Below are positions 1 through 64,000 of a stretch of DNA of 64,000 bases, one piece after another. Origin of the DNA: Anaeramoeba flamelloides (Eukaryota; Metamonada; Anaeramoebidae). Position 1 is the first letter of the stretch. Each line of letters opens with the position of its first letter. The position numbers and the translations under genes were made by a program. The notes under the pieces were generated by a model that saw nothing but the letters and a program-made list of their open reading frames with translations, was not told the origin of the DNA and did not search any database. The stretch is from positions 4,960,001 through 5,024,000 of the forward strand of contig JANTQA010000057.1 of NCBI GenBank assembly GCA_027625915.1, written 5' to 3'.

Positions 1-852
1 AAACTATCACAACATTCATATTTATTATTTTTTAACGAAAACATTTTTTTTACATTTTTTTTTTCCAAATTCTTTTTTAAAAATATTTTTTATCAAAAAA
101 AGCAAAAACAAAGAATATTGCTTCAAAGATTAAAGTAAAAGATTGAATTATCCAAATCAAAACAACAATTACAAAAGATTCAACTCAATGAAAAACAAAA
201 ATATGATTAAAAAAATAAAAGTAAAATTCTAAAATTGATTTTGGGTTTTCAATTTGATTGGTGTAAAATAAATTGTTTTAAAACCCAACAAATCCATCCA
301 ATAAATCTATATTTCTGAAGATAATTTAAAATATATCATACTATTTTTAACCATACTTGAGTTGGATGAATTATATGATAAATTGGAATTAAAATTCATT
401 TTGGAAATTCTTTACAAATTGAAAACAAGTTATTTCTCAATAGAATTTTCCATCTAAAAGACTAGAATACACGACAATGTAATTATTTTGTTTAAATTAC
501 ATTTATTTTACGAATAACTTACCCCCATACAAAAAGATATTTATCATGAAAAAGTCAATTCTACCAAAAAAAGTAATTTGAAGTACATTAATGTTGGAAA
601 AAAAAATGATTTTTTTTTTACAAAAGATTTTTTTTAAAAAATCTTCAAAAATTTTCAGAATTACCAAGCCATCAACTTATAAATGGGCACCTTGAATAAA
701 AACTTGATTCAATTTAAGTAATTGTTGTTGAACAACAAACTTATCTTCAAAACACATTTTTTTTGAAAAATGAACAAATAAATAAACAAAAATGCATCAG
801 CCATCCAGATCAAACCAATTACTGAAATGTTGTTTTTATTTAATTGTAAAAA
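1..852. repeat. Dispersed repeat R1 (copy 1), then AT-rich DNA
   Basis: Bases 1-480 align over much of their length with 44440-44900 and with part of 15170-15560. Shared landmarks are a run around 'ccaataaatct.tatttctgaag' near 300 and 'ttggatgaa..' near 362. At 668-746 on the minus strand there is a 25-residue open stretch (MCFEDKFVV...), too short to call a gene. Confidence 0.6.
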
Positions 853-1794
853 TTATCTTTCCTTTTCATCATCCCAAATAATAACCTCAGGCAAATTTTT
901 ATTTCCCAATCTATCTTTTCCACAGGCGTTGTAATGAAAATAAAACACTTTAGATACTATCAACCCTATTGAGATTCTATACTTGGTTGTACTCGGCTAA
1001 ACACTTTTCTAAACAACCTGGCATACTAGAGTAGAAATTCTAATTTTAAAAACCTTTTATCAATAGGAGAACCATACACCAACAAATTAAGAAGGATTGT
1101 TTGAAAAGCTTGTTATCCTCTTTTTGTTCTTCTTCTTCTTTTTCTAATTTTTCCTTTTTAGAGAAATTTCAAAACTAAAGTTGAATGGTTTGTTTTTTGA
1201 TCGATTACTTAGGTCTAATGCAAAATTTTCTTTCTTCTTGCGAAAACAACTTTTAAAGATAAAAAATCCGTTTTTTTAAAAAAAACTCTTCTATTCTGAA
1301 TTTCAGCACATTTTCTCGATTGGTTGTTTATTGTTTGTGTTTCTTTATATTTTGAATTTTAATTAATTATTTCAAAAAAATTACTTTTCTTTTTTTTTTT
1401 TTTTTTATTATTGAAGAGAGGCGATCCAACAAAATTACCTTCTGTTTGCCGTTAGGTTTTTTTTAATTTAAGAAATAAAACGAAAAATCCGGATTTTTAG
1501 TTAAAATTTTTTATCCTAGATATAATGTAGGCAAGATTATGGCACATAAGATAGATTTTTTTTAAAAAAAATGAAAAGATAAAATCTAATTGTTCAACAA
1601 AGAAAAGAAAAAGAGAAAGAAAATCCAGAAAGAATTAAAAGTAAAAAAATAAGAAAAAAAAGTAAAAACTTTATTGAAAAGTTGTTTTTTTGTACCCCGA
1701 GTGTTGAATGGGTTGGTGGTTGTTTCCTTTTATGTAGAATTTTTGGATCACCACCATAATTTGATTTAATAAAGAGATCTAAATATTTGAACAA
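853..1794 (-). CDS. Two exons of an unidentified minus-strand gene (3' end)
   Basis: I do not recognise this gene. Exon 1794-1696 is exactly 33 codons, bounded by CTGTAG before and GTACAA after. Exon 996-853 is 47 codons and a TAA, preceded by TTTAG. Both junctions are phase 0, and the splice signals match the GTA...TAG pattern of the other introns here. The last exon reads ...KVFYFHYNACGKDRLGN... and ends IIWDDEKER. Its pattern of aromatic and small residues is weakly like the last strands of a fibronectin type III domain, which is only a guess. Upstream exons were not found. The pair could instead be the remains of a dead gene. Confidence 0.4.
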
Positions 1795-4700
1795 CTACAG
1801 ATCAAATTAAATAGGTTACTTTATTTGCTTTTAATTTAGAACAAAAATTACTTTTCTTTTACTCAATTTTATTTTTGCTGAATTGTAGAAATAAAGATAC
1901 AATTAATAGTTACAAATCTTTTATTTTGGTTTTATTTTCCAAGAAAACACAATTTTTTTTATTCGGAGATCTGAAACAAAAAGATTTTCAAATTGATTTA
2001 TTATTTTTGAACAAAATACATTATTAGACGTGTTTTATTAGCGGAAAACAGTACATTTCCGTTAAAACCCCAACTTTTTCGGGAAAAAAACTGATCCTTA
2101 AAAAATGAGTCTTTTATGATTAAGTAACAATATCCGCGAATTTATCACATTTCAATGGAAAACTCTAATAATTCGGAGAATAATAAACTCTTTTTCAGTC
2201 AAAGGGGACCAGCTTTATTGAAAAAATAGAACATATTCTATGATTTTAATTCATTATTCTTCTCAAAATAAAATTTAGATTTTTAAATCAAAATTATTTT
2301 TTCGAATTTTTCAAATTTTTTATTTTTTTTTAATAAATCAATTTTTTTTTGTTTTCTTTTTCTTGTTTCTTTTTTAAAAAGTCAATTTGAAAAAAAAAAA
2401 AAATATTTGAAACTCAAAATTAACATTAAGAAAAGTCAGGATTTGTATTTTCTTTTAAAATTCATACACTTACAATTAAAAAATCTTATTGTCAACAATT
2501 TTAATTTTCTAAAGAAATTGAGAAATTTTTCACGAGAAGTTCCAATGAAAGTGGACTAAAAATTTTTTACAACATTTTTTTTTTTTTTCCAGAAGGTTTG
2601 TTCAGGTATTTCTTTTATTAGTATCAACCTTAACTCAAGTTTATTATTTCTCCTATTTATAAACAATGGTGTGGTTGTTTATTCTTTATAAAAAAATTGA
2701 ATTTTTTATTTTTGGCTTTTCCCTTTGAGTGGAATGGAATTTAGTTCTTCCCACCATAATTAAAAATAAAAATAATTAACAAGTATTAAATATATCGAAT
2801 ATTAAACATAAAATTAATAAATAAATTTACTTTTAATTTATTTTTTATTGATTAATTTTTTACTTTTTTTGACTTACCTTTTGTAATTTGTTGTGGTCAA
2901 AAGATTATATTCGGATATATTCTACTTCCATTTTTATTAAAACATTAATATATTAAGTTAAATAATTGATTTTAATGATTCAATTTGAAACACACCAAGG
3001 AACTCAAATGTTGTAAAATGTACATACTCCTTAAAAAAGTGCATTAACTCCAGTTCTAAAGTATATAAGTATTTATAAGTGCTGTATAGTGTCTATGTTT
3101 TTTTTTGTTCTTTTTTATTTGTTTTAATTTTATTATTATTAATTTTATATGTATTGGAAAATCACTTAACTACTTTTCTAATCATAACAATAATACAAAT
3201 AAAACCTAATGTCATTTTTTTTTTTTATTTAAAAAATTAATTGATTTTCCAATATTGACAATAATTAAAAAAAAAAATAACAACAACTGTCACGGAATTT
3301 TCTTATGAATTGAGTAAAAGTATTAATTTTACACAATTTTTCTAAATTAAAAACAAAAAACCAAAAAAATACAAAACTAAATGTTGATTTAATTGAATTC
3401 TTATTTTTTTCTCAAAGATGTATCAAAATTTCTAATCAAAATTTTAACTAAAAAAAAAAAAAAAAAAAACACTATCTAGTTTAAAGAGACTTCAATTTTT
3501 TGTTTAAAATTTAATGATTTTTGAATCAAAATTGAAACTAGAGAAAACCAAAAATCATTTTTTTTAAAAAAAATGTATCCAAAATTTCATAAATTTTTAA
3601 ATTGTCTCTCAACTTAATAAAAATTCAATGGTTTACAAGCGAAACTAGTACAATTCTTGTTATTATTTAATAAATAAAATCAATTTTTTTTATCTACATC
3701 CATATTAAAAAACCTTTAAACATATTTTATTAAACATCAAAAAATAAATTTAATCGATCATACAATTACTTTTATTTAAAAATACATTTTAACACTCCAG
3801 GAATTAGCTTTCTTTGTTAAATTATTTATTTATACAATATAAATCTATACATTTCACACTGAAAAAGAATGATATGCTTGTAAAAAATTTATTTTCTTTC
3901 AATTTTCAAAATAATAACATTACGAACTATACCTGATATGCTATCAAAAAAAAAAAAGAATGAATTAAAATGTACAAATAGAGTATTAAAAAGAAAAAGG
4001 AGCAAAAATTAAATCTATAAAGTAAAATTAAAAACTTTTTTTTTTATGAATTCTTTCAACATTAAACAAAAAAAATTAAAGAAATACTCCCATTTTAGTA
4101 ATTCATTTTTTTTTTAAAAACTCAAAACTTTGATGACAAATAAAAAATGCACCAATTCTCTTGAAGGTAAATTTTGGTTTAGAAAACACTTAAAAATAAT
4201 TTGTTTGATAGATTTTTAAAAAAACATTATAAGATCAATATATTAAAAAAGTCTGATTAACTCGCTATTATATTTCATCAGATTTTTTAAGTTTCTTAAT
4301 TTATTTTCAGAAAGGATAAAGTTTTTTTTTTATTTATAATTGATACACAAATTTACCAAAATTTTTGATAAAAAAGAAAAATCATATTTCAAATAATAAT
4401 CAACACAACTCTATCCCTTGATTAATAAAATAAATTTTATCAAATTTACTGATTTTTTTTTCCAAACCAAGTAATTTTGATATCTAAAGATCAAAATTAA
4501 ACCCTTTTCGAATAATGATAACTCATTTAAAAAAGTAAAATTAAAAAATTATAATTATCTTTTTTGAAAAAAGAGGAAATTATTTTCTCTTTAATACACT
4601 TATCTTGTTTTATAGGAGTGTAATTAAATTTTTATTTTTAAAAAGAAATTACTAAAAAATTCTACAAAATAAAATTAAAAAAAAAAAGGGAAATAGCCAT

Positions 4701-5093
4701 TTTAAAAAAAGTAATAACTTTATTTTTATTTTTATGATATTGTCAGGATCAAAACTTTTTTTAGAGGTTTCTGTTAAAATAAAGTGCGAGTACTTTTTTT
4801 TAAAAAGGGAATTTTCTTCCCACATCAACCTCTACCTCACATTTATAGTCCTCGCTTTATAAAAATAGAAAGCTTTCGGAAAGTTTAATTCTGAAAAAAT
4901 TTACACTTTTTTTCAAATAGAAAACTTCAAAACAGTTTTACAAAAGTCCACACTTTTTTAAAACGACTGTAAATATTCCAAATAAGATTTCTCAACTTTT
5001 GAATTGGCAAAAATTATTGCAAAATAGTTTATTGTATTGAATCATAGTATTAATCAAACAATAAATTTAATTTTGTATTCTATAATATAAAAA
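1795..5093. repeat. Gene-free AT-rich DNA with dispersed repeat R2 (copy at 2184-2745)
   Basis: Bases 2184-2745 match 39355-39925 in the same orientation, 62885-63345 in reverse, and in part 28200-28360. Shared words include 'ttgtcaacaattttaatttt' and 'aaagaaattgagaa'. The rest is homopolymer-rich. If the hydrogenase has upstream exons, this stretch is partly its first visible intron. Confidence 0.6.
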
Positions 5094-5110
5094 ATGAAAT
5101 CTAAAAATAG
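5094..5110 (+). other. Ambiguous 5' junction of the hydrogenase gene
   Basis: ATG 5094 has an A-rich context typical of starts here, but its frame departs from the WD40 frame after about 12 codons. One extra A in the run of five A's at 5119-5123 would join the two frames. Alternatively the TAG at 5108-5110 is the end of an intron, and earlier WD40 exons lie upstream. The in-frame residues after the TAG, TGTKKQVFKGH, match the linker between WD40 repeats, which favours the intron reading. I found no WD40-coding exon between 1 and 5090. Confidence 0.5.
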
Positions 5111-8100
5111 ACTGGCACCAAAAAGCAAGTATTTAAAGGGCACGCGGATTGGATTTTTTGTATGGAGCATGATGAAGATAAAGGTATACTTTATACAGGA
5201 TCGAAGGATAAAACGATCAAGCTATGGGATACAAAAACTGGAAACAATATTCACACATTATTTGGACACGAATATGCTGTTGTTGATCTGTGCTTTTATA
5301 AAAATTTCTTGTATACTGGCTCGTGGGATGGAAGGATCGGTATCAACAATTTAAGGAAAATAAAAAAAATGCCAGTTTTTATCGATGCGCATGAGGGCAA
5401 AATTCGGTGCCTTCAAAGATATGATAATTTATTATACAGCGGAGGGAATGATCAAACAATTCGTGTTTGGTCATTACAAAACAACAAATGCAAGACAGTA
5501 TTTAAAGGGCACAATGCGCCAGTCCACGAGATCATTATTCCAAACCAAAATATCACTATCTCATGTGCTAAGGAAGCCACGATTTGCCGATGGCCATCGT
5601 CAATGATCCTCAAGCAGAAATCACAACAAAAAATGAAAAAACTATTAAAAAAGGAATCACATTTAATTGAGATGAATAGAAACCATTCCTATGAATTAGG
5701 ATCAAAGGCCGGTGGCAATAAGGAAGTGAACATTATCATTAATGGACAACATTTTAAAGTCAACTCAAAATTAAATATTCTGGAAGCATGTAGGCAGGTT
5801 GGATTTGAAATTGCGGCCTTGTGCTACCACCCCTCGCTGGGCCCCGTGGGTACTTGTAGATGCTGTGTTGTGGAAATTAAAAACAAAAAAACAAGCAACT
5901 TTCAGAGCGCATGCTCCTGCGCGACAGATATATGGGAAGGTTTGGAAATCTCCACAGACTCGCCTTCAATTCGGAAACAACTTATGAGCTCCCTTGCAGA
6001 TTTAAGATTAAAACAAAAAAATAGAAAATTGATTATGAAAATGGTTGGGAACCACGATACAAGAGGAAACTCTCGTTTAAATAAATATATTGGAAAGGCA
6101 GAGAAAAGATTGAAATTCAAACAACAAATGCAAAAGCAGCAAAATGAAGACTTTGACGAGGAAGTTGAGTCTTTGTTGGAAGATTTGATTGGAAAGGTTT
6201 CAAATAAATTTGTTGATAATTCAAATCATGCCATCCAAGTTGATCATACCAAATGTATTGATTGTACAAGGTGTGTCAAAGTTTGCTCAAATATTCAAGG
6301 TATATAATTATTTTTATTCTTTATTCGATACCACCCATAGGCGAAGAAATGGACAGTTGTAGGTTTTTCCAAAATCTTGGCAAAATTTGATATTTTCTTT
6401 AATAAAAGGAGAGAAAACATCTACATATCCCTGTTCACACCCCCCCCAAACCAACCCAGAAAAGTTCAAATTTTGTCAACACAACTAGAGTTAGAATTCG
6501 AACATATCTAGTTTTTAAAAATTGTCACCCTTTAATCTATGATATCCAAATGGATACAGAAACCCCCTTGTCTTTTTTAATGATAATTAGTATTTAAAAT
6601 TTTTGTATTTTATCAAAATCTAAATATTTTCTCTGCATTAATAACAAACCCTTTCCCTTCTGATACATAAACATAATAGGAATGAATGTGTATTCGTCGG
6701 TAGCTACATTGACAGATTCTTTAATGCCAGCGTTTAACACCAAAGGATTATTTTTGAATGAATCGATGTGTATTGCATGTGGGCAATGCTCGTTGTATTG
6801 CCCGTCTGGTGCAATTACAGAATATGACCAAACCAAAAATTTAGAGGCTCTTTTGAAAACAAGAAAAAAATTAGTTATTGCTGGCATTGCGCCATCTTGC
6901 CGATTAACCATGGCTGAATTGTTTGGATTACAGCCAGGTGATCTAACAACTGGGCAATGCGTGCACATATTAAGATTATTAGGATTCCATAAGGTGTTTG
7001 ATGTCCAGTTCACAGCCGATTTAACGATTATGGAGGAAGGAACAGAATTGTTACATAGGCTAACAGATCCAAAGGCCACATTACCCATGTTTACATCATG
7101 TTGCCCAGGATGGATTAACATGGTTGAAAAGCAGTATCCAAAATTAATCCCACATTTATCCAGTTGCAGGTCTCCACAGCAGATGTTTGGATCTATTATT
7201 AAAAATTATTATGCTAAAAAGGTCAGAGTCTTGCCACAAAATATCTTTTGTGTAACTGTAATGCCCTGCACTGCCAAGAAGCAAGAATTACTAAGGCCCC
7301 AGTTTCAAAACCCAAAAACAAAATTTAAAGATGTCGATTTAAGCTTAACTGTTCGGGAAATCGGCAGGATGATCAAACGGAGAGGAATCGGATTGTCCCA
7401 ATTAGAAGAAAGAGACTTTGATAACCCCCTAGGGAGTTCCACCGGATCTGCACAGTTATTTGCCTCATCTGGTGGCGTTATGGAGGCAGCACTCAGAAGC
7501 GCATACTGGCTGAAAACAAGCGAAGCATTCCCAAAATTGGAGTTCAAGCCCGTTAGGGGCCTAGAAGGCATTAAGGAATCAAGCTTAGATTTTGATGGCC
7601 GGCAATTAAAAATCGCAGTGGTATCCGGCGGCAAAAATATTCATAAATTCTTGGAGCCCTGGGGCACGACATCGTTCAACTATGATTTCATTGAAATTAT
7701 GGCCTGTCCAGGCGGATGTATTGGCGGCGGTGGGCAGCCTCGATCCAACAAGAAAATTTTACCATTGAGGATCCAATCATGCTACAACAGAGAAAAGGCA
7801 CAGAACACAAGATCGAGCCACGAAAATCCACAAATTAAAAAACTATATCAAGAGTGGTTGAAAAAACCTTATGGCAAAATCGCAATCAAATTTTTACATA
7901 CCACTTATTCGCCTTTTCAATTCCAAACCGATTTGTCATCAAACACAAAGTCCAAGTACAATGAAAGAAATCGGGGACTAAACCCTAAAAACTCACTATT
8001 GATTTTGTTTGGGTCACAAACAGGCACAGCTCAAAATGTAGCTGAAAAAATCACCCAAGCAATTAACAAAATTGGGAAGAAAATTCGAATCATGGAAATG

Positions 8101-8466
8101 AACGAGTACGAACACCCAATTAATTTGAAAGACGAAAAATTGGTAATATTCGTCTCTTCCACTTTTTGGGACGGATCATTCCCAGAAAATGCGATCAATT
8201 TTTATAACCAACTGAAAAACCTCCAACCAATGTCTTTAAATAAATTACAATATTGCGCCTTTGGGCTAGGATCAACCTCATATACTAAATTTAATAATGC
8301 TATTAAATTAATAGATTCTAAATTAAAGGAATTGGGTGCAAAAGAAATAATGAAAGTAGGCTTGTCAAATAGAGAAGACAAAAATGGTTATGCTACCACT
8401 TTAAACCCTTGGCTAAAAACTCTTCATCGAATATTCCGAAAAAATTTTAGAAGGCAATGGAAATAA
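5111..8466 (+). CDS. WD40 - [FeFe]-hydrogenase - flavodoxin fusion protein (5' end unresolved)
   Basis: Reversible proton reduction to H2 is the expected reaction. Exons are 5111-6299 and 6680-8466, joined in phase 1 (Gly) to give about 991 visible residues, numbered here from Thr at 5111. Residues 7-162 hold four WD40 repeats (GSKDKTIKLWD, GGNDQTIRVWS). Residues 207-270 are a [2Fe-2S] ferredoxin domain with Cys238, 249, 252 and 268. Two [4Fe-4S] motifs follow (Cys382/385/388/392 and Cys427/430/433/437). The H-cluster domain carries TSCCPGW (Cys537, 538), MPCTAKKQE (Cys593) and MACPGGCIGGGGQP (Cys739, 743), so all H-cluster ligands are present. Residues about 832-987 are a flavodoxin-like FMN domain (FGSQTGTAQN, SSTFWDGSFPENA). 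No FAD/NAD(P)H reductase domain follows. The start is not settled: the frame opens after a TAG at 5108-5110 that looks like a splice acceptor, and ATG 5094 lies in another frame. Family assignment is firm. Cell location and electron partner are unknown. Confidence 0.95.
6300..6679 (+). other. Intron in the hydrogenase gene (380 nt)
   Basis: The intron begins GTATAT at 6300 and ends AATAG at 6679. Splicing joins the codon halves g|ga to give Gly and restores the standard hydrogenase run CSNIQG-MNVYSS between the two [4Fe-4S] motifs. It is AT-rich with a C-run near 6441. Confidence 0.93.
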
Positions 8467-8921
8467 TTATTTCATAATATGACGATTTTAAATAAGTCAT
8501 TAATTAATTAATTCTTTTTGATATCTATAAGTCAATAAAAATCATTATGAAAATTTTCATCTTATTATGTATTAACTGAAAATTTTAATATTCAACAAGG
8601 AGTTACTTCTGTTATTGCTTTTTTTTTTTTTTTTTCAAAAATTTGAATCATTAAATATATCTTAATATAGGGGGATAAGGATTTATTGATATGGGTTGGA
8701 TAGGGAACTATCCAATCTGTTAAAGAGAGAATTTTGAAGTGACTAAATTTGAGACTTTCGATTAAATGAGTATCTAAAGATACAGTAATCAGAAGTATTT
8801 GAATCTTAATTTAGATTTCTTAAATATAGGGGGATAATTTTTTTTTAAAAGAATTTGTTTTAATTAATATACACATCTAAATTTGATAAGAATATTGTTA
8901 AACCTAGCCCCTGATTAGCTA
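8467..8921. other. Hydrogenase 3' flank
   Basis: AT-rich flank with a long T-run. The phrase 'aatataggggGATAA' occurs twice, near 8663 and 8824. On the minus strand about 57 codons are open across 8630-8810 with no start codon. I see no gene. Confidence 0.4.
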
Positions 8922-9449
8922 AACCCCATTCCAAAAATTTGGACACACCCAAAATCAAAAATAGGCAAAAAAAAAACCCAATTTATTGTATTTTTCCAAA
9001 CCTAATATAAAACAACATTTAAGTTGCTCAGTATTAATGTTTTAATAAGTAATCATTTTAATCCAAATAAAAGAAAAAAATATAAAACTCAAAAATAAAA
9101 ACAGGTGTGTCCAAAATTATGAAACGAGCGGAACAAAAAATGTATTCGTAAATTTGTTGAAATTTTAGCAACAATTGTTGATCGATCAAATGATAAGATA
9201 TCATCAACTGATTATATGTGATTTTCCAATTTAACAAACTCAACACTAACCTTCTATCAACCATTGAAAAAAATTCTCAGATCTAACCAAACAGATTACG
9301 TAACTGGCAAAAAAGGAAATGAAAACAAAACAAAAAAGACAAAAAATGAAATAGTTTGTAAAATCAAAATTCTTTCCAAATTGAATTTAAAGTGCAGTAA
9401 TGATGTTCTTTCAACTGTTTAAACTGTGTCCAAAATTTTGGAATCTAGT
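8922..9449 (+). mobile_element. Tc1/mariner-like MITE, copy 1 (528 bp)
   Basis: The ends are imperfect inverted repeats: left AACCCCATTCCAAAAATTT..., right the reverse of AACTAGATTCCAAAATTTT.... TA lies directly on each side (8920-8921 and 9450-9451). The inner word CCAAAAATTTGGACAC is typical of Tc1/mariner termini. No transposase is encoded. A 68-codon minus-strand frame inside (9264-9058) resembles nothing I know. Confidence 0.85.
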
Positions 9450-9451
9450 TT

Positions 9452-11186
9452 ATTTTGGCACAACATTAAAACAAGAATCTTTTACTAAAAAATGAAAAGA
9501 ATGAAGAGATTTTCAACGATAAATTTAATTTGTTAGTTGCTCATATCAAAATAATGTTAAGTTCAATCAAAGAGTAGTAAATTCGCTTGGTTTTCATAGG
9601 AAATTTGACAAAAAGAAGAAAAACCATTTTATTTTTGTGTAAAAAAAGGAAATTTCATTTTTATTTTTACCTTGTAAAAATACAACTTCTTTTTTTCTGT
9701 ACTGAGTGGAAAACACATTTCTACAATAAAGAAATTTAAAAACCAAAACTTGAATCAAAAAAAAATGTTCAAAAAATTGAAAAATTAAAGATACTAAATC
9801 AGGTTTATTTTGATTCTTTTCACAAATAGAACTAGTGAATGACATTTTCGTTTCCAAGTTTCAATATTACTTGTTACTCAAAAGAACCTTTCTTCTGTAA
9901 TTTTATCATAATTAAAATTTTTAAATAATGTAAAAGTACCTAATTCCATAAGATCTATTATTTAAGTTCTTGATTGGTTTAATTTCTTTTCAAAATTGAT
10001 TTCAATAATTTTTTTTAAGTTTTGTAAGAAAATTTTATTTGAAATGGATATTTATAATGTGTAATTTATATTTTTAATTGTTTGGTTGTATTTTTCATCA
10101 CATGCCCAGGAAAAGATTATTATATGACTTTTTTCTAAGGTTACTGTTAAATTAATTATTAAAAAAAGAAAAAGAAAATGTTTGAAGTGGACTGAAAATT
10201 TTTAAAATGAAAAAATGGGAAGATATTGTTGTTATGTTTCATATTTAATATTTTTTATCCAAAATAAAAGTATTTTCGTTTTTTATTTATATTTTTCTCT
10301 GAATCATTACCAAAAAAAAAAAAAAAAACTAATTTTTTTGATTATTACACTCAATATCATGAAAAAAATAAATTATTTCATTTGGTACTGTGAAAGATAA
10401 AATTTATCAGAATCAAAAGGAAATAAAAATTATCAAAATGTTTAAAAAAGAAAATATATGTAAAGTATGACCGTGGATAAAAACTTAGAAAATCTTGTTC
10501 ATTATTTATCAAAATTATGAAATTTGTTGCTCTTTTCTTGAATTTTTCTTTAAAGCTCTTATAGTAAGAAAACTCAAGTTAATAAAGAAAAAATAATAAT
10601 AATAAATTGAAAAAAAATACTTAAAAGAGTAAGAAATATTTTTATATAAATTGGAGAACCTAGAGCGACACTCTGAGAAATAATATAAATGGTTTTGTTA
10701 ATTTAAAAGGATTGAATAAAATCAAATATTTTACTCACTTTTTTTATTAAATTAAAAAAAAAACCAACAACAACATAATACTAATTATTAATTACCGATT
10801 GTGGAATTTTTATATGTATTGATAATCTTTATATTGGGTTTTTGCCCCTCATGTGTATTCTAGGGATTTGTCGTCAAGTACTGTCAAGTGCGTAGGTTTT
10901 CTTAAAGTTTTCTTTTTTATTTGTAATATATATATATATATATATATATTGATTTTCAAAATAAACAGAAAATTCAAAAAAACCTAAAGGCACTTTTTTT
11001 TAATTTGAGAAATAAAAAAAAAAATTTAAAAAATTTTCTTTTAATTTCTAAAATTAAAAAAAAACTAATATTGGTTTATCAAAATTAGGAAGAATTTAGT
11101 ACAATCGAGGATTTCACTCGATCCTTTTCAATCCTGAAATACCTAAGGATAATGGATAGTTTTTAATTTGGTCATGTAAATGATAG
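9452..11186. other. Spacer between the two MITEs
   Basis: AT-rich DNA with an (AT)n run at about 10926-10949. A short open stretch at 11089-11166 (plus strand), preceded by ATTAG, reads EEFSTIEDFTRSF... and ends in TAA. It could be an exon relic. I see no gene. Confidence 0.4.
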
Positions 11187-11188
11187 TA

Positions 11189-11717
11189 AACTAGATTCCA
11201 AAAATTTGGACACAGTTTAAACAGTGGAAAGAACATCATTACTACACTTTAAATTCAAATTGGAAAGAATTTTGATTTTACAAACAATTTCATTTTTTGT
11301 CTTTTTTGTTTTGTTTTCATTTTCTTTTTTGCTGTTACGTAATCTGTTTCATTAGATCTCGAAAATTTTTTCAATGGTTGATAGAAGGCTAGTGTTGAGT
11401 TTGTTAAATTGGAAAATCACATACAATTGGTAGATGGTATCTTAACATTTGATCGATCAACAATTGTTGGTGAAATTTCAACATATTTACCAATACATTT
11501 TTTGTTCCGCTCGTTTCATTATTTTGGACACACCAATTTTTATTTTTGAGTTTTATTTTTTTTTCTTTTATTTGGGTTCGAATGATTACTTATTAAAAAA
11601 TTAATACTGAGTAATTTAAATGTGGTTTTATATTAGGTTTGGAAAAATACAATAAATTGGTTTTTTTTTTTTGCCTATTTTTGATTTTGGGTGTGTCCAA
11701 ATTTTTGGAACGGGGTT
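11189..11717 (-). mobile_element. Tc1/mariner-like MITE, copy 2 (529 bp), inverted relative to copy 1
   Basis: This is the same element as 8922-9449 in opposite orientation, flanked by TA at 11187-11188 and 11718-11719. The two copies match along their full length with scattered substitutions and small indels, so they are separate insertions of one family or a duplicated, inverted pair. Confidence 0.85.
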
Positions 11718-11719
11718 TA

Positions 11720-12434
11720 TTATATATATTATAATTAATTTTCTTCTCTTTTTTTTATTTGATACAATTTTCTTTCATCACTCATTTCTCTAAATTTATA
11801 AATAAAAACCCTTTTCTTTCAAATAATGAGATTTCTTTCCAATTGATAAATAAAAATGTTAAAAAGGGCGTTGATTGTTACTTTTAAAGATTAAAATATA
11901 TTTATATTTTTTATTGTTTTGAAAGTTTCTAAATAAATAGAATTATTTTTTTTTAGATATCTAAAACTATATTTATCAAAGTATTATTATATTCAAAATA
12001 CGGTTTTGAATTAGAGTTATTATAATCAACAATTATTTGTTTGTTTTTGAAATAAAATCAAAAAATTTTCATTTTTTTCTTATTCAGGGATCAGATCATG
12101 GGAAACTCTATATTAGAGAAAGGTCTCATCAAAAAAGAAAATGATTAAACCCAATTAGGATTTAAAAGTAAACTATAATTAAAGTGTTTTTCCATTTTTT
12201 CTTTTAACCTCAAAAGCTCCATACTATTTAAAAGAGGCACTAAATCAAGTTATTTTAATTTGAAAAGTTAATAGTGTGATTTTTTTTTAAAAAAATATTT
12301 GATTATTAAAAAACATAAATAATTTTATTGGTAATATGAACAAATAGTTAAATTGGTGAAGAAAAATTAAAAATATAAATGTAAAAATAATAGTTAATTT
12401 ATTTTGAAATATTAGTATTTTTTAAACATATATT
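11720..12434. other. Gene-free AT-rich stretch
   Basis: This is the downstream flank of the minus-strand coiled-coil gene. I see nothing supported here beyond a 16-codon open stretch at about 12099 (MGNSILEKG...), which is too short to judge. Confidence 0.4.
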
Positions 12435-13532
12435 TTAATTAATTTTTTCATTTTCTTTTTTATTGTTATAATTTTTCTCATCAATTGCTGTATTGTTAGA
12501 ATTTGTATTTTCTATTTCAACCTTTTTTTCATGTTTACTTTGAATAGGTAAATTGTGAATTTCTTGTACTTTATTTTTCTTAACTGTTGTTTTTGCATCA
12601 GTTTCTACCTCTTCCTCTTCCTCTTCCTGCTTCTCTTTTTCTCTTTCTCTTTCTGTATCCTTTTCTTTTTCTTTTTCTTTTTCTGTTACTTTACCTTTCT
12701 CTTTTTCTTTATCTTTCTCATTTTCTGTTTTCTCAACAATTATTTCTTCTTTGTAGTGCTTTCTTAATTTTAAATTTCTTTTTTTTTCCTCAAGCTCCCT
12801 TTTCATTTGGGCGATTTTTTCTTCTAATTCTTTGATCTCCTTTTCTGTTTTTTTTTTTTGTTTTTGTGTTTTTTCAAAGCTTTTTTTATTCTGAACTGGT
12901 TGTTTTTCATTGTTTGTTTCATTTCCTTTTTTTGGATCTGAAAAGAATTTTTTGCTTGCTGAATCTATTCCTTTCACTAATGATTTGAATTTGATTTTCG
13001 AGTCAAGCTTTGGGAAAGTAAATTTGTTCTGGACAGAACTTTCAATTTCGAGACTATTTTTTGTTTGTTGACTTTGAAGTAATTGTTCGTTCAGTGCTTT
13101 TTCTTTTGATTTTTGAAAAGTCGCTAATTGTTTTTCAATTGTATTTAATTCAATTTTATTTAATTCTCGATCTAAATAACGCATTTTTGTGGAAATAATT
13201 CTTAGTCTTTGCGAGATCCTCGTTACACTTGAATTGATTCGTCTTAATTGTTTTAAATTTTGGCAGAATGTTTCCCATTCGTTTGTTGTGTTGTTACAAA
13301 CTACAGAAACTGACTCAATACAATTGTCAGTTTGATCGGCTTTTTTGGAAATTTGCATTGTGTAATGATGAAGCTTGTCCCACAAAACTGCATCAATTTT
13401 TTTAATTTGAAGATACTTACCAGAAATCGTTTCATCTTTATAAAGGGTTGGTGTCTGAAAAGTTATCTTCTTATTCTCTTCTGTTTGTTCGTAGTCGTTG
13501 TCTTCAGATGTTATTGGTTCATTGTTTGTCAT
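12435..13532 (-). CDS. Coiled-coil protein with K/E-rich tail, paralogue of the gene at 17896-18903
   Basis: Unrecognised protein of 365 residues, single exon, starting at ATG 13532 in an A-rich context. Residues about 45-135 form a helical block with two Trp exactly 35 residues apart (WDKLHH... and EWETF). The second half is a charged coiled coil (KEIKELEEKIAQMKRELEEK) followed by a low-complexity tail of K, E, D and T. The same Trp spacing and block order occur in the minus-strand gene at 17.9-18.9 kb, so I infer a paralogous pair. The helical block is loosely reminiscent of small BLOC/BORC-type subunits, but I cannot support that. Opposite-strand frames here are mirror images of the K/E tail. 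Confidence 0.85.
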   Translation of the reverse strand: MTNNEPITSEDNDYEQTEENKKITFQTPTLYKDETISGKYLQIKKIDAVLWDKLHHYTMQISKKADQTDNCIESVSVVCNNTTNEWETFCQNLKQLRRINSSVTRISQRLRIISTKMRYLDRELNKIELNTIEKQLATFQKSKEKALNEQLLQSQQTKNSLEIESSVQNKFTFPKLDSKIKFKSLVKGIDSASKKFFSDPKKGNETNNEKQPVQNKKSFEKTQKQKKKTEKEIKELEEKIAQMKRELEEKKRNLKLRKHYKEEIIVEKTENEKDKEKEKGKVTEKEKEKEKDTEREREKEKQEEEEEEVETDAKTTVKKNKVQEIHNLPIQSKHEKKVEIENTNSNNTAIDEKNYNNKKENEKIN

Positions 13533-14130
13533 TTAAATTGTTGAAAACAAAACTAGAAATTCGAAAAAACACGAAAATTTAAAAAAATGAAAAGTTCATC
13601 CTTTGAAAGAAAATTGGGTTAAAATAAAGATTAAAGAAATCGTTGGTATTGAAATAATTCTGGAAACTTTGAACGTTAATTAGATTCTTTGAAAAACAAA
13701 CTATCTATAATAATCAAACCCAAAGAAATTTTTTTATTACCCTTCCAACCAAAAAGTCAAATTTTACAATTTTTGAAAAATTTTAATTCGGCGGAAATTT
13801 CTAAAAAAAGATTTTTTGGTAGTCTTATGAGATAGTAAAAATTGAATCTGAGGAATATCGTTAATTGCTCTTTTGTGAAAAAAAAAAATGCACCTAAATT
13901 AATTCAGAGTTGAGTTTTTCATATTTTATATTTTTTTTTGAACATTTTTTTTCATTCATTTTTTGGTTTTATTAACAATTGTTTTTATATCTCCAAATGT
14001 AAAGACGGGTGCTTGAAATTAATCAAAAATAAAAAACCAAAAAATAAACCAGAGAAGGTGTGTTTTATATAAATCTTTTCTTTTTGAATATCAAAGAAGA
14101 AAGATCATTACTTCAATTAAATTTATTTAA
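13533..14130. repeat. 5' flank of the coiled-coil gene and dispersed repeat R1 (part)
   Basis: From about 13850 the sequence aligns with 44090-44330, sharing words such as 'ataaatcttttctttttgaa' and 'aagaaagatca'. The match breaks at the TTAA at 14127-14130 and resumes after 15069. Confidence 0.6.
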
Positions 14131-15065
14131 GGGACTAGTCTATATTAGTTTTAATTTTGACCAATAACTAAATAAGGAATCCTTATCTTGAAATATGTTT
14201 AAAATTGAAAATAGACAGGTTTTTTCAATGTTAGACCTTTTAGTTCTTGTTTTTTCCAAATTATACAATTCTGTCAAAAAAAGTGACTTTATAAAAATTT
14301 TTTTTGAAAAAAATTCTTTCAAGGAGGAGAATTTTTTGATTAATTTTGGATTTAATTATTTTCTCAAAAATAATATTTATTCTCATTTTTAAATACGAAA
14401 AAATAATTTAAAACTGGTGAATATATTCTCCTTCACTTCTGTTCATCTAACTTGACTCTATAAATAACTCAATTTGTTATATCAATAATTACTTTTTTAA
14501 AAAATAGTTCTTATTCTTTTCTTTGATTTTTTTTGACTCTGACAAAAACTTTTGGGATGGTAATTTGGGAACCCTTAAAAAAACTTCAAATTCAAAAAAA
14601 ACCAAAGAGTGTAAACTTAAAAAGTAGATCCATGAAAAAAAAGAATGGTACAATATAAAAATTGAAAATCTTTTAGAAAGAGTAATGCATATATTGTATA
14701 TTTTTTTCGAATCAAAAAATGTTTTCCTGCAAATCCAAAAAAAAACCTTTTCAGGTTTATTTTTCAAACTATTTTTTGTACTTATTCCACAAACATAACA
14801 AGGTTTTGCTTTCTTGCTCATATTTTTTTTTTATTTTTTGTATTTTTGCGAAAAGTTGAAAAAAACCAACTTTCAAAAATTTGAAAAAGTGCTAAAATTT
14901 TTTATTTCTATAAAAACAATAACTAAATTTAAGGAATGTTATTTAGCAAGATTTCATTAATAGACTAAGAATTTTTTCACTTTGATTTGAAATCTAAGTA
15001 ATTGGCAAAAAAAATTCAAAATCTCTATTAAATTTACCTAAAAAAATTTAATATAGACTATTCCC
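14131..15065. mobile_element. TTAA-flanked DNA element (935 bp) nested in repeat R1
   Basis: Terminal inverted repeats GGGACTAGTCTATATTA and the reverse of GGGAATAGTCTATATTA differ at one base. TTAA flanks both ends (14127-14130 and 15066-15069), which suggests a TTAA-targeting family of the piggyBac or Kolobok kind; a TA-targeting family one base further out is possible. The R1 copy at 44 kb lacks the insert and so shows an empty site. Inside, on the minus strand, a 110-codon frame (14821-14489) starts MSKKAKPCYVCGIS. This may be the remnant of a zinc-binding transposase N-terminus, but it is too short to tell. Confidence 0.75.
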
Positions 15066-15560
15066 TTAAATCAATAATGAAAAAAATTTTTCAAGGATAT
15101 TTTCCAAGATTTGTTTTCTTTTTCTTCTTAATTTGTATGAATCAAAATAATTTATTTCCTTGAATTTCCCCACCCCATTATTATTTATTATTTTTTTACA
15201 AATTATTTTTTTACAAATTTCCTTTCAAAATTCAATTTTCAAATATTATTATCAAAAACGAAAACAAAAAAATGGATATTCTTTTAAAGTTTATAGAAAA
15301 AAAAATATGAAAAATAAAAAAAAAACAGTAATATAAAAATCAACATCAAAGAAAAGTAAAAATTCAGATAAAAGTGAAATCATAATTCAAAGAATTATTC
15401 CAAGTTTTCAATTTAATCAAAAACAAATAATTATGAAATCAAACAAATTTTTTGAATAAATATATTTCTATGGAGAAAAATTCAAAAAATATACAATTTT
15501 TCTTTAACCAAATCTAAAATTAGTTGAATTAATTTGTAATTGGAATTAAAAATCATTTTG
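15066..15560. repeat. Dispersed repeat R1 (continuation after the insertion)
   Basis: This part aligns with 44340-44760 (words such as 'ctttttcttcttaatttgta', and 'tttattattttttta' followed by 'acaaat'). Together with 13850-14126 it forms one old repeat copy interrupted by the TTAA element. Confidence 0.6.
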
Positions 15561-16576
15561 AAATTTTATTAATAATTGAAATAATAATATTTTATACAAG
15601 AATTTTGAGAATAAAAGTTTTTCCATTCAGAATTAAAAAGATAACCCAGTTATAAAGAAGTATTTGTAGTAAAATTTATAGAAGATAATTAAGAAATAAA
15701 TGATTTTTAGTTATTTTTCTTGATTAATATTTTAATTTTAAATTGTATATCCTTAATTTTTTGACTATTTTTTAAACTTTAATGAATATAGAAAACCAGT
15801 ATAAATCCATATAAAAAAAAGAAAAATTATATATGATAATAGTTAACTAGAATTTGTATCAGAATTAAAATAATCAACAATTTTTGAATTAGAAAGTAAA
15901 TTTAAATTGTTTTTTATAAATTTTACTTATGTATTTGATATATTGATAATTTATTTTGAAAGGGATTATTGGAAAATGTAAAAAATATAATATTAAAGAT
16001 GGGGGGGGGGGGGGGGTAAAATTGTATAATAATAATAACATAAAATTCTAAAAAAATAATGAAAAAAATAATAATGAAAAATTATGACATCTTTCAAAAA
16101 GAAAATTATATTCTTTATTTTTGATGAGGAACTTGTTTAATTTATTTGAACGGTGGAGACAAAATTAGTGATTTCATAAAAATGTAAAATGATAATAGAG
16201 AGTAAAAGGATTGAAAAATTCATAAATAATCGTTCTTTTTAACTGAGATCATAAATTTCTTAAAATCAAATTCATTAACACAAACTGTAAAAAGTTTTTT
16301 TTTGTGTTTTTTTTTTGTTTTTTTAAATTAGTGTGACTTTTAATAATTATTGAGGATATGGGTGTGGTGAGGTATGGTGTGTATAACTTACATTGGTTCT
16401 GAATGTTTGTATAAAATCTTAATTTTATTACCCACTTTTAATATCTCAAAATGCTTAATAATTATGTATTATTTTTTTTATATATATTTTTTAATAAAAG
16501 TTTGGAAAAGAAGGATTTTAATTTTTTGTCTAATTAATTTAAAAACAAAAAAAAATAAATAAAGTATTAAATAATA
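15561..16576. other. Gene-free stretch with a 16-base poly-G run
   Basis: AT-rich throughout except for sixteen consecutive G at 16001-16016, the only long G run in the window. I see no gene. Confidence 0.8.
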
Positions 16577-16774
16577 CAGTCAGTTTCACTTTTAAGGCAC
16601 AAACTTTCAACGAAATTTAAGGCACAATAAAAATCTCAAATTAAGGCACAAAATTCAAATTCTAGTAAAAAATAATTGTAAAAAATAAATTTCCAAATTT
16701 TGTTCCTTAATTTGAGGTTTATATTGTGCCTTAAATTTCGTTGAAAGTTTGTGCCTTAAAAGTGAAACTGACTG
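16577..16774. mobile_element. CAGTCAG-family MITE, copy 1 (198 bp)
   Basis: A nearly complete palindrome bounded by CAGTCAGTTTCACTTTTAAG and its reverse, with TA on both sides (16575-16576 and 16775-16776). A CAGT start and TA target are typical of Tc1/mariner relatives. No coding capacity. Two other copies are at 20784-20979 and 27826-28018. Confidence 0.88.
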
Positions 16775-16776
16775 TA

Positions 16777-17895
16777 TTTATTTTGATTATTTTTATCAGT
16801 TTTATTTGTTGTTTGTTTTTTTTTATTATTATTTTATAGTAGTATATTTATAATATTTCTTCTATTTAGGAAAAATGATTTTAGATAAAAGTTTTTTTTT
16901 TTTTTTTTTTGGATTTCTGTGAAAAGATGATGAAAATGTATATAATAAAAGTTATCTGATTGAAATTTTTTAAAGGTAATTAATATAAATATTATCATTT
17001 TAAGTGGGTTTTAATAGAAATTTTTTTCAGATGTTTTTTTTAATAAAACTAAAAATATAATAAAATAATGATAGAAAGTAATAATTGTAAAAAAACACTA
17101 GAGAAAAAATTTCAAGCATATTAGCTTTTTTTATTTATGTCTTTATTCTATATAGATGTACAAAGTATGATATTTACCATGTAACTAGTATTTTTATTTT
17201 ATTTTATTTTATTTCGTGTTAGGGGTTAAATTTGAACTCTTTTTTGAAATTATAATTTTTCTATAGAGTTTTTTAACACTAATTTATTATTTAGGTTTAA
17301 TCTCCAATTTAATTGAATTTTTTTCAATTTCTAATGATAAATTCCAATATATATTTTAATATTTAACTTCATTTTATAACTACAAAAGTTATTTATTAAA
17401 GGTTGGTTTTGTTCAAGATTTACTTGTATCCTTTTCTTTATAATTATTATAATTTATTTAACAGAAAAACTTATATCCAATACTGTATAAATATGACAAA
17501 TTTTCAATACAGGATCTTCTCCAGATTGTTGCCTTTTATAAATGTAATCCATAAATTTTACTCGCTGTTGCTTTTAAACAGACAATTGTATTTTTGTCAT
17601 TTCACGTAAAAACAAATTTAGTTTAAAAACCTCTTAAACAAAAGAACCCCAGAAACACGTAACTTGAATGGAATTGTAATAAAAACATAATAGGAAAGTT
17701 GCTTTTGTGTTTAAATCTTTATTAAAATTATTGAGAAAAATAGACTGAGGATAAAAAATGGAAAAAATAAAAAGTAATAATGTAATTTTAAAAGTAGTCA
17801 ATATTCTAAAAAAGGTTTTGCATTTGAAAAACCCAAGTGCCCTGAATTAATCTTAATCTTTAAATTAATTTTTGAATAAATGTTGAAATATTTTC
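16777..17895. other. Gene-free AT-rich stretch
   Basis: Contains T-runs and a short TTTTA tandem near 17191. The open frames are short and low in complexity. I see no supported feature. Confidence 0.4.
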
Positions 17896-18903
17896 TTATT
17901 TCCAAACATAATTTCCTGAATTTCTTCTTGCAATTTTTTGAAATTCAGATGCCCATTTTTTCATTACAGGTTCATCTACTTCATCATCACTTGAATTAGA
18001 GAAGTAACAACTCATCATTTTTCTTTTTAATTTTTTCTCCTTCTTTTTCTTTATTGTCTTTTGTTTCTTGTTTTTGGTTGTCTGTCAACTGTTTTGTTTC
18101 CTTTTCTTTTTCATCTACGGAAAGCTCTTTTTTCATCATTTCAATTTTTTTTTGTAATCTTGCCAGTTTTTCTAATTTTTTTTTTCTTTTTTGCTCCTCT
18201 GTTTCTTCACTTTGATTTTTGGTTTGTGGTTGTTTTTGCTTTTGCTTTTGTTTTGGGTTTTTTTTTTCTTCTTGTTCTTGTTCTTTGTCCTTTTTTATCT
18301 TGAAACGATCTTTTTTTTTTTTGTTTTTTGTTTTGGTCTTTGATCCTTTTTTTCTTTTTTCTTTCTCTTTTGTTTTCATCCCGTCTTCTGTTTGTTTTTG
18401 CAGTTCTTGTTTGTTTTGCTGTTCATTTTGTTTCTTGTTTTTTTCGTTTTGTTTTTTCTTGTTAGTTGTCATTATTTTTGGATTTTTTTTTTTTTTTTTT
18501 TTTTTTTTTGGTTTTTTTCTTTTCTTATCAAGATTTTTAAGGACGCTTTTTTTTGTGTTGTACGGATCTCTTCTTCTGTTTGATCAAGAGAAAGAGCTTG
18601 GTACATTTGTTCCAAATAATTGCTTTTCTTTAAGACATTTTTTAATAGCAGATTGCAAGTCTCTATTCTTTTCGAAAATTTTTTAATACTAGCCAGTTCG
18701 CTATGAAATTCAATCCAGTTGTGTCGTGTTTTGTTTGTTTGTTGATGTAAAACTTGAACTTGGTCCGCAACGAAATCACATTTTAATGCAATATCCTTTG
18801 TGTTATTATTAACTTCTCGCCATTGTTTTATCTCATGAGTTTGAAGTTCACCAAATGGATCGCTTGGCTTTGTTTCTTTTGGTTCTTTTTTTGTTTTGCT
18901 CAT
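17896..18903 (-). CDS. Coiled-coil protein, paralogue of 12435-13532, frame broken at A-runs
   Basis: Unrecognised protein starting at ATG 18903 (MSKTKKEPKE). Two Trp 35 residues apart (QWREV... and HNWIEF) in a helical block match the gene at 12.4-13.5 kb, again followed by a K/E/Q-rich coiled tail. The frame is interrupted at a run of 27 A's (18483-18509 on the plus strand), where the open frame passes to one that continues to 17996. Near 18000-18085 a third frame takes over for a further stretch (SCYFSNSSDDEVDEP... to VWK) ending in TAA at 17896-17898. Long A-runs are prone to sequencing or assembly slips, so I read this as one gene of about 330 residues. A decaying pseudogene is the alternative. 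Confidence 0.6.
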
Positions 18904-20614
18904 AAAAATTAAAAAGTAATAAACTCCAAAATCAAACAAAAACGAAGTTGCGTTGATGTGGGTGGATACAGAGTTGTAAGGAAAAATAAAAAAATGTCAA
19001 GTTTCACATTAAAAATTCTTCAACAATTTTTGGATGATATTGGATTGTTTTTAATCTAGTACATTATTTTATCCTTGAATTCATTCTTATTTCCTTTTTT
19101 TTTTCTCTAATCAAGACAATGGTTCACAACTGAATAATTTTCAAAAATTTAGCAACTATTCACCAAAAAAATTTGTTTGTCTAAATATATCACAATAGAA
19201 TTTATTGTTTGTAAAGTTGAAAATTCACTATAAAATAAAAATATCAAGACAATCCTATATATTATTCAAAATTTTATATTCAAAAATGTTATTTGTAAAA
19301 ATTGAATTTTTTATATTCACTTTTTTTAAAAAGTTCACAAATTCAATTTTTTTTTTCTTATTTTGAAGGGAGGAAACAAATTTCCACTTATCACCTAGTT
19401 GAGGTTTTTTTTTTTTTTGGGAAATAAACTGAAAATTAAAGAAATTCCTGATAATTTCTTAAAATCAAAAAAAAACATGGAACTTTATTACAATTAACAA
19501 CACTGAACTTCATTTATCTACTCTTCCCTCCTTTCTAAATTTTTGTTTTAATATTTCAATGAGAATCATTATTTTCTTTAACCTTTGCAGCTTACAAATT
19601 AAATATTGGATTTTTATTTTGAATAATATCGAAAAGATATAATACATTGCTTTATTATTTTTTTTAATTTCGATTAAATCATTAATCAAAAATTTCTAAT
19701 TTTTTACTTATTATTGAAATCCCAAAAAAAAAAAAAACAAAAAAAAAAACTTTCGATATCCTTGTCTATTTCTAAATCATATCAAGCATGTATATTGACA
19801 ATTCCCAAATTCATATTTCAGAACAAATTGGTAAAAAACTCAATTGTTATCAATCTATAAAAATCAAAAAAAAAAAAAAAAACCTAAATAACAAACAACT
19901 GGTATTCAAAAATAACGGCTTTACTCCCTTTTTTAGATATTTTTATCTTAACTTTAGTAGATGAAATCTATAAATTAATATACATATTATCAATCCAGGT
20001 TTTCATTATTGTTTCATTTCGAATTAACTCTATTTGTTTATATTTAAATTATATTGAAAAACTATTTTGTTGAAAGATAAATAATAAACAAGAAAATTTA
20101 GTTTATTTTTTCTTAAGTTAAGAGTATCTTGAAACAACTAATTTTTTTATTATTTTTTGCTGATAATATTAATTTATTTACATGTCAAAGAACAAATTTA
20201 TAATTCACAGAAAATAATTATTTTAATAATAATTTTTATATATCATAGAAATAGCGGAAACATGTTGTGATATTAAAAAAAAAAAAAAAGAAATAAAAAC
20301 AAATCTTTTGTTTTCTATTACATTTACCATTTATAAGGGATATTTCTGATGTTCAATATTGTGGATTTAATTTTAATATTAAAAGAAATTTATAAAAAAA
20401 ATAATTGAATATAAAATTATTATTGTTTAAATTACCTTTCAATTTTAGTCCAAAGTTGTAATTCATCGTGAAAACTATATAAAATAAATCTAAAATAAAT
20501 CAGGGTGGAAAGAATAATAATATAATTACATCATATTTTGAATTTTTTTCAATTACCAATTCATTCTTTGAAAAAATATAAATCAAATAAGAATAAAATA
20601 TTTGTAGATTTAAT

Positions 20615-20653
<39 letters not shown>

Positions 20654-20783
20654 TATTTTAGGAAATAATATAAAAAAATATTAAGATTATGCACTTATGT
20701 AAATATGTATGTTGTAAAAAATAGAATTTTTCAAATTTTCAAGATAAATAAAGAGTTAGACACATTTATATAAATTTTGATAA
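18904..20783. other. Gene-free AT-rich stretch
   Basis: Holds poly-A/T tracts and an (AT)n run at about 20622-20650. I see no gene or element with defined ends. Confidence 0.5.
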
Positions 20784-20979
20784 CAGTCAGCACAACTTTT
20801 AAGTTACAAACTTTCAAAAAAATTTAAGGTACAAAAATTAATTCAAATTAAGGCACAAAATTCAAATTCTAGCAAAATTATTGGTGTAAAAAAAAATTCC
20901 GAAAAATGTGCCTTAATTTGAGATTTTTTTGTACCTTAAATTTCGTTGAAATTTGGTGCCTTAAAAGTTGTGCCGACTG
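20784..20979. mobile_element. CAGTCAG-family MITE, copy 2 (196 bp)
   Basis: Same palindromic family as 16577-16774, with more mismatches. The ends read CAGTCAGCACAACTTTTAAG and the reverse of CAGTCGGCACAACTTTTAAG. TA follows the right end; the left flank has drifted. Confidence 0.8.
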
Positions 20980-20981
20980 TA

Positions 20982-21795
20982 TAACATTTAAAAAAAAAAC
21001 CTCTGAGTCACACTTTTTTTTTTTTTATTCTAAAAATAAAATTTTTAAATAGATCATTTCAAAAATATAATAACTGTTAGATAATTTAAAAATATTCATC
21101 TAATTAACGTTTGTTACTCCTTGATTTTTTTTTCAATGGTCAAAGTGAATCATTCAACAATTTGAATGGGTGGGTGAATTATACCACTCATTCCTATTTC
21201 ATAAAGATAAATTCAATTCTGAAAAATATTTTTGTGGTACAATAATTTCATTCTTTATAATGAAATATCTGTTGAGAATACTGGAATTTTAATGATTTCA
21301 TAAATATTTTCTCTATGTGAAACCTCAAAAACATGACTGTGATTTGTTATATAAATTTAATAAAATACTTTAAAATAAAGACAAAAAATTGTTGACAATA
21401 GTAATTTCATGTATAGAGCTCAATTTGATAGTTTTAAATCAAAAATTTTATTTGAAAATTTTCAAAATTTAAAAAAAAAAAAAATCAATTTTTTTATAGA
21501 TACAACCCCCTCAAGATTAAAAAAAATAATTAAATTATAGCTCCAAAAAAAAAAAAATAAATAAATTATAGCTCCAAAAAAAAAAAAATAAATAAAACAA
21601 TTTATGATTAAAATAAAATCAACAAAAAATAAAAATAAAAATAAAAATGTTATTAATTATTGTTAGACAATAAATCATGATTTGATCCCTAGTAAATTCA
21701 TAAAAGGGGTGTAATATAATAGATTTTTCATACACCATCTGATAAAAATGGTATATCAATCATAATAAAAATGGAAAAAAAAATAAAATAATTAA
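20982..21795. repeat. Kinesin 3' flank with a 31-bp tandem repeat
   Basis: The unit 'attatagctcc' plus an A-run and 'taaataa' occurs twice in tandem at about 21531-21595. The rest is AT-rich. Confidence 0.7.
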
Positions 21796-24700
21796 TTAGT
21801 TGTTTTTTTGCTTAAGTAGGTTATTTTTATTTTTGATCCTACTTTTGGTTTTAGTTAATTTTTTTGAGGTGTTTCTTGAAGTAAGATTTTTTTTTTTTTT
21901 CAAGGTTCTATTTTGAAGAACATTTTCTTTGTTTGAGATTTTTGATGCTAGTTTGGATTTATAACTAGTAGCTTTTTTCTTTTTCTTTTCACTTTGTAAC
22001 TGCCTTAATTTCCTCTTGGTGGTTTGGGAGGTTTTCTTTTTATTTGTCAATTGCAAATACTTTGAATTTTGTTTTAATTCGATTTCAGGTGTTTTTATTT
22101 CGATCTTTTCGGTGGGTTGATTCTCATGATCAATGCTGTCACTGCTGCTATAATCGTTCTCATTGCTGTCGCTGGTCTCTAAAAAAAAAGAACGGGGCTT
22201 GTGCTTGGTTAACTTTAAATTTTTCATAATTTTGTCAAAATCACTTTTTTCAACAGTATTTTTCTGTGGTGTGTTGCCCGAGGGGTGGTAAATTTTTAAT
22301 TGCAATTGGGATGCAAGATCGTTTCCGAGTTGATTAATTGAAGAGATCAATTCCAATGAGTGTAATTTCGATGATTCCTTCTGTTCTTTGACTAAGTTGT
22401 CTGAATTGGTAATGTCTTTGTCGATCGATTCCAAATGTGTTTGCAATTGCAATTGGCTGCTTTGGGACAATTGCACGATACCCTGGGAATTGGTTATTAA
22501 TTCCGAGGTCTTTTTATTGTGGCTTTTAGAGAGGTGCTCCAATTTATCGTTTTCTTGGTTGGATAAGGTGACTAAATTTTGATTGTGATCTTTTAAATTT
22601 TGAGAGATTTCGTTCGTGAAATTGGTAAAAACCTTTTTCGAGGTAACTGTGCTTTCGTTTATACAGTCCTGTAAATTATTTTCAATTTTTTTTAAATTTT
22701 TGTCCAAAGATCGTTGGTTTATTTTGCAATCCTGTAATAATTTTTGTAAATTATTTTTATTTTTCTTTTGGAATTTTTTGATGTTTGTGGTAAATGTTTT
22801 GAGTTTTTTTTCATTTCGATTGAATTTTTTGCTGATCCTTGTTGTTTCCGTTTCGAATTGTGTTTGGTTTTCTTCAAATAAATTATTGACAATATTTTTG
22901 ATTTGTTCAACTAATTTGTTTTGTAGTTTGGCATTTTCCTCCTCAATGTTTTGCTTATAATCGTCAAGCAATGTCTTTGTTTGATTTTCCTTTTTATTTG
23001 AATGGGTTTCAAAGGCCTTAAAATGGAAATCCAATGAATCGAAATTTAAATTTTGATTTTTGTTGTAATTATCAATCAATTGGAAATTGTTTTCAATTGT
23101 TTCCTTTAATATATTTTCAAAGGTGCTTTTTAGGTTTGACTGCTTTTGGATAATTTGGTTCAATTGCCTTTGGATGAGTGTACATTTTTCTTCAATTTGC
23201 TCATTGATAACAAGAAACGACCCCTTGAAATTTTTTGATAGCTTGTCAAGGTTGATTGATAATTTGTCTTGACTGACGTCCTGGAATAATGTTTGATAGC
23301 TCTCGGATAATGTGTTTAATTGGTTCACGGATTTCGAGATACTTGAGAGTTCTTTATTATTTAAGTCGATAAAGGAATCAAGGTGTTCTTCGATTTTATT
23401 GAAATTCTTAATTTGCGTGCCTTGGTGCGTGGAGATATCCTCATTGATCTTCTCTAATTGGCCACTGATTTTCACTTTGAATTGCTTCAAATTCTTTTTA
23501 TTTAATTGGAACAGGGTTTTTTGCGTTTCAATTTTTGTAAACAATTGATCGTTTTGGTCGTGAAGGAGGTTGTTTTTTTCAACTAAAGACTTGACCATGT
23601 CGAGAGTCAATTTCTCGTTTTTTGCCATTTTTTTGAGTTGGCTTGCCAATTGCTCCTTCTTTTCTTTCGCCTTATTGATTTCTTCTTTTAATTTCACATT
23701 TTCGTTTTTCTGTTGCTGTAAAAAATTCCGAAATTCTTGCTCGCTTTCTTTATATTTCTTCTTCTCCTTTTCCATGTGCTCATGGATTTCGCTGATCCCG
23801 TTCTTCTTCCTTAACAAGATCAATTCTTCCTTCAATTGTTCATTTTCATTTTTGAGTTTCACGATCAGTGTGTTCTTGGTGACCTTTTGGTTGACGATGG
23901 GCTTGTTTTTGATCTTTTTCGCATTCTTTGCATAGTCCAGGCTGCTGAGCGTCTCTTCGATGTTGCCCGAGGATGGAGAAATGTTTGTGATTATGCACGT
24001 CTTTGTCTTGCCCCCGAGCGAGTCTTGCAAGATCCTCGTCAGTTTGGAATCGCGGTAGGGGATATACTTTTGCTTCTGAACCAAGTTGTGGATCACCCTC
24101 CCGAGGGTGAGTAGCGATTGGTTGATTTTCCCCGCTTCCTTTTGCTGTTGGTTTTTGGCCCCACTTTTCTTGATGTTTTCAGAGCCCGCTAAATCGACAA
24201 AATTCAACTTCCCACATTTCACAACTTCAATCCCGTTTTTGCTCACAGTCTTGGTGCGAATGTTGAACGTGAAAATCGTATGTGATCGGGATGAATTCTT
24301 ATTCATTTCCGTTTTGGCAGTCTTTCGATACGAGATTGCTTCAAATAAAATGTCTTCAATGTCTTTTAAATTGTTGATTTCAATTTCTTTCAATCCGTTG
24401 ATTATGATACCACCATTTGCCTTGTCGTCATAAATCTTTAATAAATTGTGATTTGTTTGTTTTGTTTGTTGATTCTTTGTTTCTTTTTCTTTTCCTTTTC
24501 CTTTTCCTTTTCCTTTTTTTTGCGAAAAGCTGATCAGATCGTTGATTTCTTCATTATACAACTCGACCAAGGATGATTTGATTTGAAAATCTATCCCTTC
24601 AGTTTTTAATTCTTGTAATAAAAAGGCGACAGATCTTGGAATTAAGCCTGCTGTTTTTTTTTTGAACCACGGTACTTTTTGTTTGTTTTCAGATTTCTTA

Positions 24701-25159
24701 CCAGTCGATCCCTCCATCGTATAAGTTTTTCCCTACATTTTTTTTTTTTTTTTTTTTTTTTTCAGAAAAAATGTAATTAATTAACGTATATATGGAAATT
24801 TATGTTTTTTTACTTCCTTTTTTTGTTTGTTTTTTTTTGAAAAGAAATCTAATTACACTTCCTGTTTGACCATACGCAAAAACAGTTGCATTAAACCCAT
24901 TTAATACATCTTTTAACATTGGTTCCATTATGCATTCAAAAACCTCTTCTTGGGTGGTTTCTTCATCAAAAATTTGATCAAAGGTAAATCTTCGAATATT
25001 CTCTCTTTTATCAAGAGCTCGTAGAGTGTTGGATTTGGATTGAATACAAATTTGTTCATCATTTTCTTTTTCTTTTTTATTCTGTGGCCTTACTCTGACA
25101 ACAACTTTAATTGGCACAATTTTTTCCGTTTTGTTTATGTCTTGATACAATTCTGTCAT
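21796..25159 (-). CDS. Kinesin-5 (BimC/Eg5-type) motor protein
   Basis: ATP-driven plus-end microtubule motor; kinesin-5 proteins are tetramers that slide spindle microtubules apart. Exons are 25159-24857 and 24732-21796, phase 0, giving 1,079 residues. Motor motifs: P-loop GQTGSGKT (97-104, split by the intron after GQTGS), switch I NKNSSRSH (245-252), switch II DLAGSE (281-286). The family-typical neck NKPIVNQ is at 377-383, followed by long coiled coil. The run from GLKEIEINN through SLLTLGRV to ILQDSLGGKTKT follows kinesin-5 closely. Oddities: a low-complexity KGKGKGKGKEKE insertion at about 173-186 in a motor-domain loop, and a very basic, Lys-rich C-terminus (about 990-1079). A Cdk-site BimC box was not clearly seen. 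The stop is TAA at 21796-21798. Confidence 0.95.
24733..24856 (-). other. Intron in the kinesin-5 gene (124 nt)
   Basis: On the minus strand it begins GTAATT and ends TGTAG, with a run of 24 A's shortly before the acceptor. Removing it reunites the P-loop GQTGS|GKT. Confidence 0.95.
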
Positions 25160-25423
25160 TTTGATTATTTATATTTCTTTCTTTTTTTGCTTTGAAATAA
25201 AAAGTAAAAAATGTTAATTGATCTTACAAAGTTTTGATTTTTTTCAACAAACAGTCAATGAATGTTTCTTTTATTTATCTGTTCATTTATGATGTTCTAT
25301 TAAGTATGAATTTACTATATTTCAAAATAATAATGAAATTTTATCAATTTTTTTTTCCAATTAAATTATTAACGGTTGGAATTGATTATTTTTTTGATTT
25401 GATTTTTATTAATACTATTTGAT
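25160..25423. other. Kinesin 5' flank
   Basis: AT-rich presumed promoter side of the kinesin gene. I see no recognisable motif. Confidence 0.3.
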
Positions 25424-25639
25424 GTAAAATAAATGAAACAATATTTTCATCAAGCTTTCCAAAAAAAGATTTTAGAAATCTTGTAAAATTTCAAATTTGT
25501 ATTAAATTAAAGAGAAGCTTAGACCAATAATTTCTGTTTTTTAAAATTGGTAGACTAGCTTACTTATAAATTTATTGTAATTCTTTAGATGGGATTTTAT
25601 TTCAAAAGATGAATGAAAATATTGTTCTTTTTATTTTAC
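25424..25639. repeat. Foldback element, unit 1 (about 216 bp)
   Basis: The left arm gtaaaataaatgaaacaata and the right arm are imperfect inverted repeats of about 40 bp. No coding capacity. The related unit 2 follows at 25716-25903, and a single related arm lies at 26074-26116. Confidence 0.7.
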
Positions 25640-25715
25640 AATTAACAGTTTCATAAAATTATTATAAACTGTTGTTAGATCTTATTTGAGTACCTTTAAT
25701 TATTAACTATTTGTT

Positions 25716-25903
25716 GCAAAATAAATTGAACATAATTTTCATTCATCTTTCCAAAAATGTAATTTATAATCAATAATAACATTTCAAATTTTTAATTCTT
25801 TAAACAAGCACAAAATATTAATTTGTCTTTGGGAAATGGGACTTTTGATAATTTATTTAAATTCTTGGAAAGATGAATGAAAATTTTGTTCTTTTTATAT
25901 TAC
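25716..25903. repeat. Foldback element, unit 2 (about 188 bp)
   Basis: The arms gcaaaataaattgaacataa... and ...gttctttttatattac are inverted repeats of each other and match the arms of unit 1. The inner sequences of the two units differ more than the arms. Confidence 0.7.
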
Positions 25904-26116
25904 AATTAAGTATTACTTAAATCTTGAAAAATTATTTTTCACTTTGATATTCAAAAATGCTATATGTGGAAAAAAACTGTACTTTCTTTTATACAGAGTT
26001 CCCAATTTTAACTTAGAAATGTAATTTTGATAGTTTGAACATTTTACTATTGAAAATATAAAAATATTATTTGTTTATAAATAAATCGAACACAATTTCA
26101 ATCCAGATTCCAAAAA

Positions 26117-27825
26117 AAGTGTCTGTGACAAGATCTATTGACAATTTAAACTTTAAAGTCTTGTTTGTGTTTTCAATTCGACAGTTTAGAATCAGAAACT
26201 TGGCAATTAAGTGATTTTTCCTTTCTTTTTTTGTTTTACAGGTCTTGAAATTCAAATCAAATTCAATTTCAGTAGATTATCTTTTTTTCAATTCTAATAT
26301 ATTGGTTTTATTGAGGATTCTTCGTTTGAACAGTATGTACAATACCTTATCAATGAACCCAATAAAAAAACTACAAACAAATAAACAGAGATAACAAATT
26401 ACGATCTATATCTTTGGAAGTTTCTTCTTGGTTTACAAAAAGAATAGTGATGTTAAAAAAACAAATGCTGAAAAGATTAATCTGTGTTTCAAAATAAAAA
26501 GTGTGTTGTCTTTTTGAGATAAAATCATGACATTAAAGGATCAAAAACAACCAATAATAAACTTTAAGTAATTTTGTTATTGGTTTTTTAAAGTTCATTT
26601 ATTAAAAAAGAAATTCTAAAAATAGAGGATCAAAATAGACAATTTTTTTCTTATAATTGAACGAATTTATTTTTAAGAAAATGTTATCCTTAAAAATAAC
26701 AAAAAATTTCATTAAAGGGGAGAATATTTGAAAAAAATTCGAATAATCGCATTCCTAATTTAAATTTTACTGAAAATATCAAGGGTTTTACCTTCAAAAT
26801 TGATCCAAACTCAAGTATACTACTTGGTATAGCGAATTGTATTTAATCGTAACAAGAATAAAAAAAAAGCACAGATTATATTTTGAAAGATGGATTTAGT
26901 CATTGGTAACACATTATTGGATCACTGTAATTAGGTTAATTCTTGAGAAAATTTAAATCTTCTTATTAAGAAAAAAAAAAAAAAAAAATCTCATAAAAAT
27001 TCAAAAAAATTTTGAACAAATTTAATTCCTAATTTTATTATTATTATTTAGATATAAACCAGTAAACCTTCAAAATTGATTTGAACCAAAGTATACCACT
27101 TGGCAATAAATTGGATATTGCCTTGGAACAAGAAGAAAAAAAAACATGTTTTTTTGTTTTGTAACACATATTATTGTCTTCGTCACACATTTTTTTACTG
27201 ACAGTAAGAAAGATGAAATGAAAAATTTTTTTCCTATAAAATTCCTCTAAAGTATTGAAAAAAATTTCTTACCTGAAAAAAAAACTCTTACACGATTTTT
27301 GATTCTTAATATTAGGAAAATTGTTATTTAATTTCTTTTATTGAAAATCAAATCATTTTTATAAATAACCAAAATTTGTATGAATTAAGTAATAAGCCTA
27401 CCAAAAATTCATTCAAGAGGGTGTCTCTTGAATACTGATGTAATTGCTTGATAGCCTAAGTAGATCAACTTTTTTTGAAAAAAATTCGAGTATTATAGAG
27501 GATTACTAGGATTTTGGAAAATGATATTTTTCTTTTATTTTTTTTTTTTTTTCATTGATTGGATATTGTTTGAACTGTATAATTTAGTTAATGATTATTC
27601 TTATAATGGCGATTTATACATTTAAAAGTTTGATTTTAATTAAAATCAATTTCTGAACAATTTTCAGAATATTAACAATTATAAATAATACCGGCGATTA
27701 TTTTCAATAATTTACCATTATTTTTTTCAAAATAACAAGAAGACTTGGATAACCCAGATTAATAAAAAAAAAACGTTTTTATTTTGCTAAAATTCCTTCG
27801 CATTGCATAATCAAAGATAGAGATA
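26117..27825. repeat. Gene-free stretch with a diverged direct repeat
   Basis: A segment starting 'accttcaaaattgat' near 26793 recurs near 27066, about 273 bp later (shared 'agtata.' and 'cacttgg'), which suggests an old tandem duplication of about 0.27 kb. The rest is AT-rich with poly-A tracts. Confidence 0.55.
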
Positions 27826-28018
27826 CGGCTGGTTTCAACATTAAGGCACAAACTTCAACAAATTTTATGGCACGATAAAAACCTCAAATTAAGGTAAAGA
27901 ATTCAAATTCTTGTAAAATAATTTGTAAAACAATTTGAAAAAATGTGCTTTAATTTGTAATTTTTATTGTGCCTTGAAATTTGGTTCAAAGTTTGTGTCT
28001 TAAAAGTGAAACTGACTG
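27826..28018. mobile_element. CAGTCAG-family MITE, copy 3 (about 193 bp)
   Basis: The right end AAAAGTGAAACTGACTG is intact and followed by TA. The left end has drifted (CGGCTGGTTTCAAC). It is the most diverged of the three copies and probably the oldest, or at least the least symmetrical. Confidence 0.75.
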
Positions 28019-28020
28019 TA

Positions 28021-29627
28021 AAAAAAATAAGAAAATATGATGTTGATTTCTTAAGTGTCGACATTTTAAATGAATTCCTGATATAATCTTTATTAAAAAG
28101 TTTTTTAATCAATTATTTTACTTTTCCAAGAAATTAATTTATTTCGAAAGTGAAATAAACCCCACTTCAAATATTGTTTTTAACATTCTAATTTTTACCG
28201 ACAACTTATTTTTTTGTCAGGTATTTCTCTTAGGATTATCAACTTCTACTAAAGTTCATTATTTCTCTTTTTTCCAAATGATTGTATGTTGGTTTATTCA
28301 ATAAAAAAATGAATTTTTTGGTTTTCGGTAGGACCACTTTGAGTAAAATAGACATCATTTTATTTTTATTGAACAAGCGGAAATTATAATATTTGAATCT
28401 CTTCGGTAAAATTCCTATAAGAAAATTTAAACTTCAAATCATAGTTTCATGAAAATTTATTTTGAGGGAAAAGATACACCTAATTTATTTATATAGTGAA
28501 AAAGCCAAAATACAAAATTGAAAAGAAAATAGAATAAAGAAAAAAAAAAAAAATGTTTAAGAAGGAATTCAAAAAGATTTTTATCTTTATTAATTGATAA
28601 AAAAAAAAAAAAAAACTTAAAGTAACTTGATTTAAGAAGGACTAAAATAAAATTCATAATTTTTTTCTGTTAATTTAATTTAATTTGATAATTGATCATG
28701 AATGTTCATTCGGGAGATCTTTTTTGTTGTTTAATTGTTGTAATTTCTTTTTGATATATATGAATTTTATCCTTACATATTTTTACTTTGGCCTATACAC
28801 TTATTTTCATTTCAACATAACCAACATAATATTGTGGTTAAATATCTCAGTATTAACAATCAATTACATGACCTTTTCCCTTTACTAGTCTTTTCCATAA
28901 TATAAATAAATCCAGTTAGTAAAAAATCAAAAAGAAATAATTTATTTTTCTCAAATTTAAAAAATCCTTTATTGATAAAAAACCCTTCATAATTCAAGTA
29001 AAAATAAGATTAAATTAATTATCATTTTTTTTTTTTACATCTTATACTTCCTTCTCTTACAATCCACTTTATATTAAAATATGATTATACCACTTTCGGA
29101 AACCCAATTATTTTTAAATATGAATTCGAAAGAATTGTACTAACTGTAAAAGAGAATTTGTTTTTCAAATCTTTTCAAGGGAAACTTTGAATTTGGATCA
29201 TAAAAATGGTTATTTTCAAATTTAAATTACTGAAAAAAGATGGAATTATAAACATAAAACACGTTCTGAAGACTAAACAGTCTCTTCAGTCAACAATCAG
29301 GTTATTGGTCATAAAAATAATATATAGTACCAATAAAATTCAGAGATTCCTTAAAAAAATAGAAACTTTTACAAAATAGTTTGAAGATTTTAGATAATGC
29401 TTTTGAACTACTCTCAAGTTTTTGAATACTTTTTGAGAGATAATCCCAAATTCCTCCAAAAAAATCAAATGTCTAAAAGTACTGAAGAAGTTCATTTGGT
29501 ATGTTTTGTCAATGTGAAGTTATTTTTTAAAAAAAGTTAAAAAGAGAAAAATAAAAAGCTAAATGGTTTCATTTTTTACTCATTTCTTGATTGTTGTAAA
29601 AAAGAATACAATTAACAAACGAACAAG
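28021..29627. repeat. Gene-free stretch with a partial copy of repeat R2
   Basis: Bases 28200-28360 match 2575-2745 and 39750-39925. The rest is AT-rich upstream DNA of the gene at 29628. The short frames at 27903-28112 and 28685-28888 look like chance. Confidence 0.5.
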
Positions 29628-31448
29628 ATGTCATTTGAGAGCACTTTAGGAAAACCGATCTCCACCAAAAGGCTGTTTGGAAAAGAAATTAAAAGAAAGA
29701 CACACAAAAATACAGTTCTTGAAAGCCATTTACTTTTGCAAAATTTGTTACAAAAAAAAAACCAACGACACACAATGTCTAATACATTTGAATTTGAAAT
29801 TCCAAAAAACCAACAAAAGAAAGAAAAAAGAAAAAAAGGAAAAGAATTTTCCCAAACAATAATAAAAAAAAAAAAAAATAGCTTAAATTTTTTCCCTCCG
29901 TCTCTTTCCCAAAGACCAAAAAGCGAGCAAAAACAAAACAGGCTATTTAATAAAGAACCAAACCAAAAGCAAGTATTAACAACAAAAAGATCAAGAATAC
30001 AAAACAACAAATATTACACACCACAAAAAAGAACAAGCCGAAGTCCAAAAAATGATAAAGAATCAAAATTCGAAAAATTAAACCGTTTCGGTTCACAATC
30101 AGATCTTTCAAGACAGCCAAACAATCTTTTCAAAACCAACAAAACAACAAACACTAGAATTTCCAGTCCCAATAATGGGAATAGCCTACCTAATAATTCT
30201 GAAACTGGCAATAACAAGCGTTTCAAGAGCCATCAAAAGCAAGATCCAGAGAAGACAAAAGGGGAAAGTAGCACACACCCTAGTACCAAAAAAAAGCAAG
30301 ACTATCGGACAAACAATAACAAAGAAGATTCTTCAACTTTTAAAATCCAAGATACACTAAGAAAGGAAAATGAAAATTTACGAAAACAAATCAAAAATAA
30401 CCAAACCAAAATAAGGGATCTGAAAAAAACAATAAAAGTCCATCAATTAACTGAAAAAAAAATGAAAAATATATTATTATCCCTAAGTAAAAACTTAACA
30501 AAAACAACACTCGAATTAACCAATGAGCGCAAGAAAACACAGACGATTCGCAATGAGGCCAGGGATTTAAATAACACCCTCCATTCACGGGACATAACAA
30601 TCATTCAATTGTCCACCGATTTAGACAAAACTAAAAGAAAGTCAAGAAAAAGGTTCAATTCCAAATTAACAGTCGAAAAAAAGAGAGCGCAATTAGTTTC
30701 AAAACTAAGTAGCCACCAACACGAGTTTTATCAATTCCGAATAAAATTTCGATCACTAAAGGAATCGCATTCCAAACTACATAAGAAAAATTTAAAACTA
30801 ATGAATGAAAAATCCATTGCACAATTGGAAATTAAAAAAACATTCAATCAAACCCAAGAGCAGATACTATTGATATGTAAACAATACTTTAAAAAAATGG
30901 CGTTCATAGAAAATATTTGTGACAATTCAATAAGTTTTTTATCTAATTTGGAAACAAATGAAAATAAGGAATTTGGCAGCTTAACTGGTTTAAAGAAGCG
31001 AAATAAGAATTTGGATTATTTAGAAAATGGGCATTATACAAAGAATAAAGAGTTTAAAACAACTAATAATGAAAGAATTTCATATAAATCCAATAATAAT
31101 AAGAATAAGAATAAGAATAAGAATAATAATAATAATAATAATAATAACTGCAATAAGATTGAATTGACTCATTTAATCCAAGTTTTTGAAAAAATTAAAA
31201 CGGAAATAAACAAACCAATACATGGGTTCCAATTTAATGAAAATTCGTTAAATCTGGACTTAGCAACAATTTTAAAAAAATTTAAACAAATTAAATCAAC
31301 ATTCACAATTTATAAAAATATTTTGAATATTTTCCAATCTTTAATAATACCTAAATTTCAAAATAATAAGAAAAATAAAACTAGAAATAATAAAAAATAT
31401 TATGATAAGAGAAAATTCGACAAGCATTTTAAATACCAGAATGATTAA
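29628..31448 (+). CDS. Basic coiled-coil protein of unknown function (606 aa)
   Basis: Unrecognised single-exon gene starting at ATG 29628 (context acaagATG). The N-terminal half (1-245) is basic and rich in N, K, S and Q, probably disordered. Residues about 245-420 are a long coiled coil (for example LRKENENLRKQIKNNQTKIR). A run of about nine Asn encoded by AAT repeats sits near residues 500-508, after NKNKNKNK. A hydrophobic helical segment (FTIYKNILNIFQSLIIP) is near residues 565-585, and a basic tail follows. A structural or scaffold role is likely from composition only. Confidence 0.85.
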   Translation: MSFESTLGKPISTKRLFGKEIKRKTHKNTVLESHLLLQNLLQKKNQRHTMSNTFEFEIPKNQQKKEKRKKGKEFSQTIIKKKKNSLNFFPPSLSQRPKSEQKQNRLFNKEPNQKQVLTTKRSRIQNNKYYTPQKRTSRSPKNDKESKFEKLNRFGSQSDLSRQPNNLFKTNKTTNTRISSPNNGNSLPNNSETGNNKRFKSHQKQDPEKTKGESSTHPSTKKKQDYRTNNNKEDSSTFKIQDTLRKENENLRKQIKNNQTKIRDLKKTIKVHQLTEKKMKNILLSLSKNLTKTTLELTNERKKTQTIRNEARDLNNTLHSRDITIIQLSTDLDKTKRKSRKRFNSKLTVEKKRAQLVSKLSSHQHEFYQFRIKFRSLKESHSKLHKKNLKLMNEKSIAQLEIKKTFNQTQEQILLICKQYFKKMAFIENICDNSISFLSNLETNENKEFGSLTGLKKRNKNLDYLENGHYTKNKEFKTTNNERISYKSNNNKNKNKNKNNNNNNNNNCNKIELTHLIQVFEKIKTEINKPIHGFQFNENSLNLDLATILKKFKQIKSTFTIYKNILNIFQSLIIPKFQNNKKNKTRNNKKYYDKRKFDKHFKYQND

Positions 31449-33253
31449 TATTTAATGGACATAAACAATAATACTGAAGCTGACGACGGTTATAGTATAT
31501 ACATATACTAACATATCTACCAATGCTTATTAAAAGTACTTTATATATTTTTGTTATAATTCAGAATTGATATAAAAATAAATTATGCTGAAATATTATC
31601 TAAAATTATTTATTTTATTTTTATTTATTTTTGATAGTTTAATTTATGAAATTCTAATTCATCCATTGTTTATTTTTAGAGAATTTTTGAGTTTTTGAAT
31701 TGTTATTTAGAAAAATAAAAAAACCTACATTATAACAGTATTAAATTTATGTGCTCAGATAGACAAATTAAACAATTCAAATTGAAAGTTGTTGGATTGT
31801 TTGAAGTACAATTCTATAATTACTTTGTAAAGATTACATTCACTTCCTGTTTTTTGGAATCAGATTTTCCGATCATATAGTAGTCTATCAAAAAGTTCAA
31901 AAAATTTTATTTGAGGAAATTTCTTTTTTTTTTTTTTCCAAAAGTTTGTTAATATGTAATTTGCTGAAATTTCTGTATTTTTTTATTTGTAATAATTCGA
32001 ATCTAAGGCATTTCGGAAAAAATGGGACATTTTTTTTTTACATTTGATAAAAAATAAAAATTATTAGTCGAGATATTAGTCAATTGACAATAAAAAATAA
32101 AGTTTAATATTAATACCAATTGAATAAAGGGCTAAAGTATTTATTTCAAAGTATATTTGTTGAATTATTTCCAAAAAATGATTAAAAAGAAATAACATCT
32201 TTTTTGGACAAAAACAATTTACGACCAATTCAATAAAAAAAATGGAAATATGGAAAGGATATACTTAATTTTTAAACAACCAAATGCAGTTATATGTTTT
32301 CAATCCTATTTGAACTTTTGTGGAGATTAGTTAAGTTATGAAAATGTTTTATGGATCAAAAAGAATATAATAAAAACCAATTTTCACACTTAAAAAATAA
32401 CCGATAAAACTTGAGATCAGAAAATATAATATCTTGTATTAATGTAATAAGATACTCATAAAAAAATAGAATTGTTATCAGAATCAATAAATGTTAGTTA
32501 ATGGTTTAATATTTTTAAATAATTTTTTTGAAGATAGGGCTGAATAAATGTATTTTAAAATAAATATTCCCCATTTTCTTGTACATAGATTAAAAATATC
32601 TATAATAATATTATACCTAATAGTAAAAATGAATAGGAATTTTTACTGGATAAACCTAAATATATATATATATATATACCACAGAATATGCAAATACATT
32701 TTCTTTTATTTTAAAAAGCATAAATTAAAGCCACATAAATTTAAAAATGAATTAAACATTAAAAATGAATTAAAAGTTAACTTGGTTAATCAATTCTTTT
32801 AATTATTTTTTTTGATTCCAATGAATTGGAATCTACCCTGTAGAAACCAGAAATTATTGGTTGTAGCTATTTAATGCAAATAATTCGAGTATATTCTTTT
32901 AGATGTTTCAAAAAAAAACTTTTTGCATCAAGAAAAAATACCCCAAACCAACCCTCTTAGACTCTTCTTTCTAGGATTTATCATTTAAATTGATTTGAAT
33001 TTATGAAATAAAAAAACAATGAGAAGTTTTATATTTATTTATTTTTATTAATTAAGAAGTATAAAAAACATACATAATAACACTTTAACTCACATTTCTT
33101 TAAATAAAAATTTAAGAAAGCCAAAGATTTGTTGATTGTTAATTTACAAAAATAATTTCAAAACAACAAAAAAACCAAAAGTTGAAAATACTTTTCGGTA
33201 ATATAAAGTTTAACTAGCATGTTATTTATTAAACTTAATTAAATAAACGAGTA
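31449..33253. repeat. Gene-free stretch with dispersed repeat R3
   Basis: Bases 32095-32520 align with 38505-38945 (shared 'ttccaaaaaatgattaaaaa', 'gaatcaataaat.gtagttaatg'). The rest is AT-rich, with a short (AT)n at 32661-32677. Confidence 0.55.
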
Positions 33254-33475
33254 TTAATTTAAAATAAATTTAACAATTGAGATATTACTTTGTATTTTTA
33301 TCAAATATTCATGAAACCTATTAGTCCAATATTTTAAGGTATTTTGTTTAGAAGTTAAACCACTTTCAAACATTTTAGAGCTATTTAATATTAAAATATT
33401 CATTGAACCTTTTTTCAACAATTGTTGACAAACCTCAAAAAATAAATTAAAAAAAAAAAATTCTTTTGTATTCAT
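33254..33475 (-). CDS. Small hypothetical frame (73 codons)
   Basis: From ATG 33475 the frame reads MNTKEF..., then VCQQLLKKGSMNILIL and later NTLKYWTNRFHEYL. It is less repetitive than most chance frames in this DNA. I recognise no domain. It could be an exon or a relic of a longer minus-strand gene; it lies downstream of the ankyrin-like gene. Confidence 0.25.
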   Translation of the reverse strand: MNTKEFFFFNLFFEVCQQLLKKGSMNILILNSSKMFESGLTSKQNTLKYWTNRFHEYLIKIQSNISIVKFILN

Positions 33476-34313
33476 GGATAATCAGTTCTTAAACCTGTTT
33501 AATAACACAATTTTTAACAATTCCAAACAAAAAAACCCTGATATTTTAAAAATTAAAAACAATCAAACCAAAACTAAAAAAAAAAAGTGAGTCATAATTA
33601 TTTAAAAGAAAATTATATTTTATTTCATTACTGAACTTTTACTGAAAAAAAGTTTATAAGAAGATTTTTTCTTGATAATTATTTTTGTTTTTAAAAGATA
33701 TTACATAGTCTCACTTTTCTTTTGGTAAATTTGGATTTTCTAAGATCTTTTTTTTTTTTTTTTTCGATTGATCTTGTTATCAAAAAAACAAATAAAAGTA
33801 TCACAAAAGAAAAAAAGAAAAAGAAAGAAAAACAAAAAAGATAAAGAAAGTAAAAAAAGAAAAACGAAAACTTGATTGATCATTTGAGATAAAAAAAGCG
33901 AAATCAGAAGAAAAATGAAAAACAATTTTGAAAAGGTAATATTAATAAAATCACAGAAATCACAGAAATCATAGAAATCACAGAAACCTAGAAACAAAAA
34001 GTAAAATCAATTCAAAGAAGAAATAAATTAACTTTCAAAAGAATAATTCATAATATTATTTTCAATTAAACAAACAAAAAAAATTTAACACTACTTTCAT
34101 TTTACTATCAAAATACAATGTGTGGTTTTGGAGATATTCAAAAAATAGTCAATTTTTTATAACAAATTTTTAATGATAGCTCAATCAATGAAAACCCCTT
34201 TACTAAAAAGATTGTATTAGAAAAACTGTTATTGTGTTTAACCCCCCATTTTGTCTTTCGTCATTTATTTTTCCTGTTATTAATTGATCATACATTTCAT
34301 TTTCAGGTTCTTA
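33476..34313. repeat. Dispersed repeat R4 downstream of the ankyrin-like gene
   Basis: Bases 33540-33770 match 49020-49240 (shared 'aaaaaaaaaagtgagtca', 'actgaaaaaaagtt'). Bases 34020-34200 match 52860-53030 (shared 'aatagtcaa.ttttttataa'). Confidence 0.6.
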
Positions 34314-34568
34314 TTAATGTCCCTCATTAAAAATCTTGTTGAGCTTTATTTCTCCAACAGTAAATAAGAAAAAATGATTCTGATCTCCAATATTGAAAAA
34401 TCTTTTTTGAAAAGGATCGGATATGGGATAAAACCACACAAAACCACTTCCAATGGCATAATAAAGCTCGTCAGCATTTTTGAAAAAATTGTTTACATTG
34501 AATTTCAATAGGCGCTGTAACTCAAATTCATATAGACCTTCAAAGATAATTAAAAAACGAAAGATCAT
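34314..34568 (-). CDS. Small frame directly behind the ankyrin-like gene (84 aa)
   Basis: Unrecognised. ATG 34568 lies only five bases after the TAA of the ankyrin-like gene, in a different frame, so in a eukaryote it is unlikely to be an independent gene with its own promoter. The frame reads ...ELYYAIGSGFVWFYP... and FFNIGDQNHFFLFTV..., which looks like folded protein. A degenerate copy lies at 49385-49525. Possible readings: the true C-terminus of the ankyrin-like protein reached by an unseen intron or after a frame slip, a small separate gene, or a relic. Confidence 0.45.
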   Translation of the reverse strand: MIFRFLIIFEGLYEFELQRLLKFNVNNFFKNADELYYAIGSGFVWFYPISDPFQKRFFNIGDQNHFFLFTVGEIKLNKIFNEGH

Positions 34569-34573
34569 GCTTA

Positions 34574-36109
34574 TTAATTATTTATATTTTTCTTTAAATT
34601 TTTCAATTTTAAAATATAAAGATTATTAATATGGTCAGCTAATTCTGTCCAAGATGTTTCCCTTAAAAAACGATCAAGCGTAATGTGGGAACTGTTGTTC
34701 CCCCATTGGAAATTATATAAAGCATCTGGGTCATAGTATGTATACTTTATTAATAACGAACAAGCTTTGAATAATAATTGAACATCTTCCGACTTCTTTT
34801 GGCTCATGTTCGTCGGGACGTGTCTACGGATGAGTAAAACAAGATAAGAAGAATTGTCGCCCGTGGTGGCTTTGGGATCGAATACTTGTAATTTACATAA
34901 GTATTTTAGGGTTTGCATGGTAAATTTATTTGAGATGATCAAGAAATGGAGTCCATTAAATTCTGAATTGTGAATTTTTATGGAAAAATCCTCCACTACT
35001 TGTAATTCTTCAATAAGGTATCTTAATAAATTTACATTACCAGAAAGACAAGACATCAAAAAAAAATTGCAATTGCTCTGGTCTACTTGCTTTTCATCAA
35101 AGATCAAATTCAATTTTTTTTTCTTTCTCAAATATTTAAGAAAATTAAGATCTCCCTTCATACATACCTTCATTAAGAAAGTGCCTCCTCTCTGGTCAGG
35201 CTTATTGATATCAATGTTATATGTTTGTGTTATCCAATTAAAATAGATTTTCTTATACTTTGTTGGGAAGGAGGCAATTTCCCTTAACAAATATTCCTTT
35301 GATCCGCCCTTTGCCACAAAGACCTTGATTAAATTGTCCAAGACTTTTTTTATTGATTTCGCAGAAGAATTAATGTTGAGCTCAAAAAGCATTTTGGGGC
35401 AATTACTTGCGCTTTGCTTCAAGATCAACTGTTGACAGAATTTCTTATTTGACAAGCAAGTGCGTAAAACACCAATTAAAGACGAAAGCGCATCCGTGTT
35501 AAAGTCTGCCTTAGGTTGGTATTGGAAATCATAGGAAAACAATAACCCGATCACATCAGAAAAATATTCAATACTCGGGAAGATCTTCTTTTCAAACACC
35601 AACGAGCGGCATAAACGGTAGATCAGGTTCTCTCCAAATTTGTCGTCCAGCTGAGGATCGCACCCTGCCTTCAGGATCCTTTCAATAATCTTTGTTGGCG
35701 TTCCCTTTCGGATCACATCCAACAAAAGTTGATTTGAATTGTCATGGTTTGGAGAGACACCAATGCCAAGAAAATAGAAAATCACATCGATAGACCAGAT
35801 GAAGAGATGGCCAGAGTGAATGCTTTTGTCTCTCCATTTCATTTTTGGTTTGTAAATTGCTTCTCGCTTTTCAAATAAAGTGTTTTGAACAAGGCGATAC
35901 TTGCCTGCCTCCTTGTAATGTGGAAGCGACTGAACTACTGAGGAGAGAGCCAGCTTAATTATTCCGTCGCTTGGTATGAAACCCTTCAAATATTTTTCAC
36001 TGAATGTGTCTATTTTGTTTTTTTGATAGTTCGTTTGATACATAATGGGAAATTGTTGTAAAAAGCTGTTGTGATCAAAATTGTCGTCCTCTTCATTTAA
36101 AAAAATCAT
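34574..36109 (-). CDS. Ankyrin-repeat-like protein (511 aa)
   Basis: Single exon. I start at ATG 36109 (MIFLNEEDD); a longer reading would need a TTG start. Degenerate ankyrin-type helical pairs are visible at about 120-170 (LLLDVIRKGTPTKIIERIL, then AGCDPQLDD) and at about 300-410 (GGTFLMKVCMKGDLNFLKYL, SCLSGNVNLLRYLIEEL, GLHFLIISNKFTMQTLKYL), each pair spaced about 33 residues. The repeats are far from consensus, and the N-terminal 110 residues match nothing I know. A protein-binding role is inferred from the fold only. Low-complexity tracts are absent, unlike most neighbours. Confidence 0.8.
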   Translation of the reverse strand: MIFLNEEDDNFDHNSFLQQFPIMYQTNYQKNKIDTFSEKYLKGFIPSDGIIKLALSSVVQSLPHYKEAGKYRLVQNTLFEKREAIYKPKMKWRDKSIHSGHLFIWSIDVIFYFLGIGVSPNHDNSNQLLLDVIRKGTPTKIIERILKAGCDPQLDDKFGENLIYRLCRSLVFEKKIFPSIEYFSDVIGLLFSYDFQYQPKADFNTDALSSLIGVLRTCLSNKKFCQQLILKQSASNCPKMLFELNINSSAKSIKKVLDNLIKVFVAKGGSKEYLLREIASFPTKYKKIYFNWITQTYNIDINKPDQRGGTFLMKVCMKGDLNFLKYLRKKKKLNLIFDEKQVDQSNCNFFLMSCLSGNVNLLRYLIEELQVVEDFSIKIHNSEFNGLHFLIISNKFTMQTLKYLCKLQVFDPKATTGDNSSYLVLLIRRHVPTNMSQKKSEDVQLLFKACSLLIKYTYYDPDALYNFQWGNNSSHITLDRFLRETSWTELADHINNLYILKLKNLKKNINN

Positions 36110-38504
36110 AAGGTAAAGCGGAAAAACCAAAAAATGAAATCTAAAAACATCAAGAAAACTACAAAAAATCTTATCATTTTTAAGAACTCGTTTCCAATTG
36201 AAAATGGGTGTTATGTGTGCTCTAATAAGTGTTTAAGGATTGGTAAATCTCACAAAGTTTTGCCAAGTTAGATATAATAAGTAAAAAAATGAAATCATAT
36301 TATGAAAATTGTCTGTACTCTTTTCTGGTATTTCCAGAAATCAAAAAGAGGATCGGAAATAAATAGCTTTTTGAGAAAATTTCACTTTAGAACTATTTTT
36401 ATAACCCTGGGCACCCGATTAGAAATTTCTAGGTTTTTTTTTATCGTTTAAGGAAGTTAATTAAGAGGGTTTTAAAATTTGCACTGAAAGGTCAAAAGTA
36501 GGAAATTTCCATTTTTTGATGATTAATTCTTGGATATTTCCGACAAAGATATATTTTGATAATAATACACTGAACCAGACTTGAGGTTGTCTCGAATTTA
36601 TCAAAATTCCCATTTCAAGAAAAGATCATTTTTTTTTCATTCAAGTGACTCGGTTTTTTTTAATTTACCAAAACTGACTAATTTTTGCAAATTTAATTTC
36701 CATTAGATCCTTTCATAACAAAATTCCTAAAAAACTTTCACACTTACCTCAGCACAAATTGTCTTGATACAACTCATTAAGTTTTGAGAGAAACAAGACA
36801 AACAAAAAGAAAATATCATATGGAGATAAAAAAAGAGAGGTTTTGTTAGTTTGTAAGGATGACTTCTGTTCAAAAATCAAATCGGGAGATACAATATCGG
36901 AAAAGAGTTGTTGAGAACTTCAATCAAAGAAATAACAAAAAGAATCAACACAAAAGAAATTTTGAGAAAATCACAACTCTTTTTTTTGAATTAATCTGAT
37001 TTCTAGAGACAATAGAACAATCCATATAATTCAATGATCAAAAATCATCGAAAATGTGATCTTTTAAAGTTTAGAGTTGTTTATTGATCCAGAAAAGAGA
37101 AGCGGAGAGGAAAAAAACCAATTTTGATTACTTTAGTTTTTTTTACAAAATAAAAAAATAAAAATCTTTGATTTAATTCAAGAAATGAGTGTTTTTATTC
37201 AGACGTAAATGTAACGAATTTATATTCTAATATACTAAATTTATATACCTATTAAAAATGTAAATCAAAATAGATAAAAAAATTGATTGTGAAAAGAATA
37301 ATAAAAAATCGTTTATTGATTGTTCTTATCTATAAATTTTGAAATAATTACTTCTTTTCCTCTTTTTTTTATTTTTAATTTATTAATTTAATACCCTTTT
37401 ATTCTCAAATTATTGAGAAAATAATTATTATCTATGTCAAAATAATTTCAAATATGATTTTTAATTCCAATTTTTCTTTAATTCGTTTTATTCATACTTT
37501 TTTTTGGTAACTGTAATAAAAATGCTATCAAAATTTTACTTTATATCTTTTTGAAATTCTTTAAGATGTCTTTCCTTTATGGCTCTTAGATTGTCATCAA
37601 ATCAAGCTTGTCTAAATCATTACAAAGTAACAATAAAATAAATTCTATTCCAAAATTTTTATCAATTTTTTTGACTTGTGATTTAATAAAAAGAATGAGA
37701 CAAAATTAAGTGAAATTTTTTTCCCATTTATTTTTTCAATACCAGTAAAAAGAGAAATTTAATTAATTTTTTTCTTCAAAAACATCATTTTTTTTTTATT
37801 AGGATTTGTGTGATTTAAAAACTATCAATTTTAGTCTAGATTATAAAAAAATACAAACTTATAAATTTTAAAAAGATTTATTTTTCTCAGTTTTTTTCAC
37901 AGTCTAAACTTCCGTTGTTTGTCAGATAATTAAGATTTAATTATTAAAAAAAAGTATAAAATTCCAAAGGAGTGTGGGTTTTAAAATTTAATAATATTAA
38001 TATAATTATTTGAATTTAACACAATATAACAAAGTTAACTTAAAATTGACAAATAAATGAAAGAAATCGATATACCAGTTTTCAGAAAAAGTGTAAGAAG
38101 AATACTTTTTTTTCCAAAATAACATCTAGGTGTAGGGATAGTTCCCCAACATAAATGGACTTTATTTAGATATTTTGATTATATATTACTATAGATAATT
38201 AAATAATTATTAATAGATTTGTTGACTCTTTAGACATTTAAATACAGTGGATGTACTATATTCCACAGAAGGGCATAATCACTAAACACAAATATTAAAG
38301 TCTTGTTATATGCTGAAATAATTTAAATGAATAGACCAAAACCCAGTAAAATTTTATATTGTCTAAAAAAAAAGATATCTCAATTTTCTAATTTTTGGCT
38401 ACAAACTATTGAAATATATACTTTCTCTTTATGTATTTTCAAAAAAGAGGATTTTATTTTTGAAATTTCATAAAAAATCTAAGTTTATAGAGGGTCTATT
38501 TTTT
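36110..38504. other. Gene-free AT-rich stretch upstream of the ankyrin-like gene
   Basis: I see no supported gene or element. Some less repetitive patches near 36380-36600 have no long frame. Confidence 0.4.
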
Positions 38505-38976
38505 CATTTACAATATTAATTTAAGCTGAAACTTTCTACTAACTGTATTAATAACTATGGTATTGTTATCAAAATATGGTCTTTGAAATAATTCCAAAAA
38601 ATGATTAAAAAAAGATGACTTTTTTTATGAAGAAAGTAATGCAAGACAAATTTCAAGAAATATTTAGAAATATAAAAGGATATAATTGATTATTTAAACA
38701 GTAAAATACAGTTTTATATTTTTCATTATCTTGGAAATTTTTTTGAGATTAAAAATTTGTGAAAATGCTTTTTTTGATCAAAAAGAAAATAAAAAGTAGT
38801 ATTTTTCATCTTAAAAAATACCCAATAAAAACGAGATCATGAATTTTAATAATTTTTATTGATTTGGTAACATCCTAAAAACAAACTGACCGGTTATAAA
38901 GAATCAATAAATAGTATTTAATGAAATTATATATTAAATTTGTTTTTTGATAATTGTATTTAATAAATATATTAAA

Positions 38977-39018
<42 letters not shown>
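38505..39018. repeat. Dispersed repeat R3 (copy 2) and (AT)20
   Basis: Bases 38505-38945 align with 32095-32520. A perfect (AT)n tract of 40 bases follows at 38979-39018. Confidence 0.6.
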
Positions 39019-39021
<3 letters not shown>

Positions 39022-39354
39022 TTTTTTACAAGTTATTCTAACTTTTTTTGCTGAAAAATTATTCAGGCGACTTATATAATATTAAATCCATGATATAGGT
39101 TTTTTTTATTCATTTTAAAACATTTTTTTCAGGTTTTGGTTTTGAATTTTATTTTTTACATCTGTTAGAAGTAATCAAAAATAAATAGGTAGAATCCATC
39201 AGTTTTTTTTTAAGTGCACTCCCAATAAATCATATTTTTAAAAAAGTATGTTAATTTTGGATCAATTTGGTTTTTTTTTTAGAATTCTTCAAAAGTTTTA
39301 CATTCCCCCACTCATACGGGTGAACATGTCTTTATATCTTGAAATTTTAAACTA

Positions 39355-39925
39355 TGATCTTTTTCGGTCAAATGAGCCTTTTTTTATTAAATAACTAATA
39401 CACGTTCTTTTAGTTTTATTCTCTTCAATATAAATTTTTTAATTTGTAGATTCAATATCATTTTTTCTATTTAAGTTAATTTTTTTTTTATTTTTGTTTT
39501 TCTTTTTTTTTTTCATCTTTTATTTATAGATTTTTTATTTTAATAAGGCCAATTTGAAAAAAAAATCTTTGAAAAACATAAATTAACTTTAAGAAAAATG
39601 GGATTGTGTAATTTCTTTTAAAAAAAGGATACAATTACTCTTAAAAAAAACACGTTGTCAACAATTTTAATTTTCCAAAGAAATTGAGAATTTTGCAAGA
39701 GATCTTTTAATGAAAGGGATACGAAAATATTTTTAACCTTTTATTTTTTTTTGGAAAATCTAAAGTTTGTTTATATATATATATTTCTTTTATGAATATC
39801 ATCAGGTATCCTAAGTTTATAAATTATCTTATTTCTCAACAATCATATATTGGTTGATTATTTCTAAAAAAAAATTGGAAATTTTCATTTTTTATTAGGA
39901 CATTTAAGTGAAATGATGTTTAAAA
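39355..39925 (+). repeat. Dispersed repeat R2 (copy 3)
   Basis: Same orientation as 2184-2745 and alignable along most of its length. Shared words include 'gttgtcaacaattttaattt' and 'aaagaaattgagaa'. No coding capacity and no clear terminal repeats. Confidence 0.65.
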
Positions 39926-40444
39926 AATATGAATTCTTTATCTTTTTTCCTTTTTAATTTTTTTAAAAAAACACAATTCTTGTAATTTCTTTTAGAAATT
40001 ATTTAGAATTATGTATTTATTTAATTTAGTTAATATAATAATTGAATTTGTATTTCAAATACTCATTTCGGGAATTGTGTTTTTTTAATTTGTAATTCAA
40101 AAAAAAAAATGATGGAAAAATTTCAAAAATTCTTCTGTATAACTTTAAACGTGAGGTTAGGAATTTAAAAAAAAAAAAAACAAATAACAAATAAAAAATA
40201 ACAAATAGCAAATAATGACCAATTATTAATATATTTTATTTCCCATTCAAAAAAATTTTTTGAATTTCAATTTTAATTTGTTTTTGTTTATTCCCTCGAT
40301 CATATTACGCTCTATTTATCTTAATTTTATTTTTTTTTGTTTTTCAATAAAACTATTTTTCTAATAAAAATATATAAATAGATCTCAGAGTTTTAAATAA
40401 TCCTTTTTAATAATAAATAAATAAATCATAAATTAATTATTTAT

Positions 40445-41680
40445 TTATTTTTCAGTGTTTAAATATTCATTTAATCCTTTTATAAGCCTTTCCATTGCCG
40501 TCTCCATGATTTCCCATTCCAAAGCATAACACATTCTAAACCAGCCGGGTTCAGCAAAATAAAACCCACCCATTCCAGCAAGGATTTGTACATGATAATT
40601 GTCTAAAAGGAAATCGTGTAATTCAATTTCTGAGATTTCGCCTCTTTCTGGTTCTTTTAAGAATTTTCGAAGGTCAAGACAGAAGAAAAAAGCAGAGGTA
40701 GACTTTGCGTAAGGTACTTCAGCATTGTCTAGCATCTTGGTAACTTTTAAATATTGCTTGTGGATCATTTTTCGGTTATTTGTGATCCAATTGTCTCTAA
40801 ATTCATGGTTACAGAGCAGTTGTTCGATGCTTAGCATTGTGTCTTTTGACAGCGAGCTATAAAAGCTTGACTGTTTGACAACATTCATCAATTGTTCATT
40901 TTTTGAGTAAATGACGCCTGTTCTCCATCCGGGGATACAAAAGTCCTTGGAAAGCCCATAGACCATTGTCACTAATTCGGGCTTTTCGACTTTGATGGAC
41001 ATTACAGACACAAATTTCTTTTCTGGATCAAACACCTCGAGGGCATAGATTTCATCGGAGATGAGATGAATTTCCTTTTCTTGGCACCAGTTCACAATCT
41101 TGACTAGCTCTTCACGTTCAATCACGGTTCCCATGGGGTTGTCTGGGTTTGTTAACAGCAAGGCTTTAATTTTGTTTTCTTGTAAATACTCGTCAGTCAA
41201 TTTTTCCAGATTGCTCAGCTTAAATCGCACCAAATTGACATCGCAATTGAACAAATCAAAGTCAAACCCAGAGTAGCATGGCACAGGGACAAGAACACCA
41301 TCACCTACATCTGTAACAGCTTGGCACACAATAGACACGCCAACGCCGCACCCGCTACACATGCTTATGTGATCGACATTGACATCTACACAGCCCATAT
41401 GATCCTCAAGCAATTCCTTAAATGCCTGGAGCAGTTTGGGTGTTCCGTTTGAGTCTCCATATTTGAAGTATGTTACGGGGAACTTTGGTCTGACCATGAC
41501 ACGATCATAAAGCTTGTCGTTGTTAAGATCGCTCATAGCAGTTCCTAAATTAATGAACCCTTCTTGGTTTTCTTTAGAATAAACACTCGACGCACACTTC
41601 ATTGCACCCTTGACTAAAGGGTGATTCATTAAGTCCCTTTTTAAGTATTTTTGTACACGGTTTGAAAGTGGATAACTCAT
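40445..41680 (-). CDS. PLP-dependent aminotransferase, ACC-synthase-like (411 aa)
   Basis: Fold-type I, class I/II aminotransferase. Starts at ATG 41680, single exon, full family length. Seen residues: YFKYGDSNGTPKL (71-83), Tyr136 in PCYSG, TNPDNPMG (177-184), SDEIY (208-212, Asp209 and Tyr212), the PLP-binding Lys245 in YGLSKDFCIPGWRTG with Arg253, and Arg382 in GWFRMCYA for the substrate carboxylate. The DLNND-YFKYGD pattern and the SKDFCIPGWR motif resemble the 1-aminocyclopropane-1-carboxylate synthase-like group, whose members outside plants are often transaminases or beta-lyases, so substrate and reaction are open. No targeting peptide is evident, so it is probably cytosolic. Confidence 0.93.
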   Translation of the reverse strand: MSYPLSNRVQKYLKRDLMNHPLVKGAMKCASSVYSKENQEGFINLGTAMSDLNNDKLYDRVMVRPKFPVTYFKYGDSNGTPKLLQAFKELLEDHMGCVDVNVDHISMCSGCGVGVSIVCQAVTDVGDGVLVPVPCYSGFDFDLFNCDVNLVRFKLSNLEKLTDEYLQENKIKALLLTNPDNPMGTVIEREELVKIVNWCQEKEIHLISDEIYALEVFDPEKKFVSVMSIKVEKPELVTMVYGLSKDFCIPGWRTGVIYSKNEQLMNVVKQSSFYSSLSKDTMLSIEQLLCNHEFRDNWITNNRKMIHKQYLKVTKMLDNAEVPYAKSTSAFFFCLDLRKFLKEPERGEISEIELHDFLLDNYHVQILAGMGGFYFAEPGWFRMCYALEWEIMETAMERLIKGLNEYLNTEK

Positions 41681-42981
41681 GGTTTAATAGTTTGCTAAAA
41701 TAAAAAAAAAAAAATGAAAAAAAATGATTCCTCAATTATCCAAGGTTTGTTTTTTTTCTTCTTATGAACAACGCATTTGATAACTGTTTTTTTTTGTGAC
41801 CAAGAAAGTTAACTGTTTTTTGATTTCACGGTTTGTTTCACTTTTTATTCTCTCCTTTTGAAGAAAAGGTTGGAGTATTATTCATGAGACTGATGTTTTT
41901 TTTTATTAATTTGAGATTATTTTGTTTAACTAATTCAACTTTTTAGTCATATTTGCAACCAAACTGAACAAAAAAATCATTAAAGCAAATCCCCAGGGCT
42001 AAACTAATATTTTTATATCTTGTCTTGTCATCAGTTAATGAATTTCTTATGAATTTTTTAATTCAAGAAATAAATCATTTTTATCAGAGAAAGGAAAAAT
42101 AATAAGATTTGAAATCTTTGTAAAAAGCTGACCGTTCGTATATACGGGCTGTGTAATTGGTAATCAAATACTCCACAAATTTCAAGAAATCTATTTTAAA
42201 ACAATAAAAATTTTGTTAATCTTGATTTTTAATTGGTACAATTTTCATTTGAAAAACTTTCAAATAGGTTTTTTGAATTGTTTTTGAATAAAAAACTTTC
42301 TGGATGTTTCTTAGGTGATTTTTTATCTTTAGATTTTAAAGGTGAGTTACTACTCAAGGATTTATTTAAACAGGACAAAACTGATATTTGTAAATAATAA
42401 AAGGGAAAAAATTTCGAATTGATTTTCTTTTTTTACAACTACAACCTCACTTTGAGGTAGAATTCTCAGTTCAATCATAAGGCAACCCAAAATATGTCAA
42501 AAAAGTCCAAAACAAATAAATAGAGACTGCAAATTACAATTTATTCTTTTCCAAACTCTAATTGTAAAAAAGATAAATGAAAATTTTATCCAATAAGGCA
42601 ACAATTATTGATATCTAAAAAATTACTTACAGAAAAAAAAATAACGCCCAAAAGCCCATAATTATCAACGAAAAATACTAAAAGAAATGATTTTAATTCT
42701 TAAAAATATAGAATTGTATTTGATCTTTGCAAGAATATTGTAAATTCAAATGAAAATTATCATTCTATCGAGATTTAACCTTTACTTTTTTACATTATTT
42801 TTCAAAATTGTTTTGAAATAACCAATAACAATTTACAAACCAAACCAATGAATTGGTAGGTTTCACAAAAGAAAAACAATTTCTTAAATATGATTAAATA
42901 ACTCTGACAAAATTCAAATTATACCAGCATCATTTTTCCTATTATTTTTTTCTTCCAAAAAAACATTTGTTTTTTAAAAAA
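41681..42981. other. Gene-free stretch between divergent genes
   Basis: Shared upstream region of the aminotransferase (minus) and the coiled-coil gene (plus). AT-rich. I see no motif I can name. Confidence 0.4.
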
Positions 42982-43264
42982 ATGTCTTATGTGTCTCGAA
43001 AACCAGAAGAAGACTTAAAAAGCGAAAAAGAAACAACCAGTCCAAATTCGAGTGAAGAAAGTTCTTCAAATTGTGACAACTTTCCAAATAAAACGAAACA
43101 TTCAAGCAGTTCTGAATTGGTGATGGACAAAAAAATGCTTCAAAAAATTAAAAACAAAGCAAATGAAGAAATGAAAAACAAATACGAGAAACAAATAAAG
43201 AAGCTACAGCAAACTTACATTCTTAAAGAAAAAATTTATAAACAAGAGGTCTCGAAATTAAAAG
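42982..43264 (+). CDS. First exon of a Ser-rich/coiled-coil protein
   Basis: ATG 42982 opens a frame (MSYVSRKPEED) with a Ser-rich acidic segment (SSEESSSN) and then a coiled coil (MKNKYEKQIKKLQQ, KEKIYKQEVSKLK). It ends in phase 1 at a good donor, g|GTAATT at 43265. Continuation A is the exon at 49687-50558, whose CATAG acceptor gives a phase-1 join (g|at, Asp) and unbroken heptads; this needs a 6.4-kb intron. Continuation B is a 53-nt intron to an AAAG acceptor at 43317, also giving Asp but reaching a stop after about ten codons. TAG acceptors elsewhere in the window favour A. Confidence 0.75.
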
Positions 43265-43388
43265 GTAATTTCCAAAATTTGATGATTTTTTATTCCATTT
43301 TTAAAAAAAAAAATTAAAGATCTGAAGGCCAAAAAAAAAAGTTTCTTTTGATTTCTTCAAACTATTTCAAACAACCTTTCACAAACAA

Positions 43389-43637
43389 ATGGTCAAAACA
43401 CTTCAAAACAAACTGACCTATCTTTTCCGCTTTTTTTTCCAAATTGAAATCCAATACCTTACTTCCAAATTAAATACATTTTTGAATTAAATGGTGAATA
43501 AAACAATCGCCAAGAATTTAATGGAACGAACAACTGCTCAAAAAGTTATCAAACAAAATTTTGAAAAGAGTTACCCATCTGCCTTTCACTGGCTTTCTGA
43601 TCTTTTTTCCACAAATTTTTTTTTGTATTCAAATTAG
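43389..43637 (+). pseudogene. Coding-like scrap of two abutting small frames
   Basis: In one frame, 33 codons from ATG 43389 (MVKTLQNKLTYLFRF...) end in TAA. The next codon is ATG 43491, opening 48 more codons (...QNFEKSYPSAFHWLSDL...) to a TAG at 43637. Composition looks like protein rather than AT noise. It may be the relic of a longer frame or unrecognised exons. The hairpin element begins 15 bases later. Confidence 0.3.
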
Positions 43638-43651
43638 CAAGGACATTTTAA

Positions 43652-43802
43652 GGACTATCTAAAATAAAGCCACCATGGGAGTCCTAGAATCAAAACATCA
43701 GTGAATTAGACTCTTTTATTCTTGATCTAAAGAGATAAAGAGTCTAATTCACTGATGTTTTGATTCGTAAGACTCCCATGGTGGCTTTATTTTAGATAGT
43801 CC
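43652..43802. mobile_element. Near-perfect hairpin MITE (151 bp) between TTAA sites
   Basis: The arms 43652-43715 and 43738-43802 are inverted repeats with only a few differences, leaving a loop of about 22 bases. The ends GGACTATC.../...GATAGTCC are flanked by TTAA at 43648-43651 and 43803-43806. The near-identity of the arms suggests a recent insertion. The ends are loosely like those of the TTAA element at 14131-15065, so a shared family is possible. A TA target is an alternative reading. Confidence 0.85.
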
Positions 43803-44089
43803 TTAAGAAACTGGAACTAAAAAGTAATTTTTGATCTTTAAAGGGCTACCACAAGAACAAAAACAAGGACACCATAGTTTATGTCATTTTTTTTTTACTG
43901 GTATTTGAAATAGAAATCGGATCAAATTTAAAAGCCCAATTTTAAATAATTATTTAAGGAAGGTGGAATAATTATCATAAGTTTTGAAAAATTTAATTGT
44001 GAAAACCTTACTTAAAAAAGACTTTTTCGTTACTATAAGAAATTGAACTTTGGAGATCAAAATGTCACTAATCACTCTATTTGTGAAAA

Positions 44090-44960
44090 GAAATGGACCT
44101 AAAATAAACCAGAGTTGGATCCTAAATTTATATGAAATTTTTTTTATATTAAATTTTTGGTTTTATTAAATTTTGTTTTGAATCGAGAAATGTGTTTCTA
44201 CGAATGAGTGTAAATTAATCAAATTGTAAACCAACAGAATAGACCTGGGAAGGTGTATATTTCAAACAAATCTTTTCTTTTTGAAGAAAAAACAAGAAAG
44301 ATCACTTTTTCCAAATAAACTTGTTGAAACCAAGTATGAAAAAAAAAAAATTAAACAAAAGTATATTTTCGAAGATTTTTTTTCTTTTTCTTCTTAATTT
44401 GTAAAATTGCAGATAATTAGTTATTACCTTGAAATTCACATCTCCATTTCATTTATTATTTTTTAACCAAAACTTTTTTTTACAAATTGGTTTTCAAAAT
44501 TCTTTTTTCAAATCTTGCTTATCAAACAAAACCAAGAAAAAACAAAGAATATCGATTTAAAAATCAAAGTAAAACAAAGGAGCAGAATTCTTGAAATAAA
44601 AAAACAACTCCAAAAGATTCAACCCAAAGAAAAAGAATTTAATTGAAAAAAATTTAAAGCAAAATTCTTAATTATTTTGAGTTCTCTTTTTTAATAGATC
44701 AAAAATAAAAAATTATCAAATCAAATGAATTCGTCCAATAAATCTTTATTTCTGAAGAGAAATTTAATAAATATCTTATTTTCTGAACACAATCAAGAAT
44801 TGGATGAACTAAATAAAATTGGAATTAAAAATCCATTTTGGAAAATTCTTTAGAAAATAAAAAGTAATCTGTTTCTCAATAAATCTTACAAATATAAGTA
44901 TTTCCATAAAGAAATAAAAATAAAATTGAACAAAGAAGCAGTGCACTAAACATATCAACT
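44090..44960 (+). repeat. Dispersed repeat R1 (copy 3)
   Basis: Aligns with 13850-14126 plus 15066-15560, without the 935-bp insert, and in its second half with 1-480. No coding capacity and no terminal repeats seen. Confidence 0.65.
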
Positions 44961-46689
44961 ATTAAAGATAATAACAAGAAATAAATGATTTGTATTTATT
45001 TTTTCTTGATTAATTTTTTCATTTTTTTGAAGCTAATTTTATGAATTTGTCTGTAAATATATTATACTAAGGCATCTGGCACCCCTCAGATTTATTTAAA
45101 TATAAATATATTTTGGCAAAGAAATGATTTTAAGGATTTGATTTTTGTATAAACTGAGCTCCTCAAAATAGGTAGAATTCACCTATTCTCTAAAAATAGA
45201 GTGTTTTGTAGTTTATAGCTATTTTAAAAAAAGCACATACTGAATGTTTTTCAAGTATTACTACACACTGTATAATTCAACCGTTTTAAGCAGGCTGAAT
45301 AACACTTTATAAAACGTTTAGTACTTACTTTTTAATGGAATATATATACTTTGTTTCTGTCAAATGGGGAATCCAAAAAAAACAAAATTTTCAAATATCA
45401 ATTATTTTTTATATTTGAGTTTGAAGAACAAATAAAAAACAAGTAGAATAATACACATTAGAATAGTCTGATATCCATGGGAAGTAAACTTAATCAATCG
45501 ATATATTTTCATAAAAATTGAAAAACTCAAAATTCTTAGTGCACCTAATTGAGAAACAAAAACAAGAATATTTTTTATGATCTTCTATTGAAGATACAAA
45601 GAAAATTCCAATAGAAATCAATATAATTTTTCTATAATCATTTACACCCTTTCAATAACATTTGAATAACATGTTTTCACTTCTCGACTCTTGATCTTTC
45701 AATAAAAAAAAAAAATTCCAAATGGATTAGGTATCAAAAAAAAATCAAAAAAAAATAGAAAAAAAGAGAAAAAATGTGAAAAAATGATTTCAATTTTAAA
45801 ATTTCTAAAATTAATTTTTTTCTTCTATTGTCCATTCAAACCCTTTGAACATATACATTATAACCATTACAACTGGGGAACTTTGACTGGAAAATATTTT
45901 ATCAAACACTTTTTTTTTTTTTTTTTTTCGAGAAGGTAAATGGACTTAAATTATAACATGGAAAAAAATTGCAAAATGTGAAAAATTGCAAACTTTTTTG
46001 AATACTAATCTATGTATTTTATATGAAAAAAAAAAAAAAGGTATCTTAAAGGCCGGTAACATTCCAGACCATTGTCAGATGATATTAAAAAACTGGATAA
46101 AACTTATTTGTAAAAAGAGTCTTCCAATTTTTTTATCCAGAGAAAAAAATACATTGGAAACCTTAAGCAATTGTATAGTTTTATAAGTTTGGCTGAGTAA
46201 ATAAAAATAATTTTAAAAAGTTGAAAAAATATTAAAAAAAAAAAATCCTCTATTTAGAATAATATTTCAATTCTCTAATTATTAAAATTGCTTAACTATT
46301 ATAAAACAATATCTTTTAAACCCATTATTCATTTTATTATTATCATTTCTATTTTGTCTAAAAATGAGAATAAAAAAAAAAAATGAGTAGATTATCCACA
46401 TAAAGAATTTCGAAAAGATTTTAATAGTCATTCTCATAATAATTTCGAATCAATATTGCATTTTTTACTCAGGATATCCATAAACTATCCATTTTACTCT
46501 TTGATCATTCATTATTTTTGATATTTAAGATTCTTTTTTTTTTCTTTTTTTTTGTTAGATCTGCTTTTTTCATATAGGAATTGAATTACTTTACACTTTA
46601 ATAAACAATCATTCCCCACAAACACATGCTTTGATAACTATTAAAACAATGGTGTTGTTTAAATCTTTTTATTTAATTTGGTGAACAAA
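44961..46689. other. Gene-free AT-rich stretch inside the candidate intron
   Basis: Mostly poly-A/T. A 66-codon frame at 45986-46186 (...GILKAGNIPDHCQMILKNW...) is less repetitive than its surroundings but has no recognisable domain; I do not call it a gene. Confidence 0.4.
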
Positions 46690-47390
46690 AAAAATATCAT
46701 TAAAAAAAAATATTGATAAAGTCCATAAAGATAAAAGCCATTTCCAAAAAAGAGTGGCAAATGTATTTTAAAATAACTTTATTAAACCTAATTCTAATAT
46801 ATTATTTAAATATCCAAAATTGTTATTCATCATTAATTGATTGTCTGTAATAATTCAATTTGCGTATTTGTATGAAATTAATTTAATTAACAAAAGACAT
46901 CAAGTTTCTGATCACAATTTTATATGATATTTTTTAGGTGCGAAAATTTGTGTTTATTTTGTACTTTTTGATCTTATTAATTTTTTTCCTAAAAAGATTT
47001 AATCTTAACAAATTTTCGAATAGAAGGTAAAATTTAAAACTATATTTTATTGTTTAAAATTTGTTTGTTTTCTTAACATATTAATTGCCCGTTTTTTATT
47101 GAAATTGGTAAGACAATCATTTTCTACAAAAAAATTGTTTTTTTTTTTTTTATTAAATTTTTTTTGGAAATATTTTGATTGGCATATTTTGAAATAAAAT
47201 AATCTTAGTCACTAATTCAATTAGTATTAATATTCCACTTAATTTTATATAATGTCTTACTAAGAGAAATAATTTTAAAGACAATATTAATAAATATATA
47301 TATATATAAATAACTCACCCTTTTGGAAATACCTTATATCTCATAGAACCCCAAATATTCTAATTGCATTTGAAATAAAATTTTTAATTT
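46690..47390 (+). repeat. Dispersed repeat R5 (copy 1)
   Basis: Aligns with 55490-56150 (shared 'ttttatatgatattttttag' versus 'ttttatctgatattttttaa', later 'aactatattttattgttta'). No coding capacity. Confidence 0.6.
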
Positions 47391-49019
47391 GAATTGTGAT
47401 GAAAAGATTCTAGGATAATAAAATTTTATAAACAATTATCTTAGAAAGAATAATTTTATAATTAAAAATTGTATAGGTTAATTACAATAAAAAAATAGTT
47501 TGAAATAAATTTTTCAACATTTGAAAATTTTTTCTTGGTTCTTGTGATTTTATTATTTTTCAAGAGAAATTTTGTCAAATATATATATATATATTTGAAA
47601 AGTTTGCCTATGCACCAAAAACCTCTTAGTTTTAACGTTTTCAAAACATCACACTTTACTGGAATTTTTTTGGGTCCCTTTGCACCCCAACATTACCTAA
47701 AATACTTTAATTAATAATTTATACATTACAAAAGATATTTTGACGTCACATAGAAAATTTTTTTATCTACTGATTACAATCCAATAGCAATATATATATA
47801 TATTATATTTGATTCCTAATTAAATTAAAAATGAAAAAAAAAAATATAAATTAAAATTTAAAAAAACAAATAATATTTTTTTCATTGAAAAATTTCAAAG
47901 TTTTTTCAACAAAGAATATTTTTTCAAATTGAAATGATTTGGCCAATTGTTCGATTCAGATTAATAATTGATTTATTTTTTTTGAATTTTTAATATTTTT
48001 TTGAATTTTTGACTTTTTAAAATCTAGACATAAAATAAACAATATTATTGAATAAGAGACCATAGATCAAAAATTATTTTCCAAGATCTGTATTAATTTA
48101 GATTGATAAATTCAATTACCGCAAAGATTTTTTTTCAACTTTTTACTAACAACAAAATTCAAAAAAAAAAAAATTATTGGTTTCGAAGATTATTTTATTG
48201 TTCCTGAATACTATATAAAAGTTATTATTATTTTTTTTTTAAATAATTAGGGTGGATTGCTTTATATATTAAAAAAGTTTGGATTAATTTAATTCAAAAT
48301 CTATTAATGAAATTTTTTTACAATTTTTTTTTTTTTTTGTTTTTTCAAGTATTTTCTATTGCTTGAATAAAAGTTTTAGAAAATTATTCATATTAAAAAT
48401 TTAATTCTGACCTAAAGAAATGAATTTCATTTTCCCCACTAATTCAATATTTATTGAAATTTTGTCTGAAAGAAAAAATGAAAATTTCTCAGTAATATAT
48501 TTTTTTATTTATTGTCTCATAATTAACATCAATATTTATTAGTTATTATTATTAAATTAATGTGTTGAGTTTTGAATTACTATTATTGTAATTTCATTTC
48601 TTATTTAAAAAAATTAAAAAAAAATAAAAAACCACAAAAAAATTTCCAAAATGAATAATTAAGTTTTTTTTCAATATCAAAAAAAAATACAATAATATAA
48701 CGACTTTATATTTGCACTATTTTGACTTTTTATTAAAATTAAAATCTGTATTAAATACAAATAGAAAATAAATATTATTAGTACATCAATATCATTTTAA
48801 AACTTTTCTTTTAAACTTGATGAAATTTTGATAAATCAGGGATGATATGGGATTATAAACTTCATTTCAAAAATTGTTACTCACCTGAAATAATAAATTG
48901 AAAAAAAAATACTATCCTTTAATATTCAAGAACAACAATTAATAATTAAATCTGATTTTTAATTTACTTTTAAGTCATTCTAAATTTATAAAAACCTGAT
49001 TTTCTAAAAATTAAAAAAA
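47391..49019. other. Gene-free AT-rich stretch
   Basis: Poly-A/T and short (AT)n tracts (47578-47594, 47791-47803). I see no gene or element. Confidence 0.4.
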
Positions 49020-49240
49020 AAATAAAAATCAAAAACTAAAAAAAAAAGTGAGTCACAATTTTTGAAATGAGTATTACGGATTTTTAATTACTGAACTTTC
49101 ACTGAAAAAAAGTTAACTCGAAGATTTTTTTCTAATTATTAAATTCATTATCAAAGACATTACAGAGTCTCAATTTTCTTAGTGATTTTTTGTCTTTTCC
49201 AATATCTTTTTTTTTTTCACTTGATCTTTTGCAGAAAAAA
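49020..49240 (+). repeat. Dispersed repeat R4 (copy 2)
   Basis: Aligns with 33540-33770. The same relative order, repeat first and then the gene fragment, is seen at 33.5-34.5 kb and at 49.0-49.5 kb, so the two were probably duplicated together. Confidence 0.6.
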
Positions 49241-49384
49241 ACAAAAAACAAAAAACAAAAAAGAAAAATTAAAAGAAAAAAAAAAAAAAACGAAAATGAA
49301 AAACAAATAAAAAAAAAAAATTGAAAAAGACAAAGTAAAAATTAAAAAACAAAGAAAAAGAAATGAAAAACAAAAATTTGAGAA

Positions 49385-49525
49385 ATTAGAAAAAATTAGA
49401 AAAAATGATTCCGGTCCAAAAATTTGAAAATATTATTTTGATAAGAATATGGGATAAAACCCTCAAAACAACTTCCATTATCATGATAAAGTGAGCCAAA
49501 ATTTTTGAAAAATAGTTTATATATA
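49385..49525 (-). pseudogene. Degenerate copy of the small frame at 34314-34568
   Basis: About 140 bases match 34360-34495 at roughly three quarters identity over DNA (shared 'atatgggataaaacc' and 'aaaaaatgattc'). The reading frame is not kept and no start remains. It is a fragment of a duplicated host segment. Confidence 0.65.
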
Positions 49526-49686
49526 TAGATATATATATATATATTAGTAAAATTAATAATTGATGTTGAATTTCTTAAAGAATATGTTTCTAAACAATGA
49601 TGTTAATAAATAAAGTTCATTTTTTAATTTTAATTCATTTTTAACAAAAACAAAATTTTATTTCTATATTTTAAAAAAATCCATAG

Positions 49687-50558
49687 ATCAAGTCGCTCGA
49701 CGTTTAAATGCCTTAGAAAATTCAAACAAATTGCGAGATGAAATAATATATCAAAAAAGAGAATTACTTTTAATTAATAAAAAATTAAGAACAACAATTG
49801 GAAATGTTAAATCAAGAAATTTATTACTAGAATTACAAAATACTAAATTAAAAAACCAAATAAAAAGACAATCCCAAAAAATTGACAAGAAAAAAATTGA
49901 TCAAGTAAATATCAATCAAAATAAGAATGAAAAAAATAAAAATGAAGATAATAAAAGTTTGAGAACAAACGTGAGGGTAAGAGTAGTTAATAAAAAAAAA
50001 ATTGCAAAATATACTAATAATAAAAACAAAAATGGAATTGAAAAGGAATATGAAATTGAATTTCAAAAGCGTTTAAAGCAAAAAAATAAAAGGAAAAATG
50101 GCCTGGATCGTAGCACTTCTTTGTTAAAAATGGATTGGAGCGTCGAACATACAGAAGTTTCGGTTCAAGTGCTTGGCAATAGAAAACAAAGGTTAATCCG
50201 GAATGATTTAGGAATGAAAAAATCTTGGTCAATTGCGGATATGGAATTAAAAGAATCACAACAAAAAATTCATGAAAATATTTGGACAGGAAATCTTACG
50301 AAAAGAATTTCTGGAACAAAAACCAAAAGATCAAATGATGTTGATAATGATTTATTCCTTTATCGGCAATTAGAATATGAAAAATCTTTAACAAATAAAA
50401 ATAAATCTTTAATGAAAAAAAATAAATCTTCAACAGATAAAATCCAAGATATAAAAAAAAAGAAAAAGAAAAAGAGACAAAGAAAATTAAAGAAAAGGAA
50501 AAGGAAAAGGAAAAGGAAAAGGAAAAGGAAAGAAAAAAACAATAACGATCAAAATTAG
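49687..50558 (+). CDS. Coiled-coil protein with basic tail (3' exon)
   Basis: The frame begins at a CATAG acceptor (after 49686) and has no ATG near its start. Read from the junction it is DQVARRLNALENSNKLRDE..., an unbroken coiled coil to about residue 70, then an N/K-rich linker, a less repetitive segment (KMDWSVEHTEVSVQVLGN, NDLGMKKSWSIADMEL) and a Lys/Arg tail made of KR repeats. About 290 residues to the TAG at 50556. The likely first exon is 42982-43264. I recognise no family; the basic tail could bind nucleic acid or be a nuclear signal, which is inference. Confidence 0.75.
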
Positions 50559-51230
50559 TATTTTTTGTTTCAAAAATTGTTTTTTCTTTATGCTTTTTTG
50601 TTTATATACATTAAAAAATTGTTTTTATAAAATTCAATTTTTTTTTGTGTATTGTTTAAAAATTATATATACTATACTATATATTAGTATAAATATATAA
50701 CTATATATTAGTTATTTTTTCATTTATTTTAATTATAATTTTTTAAAATTGTTTTGAAATTTGTAGAATTATTATTTAAATAACTAAAAAAAATAAAATA
50801 AAATAAAAAAATCATTAAATAGAAATTTTAAAATTATTAAAAAAGAAGAATTTGCTTTTTTTTTTTTTTATTTATTGAGAGAAAGTAGTAATTAAAGAAA
50901 ATTTTATCAAAATATAAAAAAAGAGGGAAGAAGAAAAATAATTAAAATATTAATCTCAAAAAAATATTATCAGCAGTTATTGATTTTTTCAAAAAAAAAT
51001 ATTGAATATATTTCTTTTTGAGATGCGAAGGCATTGAGAAAAAAATATATTCAGATCTTTTTTTTTTCAAAAAAAAAATCAATAGCGGATGTTATATTTT
51101 GAGACCTAAAATAATAAAAAACCATCAAACAAAAAAATTTTTATATTTGTTTTTTATTTTTTTTTTCACACTTTGTGATCTTTGTCTGAAATAATGATAA
51201 ATTTTAAATACAACAAATAAAATATATCAT
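50559..51230. other. Gene-free AT-rich stretch
   Basis: Downstream flank of the coiled-coil gene, with A/T runs only. Confidence 0.4.
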
Positions 51231-51338
51231 TCATTTGAAAAATTGTTCCAAAATCTCATGGTACATTGGAACGTCATTGGGAAACTCATTGGCATTATCT
51301 TTGTTTTCAAAAGAATAAAACTGTGGTCCATTATACAT
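51231..51338 (-). CDS. 35-codon coding-like frame (micro-ORF or last exon)
   Basis: From ATG 51338 the frame reads MYNGPQFYSFENKDNANEF... and ends ...EILEQFFK TGA. Codons are mixed and protein-like, unlike the surrounding AT noise. No TAG acceptor lies just upstream, so it is either a complete microprotein or part of an exon whose start I cannot place. Confidence 0.3.
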   Translation of the reverse strand: MYNGPQFYSFENKDNANEFPNDVPMYHEILEQFFK

Positions 51339-51833
51339 CAAATTAATAAAAAAACTTAAAAATAAAATAATAAAAATACTATTTGTTTTTCAATTTCAAA
51401 ATTCTGTCATTTTTCTTTTTTTTATTTAAAAGTAAAAATAAACAGAATTTTTCCAATTTCTTTTAGAAACTAGTCCTGCTTTCTTTTTTTCTATTTTTTG
51501 TCTCAGAAACCAAAAAAATTTTTAAAATAAGAAATATTTTTTTTGATCTCGAAACAACCTTTGGGAATATTTTTTAACTAAAAGAACAAATTTTAAAGGA
51601 TCAATTTTTTTTTTCACCAACTTGATCAAATATTTTTAGTAACACAATTTTTTCACTTTCAACAATATATTTTTTAATCACCAAAAACACTTCCAAACAC
51701 CAATTTAAATCATTCCCATCAATATTTTTACTTAGATTTAAATTTGCAAAAAAAATCAACTAATTTTAGCTTATTTCTTTTCTTCCAGAATATGAAAGCT
51801 TATCCAAATACAATAACATTAGGGAAACAATAT

Positions 51834-51999
51834 CAAATATATCCAGTGATGTAGATCTGAAAAATATAGCATCATTTTTGATATTTTTTCTAATATTTTT
51901 CTTTGAGAAAAATAACAAATATATCAAGTAATGTAGATCTGAAAAATATAGCATCATTTTTTATATTTTTTCTAATATTTTTAATCGAGAAAAATAACA
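51834..51999. repeat. 82-bp tandem duplication
   Basis: Two copies with a period of 82 bases (anchor GTAGATCTGAAAAATATAGC at 51851 and 51933) differ at only a few positions, so the duplication is fairly recent. Minus-strand sequence at 51768-51870 is open (...TSLDIFDIVSLMLLYLDKL...) but not assignable. Confidence 0.85.
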
Positions 52000-54164
52000 T
52001 TTAGATAAGAAAAACAGCTTTTTTTTAATTTTAAAGATTATATGTCTTTCTGAAGAGAAAATGTAAAATTGCCAAAACTATTCAATTTCTCATATTTTTC
52101 AAATTATCATATTTTATTGAAATTTATTAGCTAATAGTATTTTAAACCCCCCTTTTGGGAAGTGTTAATGAAAGTATGTTAGGATAGGTTAGAGTACATG
52201 TTTAGATTTTTTGATTTACATTTTAAATAGTAATAATAAATTCAGGAATCAAACTCAGATAACACTTGTTAACCAAAAAAAAAAAAAAAAATTGTTAACA
52301 GAAACTTAGTGATAAAAATTGATAAATCATTTTTTAAAAGTATTTAGTATTGATGAATTCGGCCTTTTGTATTTTCAACATTTTAAGAAAGGAAATATCA
52401 CTAACCATTAAAGAATTTTTATTTATTTTGCCTTTGTGATAGTTAAAAATCCTTGAAAACTTTAATACAAATAAAATTAATCATTATTCTTCAAAAAATT
52501 AAAATAAATCCTATTTTTAAATTTTTTAAAATTTGATCTATTTTGAATATTTAATCAAAATTCCAAGTAGAGCGTAAATGGTTACTCCATTATCTAAACA
52601 TTCATCTTTAAATTTCAAATGGATTATACTTTTTTTTCAATATTTTTAATTAAACAGAAAAATGAAATTTCCATGTTTTTGAGTGGATAATTACCTATAA
52701 TTACTAAACAATTTTGATAAAAATAAATTTCTTTAACAATTTCAAAAAAGAAAATAAAATCTTCCATTTGGGGAACAAGGTTTAAACGATTAATAATTCA
52801 ACTGGGTTGGAAATTGGGAACTTTAGTGAAAACAAAAAGCAAATCAATGAAAATAAAATTAAAATAGAAACTTCAAAGAATAATTCATTATTTTCAATCA
52901 AATTCTCAGCAACTCTTTTAATCTCCTTTAATTATCAAAACCAGATGATTAATTGTTGAGATCTCCAAAATAGTCAAATTTTTTATAATATTTAAATACA
53001 GTTAAATAAATAAAAAATCCCCCCTTTTCAAGAGAATAATAATAAAAAAAAATAATTGTGCTGAATTCCACTTTTTTTGGCTTTGTCTTTTAGTTTTCTT
53101 TTTATTGATGTTGTAAATATTTTATGTACTATAATTTTTATTAAATTTTCCTCAAAATAATTTATTTAAAAGTATTGAAGAGGTTTGGTAAAACTTGTTT
53201 AATCTTTGGGAATAAACTTTTTTAAAATATTCTCTGAATTAAACTGTTTGGTAATTTAAAGTGTGTTATCCCTTCAATGAATTTTTTATAGTTTAACTAT
53301 ATTTAAATTATTTAGAAAAGTTATCAAATCATTCATTAATGATTGATGTGATTTATTTATATATATAATTTAAATGAGATATTCTTCAAGGAAAGTTTTC
53401 CCTTACTTCAAAATTTTTTTATAAATTGTAGAAATAGATTTGAAATTAGTACATCTGTGAAAAAAAGTGAGGAGCACCATTATTATAAAATGTTACTCAA
53501 ACCATCTAATTCATACTTTTTAAACTTATTCTGAGAATACTTTTTGAAACTTTAATACTCAGTTTTATAAACCAATTTCAAAAGGGGTTATTACCTTTGA
53601 CCAATTTTGAGTTAGATGGTTAATGGAGATGCTGAACCATTCAGATTATTTATTTAACAAAATATATTGATATATTATACTTTTAGGGGATAGGGATATA
53701 CCCTCTTAAAAAAAACTTATATACTAAAGAAAAATAATATATGAAATAACAATATGATGGAATTGATTAAGAAAAAATAAATAAAAAACATTTATATCTT
53801 GTTCTTGTCTTGAATTAAGTGAGTCATTTACTTCTTCTTTACTCGGTATTATTATTAATTCTTAATGGAAAAATATTTTTACTTGGAAGTTTTATCTGGA
53901 AAAAATTACTTTATATTTCTAATGAAATTCCAAAATGAATTTTAGTTCCCCAACTTGATTTTAATCACAAAAAATTCTGATTTTAATAGGAAATATGATA
54001 ATTTTTAATATATTCATCAGAAATCTATTTATAATTGTAAAATAAGAAGATTAAAAACTTTCAGTCAGCTTTCGAAAATACATACATTCCTACTTTGAGA
54101 AAAATATTCAAAATGCCCAATTTTAAAATGAACAATAAGAACATCAATTAATTTATTGTTTTAA
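52000..54164. other. Gene-free stretch with a partial R4 match and a coding-like scrap
   Basis: Bases 52860-53030 match 34020-34200. At 53565-53645 on the minus strand a 26-codon stretch (EWFSISINHLTQNWSKV...) looks protein-like; it is possibly a relic. Confidence 0.4.
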
Positions 54165-54847
54165 GGGTGTTTGTATTTAAGAATCGAAAATTGACGAAAA
54201 TCGAAAATTTCCGAAAAAAATATTGATTATTAGTGTTAATTATTGAATATATTTAATAATTTATTGAATATTTTTCAAATTTATTGATCAAAAAAATTAT
54301 TAATATTTCAATATTTTTATCAATAATTCAAAAATTTTATCAAAATATTCAATAATTCGGTTAATTTTTAGTTTAAGTTAGGTTAGGTTAGATTAGGTAC
54401 TGTTGGATTAGTAGGGGGGTTAGGTTGGGTTGGGTTAGATTGGGTAGGGTAGGGTGGGGTAGGGTAGGTTTAGTTAGTTAAAGTAGGAAGTTAGGTGGGT
54501 GAAGTGGGTGCTGTTAGGTTAGTTTAGGCTAGTTAAAGTTATATTTTTTTTTAACAATAATTATTGATTAATTTTATTTTTTTTTTGAATAATTATAATT
54601 ATTACTGAATCATTTTATTTCTGTAAAAAAATTAAAATATTGAATAATTTGATTAATAATTGAAAAATTAATAAAAAAAGTGAAAGTTCAATTATTTTTA
54701 TCAATAATTCTAAAATTGTTTCAAAATATTCAATAATTTCAAAAATTTTCAATAAATATTTAATATATTCAATATTTAACACTAATAATCAATAGTTTTT
54801 TTCGGAAATTTTCGATTTTCGTCAATTTTCATTCTATAAAACCACCC
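54165..54847. mobile_element. Foldback element with G-rich, telomere-like core (about 683 bp)
   Basis: The arms at 54165-54240 and 54775-54847 are imperfect inverted repeats, sharing AATTGACGAAAATCGAAAAT and 'attgattattagtgttaa'. Between them lie AT-rich inner arms and a core at 54371-54540 made of TTAGGT, TTGGGT, TAGGG and TGGGG steps with almost no C on the plus strand. No coding capacity. A clean target duplication is not evident. Confidence 0.75.
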
Positions 54848-55489
54848 ACCGTTTTAAGGGGGAAGTCCCCAATAGTAAAAAATTTCACTTTTTAATATTT
54901 TGATTTAAGATTAGAAGAACAAAATTTTTTATTTTGGTCGCATCTAGTTGCTTTTTGGTATTCAAAGTACTTTTTATAAAAAAAAATATGTATCTAAATT
55001 CCAATGATAAAATTAAAGGTATTCAAAGAATGTTAAGTTGATTCTATTAATCTACTTTTTGGAATGTTAAAGGTTTAATTTTTATTCTTATCTCAACATC
55101 CTATTGTTAAATTTTATTTTACCTGTTTGAAAAAAATCTAATAAATTTATTTTAAACAAAGCACTTAAATTACCCAAAATAAAACAAAAACACAACTAAA
55201 TAAACAACACAGTTTTCAGATAAAATTGTAAATTAAAAAAAAAAGCAAAAGTATTTATTTCTATTATAAAACTCGTATTTAGTTCAATTTCTTCTAGAAT
55301 TTAAAAGGAATAATATGTACCTTGATCTATAAAAGAGAAAAAAAAACGGTAAAAAACCTTAAGATCATACATTTTAGAATCAAACCCTTTTTATGAAATA
55401 TTTTCAATTTAAACTATGGTTTTTAAAAAATGGTTCTGCCAAGCGATTTTTTTCATAAAGACATTTTTAAATAAATTGGCCACCCCTTT
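54848..55489. other. Gene-free AT-rich stretch
   Basis: I see no supported feature here. Confidence 0.4.
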
Positions 55490-56150
55490 TTTGGAAAAAA
55501 CTTACAAATATATAGGGTAACTAACTCATTAAGTTTATTATGTATTTTTGTTCTATATTGTTAAACCCATTTAAATATACAGAATTATAAAGAACCATTC
55601 ATTGATTATTGGTAATAATTTAATTTTTTTTTAGTATGTTATTACATAAATAAAATATATTATATTTTCGGATCTCGATTTTATCTGATATTTTTTAAGG
55701 TTGAAAATTGTGTTTAATTTTTTTTTGATTTGAGATTGAAACCCCCGTTTTCATTAATTATTTAATCTTGATAAAATTTTCCAATAGAATGAAAAAAATA
55801 TAACTATATTTTATTATTTAGAAAATAATTTGTACTATTGCTGTATTTCTGGTTTTTTATTGAAATTTTTTGTACATTGTTTTTCCAAAGCAAGTATAAT
55901 TATTTTTTTTTCCTTTTAATGCAATATTTCAATGAATATAATTTGTAATAAATACCATGGTCATTGATCCAATCATGATTAATATTCAACTTAATTTTTA
56001 ATCCTTGATTAAACAATATTAACACTAAGAAAGATCATTATTTATGAAATGTAAAAAAAAAAAATGCCCCACTTTTTGGGAAATACCAATTGTTAGTAAA
56101 TCTAATATAATAATAAGTTGTGATTCAAGGATTATTCCAAAAATATAAAG
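55490..56150 (+). repeat. Dispersed repeat R5 (copy 2)
   Basis: Aligns with 46690-47390 in the same orientation, with many small indels, so it is an old duplication. Confidence 0.6.
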
Positions 56151-57059
56151 TATTGATGAGATAAATGTTCAATCAACCAACCAACCTGGTATAAAACCAC
56201 AAAAAATATCTTTTGATCTGATCACTGGTTATAATTCTTTCTTTTATTTGATTTTTCAAAATTTAGTGTTTTTTTGAAGAATCTTCATATGGTCAAATTA
56301 TTATTTTAAAAATTTTAAAATATGTTAAAATTAGTTGAAAAATCAATTAATATTAAATTAGAATTAATTCTTAATCATGAATTAGGACAAATATCATGAT
56401 TTACCATCTATACTTATAAAATATAATCTTACCATTCGGAATAATTACAAATTTTACTAAAACTGATTAAGAATTTAAATAAAAAACATATTTAATCTTG
56501 TATTTTGAAATGAATAATTATTATATATTCAAAGTATTTTTTTTTAAATATACAAAATAATGAATTTTAAAGATTGAAAAGGTAATAGAAATAGTTATTT
56601 TTTGATTGTATTGTTCTGATATATTTTGTCAAATTGTTTAGTTTAAGTTGAGTAAATATTACAAAAAAAAGTTTATATAAATCCTAGTTTAATAGTTCCA
56701 AAATAAGGATTTATTTGAATTTATTTTAATTCAAAAGAATTATTGAGAAAATATTTATGTGCTTATTCCAGATTAAAACAAAATCTGGTTTATTATTTTA
56801 TTGATAATAAATAAGTAACTAAAACATTTCAAGTAAGGTAAAAAATCAAAAAGAACACAATTAAAAAAAAAACTTGTTTAATAAGATTAAAGGCAATATT
56901 ATCAAATTAAATGAATTGTATTTTAAGATCTTAACACTATGAAATAATAATTTATAAAAGAAATACCAATAAAACCTGAAATTCTCTACTCTAAAATAGT
57001 ATTTTATAAAAAAATAATTATTATTGATTTTTTTTTGATATCTCTAAGATATTTACAAC

Positions 57060-57500
57060 CGTTCCAAGATTACCATAAAATTTTAAATAAAACAAAATTG
57101 AGTTTTTTATTCTTATTTTCAAATTTCAAAAAATTCCGAAATAAGAGTTATTATTCAAAAAAAAATTTTTAATAACTAAGCGATTATTTAAATCAAGGAA
57201 AATCGAAAAAAAAATTCAAGATCCCATGAAACTTAAAAATTATCAGTCCAAAAAAGTTTCAAAAAATATCAATATTTACTGATCTTTAATAATTTACCAT
57301 TTTTGAACAATATTTTTAAGTACTTCATGAATCTTCAAATTTTTTTTTTTTTGATATTACCAAAATTTAAATAATAGCTCATTTATTGAAATTTCTTTTT
57401 TGGGATTAATAACTCTTATTCCCGAATTTTTTGAAATTTGAAAATAAGAATAGAAAAACCAATTTTGTTTTATTTAAAATTTTATGGTAACCTTGGAAAG
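57060..57500. repeat. Inverted repeat with about 95-bp arms
   Basis: Arms 57060-57155 and 57403-57500 are about 90-95% complementary (shared 'taccataaaattttaaataa' and 'ttcaaatttcaaaaaattc'), around a spacer of about 250 bp. No coding capacity. Probably a foldback-type MITE. Confidence 0.8.
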
Positions 57501-58852
57501 TCTGTAGATTTGTGGAATAAATACCGATCTGGTTATAATTAAATAATTAAAAAGTATTATATAAATATAATCAGAAAAATACAAAGTGGAAGATTTAGTC
57601 TCATATCTAAAAAAATAATCTCCATAAAAAAATATTTCAATATTTAATTTTTTTTTTAAGAATAATATTATTTCTGAAATTTTAATTGTTGATATTAGCA
57701 AAATAAAACTTTAAGATTTTTTTTTTTAAATTTTTTGGGAATAGAGAACTAAAGAGAACCAATATAATTTTTAATTATTGATCACATATTTCAATTCCAG
57801 TACTGGTTATTGTGTTGCTACCCTCTTAACCTATTTCTTGATTAAAAACAGACTTTAAGAAAACAATAAGTAATAAAAAAAAACTGTTCAAAAATTGAAA
57901 AATTTTAGATTAAGATCTGATTTATGGTTTGTTATAAAATAAAGTTGATCATGATAGTTTGACTTTTAGGTGTTGATATCATGTTCCCAAAATCTTTTTT
58001 AAATCAGTTTCTAAAATTGTTATTTTTCAAACAAGTCAAAATATACTTATTTCTTGAAACCTTTTTTAACTTTGTCTTATGTTTTACTATAAATCGTAAA
58101 ATAAAAAGATTACAAATTTCCCTCAGACTTCAAAAAAAATCACATACAAAGAAATCAAAAACAAACCACTAAAAGACTAAATTCCAAAAGAGGTAAATTG
58201 ATAATTTAAGCTGGTTTTAAGAATTCAAAATTTTAAATGGTAACTGATTTAAAAATCTTTTTTTGGAAAGCTGAAGGAAAAATTTGTTCCCTTTATTTTG
58301 TAACAAATATTAAGAACTTGGGTGTGGTGTTTTTTATTTAAAAAAGGTTTTGGAATTTTTGGTTCATATTTTAAACTATAAGAAAGTTTATAAAAAAATG
58401 TAACAATTCTCTGATTCTTACTTAAAGTTTATTTGGTAAAAGAATAAATTCTCTTTTTTAAAAAGTACATGAAAAGAGATGTATTGTTCAAGTGTTCTGT
58501 TGGATGGTCTTTGAGATTTTGTGTCAGCTTTTTTTTGGACAACAAAGATAACCTGGAGAGAATATAAAAGAAAGTTAAAACTGAAAAAACAAAGAACATA
58601 CACTTTCTCAAAATGAACAACTTTCTGAAAAAAAGCTCATTAACAATACAAATTAATGTGTAATCATAATTTGTAAGAGAATTCATTTGTAAGAACAACT
58701 TGAGACTTTTTGTTTTTTTAAACAAAAAATTGAATTTTTTGATTTTTCAACTAAATGGGGACAATTGTTTTCATTTTTGAATGTTTTTAGAAAAATAAAT
58801 TTTTTAATTTCTAAATTTATTTTTTAAAAATCTTTGGTGTGAATTGAAAAAG
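57501..58852. other. Upstream flank of the RGS-DUF547 gene
   Basis: AT-rich. Short minus-strand frames at 58418-58725 overlap one another and look like chance. I see no named promoter motif. Confidence 0.4.
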
Positions 58853-60957
58853 ATGACAAACAAAGAGGCTACTAAGCCTGAAAAAGGTGATTCCAATTCA
58901 TTAACTAAAAAAGAAAAACAACAAGAAGAAAAAGAAAAAGAAACAAAAAAAGAAATGGATAAGAATCAAAAAGAAAATAAAGCCCTACCAAAAGAAGAAG
59001 AAAAAGAAGAAGAAAAAAACAAGGCCTCAACCGAGAGTGAAGATTCAAATTTTAGTGTCTCAAGTGGTGGCGAAAGTTATTCTGATGAAGATGAGAATGA
59101 AAAGAAAAACGAAAAAGAAAACAACAAATTTCGAACAACTTTCGAATTAAAACGCTTAAAAAAAAAAAGAAGTCTTTCAGCTATAAGATCAAACTCAAGA
59201 GTAAGCAAGATAGATTTTAAGGATCTAAAAAAAAAAAAAAACAAAACCAAAAATAAAAATTTAATCAAAAGAAATAAAAAAGAAGCAAAGAATGGGAATA
59301 GCGGTAAAGTCCAAAAGCCGTTCTCTGAAACGGGTTCAATTCTGAAAAGAAATGAATTCAAATTAAATCAAAAAAAGCCAAAAAAAAAATTAAAACTGTT
59401 AAGCAAATTCAAGTCTTCTTTCAATCGAAAGAAACAACCACAAATCAAAAATAAAGGAAAATCAAAAAATTTTCGGAACAATACATATTCTACGCAACAA
59501 TTCCCGTCTTTTGTTAAGGAATGCTCTGACTCATATAATAGTACAAGCTCAAGTACCAGCTCAAGTACAAATTCAAGTACAAATTCGAGTTCGAGTTCGA
59601 GTTCGAGCTCAAGCACAGATTCTGATACAACCACAAGCACTAATTCAGATTCTGGAGCAACAACAGCTTCAAAGACAGACACCGGATCACACTCTAATTC
59701 GAATTCTGATTCAAATTTGAATTCTGATTCGATTTCATCTTCCTTTACTTCAACTAATTCCAATTCTGAAAGTAATTTAAGAAAGCAAAAACAAAAACAA
59801 AAACAAAAGCAAAAACAAAAACCAAAACAAAAACAAAAGAAAGACGAACAAACAATTTTAGAATTAATAAAAGAAAATTTCAAAAAAAAAAAAGATTTGG
59901 AGTTATTAAAAGGATACAAAAACTTTAGTCTTGAGGAATTAAGATCTGAATTTAAAAAAAAAAAATTTCAAAATGAGCAATTAAAAAACCAAAACGAAAG
60001 GGGCAACTTTGAAATGAAATTGGCAAGAACTAAAAAAATAATTAAAGAAAAGCAAAAAGAAAATGAAAAGATTGAAAAGGAATATAAAGGGATTGAATTA
60101 AAATGTAAAAACCTGAAAGAGCAAATTGAAATTGAAAAAAAAGAAGACACAAAAATTATAACTGGCGAGGATTTAAAACAATTAAATTTGAAAATTAAAC
60201 AATTAAAGTTTGAAAAGTTAAAGTTAGAAAAGGAAAGCCAACGGGGCAATTTAGAAAATAAAATCCAAGGCACAAGCAGCCGGATCAAGAACAAACTTGA
60301 AGAAATAGAGAAGATTAAAAATGAAATTGAATTAAATGATTTAATGATCATCAAAACGTGGAATGAAATGGAAGAAGTGGAAAAAACGAATATCACTAGC
60401 AAAACACAAGAATATGAGCAATTGGAATCTGAATTGATCAATTTGCAAAAAAGAATCAAGACAATCCAATTTGAAAATAAAAGTTTAAAACGCAAAATCG
60501 ACAGCCTAGTCTCGTATTCTGGCAAGGATCGTTTAATGAGCCTCCAAGTGCAATTGTCAACCAAGGAGAGAGAAAATAGGAAATTAAATACCGAAATTGA
60601 AGAATTAAAAAAGAAATTCAAAAATAAGGACTCGAGTGAAATTTTATTAAGCGACGAAATATCCATTGGCTCTTCCCAATTAAATTCAGAAATAGACGAA
60701 GATCAAGATGATGATATCAATAAGAAGAATAGCCCCAATCTTAACCCAAATGTGAATATTAATAAAAACAGTCCTGATCCTAATAGCGATACTCTCCATG
60801 TACACAGACAGGATAAGGATAAAGATCAGGAGGTGGTGAACAACCCAGAGGAAAAGAATGGAATAAAATTAATATTTTCACCAACAATTTCGACCCATTC
60901 TTCAATTTACAACTCCGTGGGGACATTTATGGTTGATACAACCCCAACAACAACAAT

Positions 60958-60998
<41 letters not shown>

Positions 60999-62518
60999 CT
61001 AATGAAAGTGATGTCAATAATAAAGAAAGGAATAGCAATAGCAGCCAAATTAATACAATTGAAGAATTGCTTGAAAATGATCTCTGTATCGAATATTTTA
61101 AAGAATTTTTATCGCAGCAATTAAATCAAGAAAGATTTTTGTTTTTAATTGAAATTGATTTATTTTTGAAAACTCAATTAAAAGATAAGCACACCGAATT
61201 GGCAAACAATATTTATAACAAATATTTAAAAGAAAATTCATTGTTTGAAATTAAACTCAAAGAAGAAATCAAAGATGAAATTTTAAAGCAAATCAAAGAA
61301 AAAGAAATTGACCTTCATATTTTTAAAAAGGCTAAAAAAATATTAAAAAATGAATTAAAAGAGCAATTTGGCCAATTTAAAAAATGTCAATTATTTCAGC
61401 AATATCTGAATGAGGACAAGAATGGCAATAATGGCAATAACGGCAATAACGGCGATGATCGTAATAAGGGCAGCGATAATAACCACGATATTCAATCAAT
61501 AAGAATAGTTGCAAAGCAAATCGACACTTCGGCTTTAAATACCACATATAATTATCAGGGCGAAACCAGGAACCCTTTACTAATCGCAGAGAAATTAATG
61601 GAAACTTTAATTGATATGCTAAATGCAATCTACTCTGTATCTTCAGAGCAAATCAATTGCGAATTATTTTATCAATTGATTTCGTTTAGAAGGTTCATTG
61701 TAGCCACCGCAGAATTGCAAAGCATTGATCTCCAGATATTAGAAAAATTTTCAAACGGTGAAAAAATTGCCTTTTGGTTAAATATTTATAATATTTTGGC
61801 CTTACATAGCGCAATTGAAAATAATGTTCCAACCGATCAACTTTCTTCAAAAAAATTTTTACGAAATAACAAATATAAAATTGGTGACAGTTATTTATTT
61901 TCTTTATCTGAAATTAAATACCAAATTTTATTTGGTAAAATTTTTAATAAAAAATATAAAAAAAAAATTAAAATTAAATCAACTAATCATAACACCATTG
62001 ATGACAATGACGATAAAATTGGGGATGATGTTGTTGATGAAAATGATGATAACAATGATGACGATGATAATTTAAATAACAACAACAACAACAATAATAA
62101 TAATAATAATAATTATAAATTTTTAAATAAAAAAGATCTCTGTGCCAAATTATTAATTGATGATATTGACGAACGAATTTTATTTGCTTTGGTTTCTTTA
62201 AATTCACAATCTTCTACAATCAGAACTTATTATTCAAAAACCTATGATAAGCAATTAGAATTTACAGCCAAAATGTTTCTTTCAAAATATCTGAAAATTG
62301 ACCGACAAAAAAAGATTATGTACCTTCCAAGAGTCATTTATGAATTCACCAATTTATTTGGCTCAGATACAAACAAGATTATTAAATATGTTTTTAAAAA
62401 AATTTCAAATAATGATGAAGAAAAATTGTTAAATGATTACTCTAATTATAATATTAAATTTTCTAAATACCAATTCTTCCCTATTTTGGAATTTGATTCA
62501 CAATATACAGTTATTTAA
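58853..62518 (+). CDS. Large RGS-DUF547 domain protein (1,221 aa)
   Basis: I start at ATG 58853 (MTNKEATKPEKGD). Order: K/E-rich low complexity (1-110), basic segment, Ser/Thr-rich stretch (about 223-309), KQKQ repeats (310-329), coiled coil (about 333-596), acidic linker, Thr run (about 696-716), RGS domain (about 735-850: IEELLENDLCIEYFKEFL, QERFLFLIEIDLFL, KCQLFQQYL), Gly-Asn repeats, then DUF547 (about 883-1190: GEKIAFWLNIYNILALHSAI and DERILFALVSL). RGS domains speed GTP hydrolysis on G-alpha subunits; DUF547 has no settled function but shares a papain/transglutaminase-like look. An Asp/Asn-rich insert (about 1049-1088) breaks the DUF547 domain, and the usual Ile-His-Phe-Ala-Leu position reads Ile-Leu-Phe-Ala-Leu. 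The combination suggests a signalling regulator. The stop is TAA at 62516. Confidence 0.92.
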
Positions 62519-64000
62519 GAATGATCAGAATGACACTTTTGTTATTTGAATTTATAAATATTTTTTTATTTTGAATATTATTAGAGATATATATTAATAT
62601 ATGTATTATTATTTTTTTTTTTTTTAATTTCTTTTGTGGAAATAAAGTTCTGTTTATTAAAATCATTTTTATTTTGCTTTTCATTACAAGATTTTTGACA
62701 ATAAATGCTTTTTCAAAAAATTAATTTTTAAAATCCATTTCATCTCATGTGGCCCAGAAAAAAAATGACTAATTCTCTATTTTATTTAAGAATCAATCAA
62801 TATAGGATTGTTTAGAAATAAGAGAAATAATAAACTTCGGATTCGGGTTAAGATTCATGAAAGAAATACATAAAAAAATCATTTATTTTCAAAAAAAAAA
62901 AAATATTAAAAAAATTTTTGGCCATTCATTGTCAATTTTTCTTGCAAAATTTTCCAATTTCTTTGGAAAATAAAAAATGTGACAATTAGAATTATTAATT
63001 GTAAATGTATGAATTTTAATAGAAAATACAATACCTCACTTTTCTTAATGTGAATTTTGAGTTTCAAACATCTTTTTTTCAAATTTAATTTTTTTATAAA
63101 AAAAAGAAAAAGAAATGAAAAAAAATAAAAAAAAATAAAAAAAAAGAGGATAAATAAAAATACTTAAATCAAAAAACAAAAAATTAAAGAATAAAAAAAT
63201 GAAAAAAAAAAACATTTACTAAATGAAAAAATTAGAAAAAATAATTTTGAATTAATAATTGAAATTTAATTTTGAGAAGAATAATGAATTAAACTAGTAG
63301 AATATGTTCTATTTCTTCAATAAAACTGGGCGATTTAGACTAAAAAAGAGTTAATTGTGTTTTTCTTCAATTTCAAATTTTTTGAAATTTTATATAAAGC
63401 TCAATAGAAATTATATTTTGTTTACAATAAAGATTGAAATTAACATTAATTAATTTTAAGTAATCATATTTAAATGGTTCTTTTGAAATTCTATTATAAG
63501 AAAAAAAAATAAATTATTTGTCATTTAAATTATTTTTCTGCAGAAACAAAAAATTTTTTAACATTTTCTAAAAGGAAAAAAAAACTCCTTATTTTCCCCA
63601 ATATAAATATATTCATGAATTATTTGTGTTTTTTTTTTGTATTTATTATAGAACGAAATAAATTTCTAAAAGATTATAAATCTTATTTTTACTATTTATG
63701 TTTGATTGTCAATCCAGAAGATGGACTTGAAAAATAAGAAGTTAAAGCAACAGCCATCTCATTTTTTTAAAAGGGGGTGATTGAGTCTTTTATTAAATAT
63801 ATAGTGTTCATAAATCAGACATAAATATATAATATAAAGAATTATCAGAATTATGAATGTACTGGGAAATGGATAACAGGTATTTTAATTATTTTATTAT
63901 TAATTTTATATAATAATTTTTTTTACTTTTTTTTTCTGATTATTTTATTCTTTTTATATTTTTTTTAACATAAAAAATAATTTTCTTGCTTTAACGAAGT
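62519..64000 (-). repeat. Dispersed repeat R2 (copy 4, reversed, 62885-63345), then AT-rich end
   Basis: On the reverse strand, 63345-62885 matches 2184-2600 (shared TTATTGAAgAAATAGAACAT and 'attcattattcttctcaaaa'). The remainder to 64000 is AT-rich and without a gene. Confidence 0.6.

Follow-up and report, generated by a model that had tools for sequence, protein, structure and literature searches.

A predicted WD40-[FeFe]-hydrogenase-flavodoxin fusion and its paralog family in the genome of Anaeramoeba flamelloides

Introduction

Among protist [FeFe]-hydrogenases (HydA), the enzyme of Blastocystis carries a C-terminal flavodoxin domain and no FAD or NAD(P)H modules, and its authors propose pyruvate:ferredoxin oxidoreductase (PFO) as the source of the electrons that reach this domain (Stechmann et al. 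2008, PMC2428068). The 'long' hydrogenases have a NuoG-HydA-CysJ architecture and are described from Trimastix, Paratrimastix, Pelomyxa, Trichomonas, Pygsuia and Stygiella (PMC10703272, PMC10579272). An earlier note on the DNA analysed here had stated that protist hydrogenases with a C-terminal flavodoxin or CysJ-type extension are known. Anaeramoeba is reported to harbour sulfate-reducing symbionts next to its hydrogenosomes (PMC11550330).

Here we describe a predicted hydrogenase gene from Anaeramoeba flamelloides, whose last two known exons lie in a stretch of 64,000 nucleotides (contig JANTQA010000057.1, C57:4960001-5024000; A+T content 76%), hereafter the window. Like the Blastocystis enzyme as described, the protein has HydA followed by a flavodoxin without an FAD or NAD(P)H domain; it differs in an N-terminal WD40 propeller, which the passages on the Blastocystis enzyme do not mention (PMC2428068). 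With the NuoG-HydA-CysJ proteins as described, it shares an N-terminal [2Fe-2S]/NuoG-like part, HydA and a C-terminal flavodoxin-type part, but it ends after the FMN domain, lacks the FAD/NAD(P)H part and has the WD40 propeller in front. The hydrogenase domain resembles that of Clostridium pasteurianum CpI (PDB 4xdc, 9rj9; E about 3e-99), with cluster ligands and proton path conserved, whereas the FS4C site of CpI is missing and the WD40 and flavodoxin parts are extra.

Nar1 is a hydrogenase-like protein that works with a separate WD40 protein, Cia1. Nar1 differs from the window protein, in which a [2Fe-2S] domain, the full set of H-cluster ligands, a proton path and a flavodoxin are all present; identity with Nar1 was rejected on the basis of the [2Fe-2S] domain and the full proton path. 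No fusion of WD40 repeats to a hydrogenase was found in the full-text literature searched. The combination of HydA and flavodoxin is already known from Blastocystis and the WD40 fusion appears new within that literature, a provisional statement because the search scope was without Stairs et al. 2021 and without a eukaryotic protein collection.

Results and Discussion

Gene structure and paralogs

A search of the host genome (254,072,379 bases, 76 contigs) with PF02906 yielded 48 exon matches, which were grouped into 37 hydrogenase-like loci, and a query with exon C of the window gene yielded 104 matches, many of which were ordinary WD40 genes. The family considered below comprises 22 copies, namely the window copy, 14 close copies (L027-L040) and 7 divergent copies (L049, L050, L052-L056). 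Apart from L046 (C76), the paralog analysis did not extend to four of the 37 loci, namely C76:3142705, C33:6957191 and two split ones, C43:1742395 and C48:18923787. All 22 copies, distributed over 15 contigs, show the order WD40 block, [2Fe-2S] domain, hydrogenase domain and Flavodoxin_1, with the WD40 block located in front on the same strand. In four of the seven divergent copies (L049, L052, L053, L054) a single open frame runs from the WD40 part through the [2Fe-2S] domain and the L3 motif to the P-loop of the flavodoxin. The pattern that would, according to the earlier note, refute the fusion, namely relatives that always carry the two parts as separate genes, is not what was found.

The window gene was reconstructed with the following exons (positions are those of the window, negative numbers lie to its left):

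about -4006..-3649, left of the window, forward strand: exon A, three WD40 repeats (GT-AG, in frame)
about -3026..-2902, left of the window, forward strand: exon B, one WD40 repeat (GT-AG, in frame)
5111..6299, forward strand: exon C, the third exon found (open frame; AG before 5111; donor GT at 6300)
6300..6679, forward strand: intron C-D, 380 bases, GT-AG, splitting a Gly codon (14 of 15 close copies alike)
6680..8466, forward strand: exon D, the last, with the stop codon at 8464-8466 (open frame, conserved acceptor)

The open frame 5111-6304 on the forward strand encodes 398 amino acids in which Pfam identified WD40 repeats (PF00400, E 2.7e-24) followed by Fer2_4 (E 3.8e-11) in the same stop-free frame, which confirms the fusion described in the earlier note. 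The frame 6679-8463, also on the forward strand, contains Fe_hyd_lg_C (E 1.6e-92), Fe_hyd_SSU (E 2.6e-16) and Flavodoxin_1 (E 2.7e-27). Splicing of 6299 to 6680 produces a chain of 991 amino acids plus a stop codon, counted from 5111. Two other, later acceptors for exon D would likewise preserve the frame, and the acceptor ending at 6679 was chosen because it is the one conserved by the paralogs. The position of this intron is common to 14 of the 15 close copies (window copy included), while the fifteenth, C72, contains stops within the exon C frame and was left unspliced.

The earlier note described 5111..8466 and mentioned no intron; one does lie inside this segment, and exons A and B are located to the left of the window on the same strand, with GT-AG borders that join them to exon C in frame. 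The AG that precedes 5111 is found at the same position in 15/15 close copies, and by this conservation 5111 is predicted to be a splice acceptor border, with the gene start further left. Neither position 5162 nor the ATG at 5094, which is out of frame, was accepted as the translation start, on the same grounds. Positions 1-5110 of the window contained no WD40-like exon, as judged from Pfam searches in three forward frames and from codon bias. The introns A-B, B-C and C-D are 622, 8012 and 380 bases long, respectively, and exons A and B recur in the paralog L030. Together, exons A to D encode a known chain of 1152 residues, which begins at exon A; the initial exon, which would carry the start codon and any targeting signal, was not located.

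To compare the histories of the parts, we inferred one tree from the WD40 part and another from the hydrogenase-flavodoxin part of the 22 copies. These had 17 of 19 splits in common, whereas shuffling the labels 2000 times never gave more than 4, indicating that the two parts have travelled together. For nine close pairs, dN/dS was 0.028-0.139 in the WD40 part, 0.027-0.062 in the [4Fe-4S] and hydrogenase parts and 0-0.326 in the linker between the WD40 and [2Fe-2S] parts; two values for the [2Fe-2S] domain and one for the hydrogenase-flavodoxin linker were not computable. These estimates show selection acting on every part of the gene.

Since exons A and B are located 8 kb from exon C in the genomic DNA, we considered whether two adjacent genes had been taken as one, or whether the contig was mis-assembled. 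The WD40 and [2Fe-2S] parts are encoded by a common open exon, the 22 copies are concordant, four of them have no intron between the parts, and selection is seen throughout, all of which make an artefact extremely improbable.

The WD40 propeller

The domains and motifs of the window gene downstream of 5111 are as follows, with Cys positions given for the spliced chain counted from 5111 and hydrogenase residues numbered as in CpI, equivalents being assigned by alignment:

5123..5599, forward strand: the last four (5-8) of the eight WD40 repeats (boundaries set by eye; PF00400, E 2.7e-24)
5606..5719, forward strand: Lys-rich linker from the propeller to the [2Fe-2S] domain, where conservation is lowest (identity with 13 copies 29-63%)
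5720..5962, forward strand: [2Fe-2S] domain, Cys 238, 249, 252 and 270 (Fer2_4)
5963..6235, forward strand: segment of the lost His-Cys3 site FS4C, where D316, N320, L323 and E350 occupy the ligand positions (aligned to 18 bacterial HydA)
6254..6286, forward strand: first [4Fe-4S] motif, Cys 382, 385, 388 and 392 (alignment, paralogs)
6769..6801, forward strand: second [4Fe-4S] motif, Cys 427, 430, 433 and 437 (alignment; Fer4)
6871..7731, forward strand: [FeFe]-hydrogenase domain (Fe_hyd_lg_C, E 1.6e-92)
7099-7104, forward strand: C299 and C300 equivalents in TSCCPGW (alignment)
7267-7269, forward strand: C355 equivalent in MPCTAKK (alignment)
7705-7719, forward strand: C499 and C503 equivalents in ACPGGC (alignment)
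7753..7911, forward strand: hydrogenase small-subunit segment (Fe_hyd_SSU, E 2.6e-16)
8002..8412, forward strand: FMN-type flavodoxin domain (Flavodoxin_1, E 2.7e-27)

Eight WD40 repeats were recognised by eye, three in exon A, one in exon B and four in exon C; six of the eight passed Pfam individually and a simple motif script recovered four. The count of four repeats given in the earlier note is therefore right for exon C and too low for the gene. With eight repeats, a closed propeller is likely.

The PDB matches of the four-repeat part in exon C include designed Ika proteins, one of which is just four repeats long. The designed Ika4 protein dimerises. A half-propeller dimer, suggested by these matches to designed Ika/Tako proteins, was dropped once the upstream WD40 exons appeared. 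It is conceivable that the WD40 part serves merely as a dimerisation or stability module that does not dock the enzyme, since the Ika proteins are among the matches, but the closed propeller expected from eight repeats makes this very unlikely. WD40 parts usually bind proteins, and in the reading that we prefer the propeller would bind a partner, be it a protein, a scaffold or a membrane-bound complex, and thereby fix the enzyme in place. The fusion to both a propeller and a flavodoxin suggests that the cell may place H2 production at chosen spots instead of leaving the enzyme free. If docking is correct, an anaerobic eukaryote would set the site of H2 formation by means of a hydrogenase fused permanently to both a binding propeller and an electron carrier of its own.

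Beyond the family, the closest WD40 stretches belong to six genes in the same genome, with 34-39% identity over the WD40 part. One of these, L051, combines WD40 repeats with a BAR_3 domain (Pfam) and an SH3-like end (by eye) and has no hydrogenase. Descent of the propeller from a gene of this WD40-BAR_3 type may be envisaged but is not proven, L051 being the single such sequence in the tree.

Iron-sulfur clusters and active site

For comparison with bacteria, we collected 18 HydA loci from a scan of genome contigs with the hydrogenase exon (open frames of 566-626 amino acids); no relatives were found in the viral contigs scanned. Of the CpI-type four-cluster accessory domain (M3), the window protein has the [2Fe-2S] and both [4Fe-4S] motifs intact, and the four Cys of the [2Fe-2S] domain are conserved in 18/18 bacterial sequences. 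The FS4C ligands are kept in 17-18 of the 18 comparators, whereas the FS4C motif is absent from all 21 readable copies of the family, that is, from 14/14 spliced close copies (including that of the window) and from 7/7 divergent copies. The genome also encodes short hydrogenases, and the four examined of these 11 all keep FS4C, as HNQEC[TS]SC in the [2Fe-2S] exon; the next exon opens with the last FS4C Cys in the 10 that were read. With the FS4C site gone, the [2Fe-2S] cluster would be the only accessory entry left for electrons. The loss of this site had gone unremarked in the earlier note, as had the 22-member family and its seven-member branch without some proton-path residues.

The residues C300, C355, C499 and C503, which we take to be the H-cluster ligands, and C299, E279, E282, S319 and R286, which we take to form the proton path, are intact together with K358 in all 15 close copies, in line with the claim that every H-cluster cysteine is present. 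Of the bacterial HydA, 17/18 were kept for this comparison, L008 having been removed by a motif filter. Five copies of the HydG gene were found in the genome, one of which, with its neighbours, was over the cut-off. Two HydF-like frames cover positions 20-386 of 392 and score 237 bits against a curated cut-off of 325.55. On the active-site residues, the window protein is predicted to be catalytic, and we infer that it evolves H2.

The seven divergent copies have kept C300, C355, C499, C503, E279 and S319, and have lost E282 and K358 (7/7) and C299 (6/7). Such retention of cluster ligands with loss of other residues would suit a role without turnover, and WD40 parts generally serve as protein-binding modules, so that the protein might instead oxidise H2 and reduce flavodoxin partners, or report H2 through its WD40 part. 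For the window copy and its 14 close relatives, however, every proton-path residue checked has been kept, and we judge a reverse or sensory function unlikely. The divergent branch offers natural hydrogenase-like proteins in which the cluster ligands persist and the proton path is incomplete; they could serve to explore what such a protein does once turnover is lost.

The flavodoxin arm and its electron donor

The C-terminal flavodoxin domain reported earlier is confirmed by the Flavodoxin_1 match, and its best relative among solved structures is 4h2d, NADPH-dependent diflavin oxidoreductase 1 (E 1.6e-22). By this measure the domain is close to the FMN domains of diflavin reductases. The absence of an FAD/NAD(P)H module, also part of the earlier description, was borne out: no Pfam match was obtained in three forward frames of 8464-12400, which led us to reject a hidden downstream FAD exon, and none of the 10 FAD_binding_1 matches in the genome is located at a hydrogenase locus. 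Elsewhere in the genome, three frames combine Flavodoxin_1 with FAD_binding_1, and in a fourth case the two domains are split over two frames; these are possible candidate reductases for the hydrogenase.

The genome contains 15 PFO genes, one of which terminates some 5.9 kb before exon A in the same orientation. The adjacency is seen in 1/22 copies, against a chance expectation of 0.047 such pairs within 18 kb, and is only a hint. PFO is perhaps the electron donor. The same protein could also be served by another donor, an independently encoded reductase of the NAD(P)H-dependent diflavin or FNR type, in which case the enzyme would reoxidise NAD(P)H and not the carriers that PFO reduces. The similarity of the flavodoxin to diflavin-reductase FMN domains and the flavodoxin-FAD frames in the genome are consistent with such a donor, but an FAD domain has been joined to 0/22 copies and the Blastocystis arm is proposed to work with PFO (PMC2428068). 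We consider this alternative rather improbable.

We favour, with about half of our confidence, a docked, H2-evolving and probably cytosolic [FeFe]-hydrogenase that is fed via its own flavodoxin arm, perhaps by PFO. The docking through the WD40 part and the electron supply from a separate partner that the earlier note had proposed fit this reading. Electrons from pyruvate oxidation would pass from PFO to the FMN in the flavodoxin at the C-terminus; this domain would swing on its linker as a tethered shuttle and hand them to the [2Fe-2S] cluster. From there the route would lead over both [4Fe-4S] clusters to the H-cluster, the site of H2 formation.

Cellular location

The four short hydrogenases examined start with MLN..., in a stretch that ends with [FL]SSVG (by eye) and looks like an organelle presequence. 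The N-terminus of the WD40 copies, as far as seen, is instead the propeller, and a cytosolic place is therefore likely for them; we infer that the WD40-hydrogenase-flavodoxin protein is probably cytosolic. As a more far-reaching scenario, the family might deliver H2 in the cytosol, with a propeller akin to that of the WD40-BAR membrane-shaping protein recruiting the hydrogenase to a membrane such as that of the symbiosome, so that H2 would be formed beside the sulfate-reducing symbionts, and with the divergent copies sensing H2 or serving as partners in dimers. We regard this scenario as distinctly unlikely.

Relationship to other hydrogenases

A tree that also included bacterial HydA and the short hydrogenases united the 15 close copies with these short hydrogenases of the same genome (support 0.986). 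The 7 divergent copies were placed beside the bacterial sequence L016 (support 0.588) on a branch of length 1.4. The latter placement is likely, though not shown, to be caused by long-branch attraction. As close and divergent copies fall apart in this tree, it is not proven that the 22-copy family arose only once.

Among the remaining hydrogenase-like sequences, L046 (C76) showed weak hydrogenase similarity and had no WD40 or flavodoxin match. In the assembly used here we found 12 candidates for the uL16 gene; these, together with the A+T content of the window, the introns, the hydrogenases and PFO, fit A. flamelloides, for which A+T-rich genomes with more than 1100 ribosomal protein genes have been reported (PMC11550330).

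Divergent and short hydrogenases

Seven of the 22 copies of the WD40-hydrogenase-flavodoxin family in the host genome are divergent (L049, L050, L052, L053, L054, L055 and L056). In the alignment, these retain the four cluster cysteines and all have lost E282 and K358 (numbering of the Clostridium pasteurianum hydrogenase, CpI), while C299 is gone in six of the seven. The divergent copies may be sensors or structural partners. Among the bacterial HydA comparators, 15 of 17 (L001-L007, L009-L015 and L017) carry the motif TSCSP as compared with TSCCP in CpI, which in the alignment used places Ser at the position of C300, a cluster ligand in CpI.

Short hydrogenases, as judged by frame length, are encoded at 11 loci in the host genome. 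The four examined of these (L042-L045) have N-termini that by eye resemble presequences, and retain the motif of the His-Cys3 accessory [4Fe-4S] site. One of the six nearest WD40 relatives of the family has WD40 repeats joined to other parts:

L051:780-2798, WD40 repeats, BAR_3 domain and SH3-like end (by eye)

Neighboring genes

One of the 15 genes for pyruvate:ferredoxin oxidoreductase in the host genome ends about 5.9 kb upstream of exon A of the window's hydrogenase gene, on the same strand:

C57:4946574-4950059 (L057:74-3559), +, pyruvate:ferredoxin oxidoreductase

The window itself also holds these genes and frames:

12438-13532, -, frame with coiled-coil look
18475-18996, -, frame with coiled-coil look
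21799-25168, -, kinesin motor gene with short intron
34577-36232, -, ankyrin-repeat frame
40448-41683, -, class I/II aminotransferase

The first two resemble each other in their coiled-coil look. The domain search of the window gave no match of note for 12438-13532 and a weak match to LOH1CR12, below the cut-off (E = 0.012), for 18475-18996.

In the host genome, we found 12 candidate genes for ribosomal protein uL16, in line with the ribosomal protein gene expansion published for A. flamelloides (PMC11550330).
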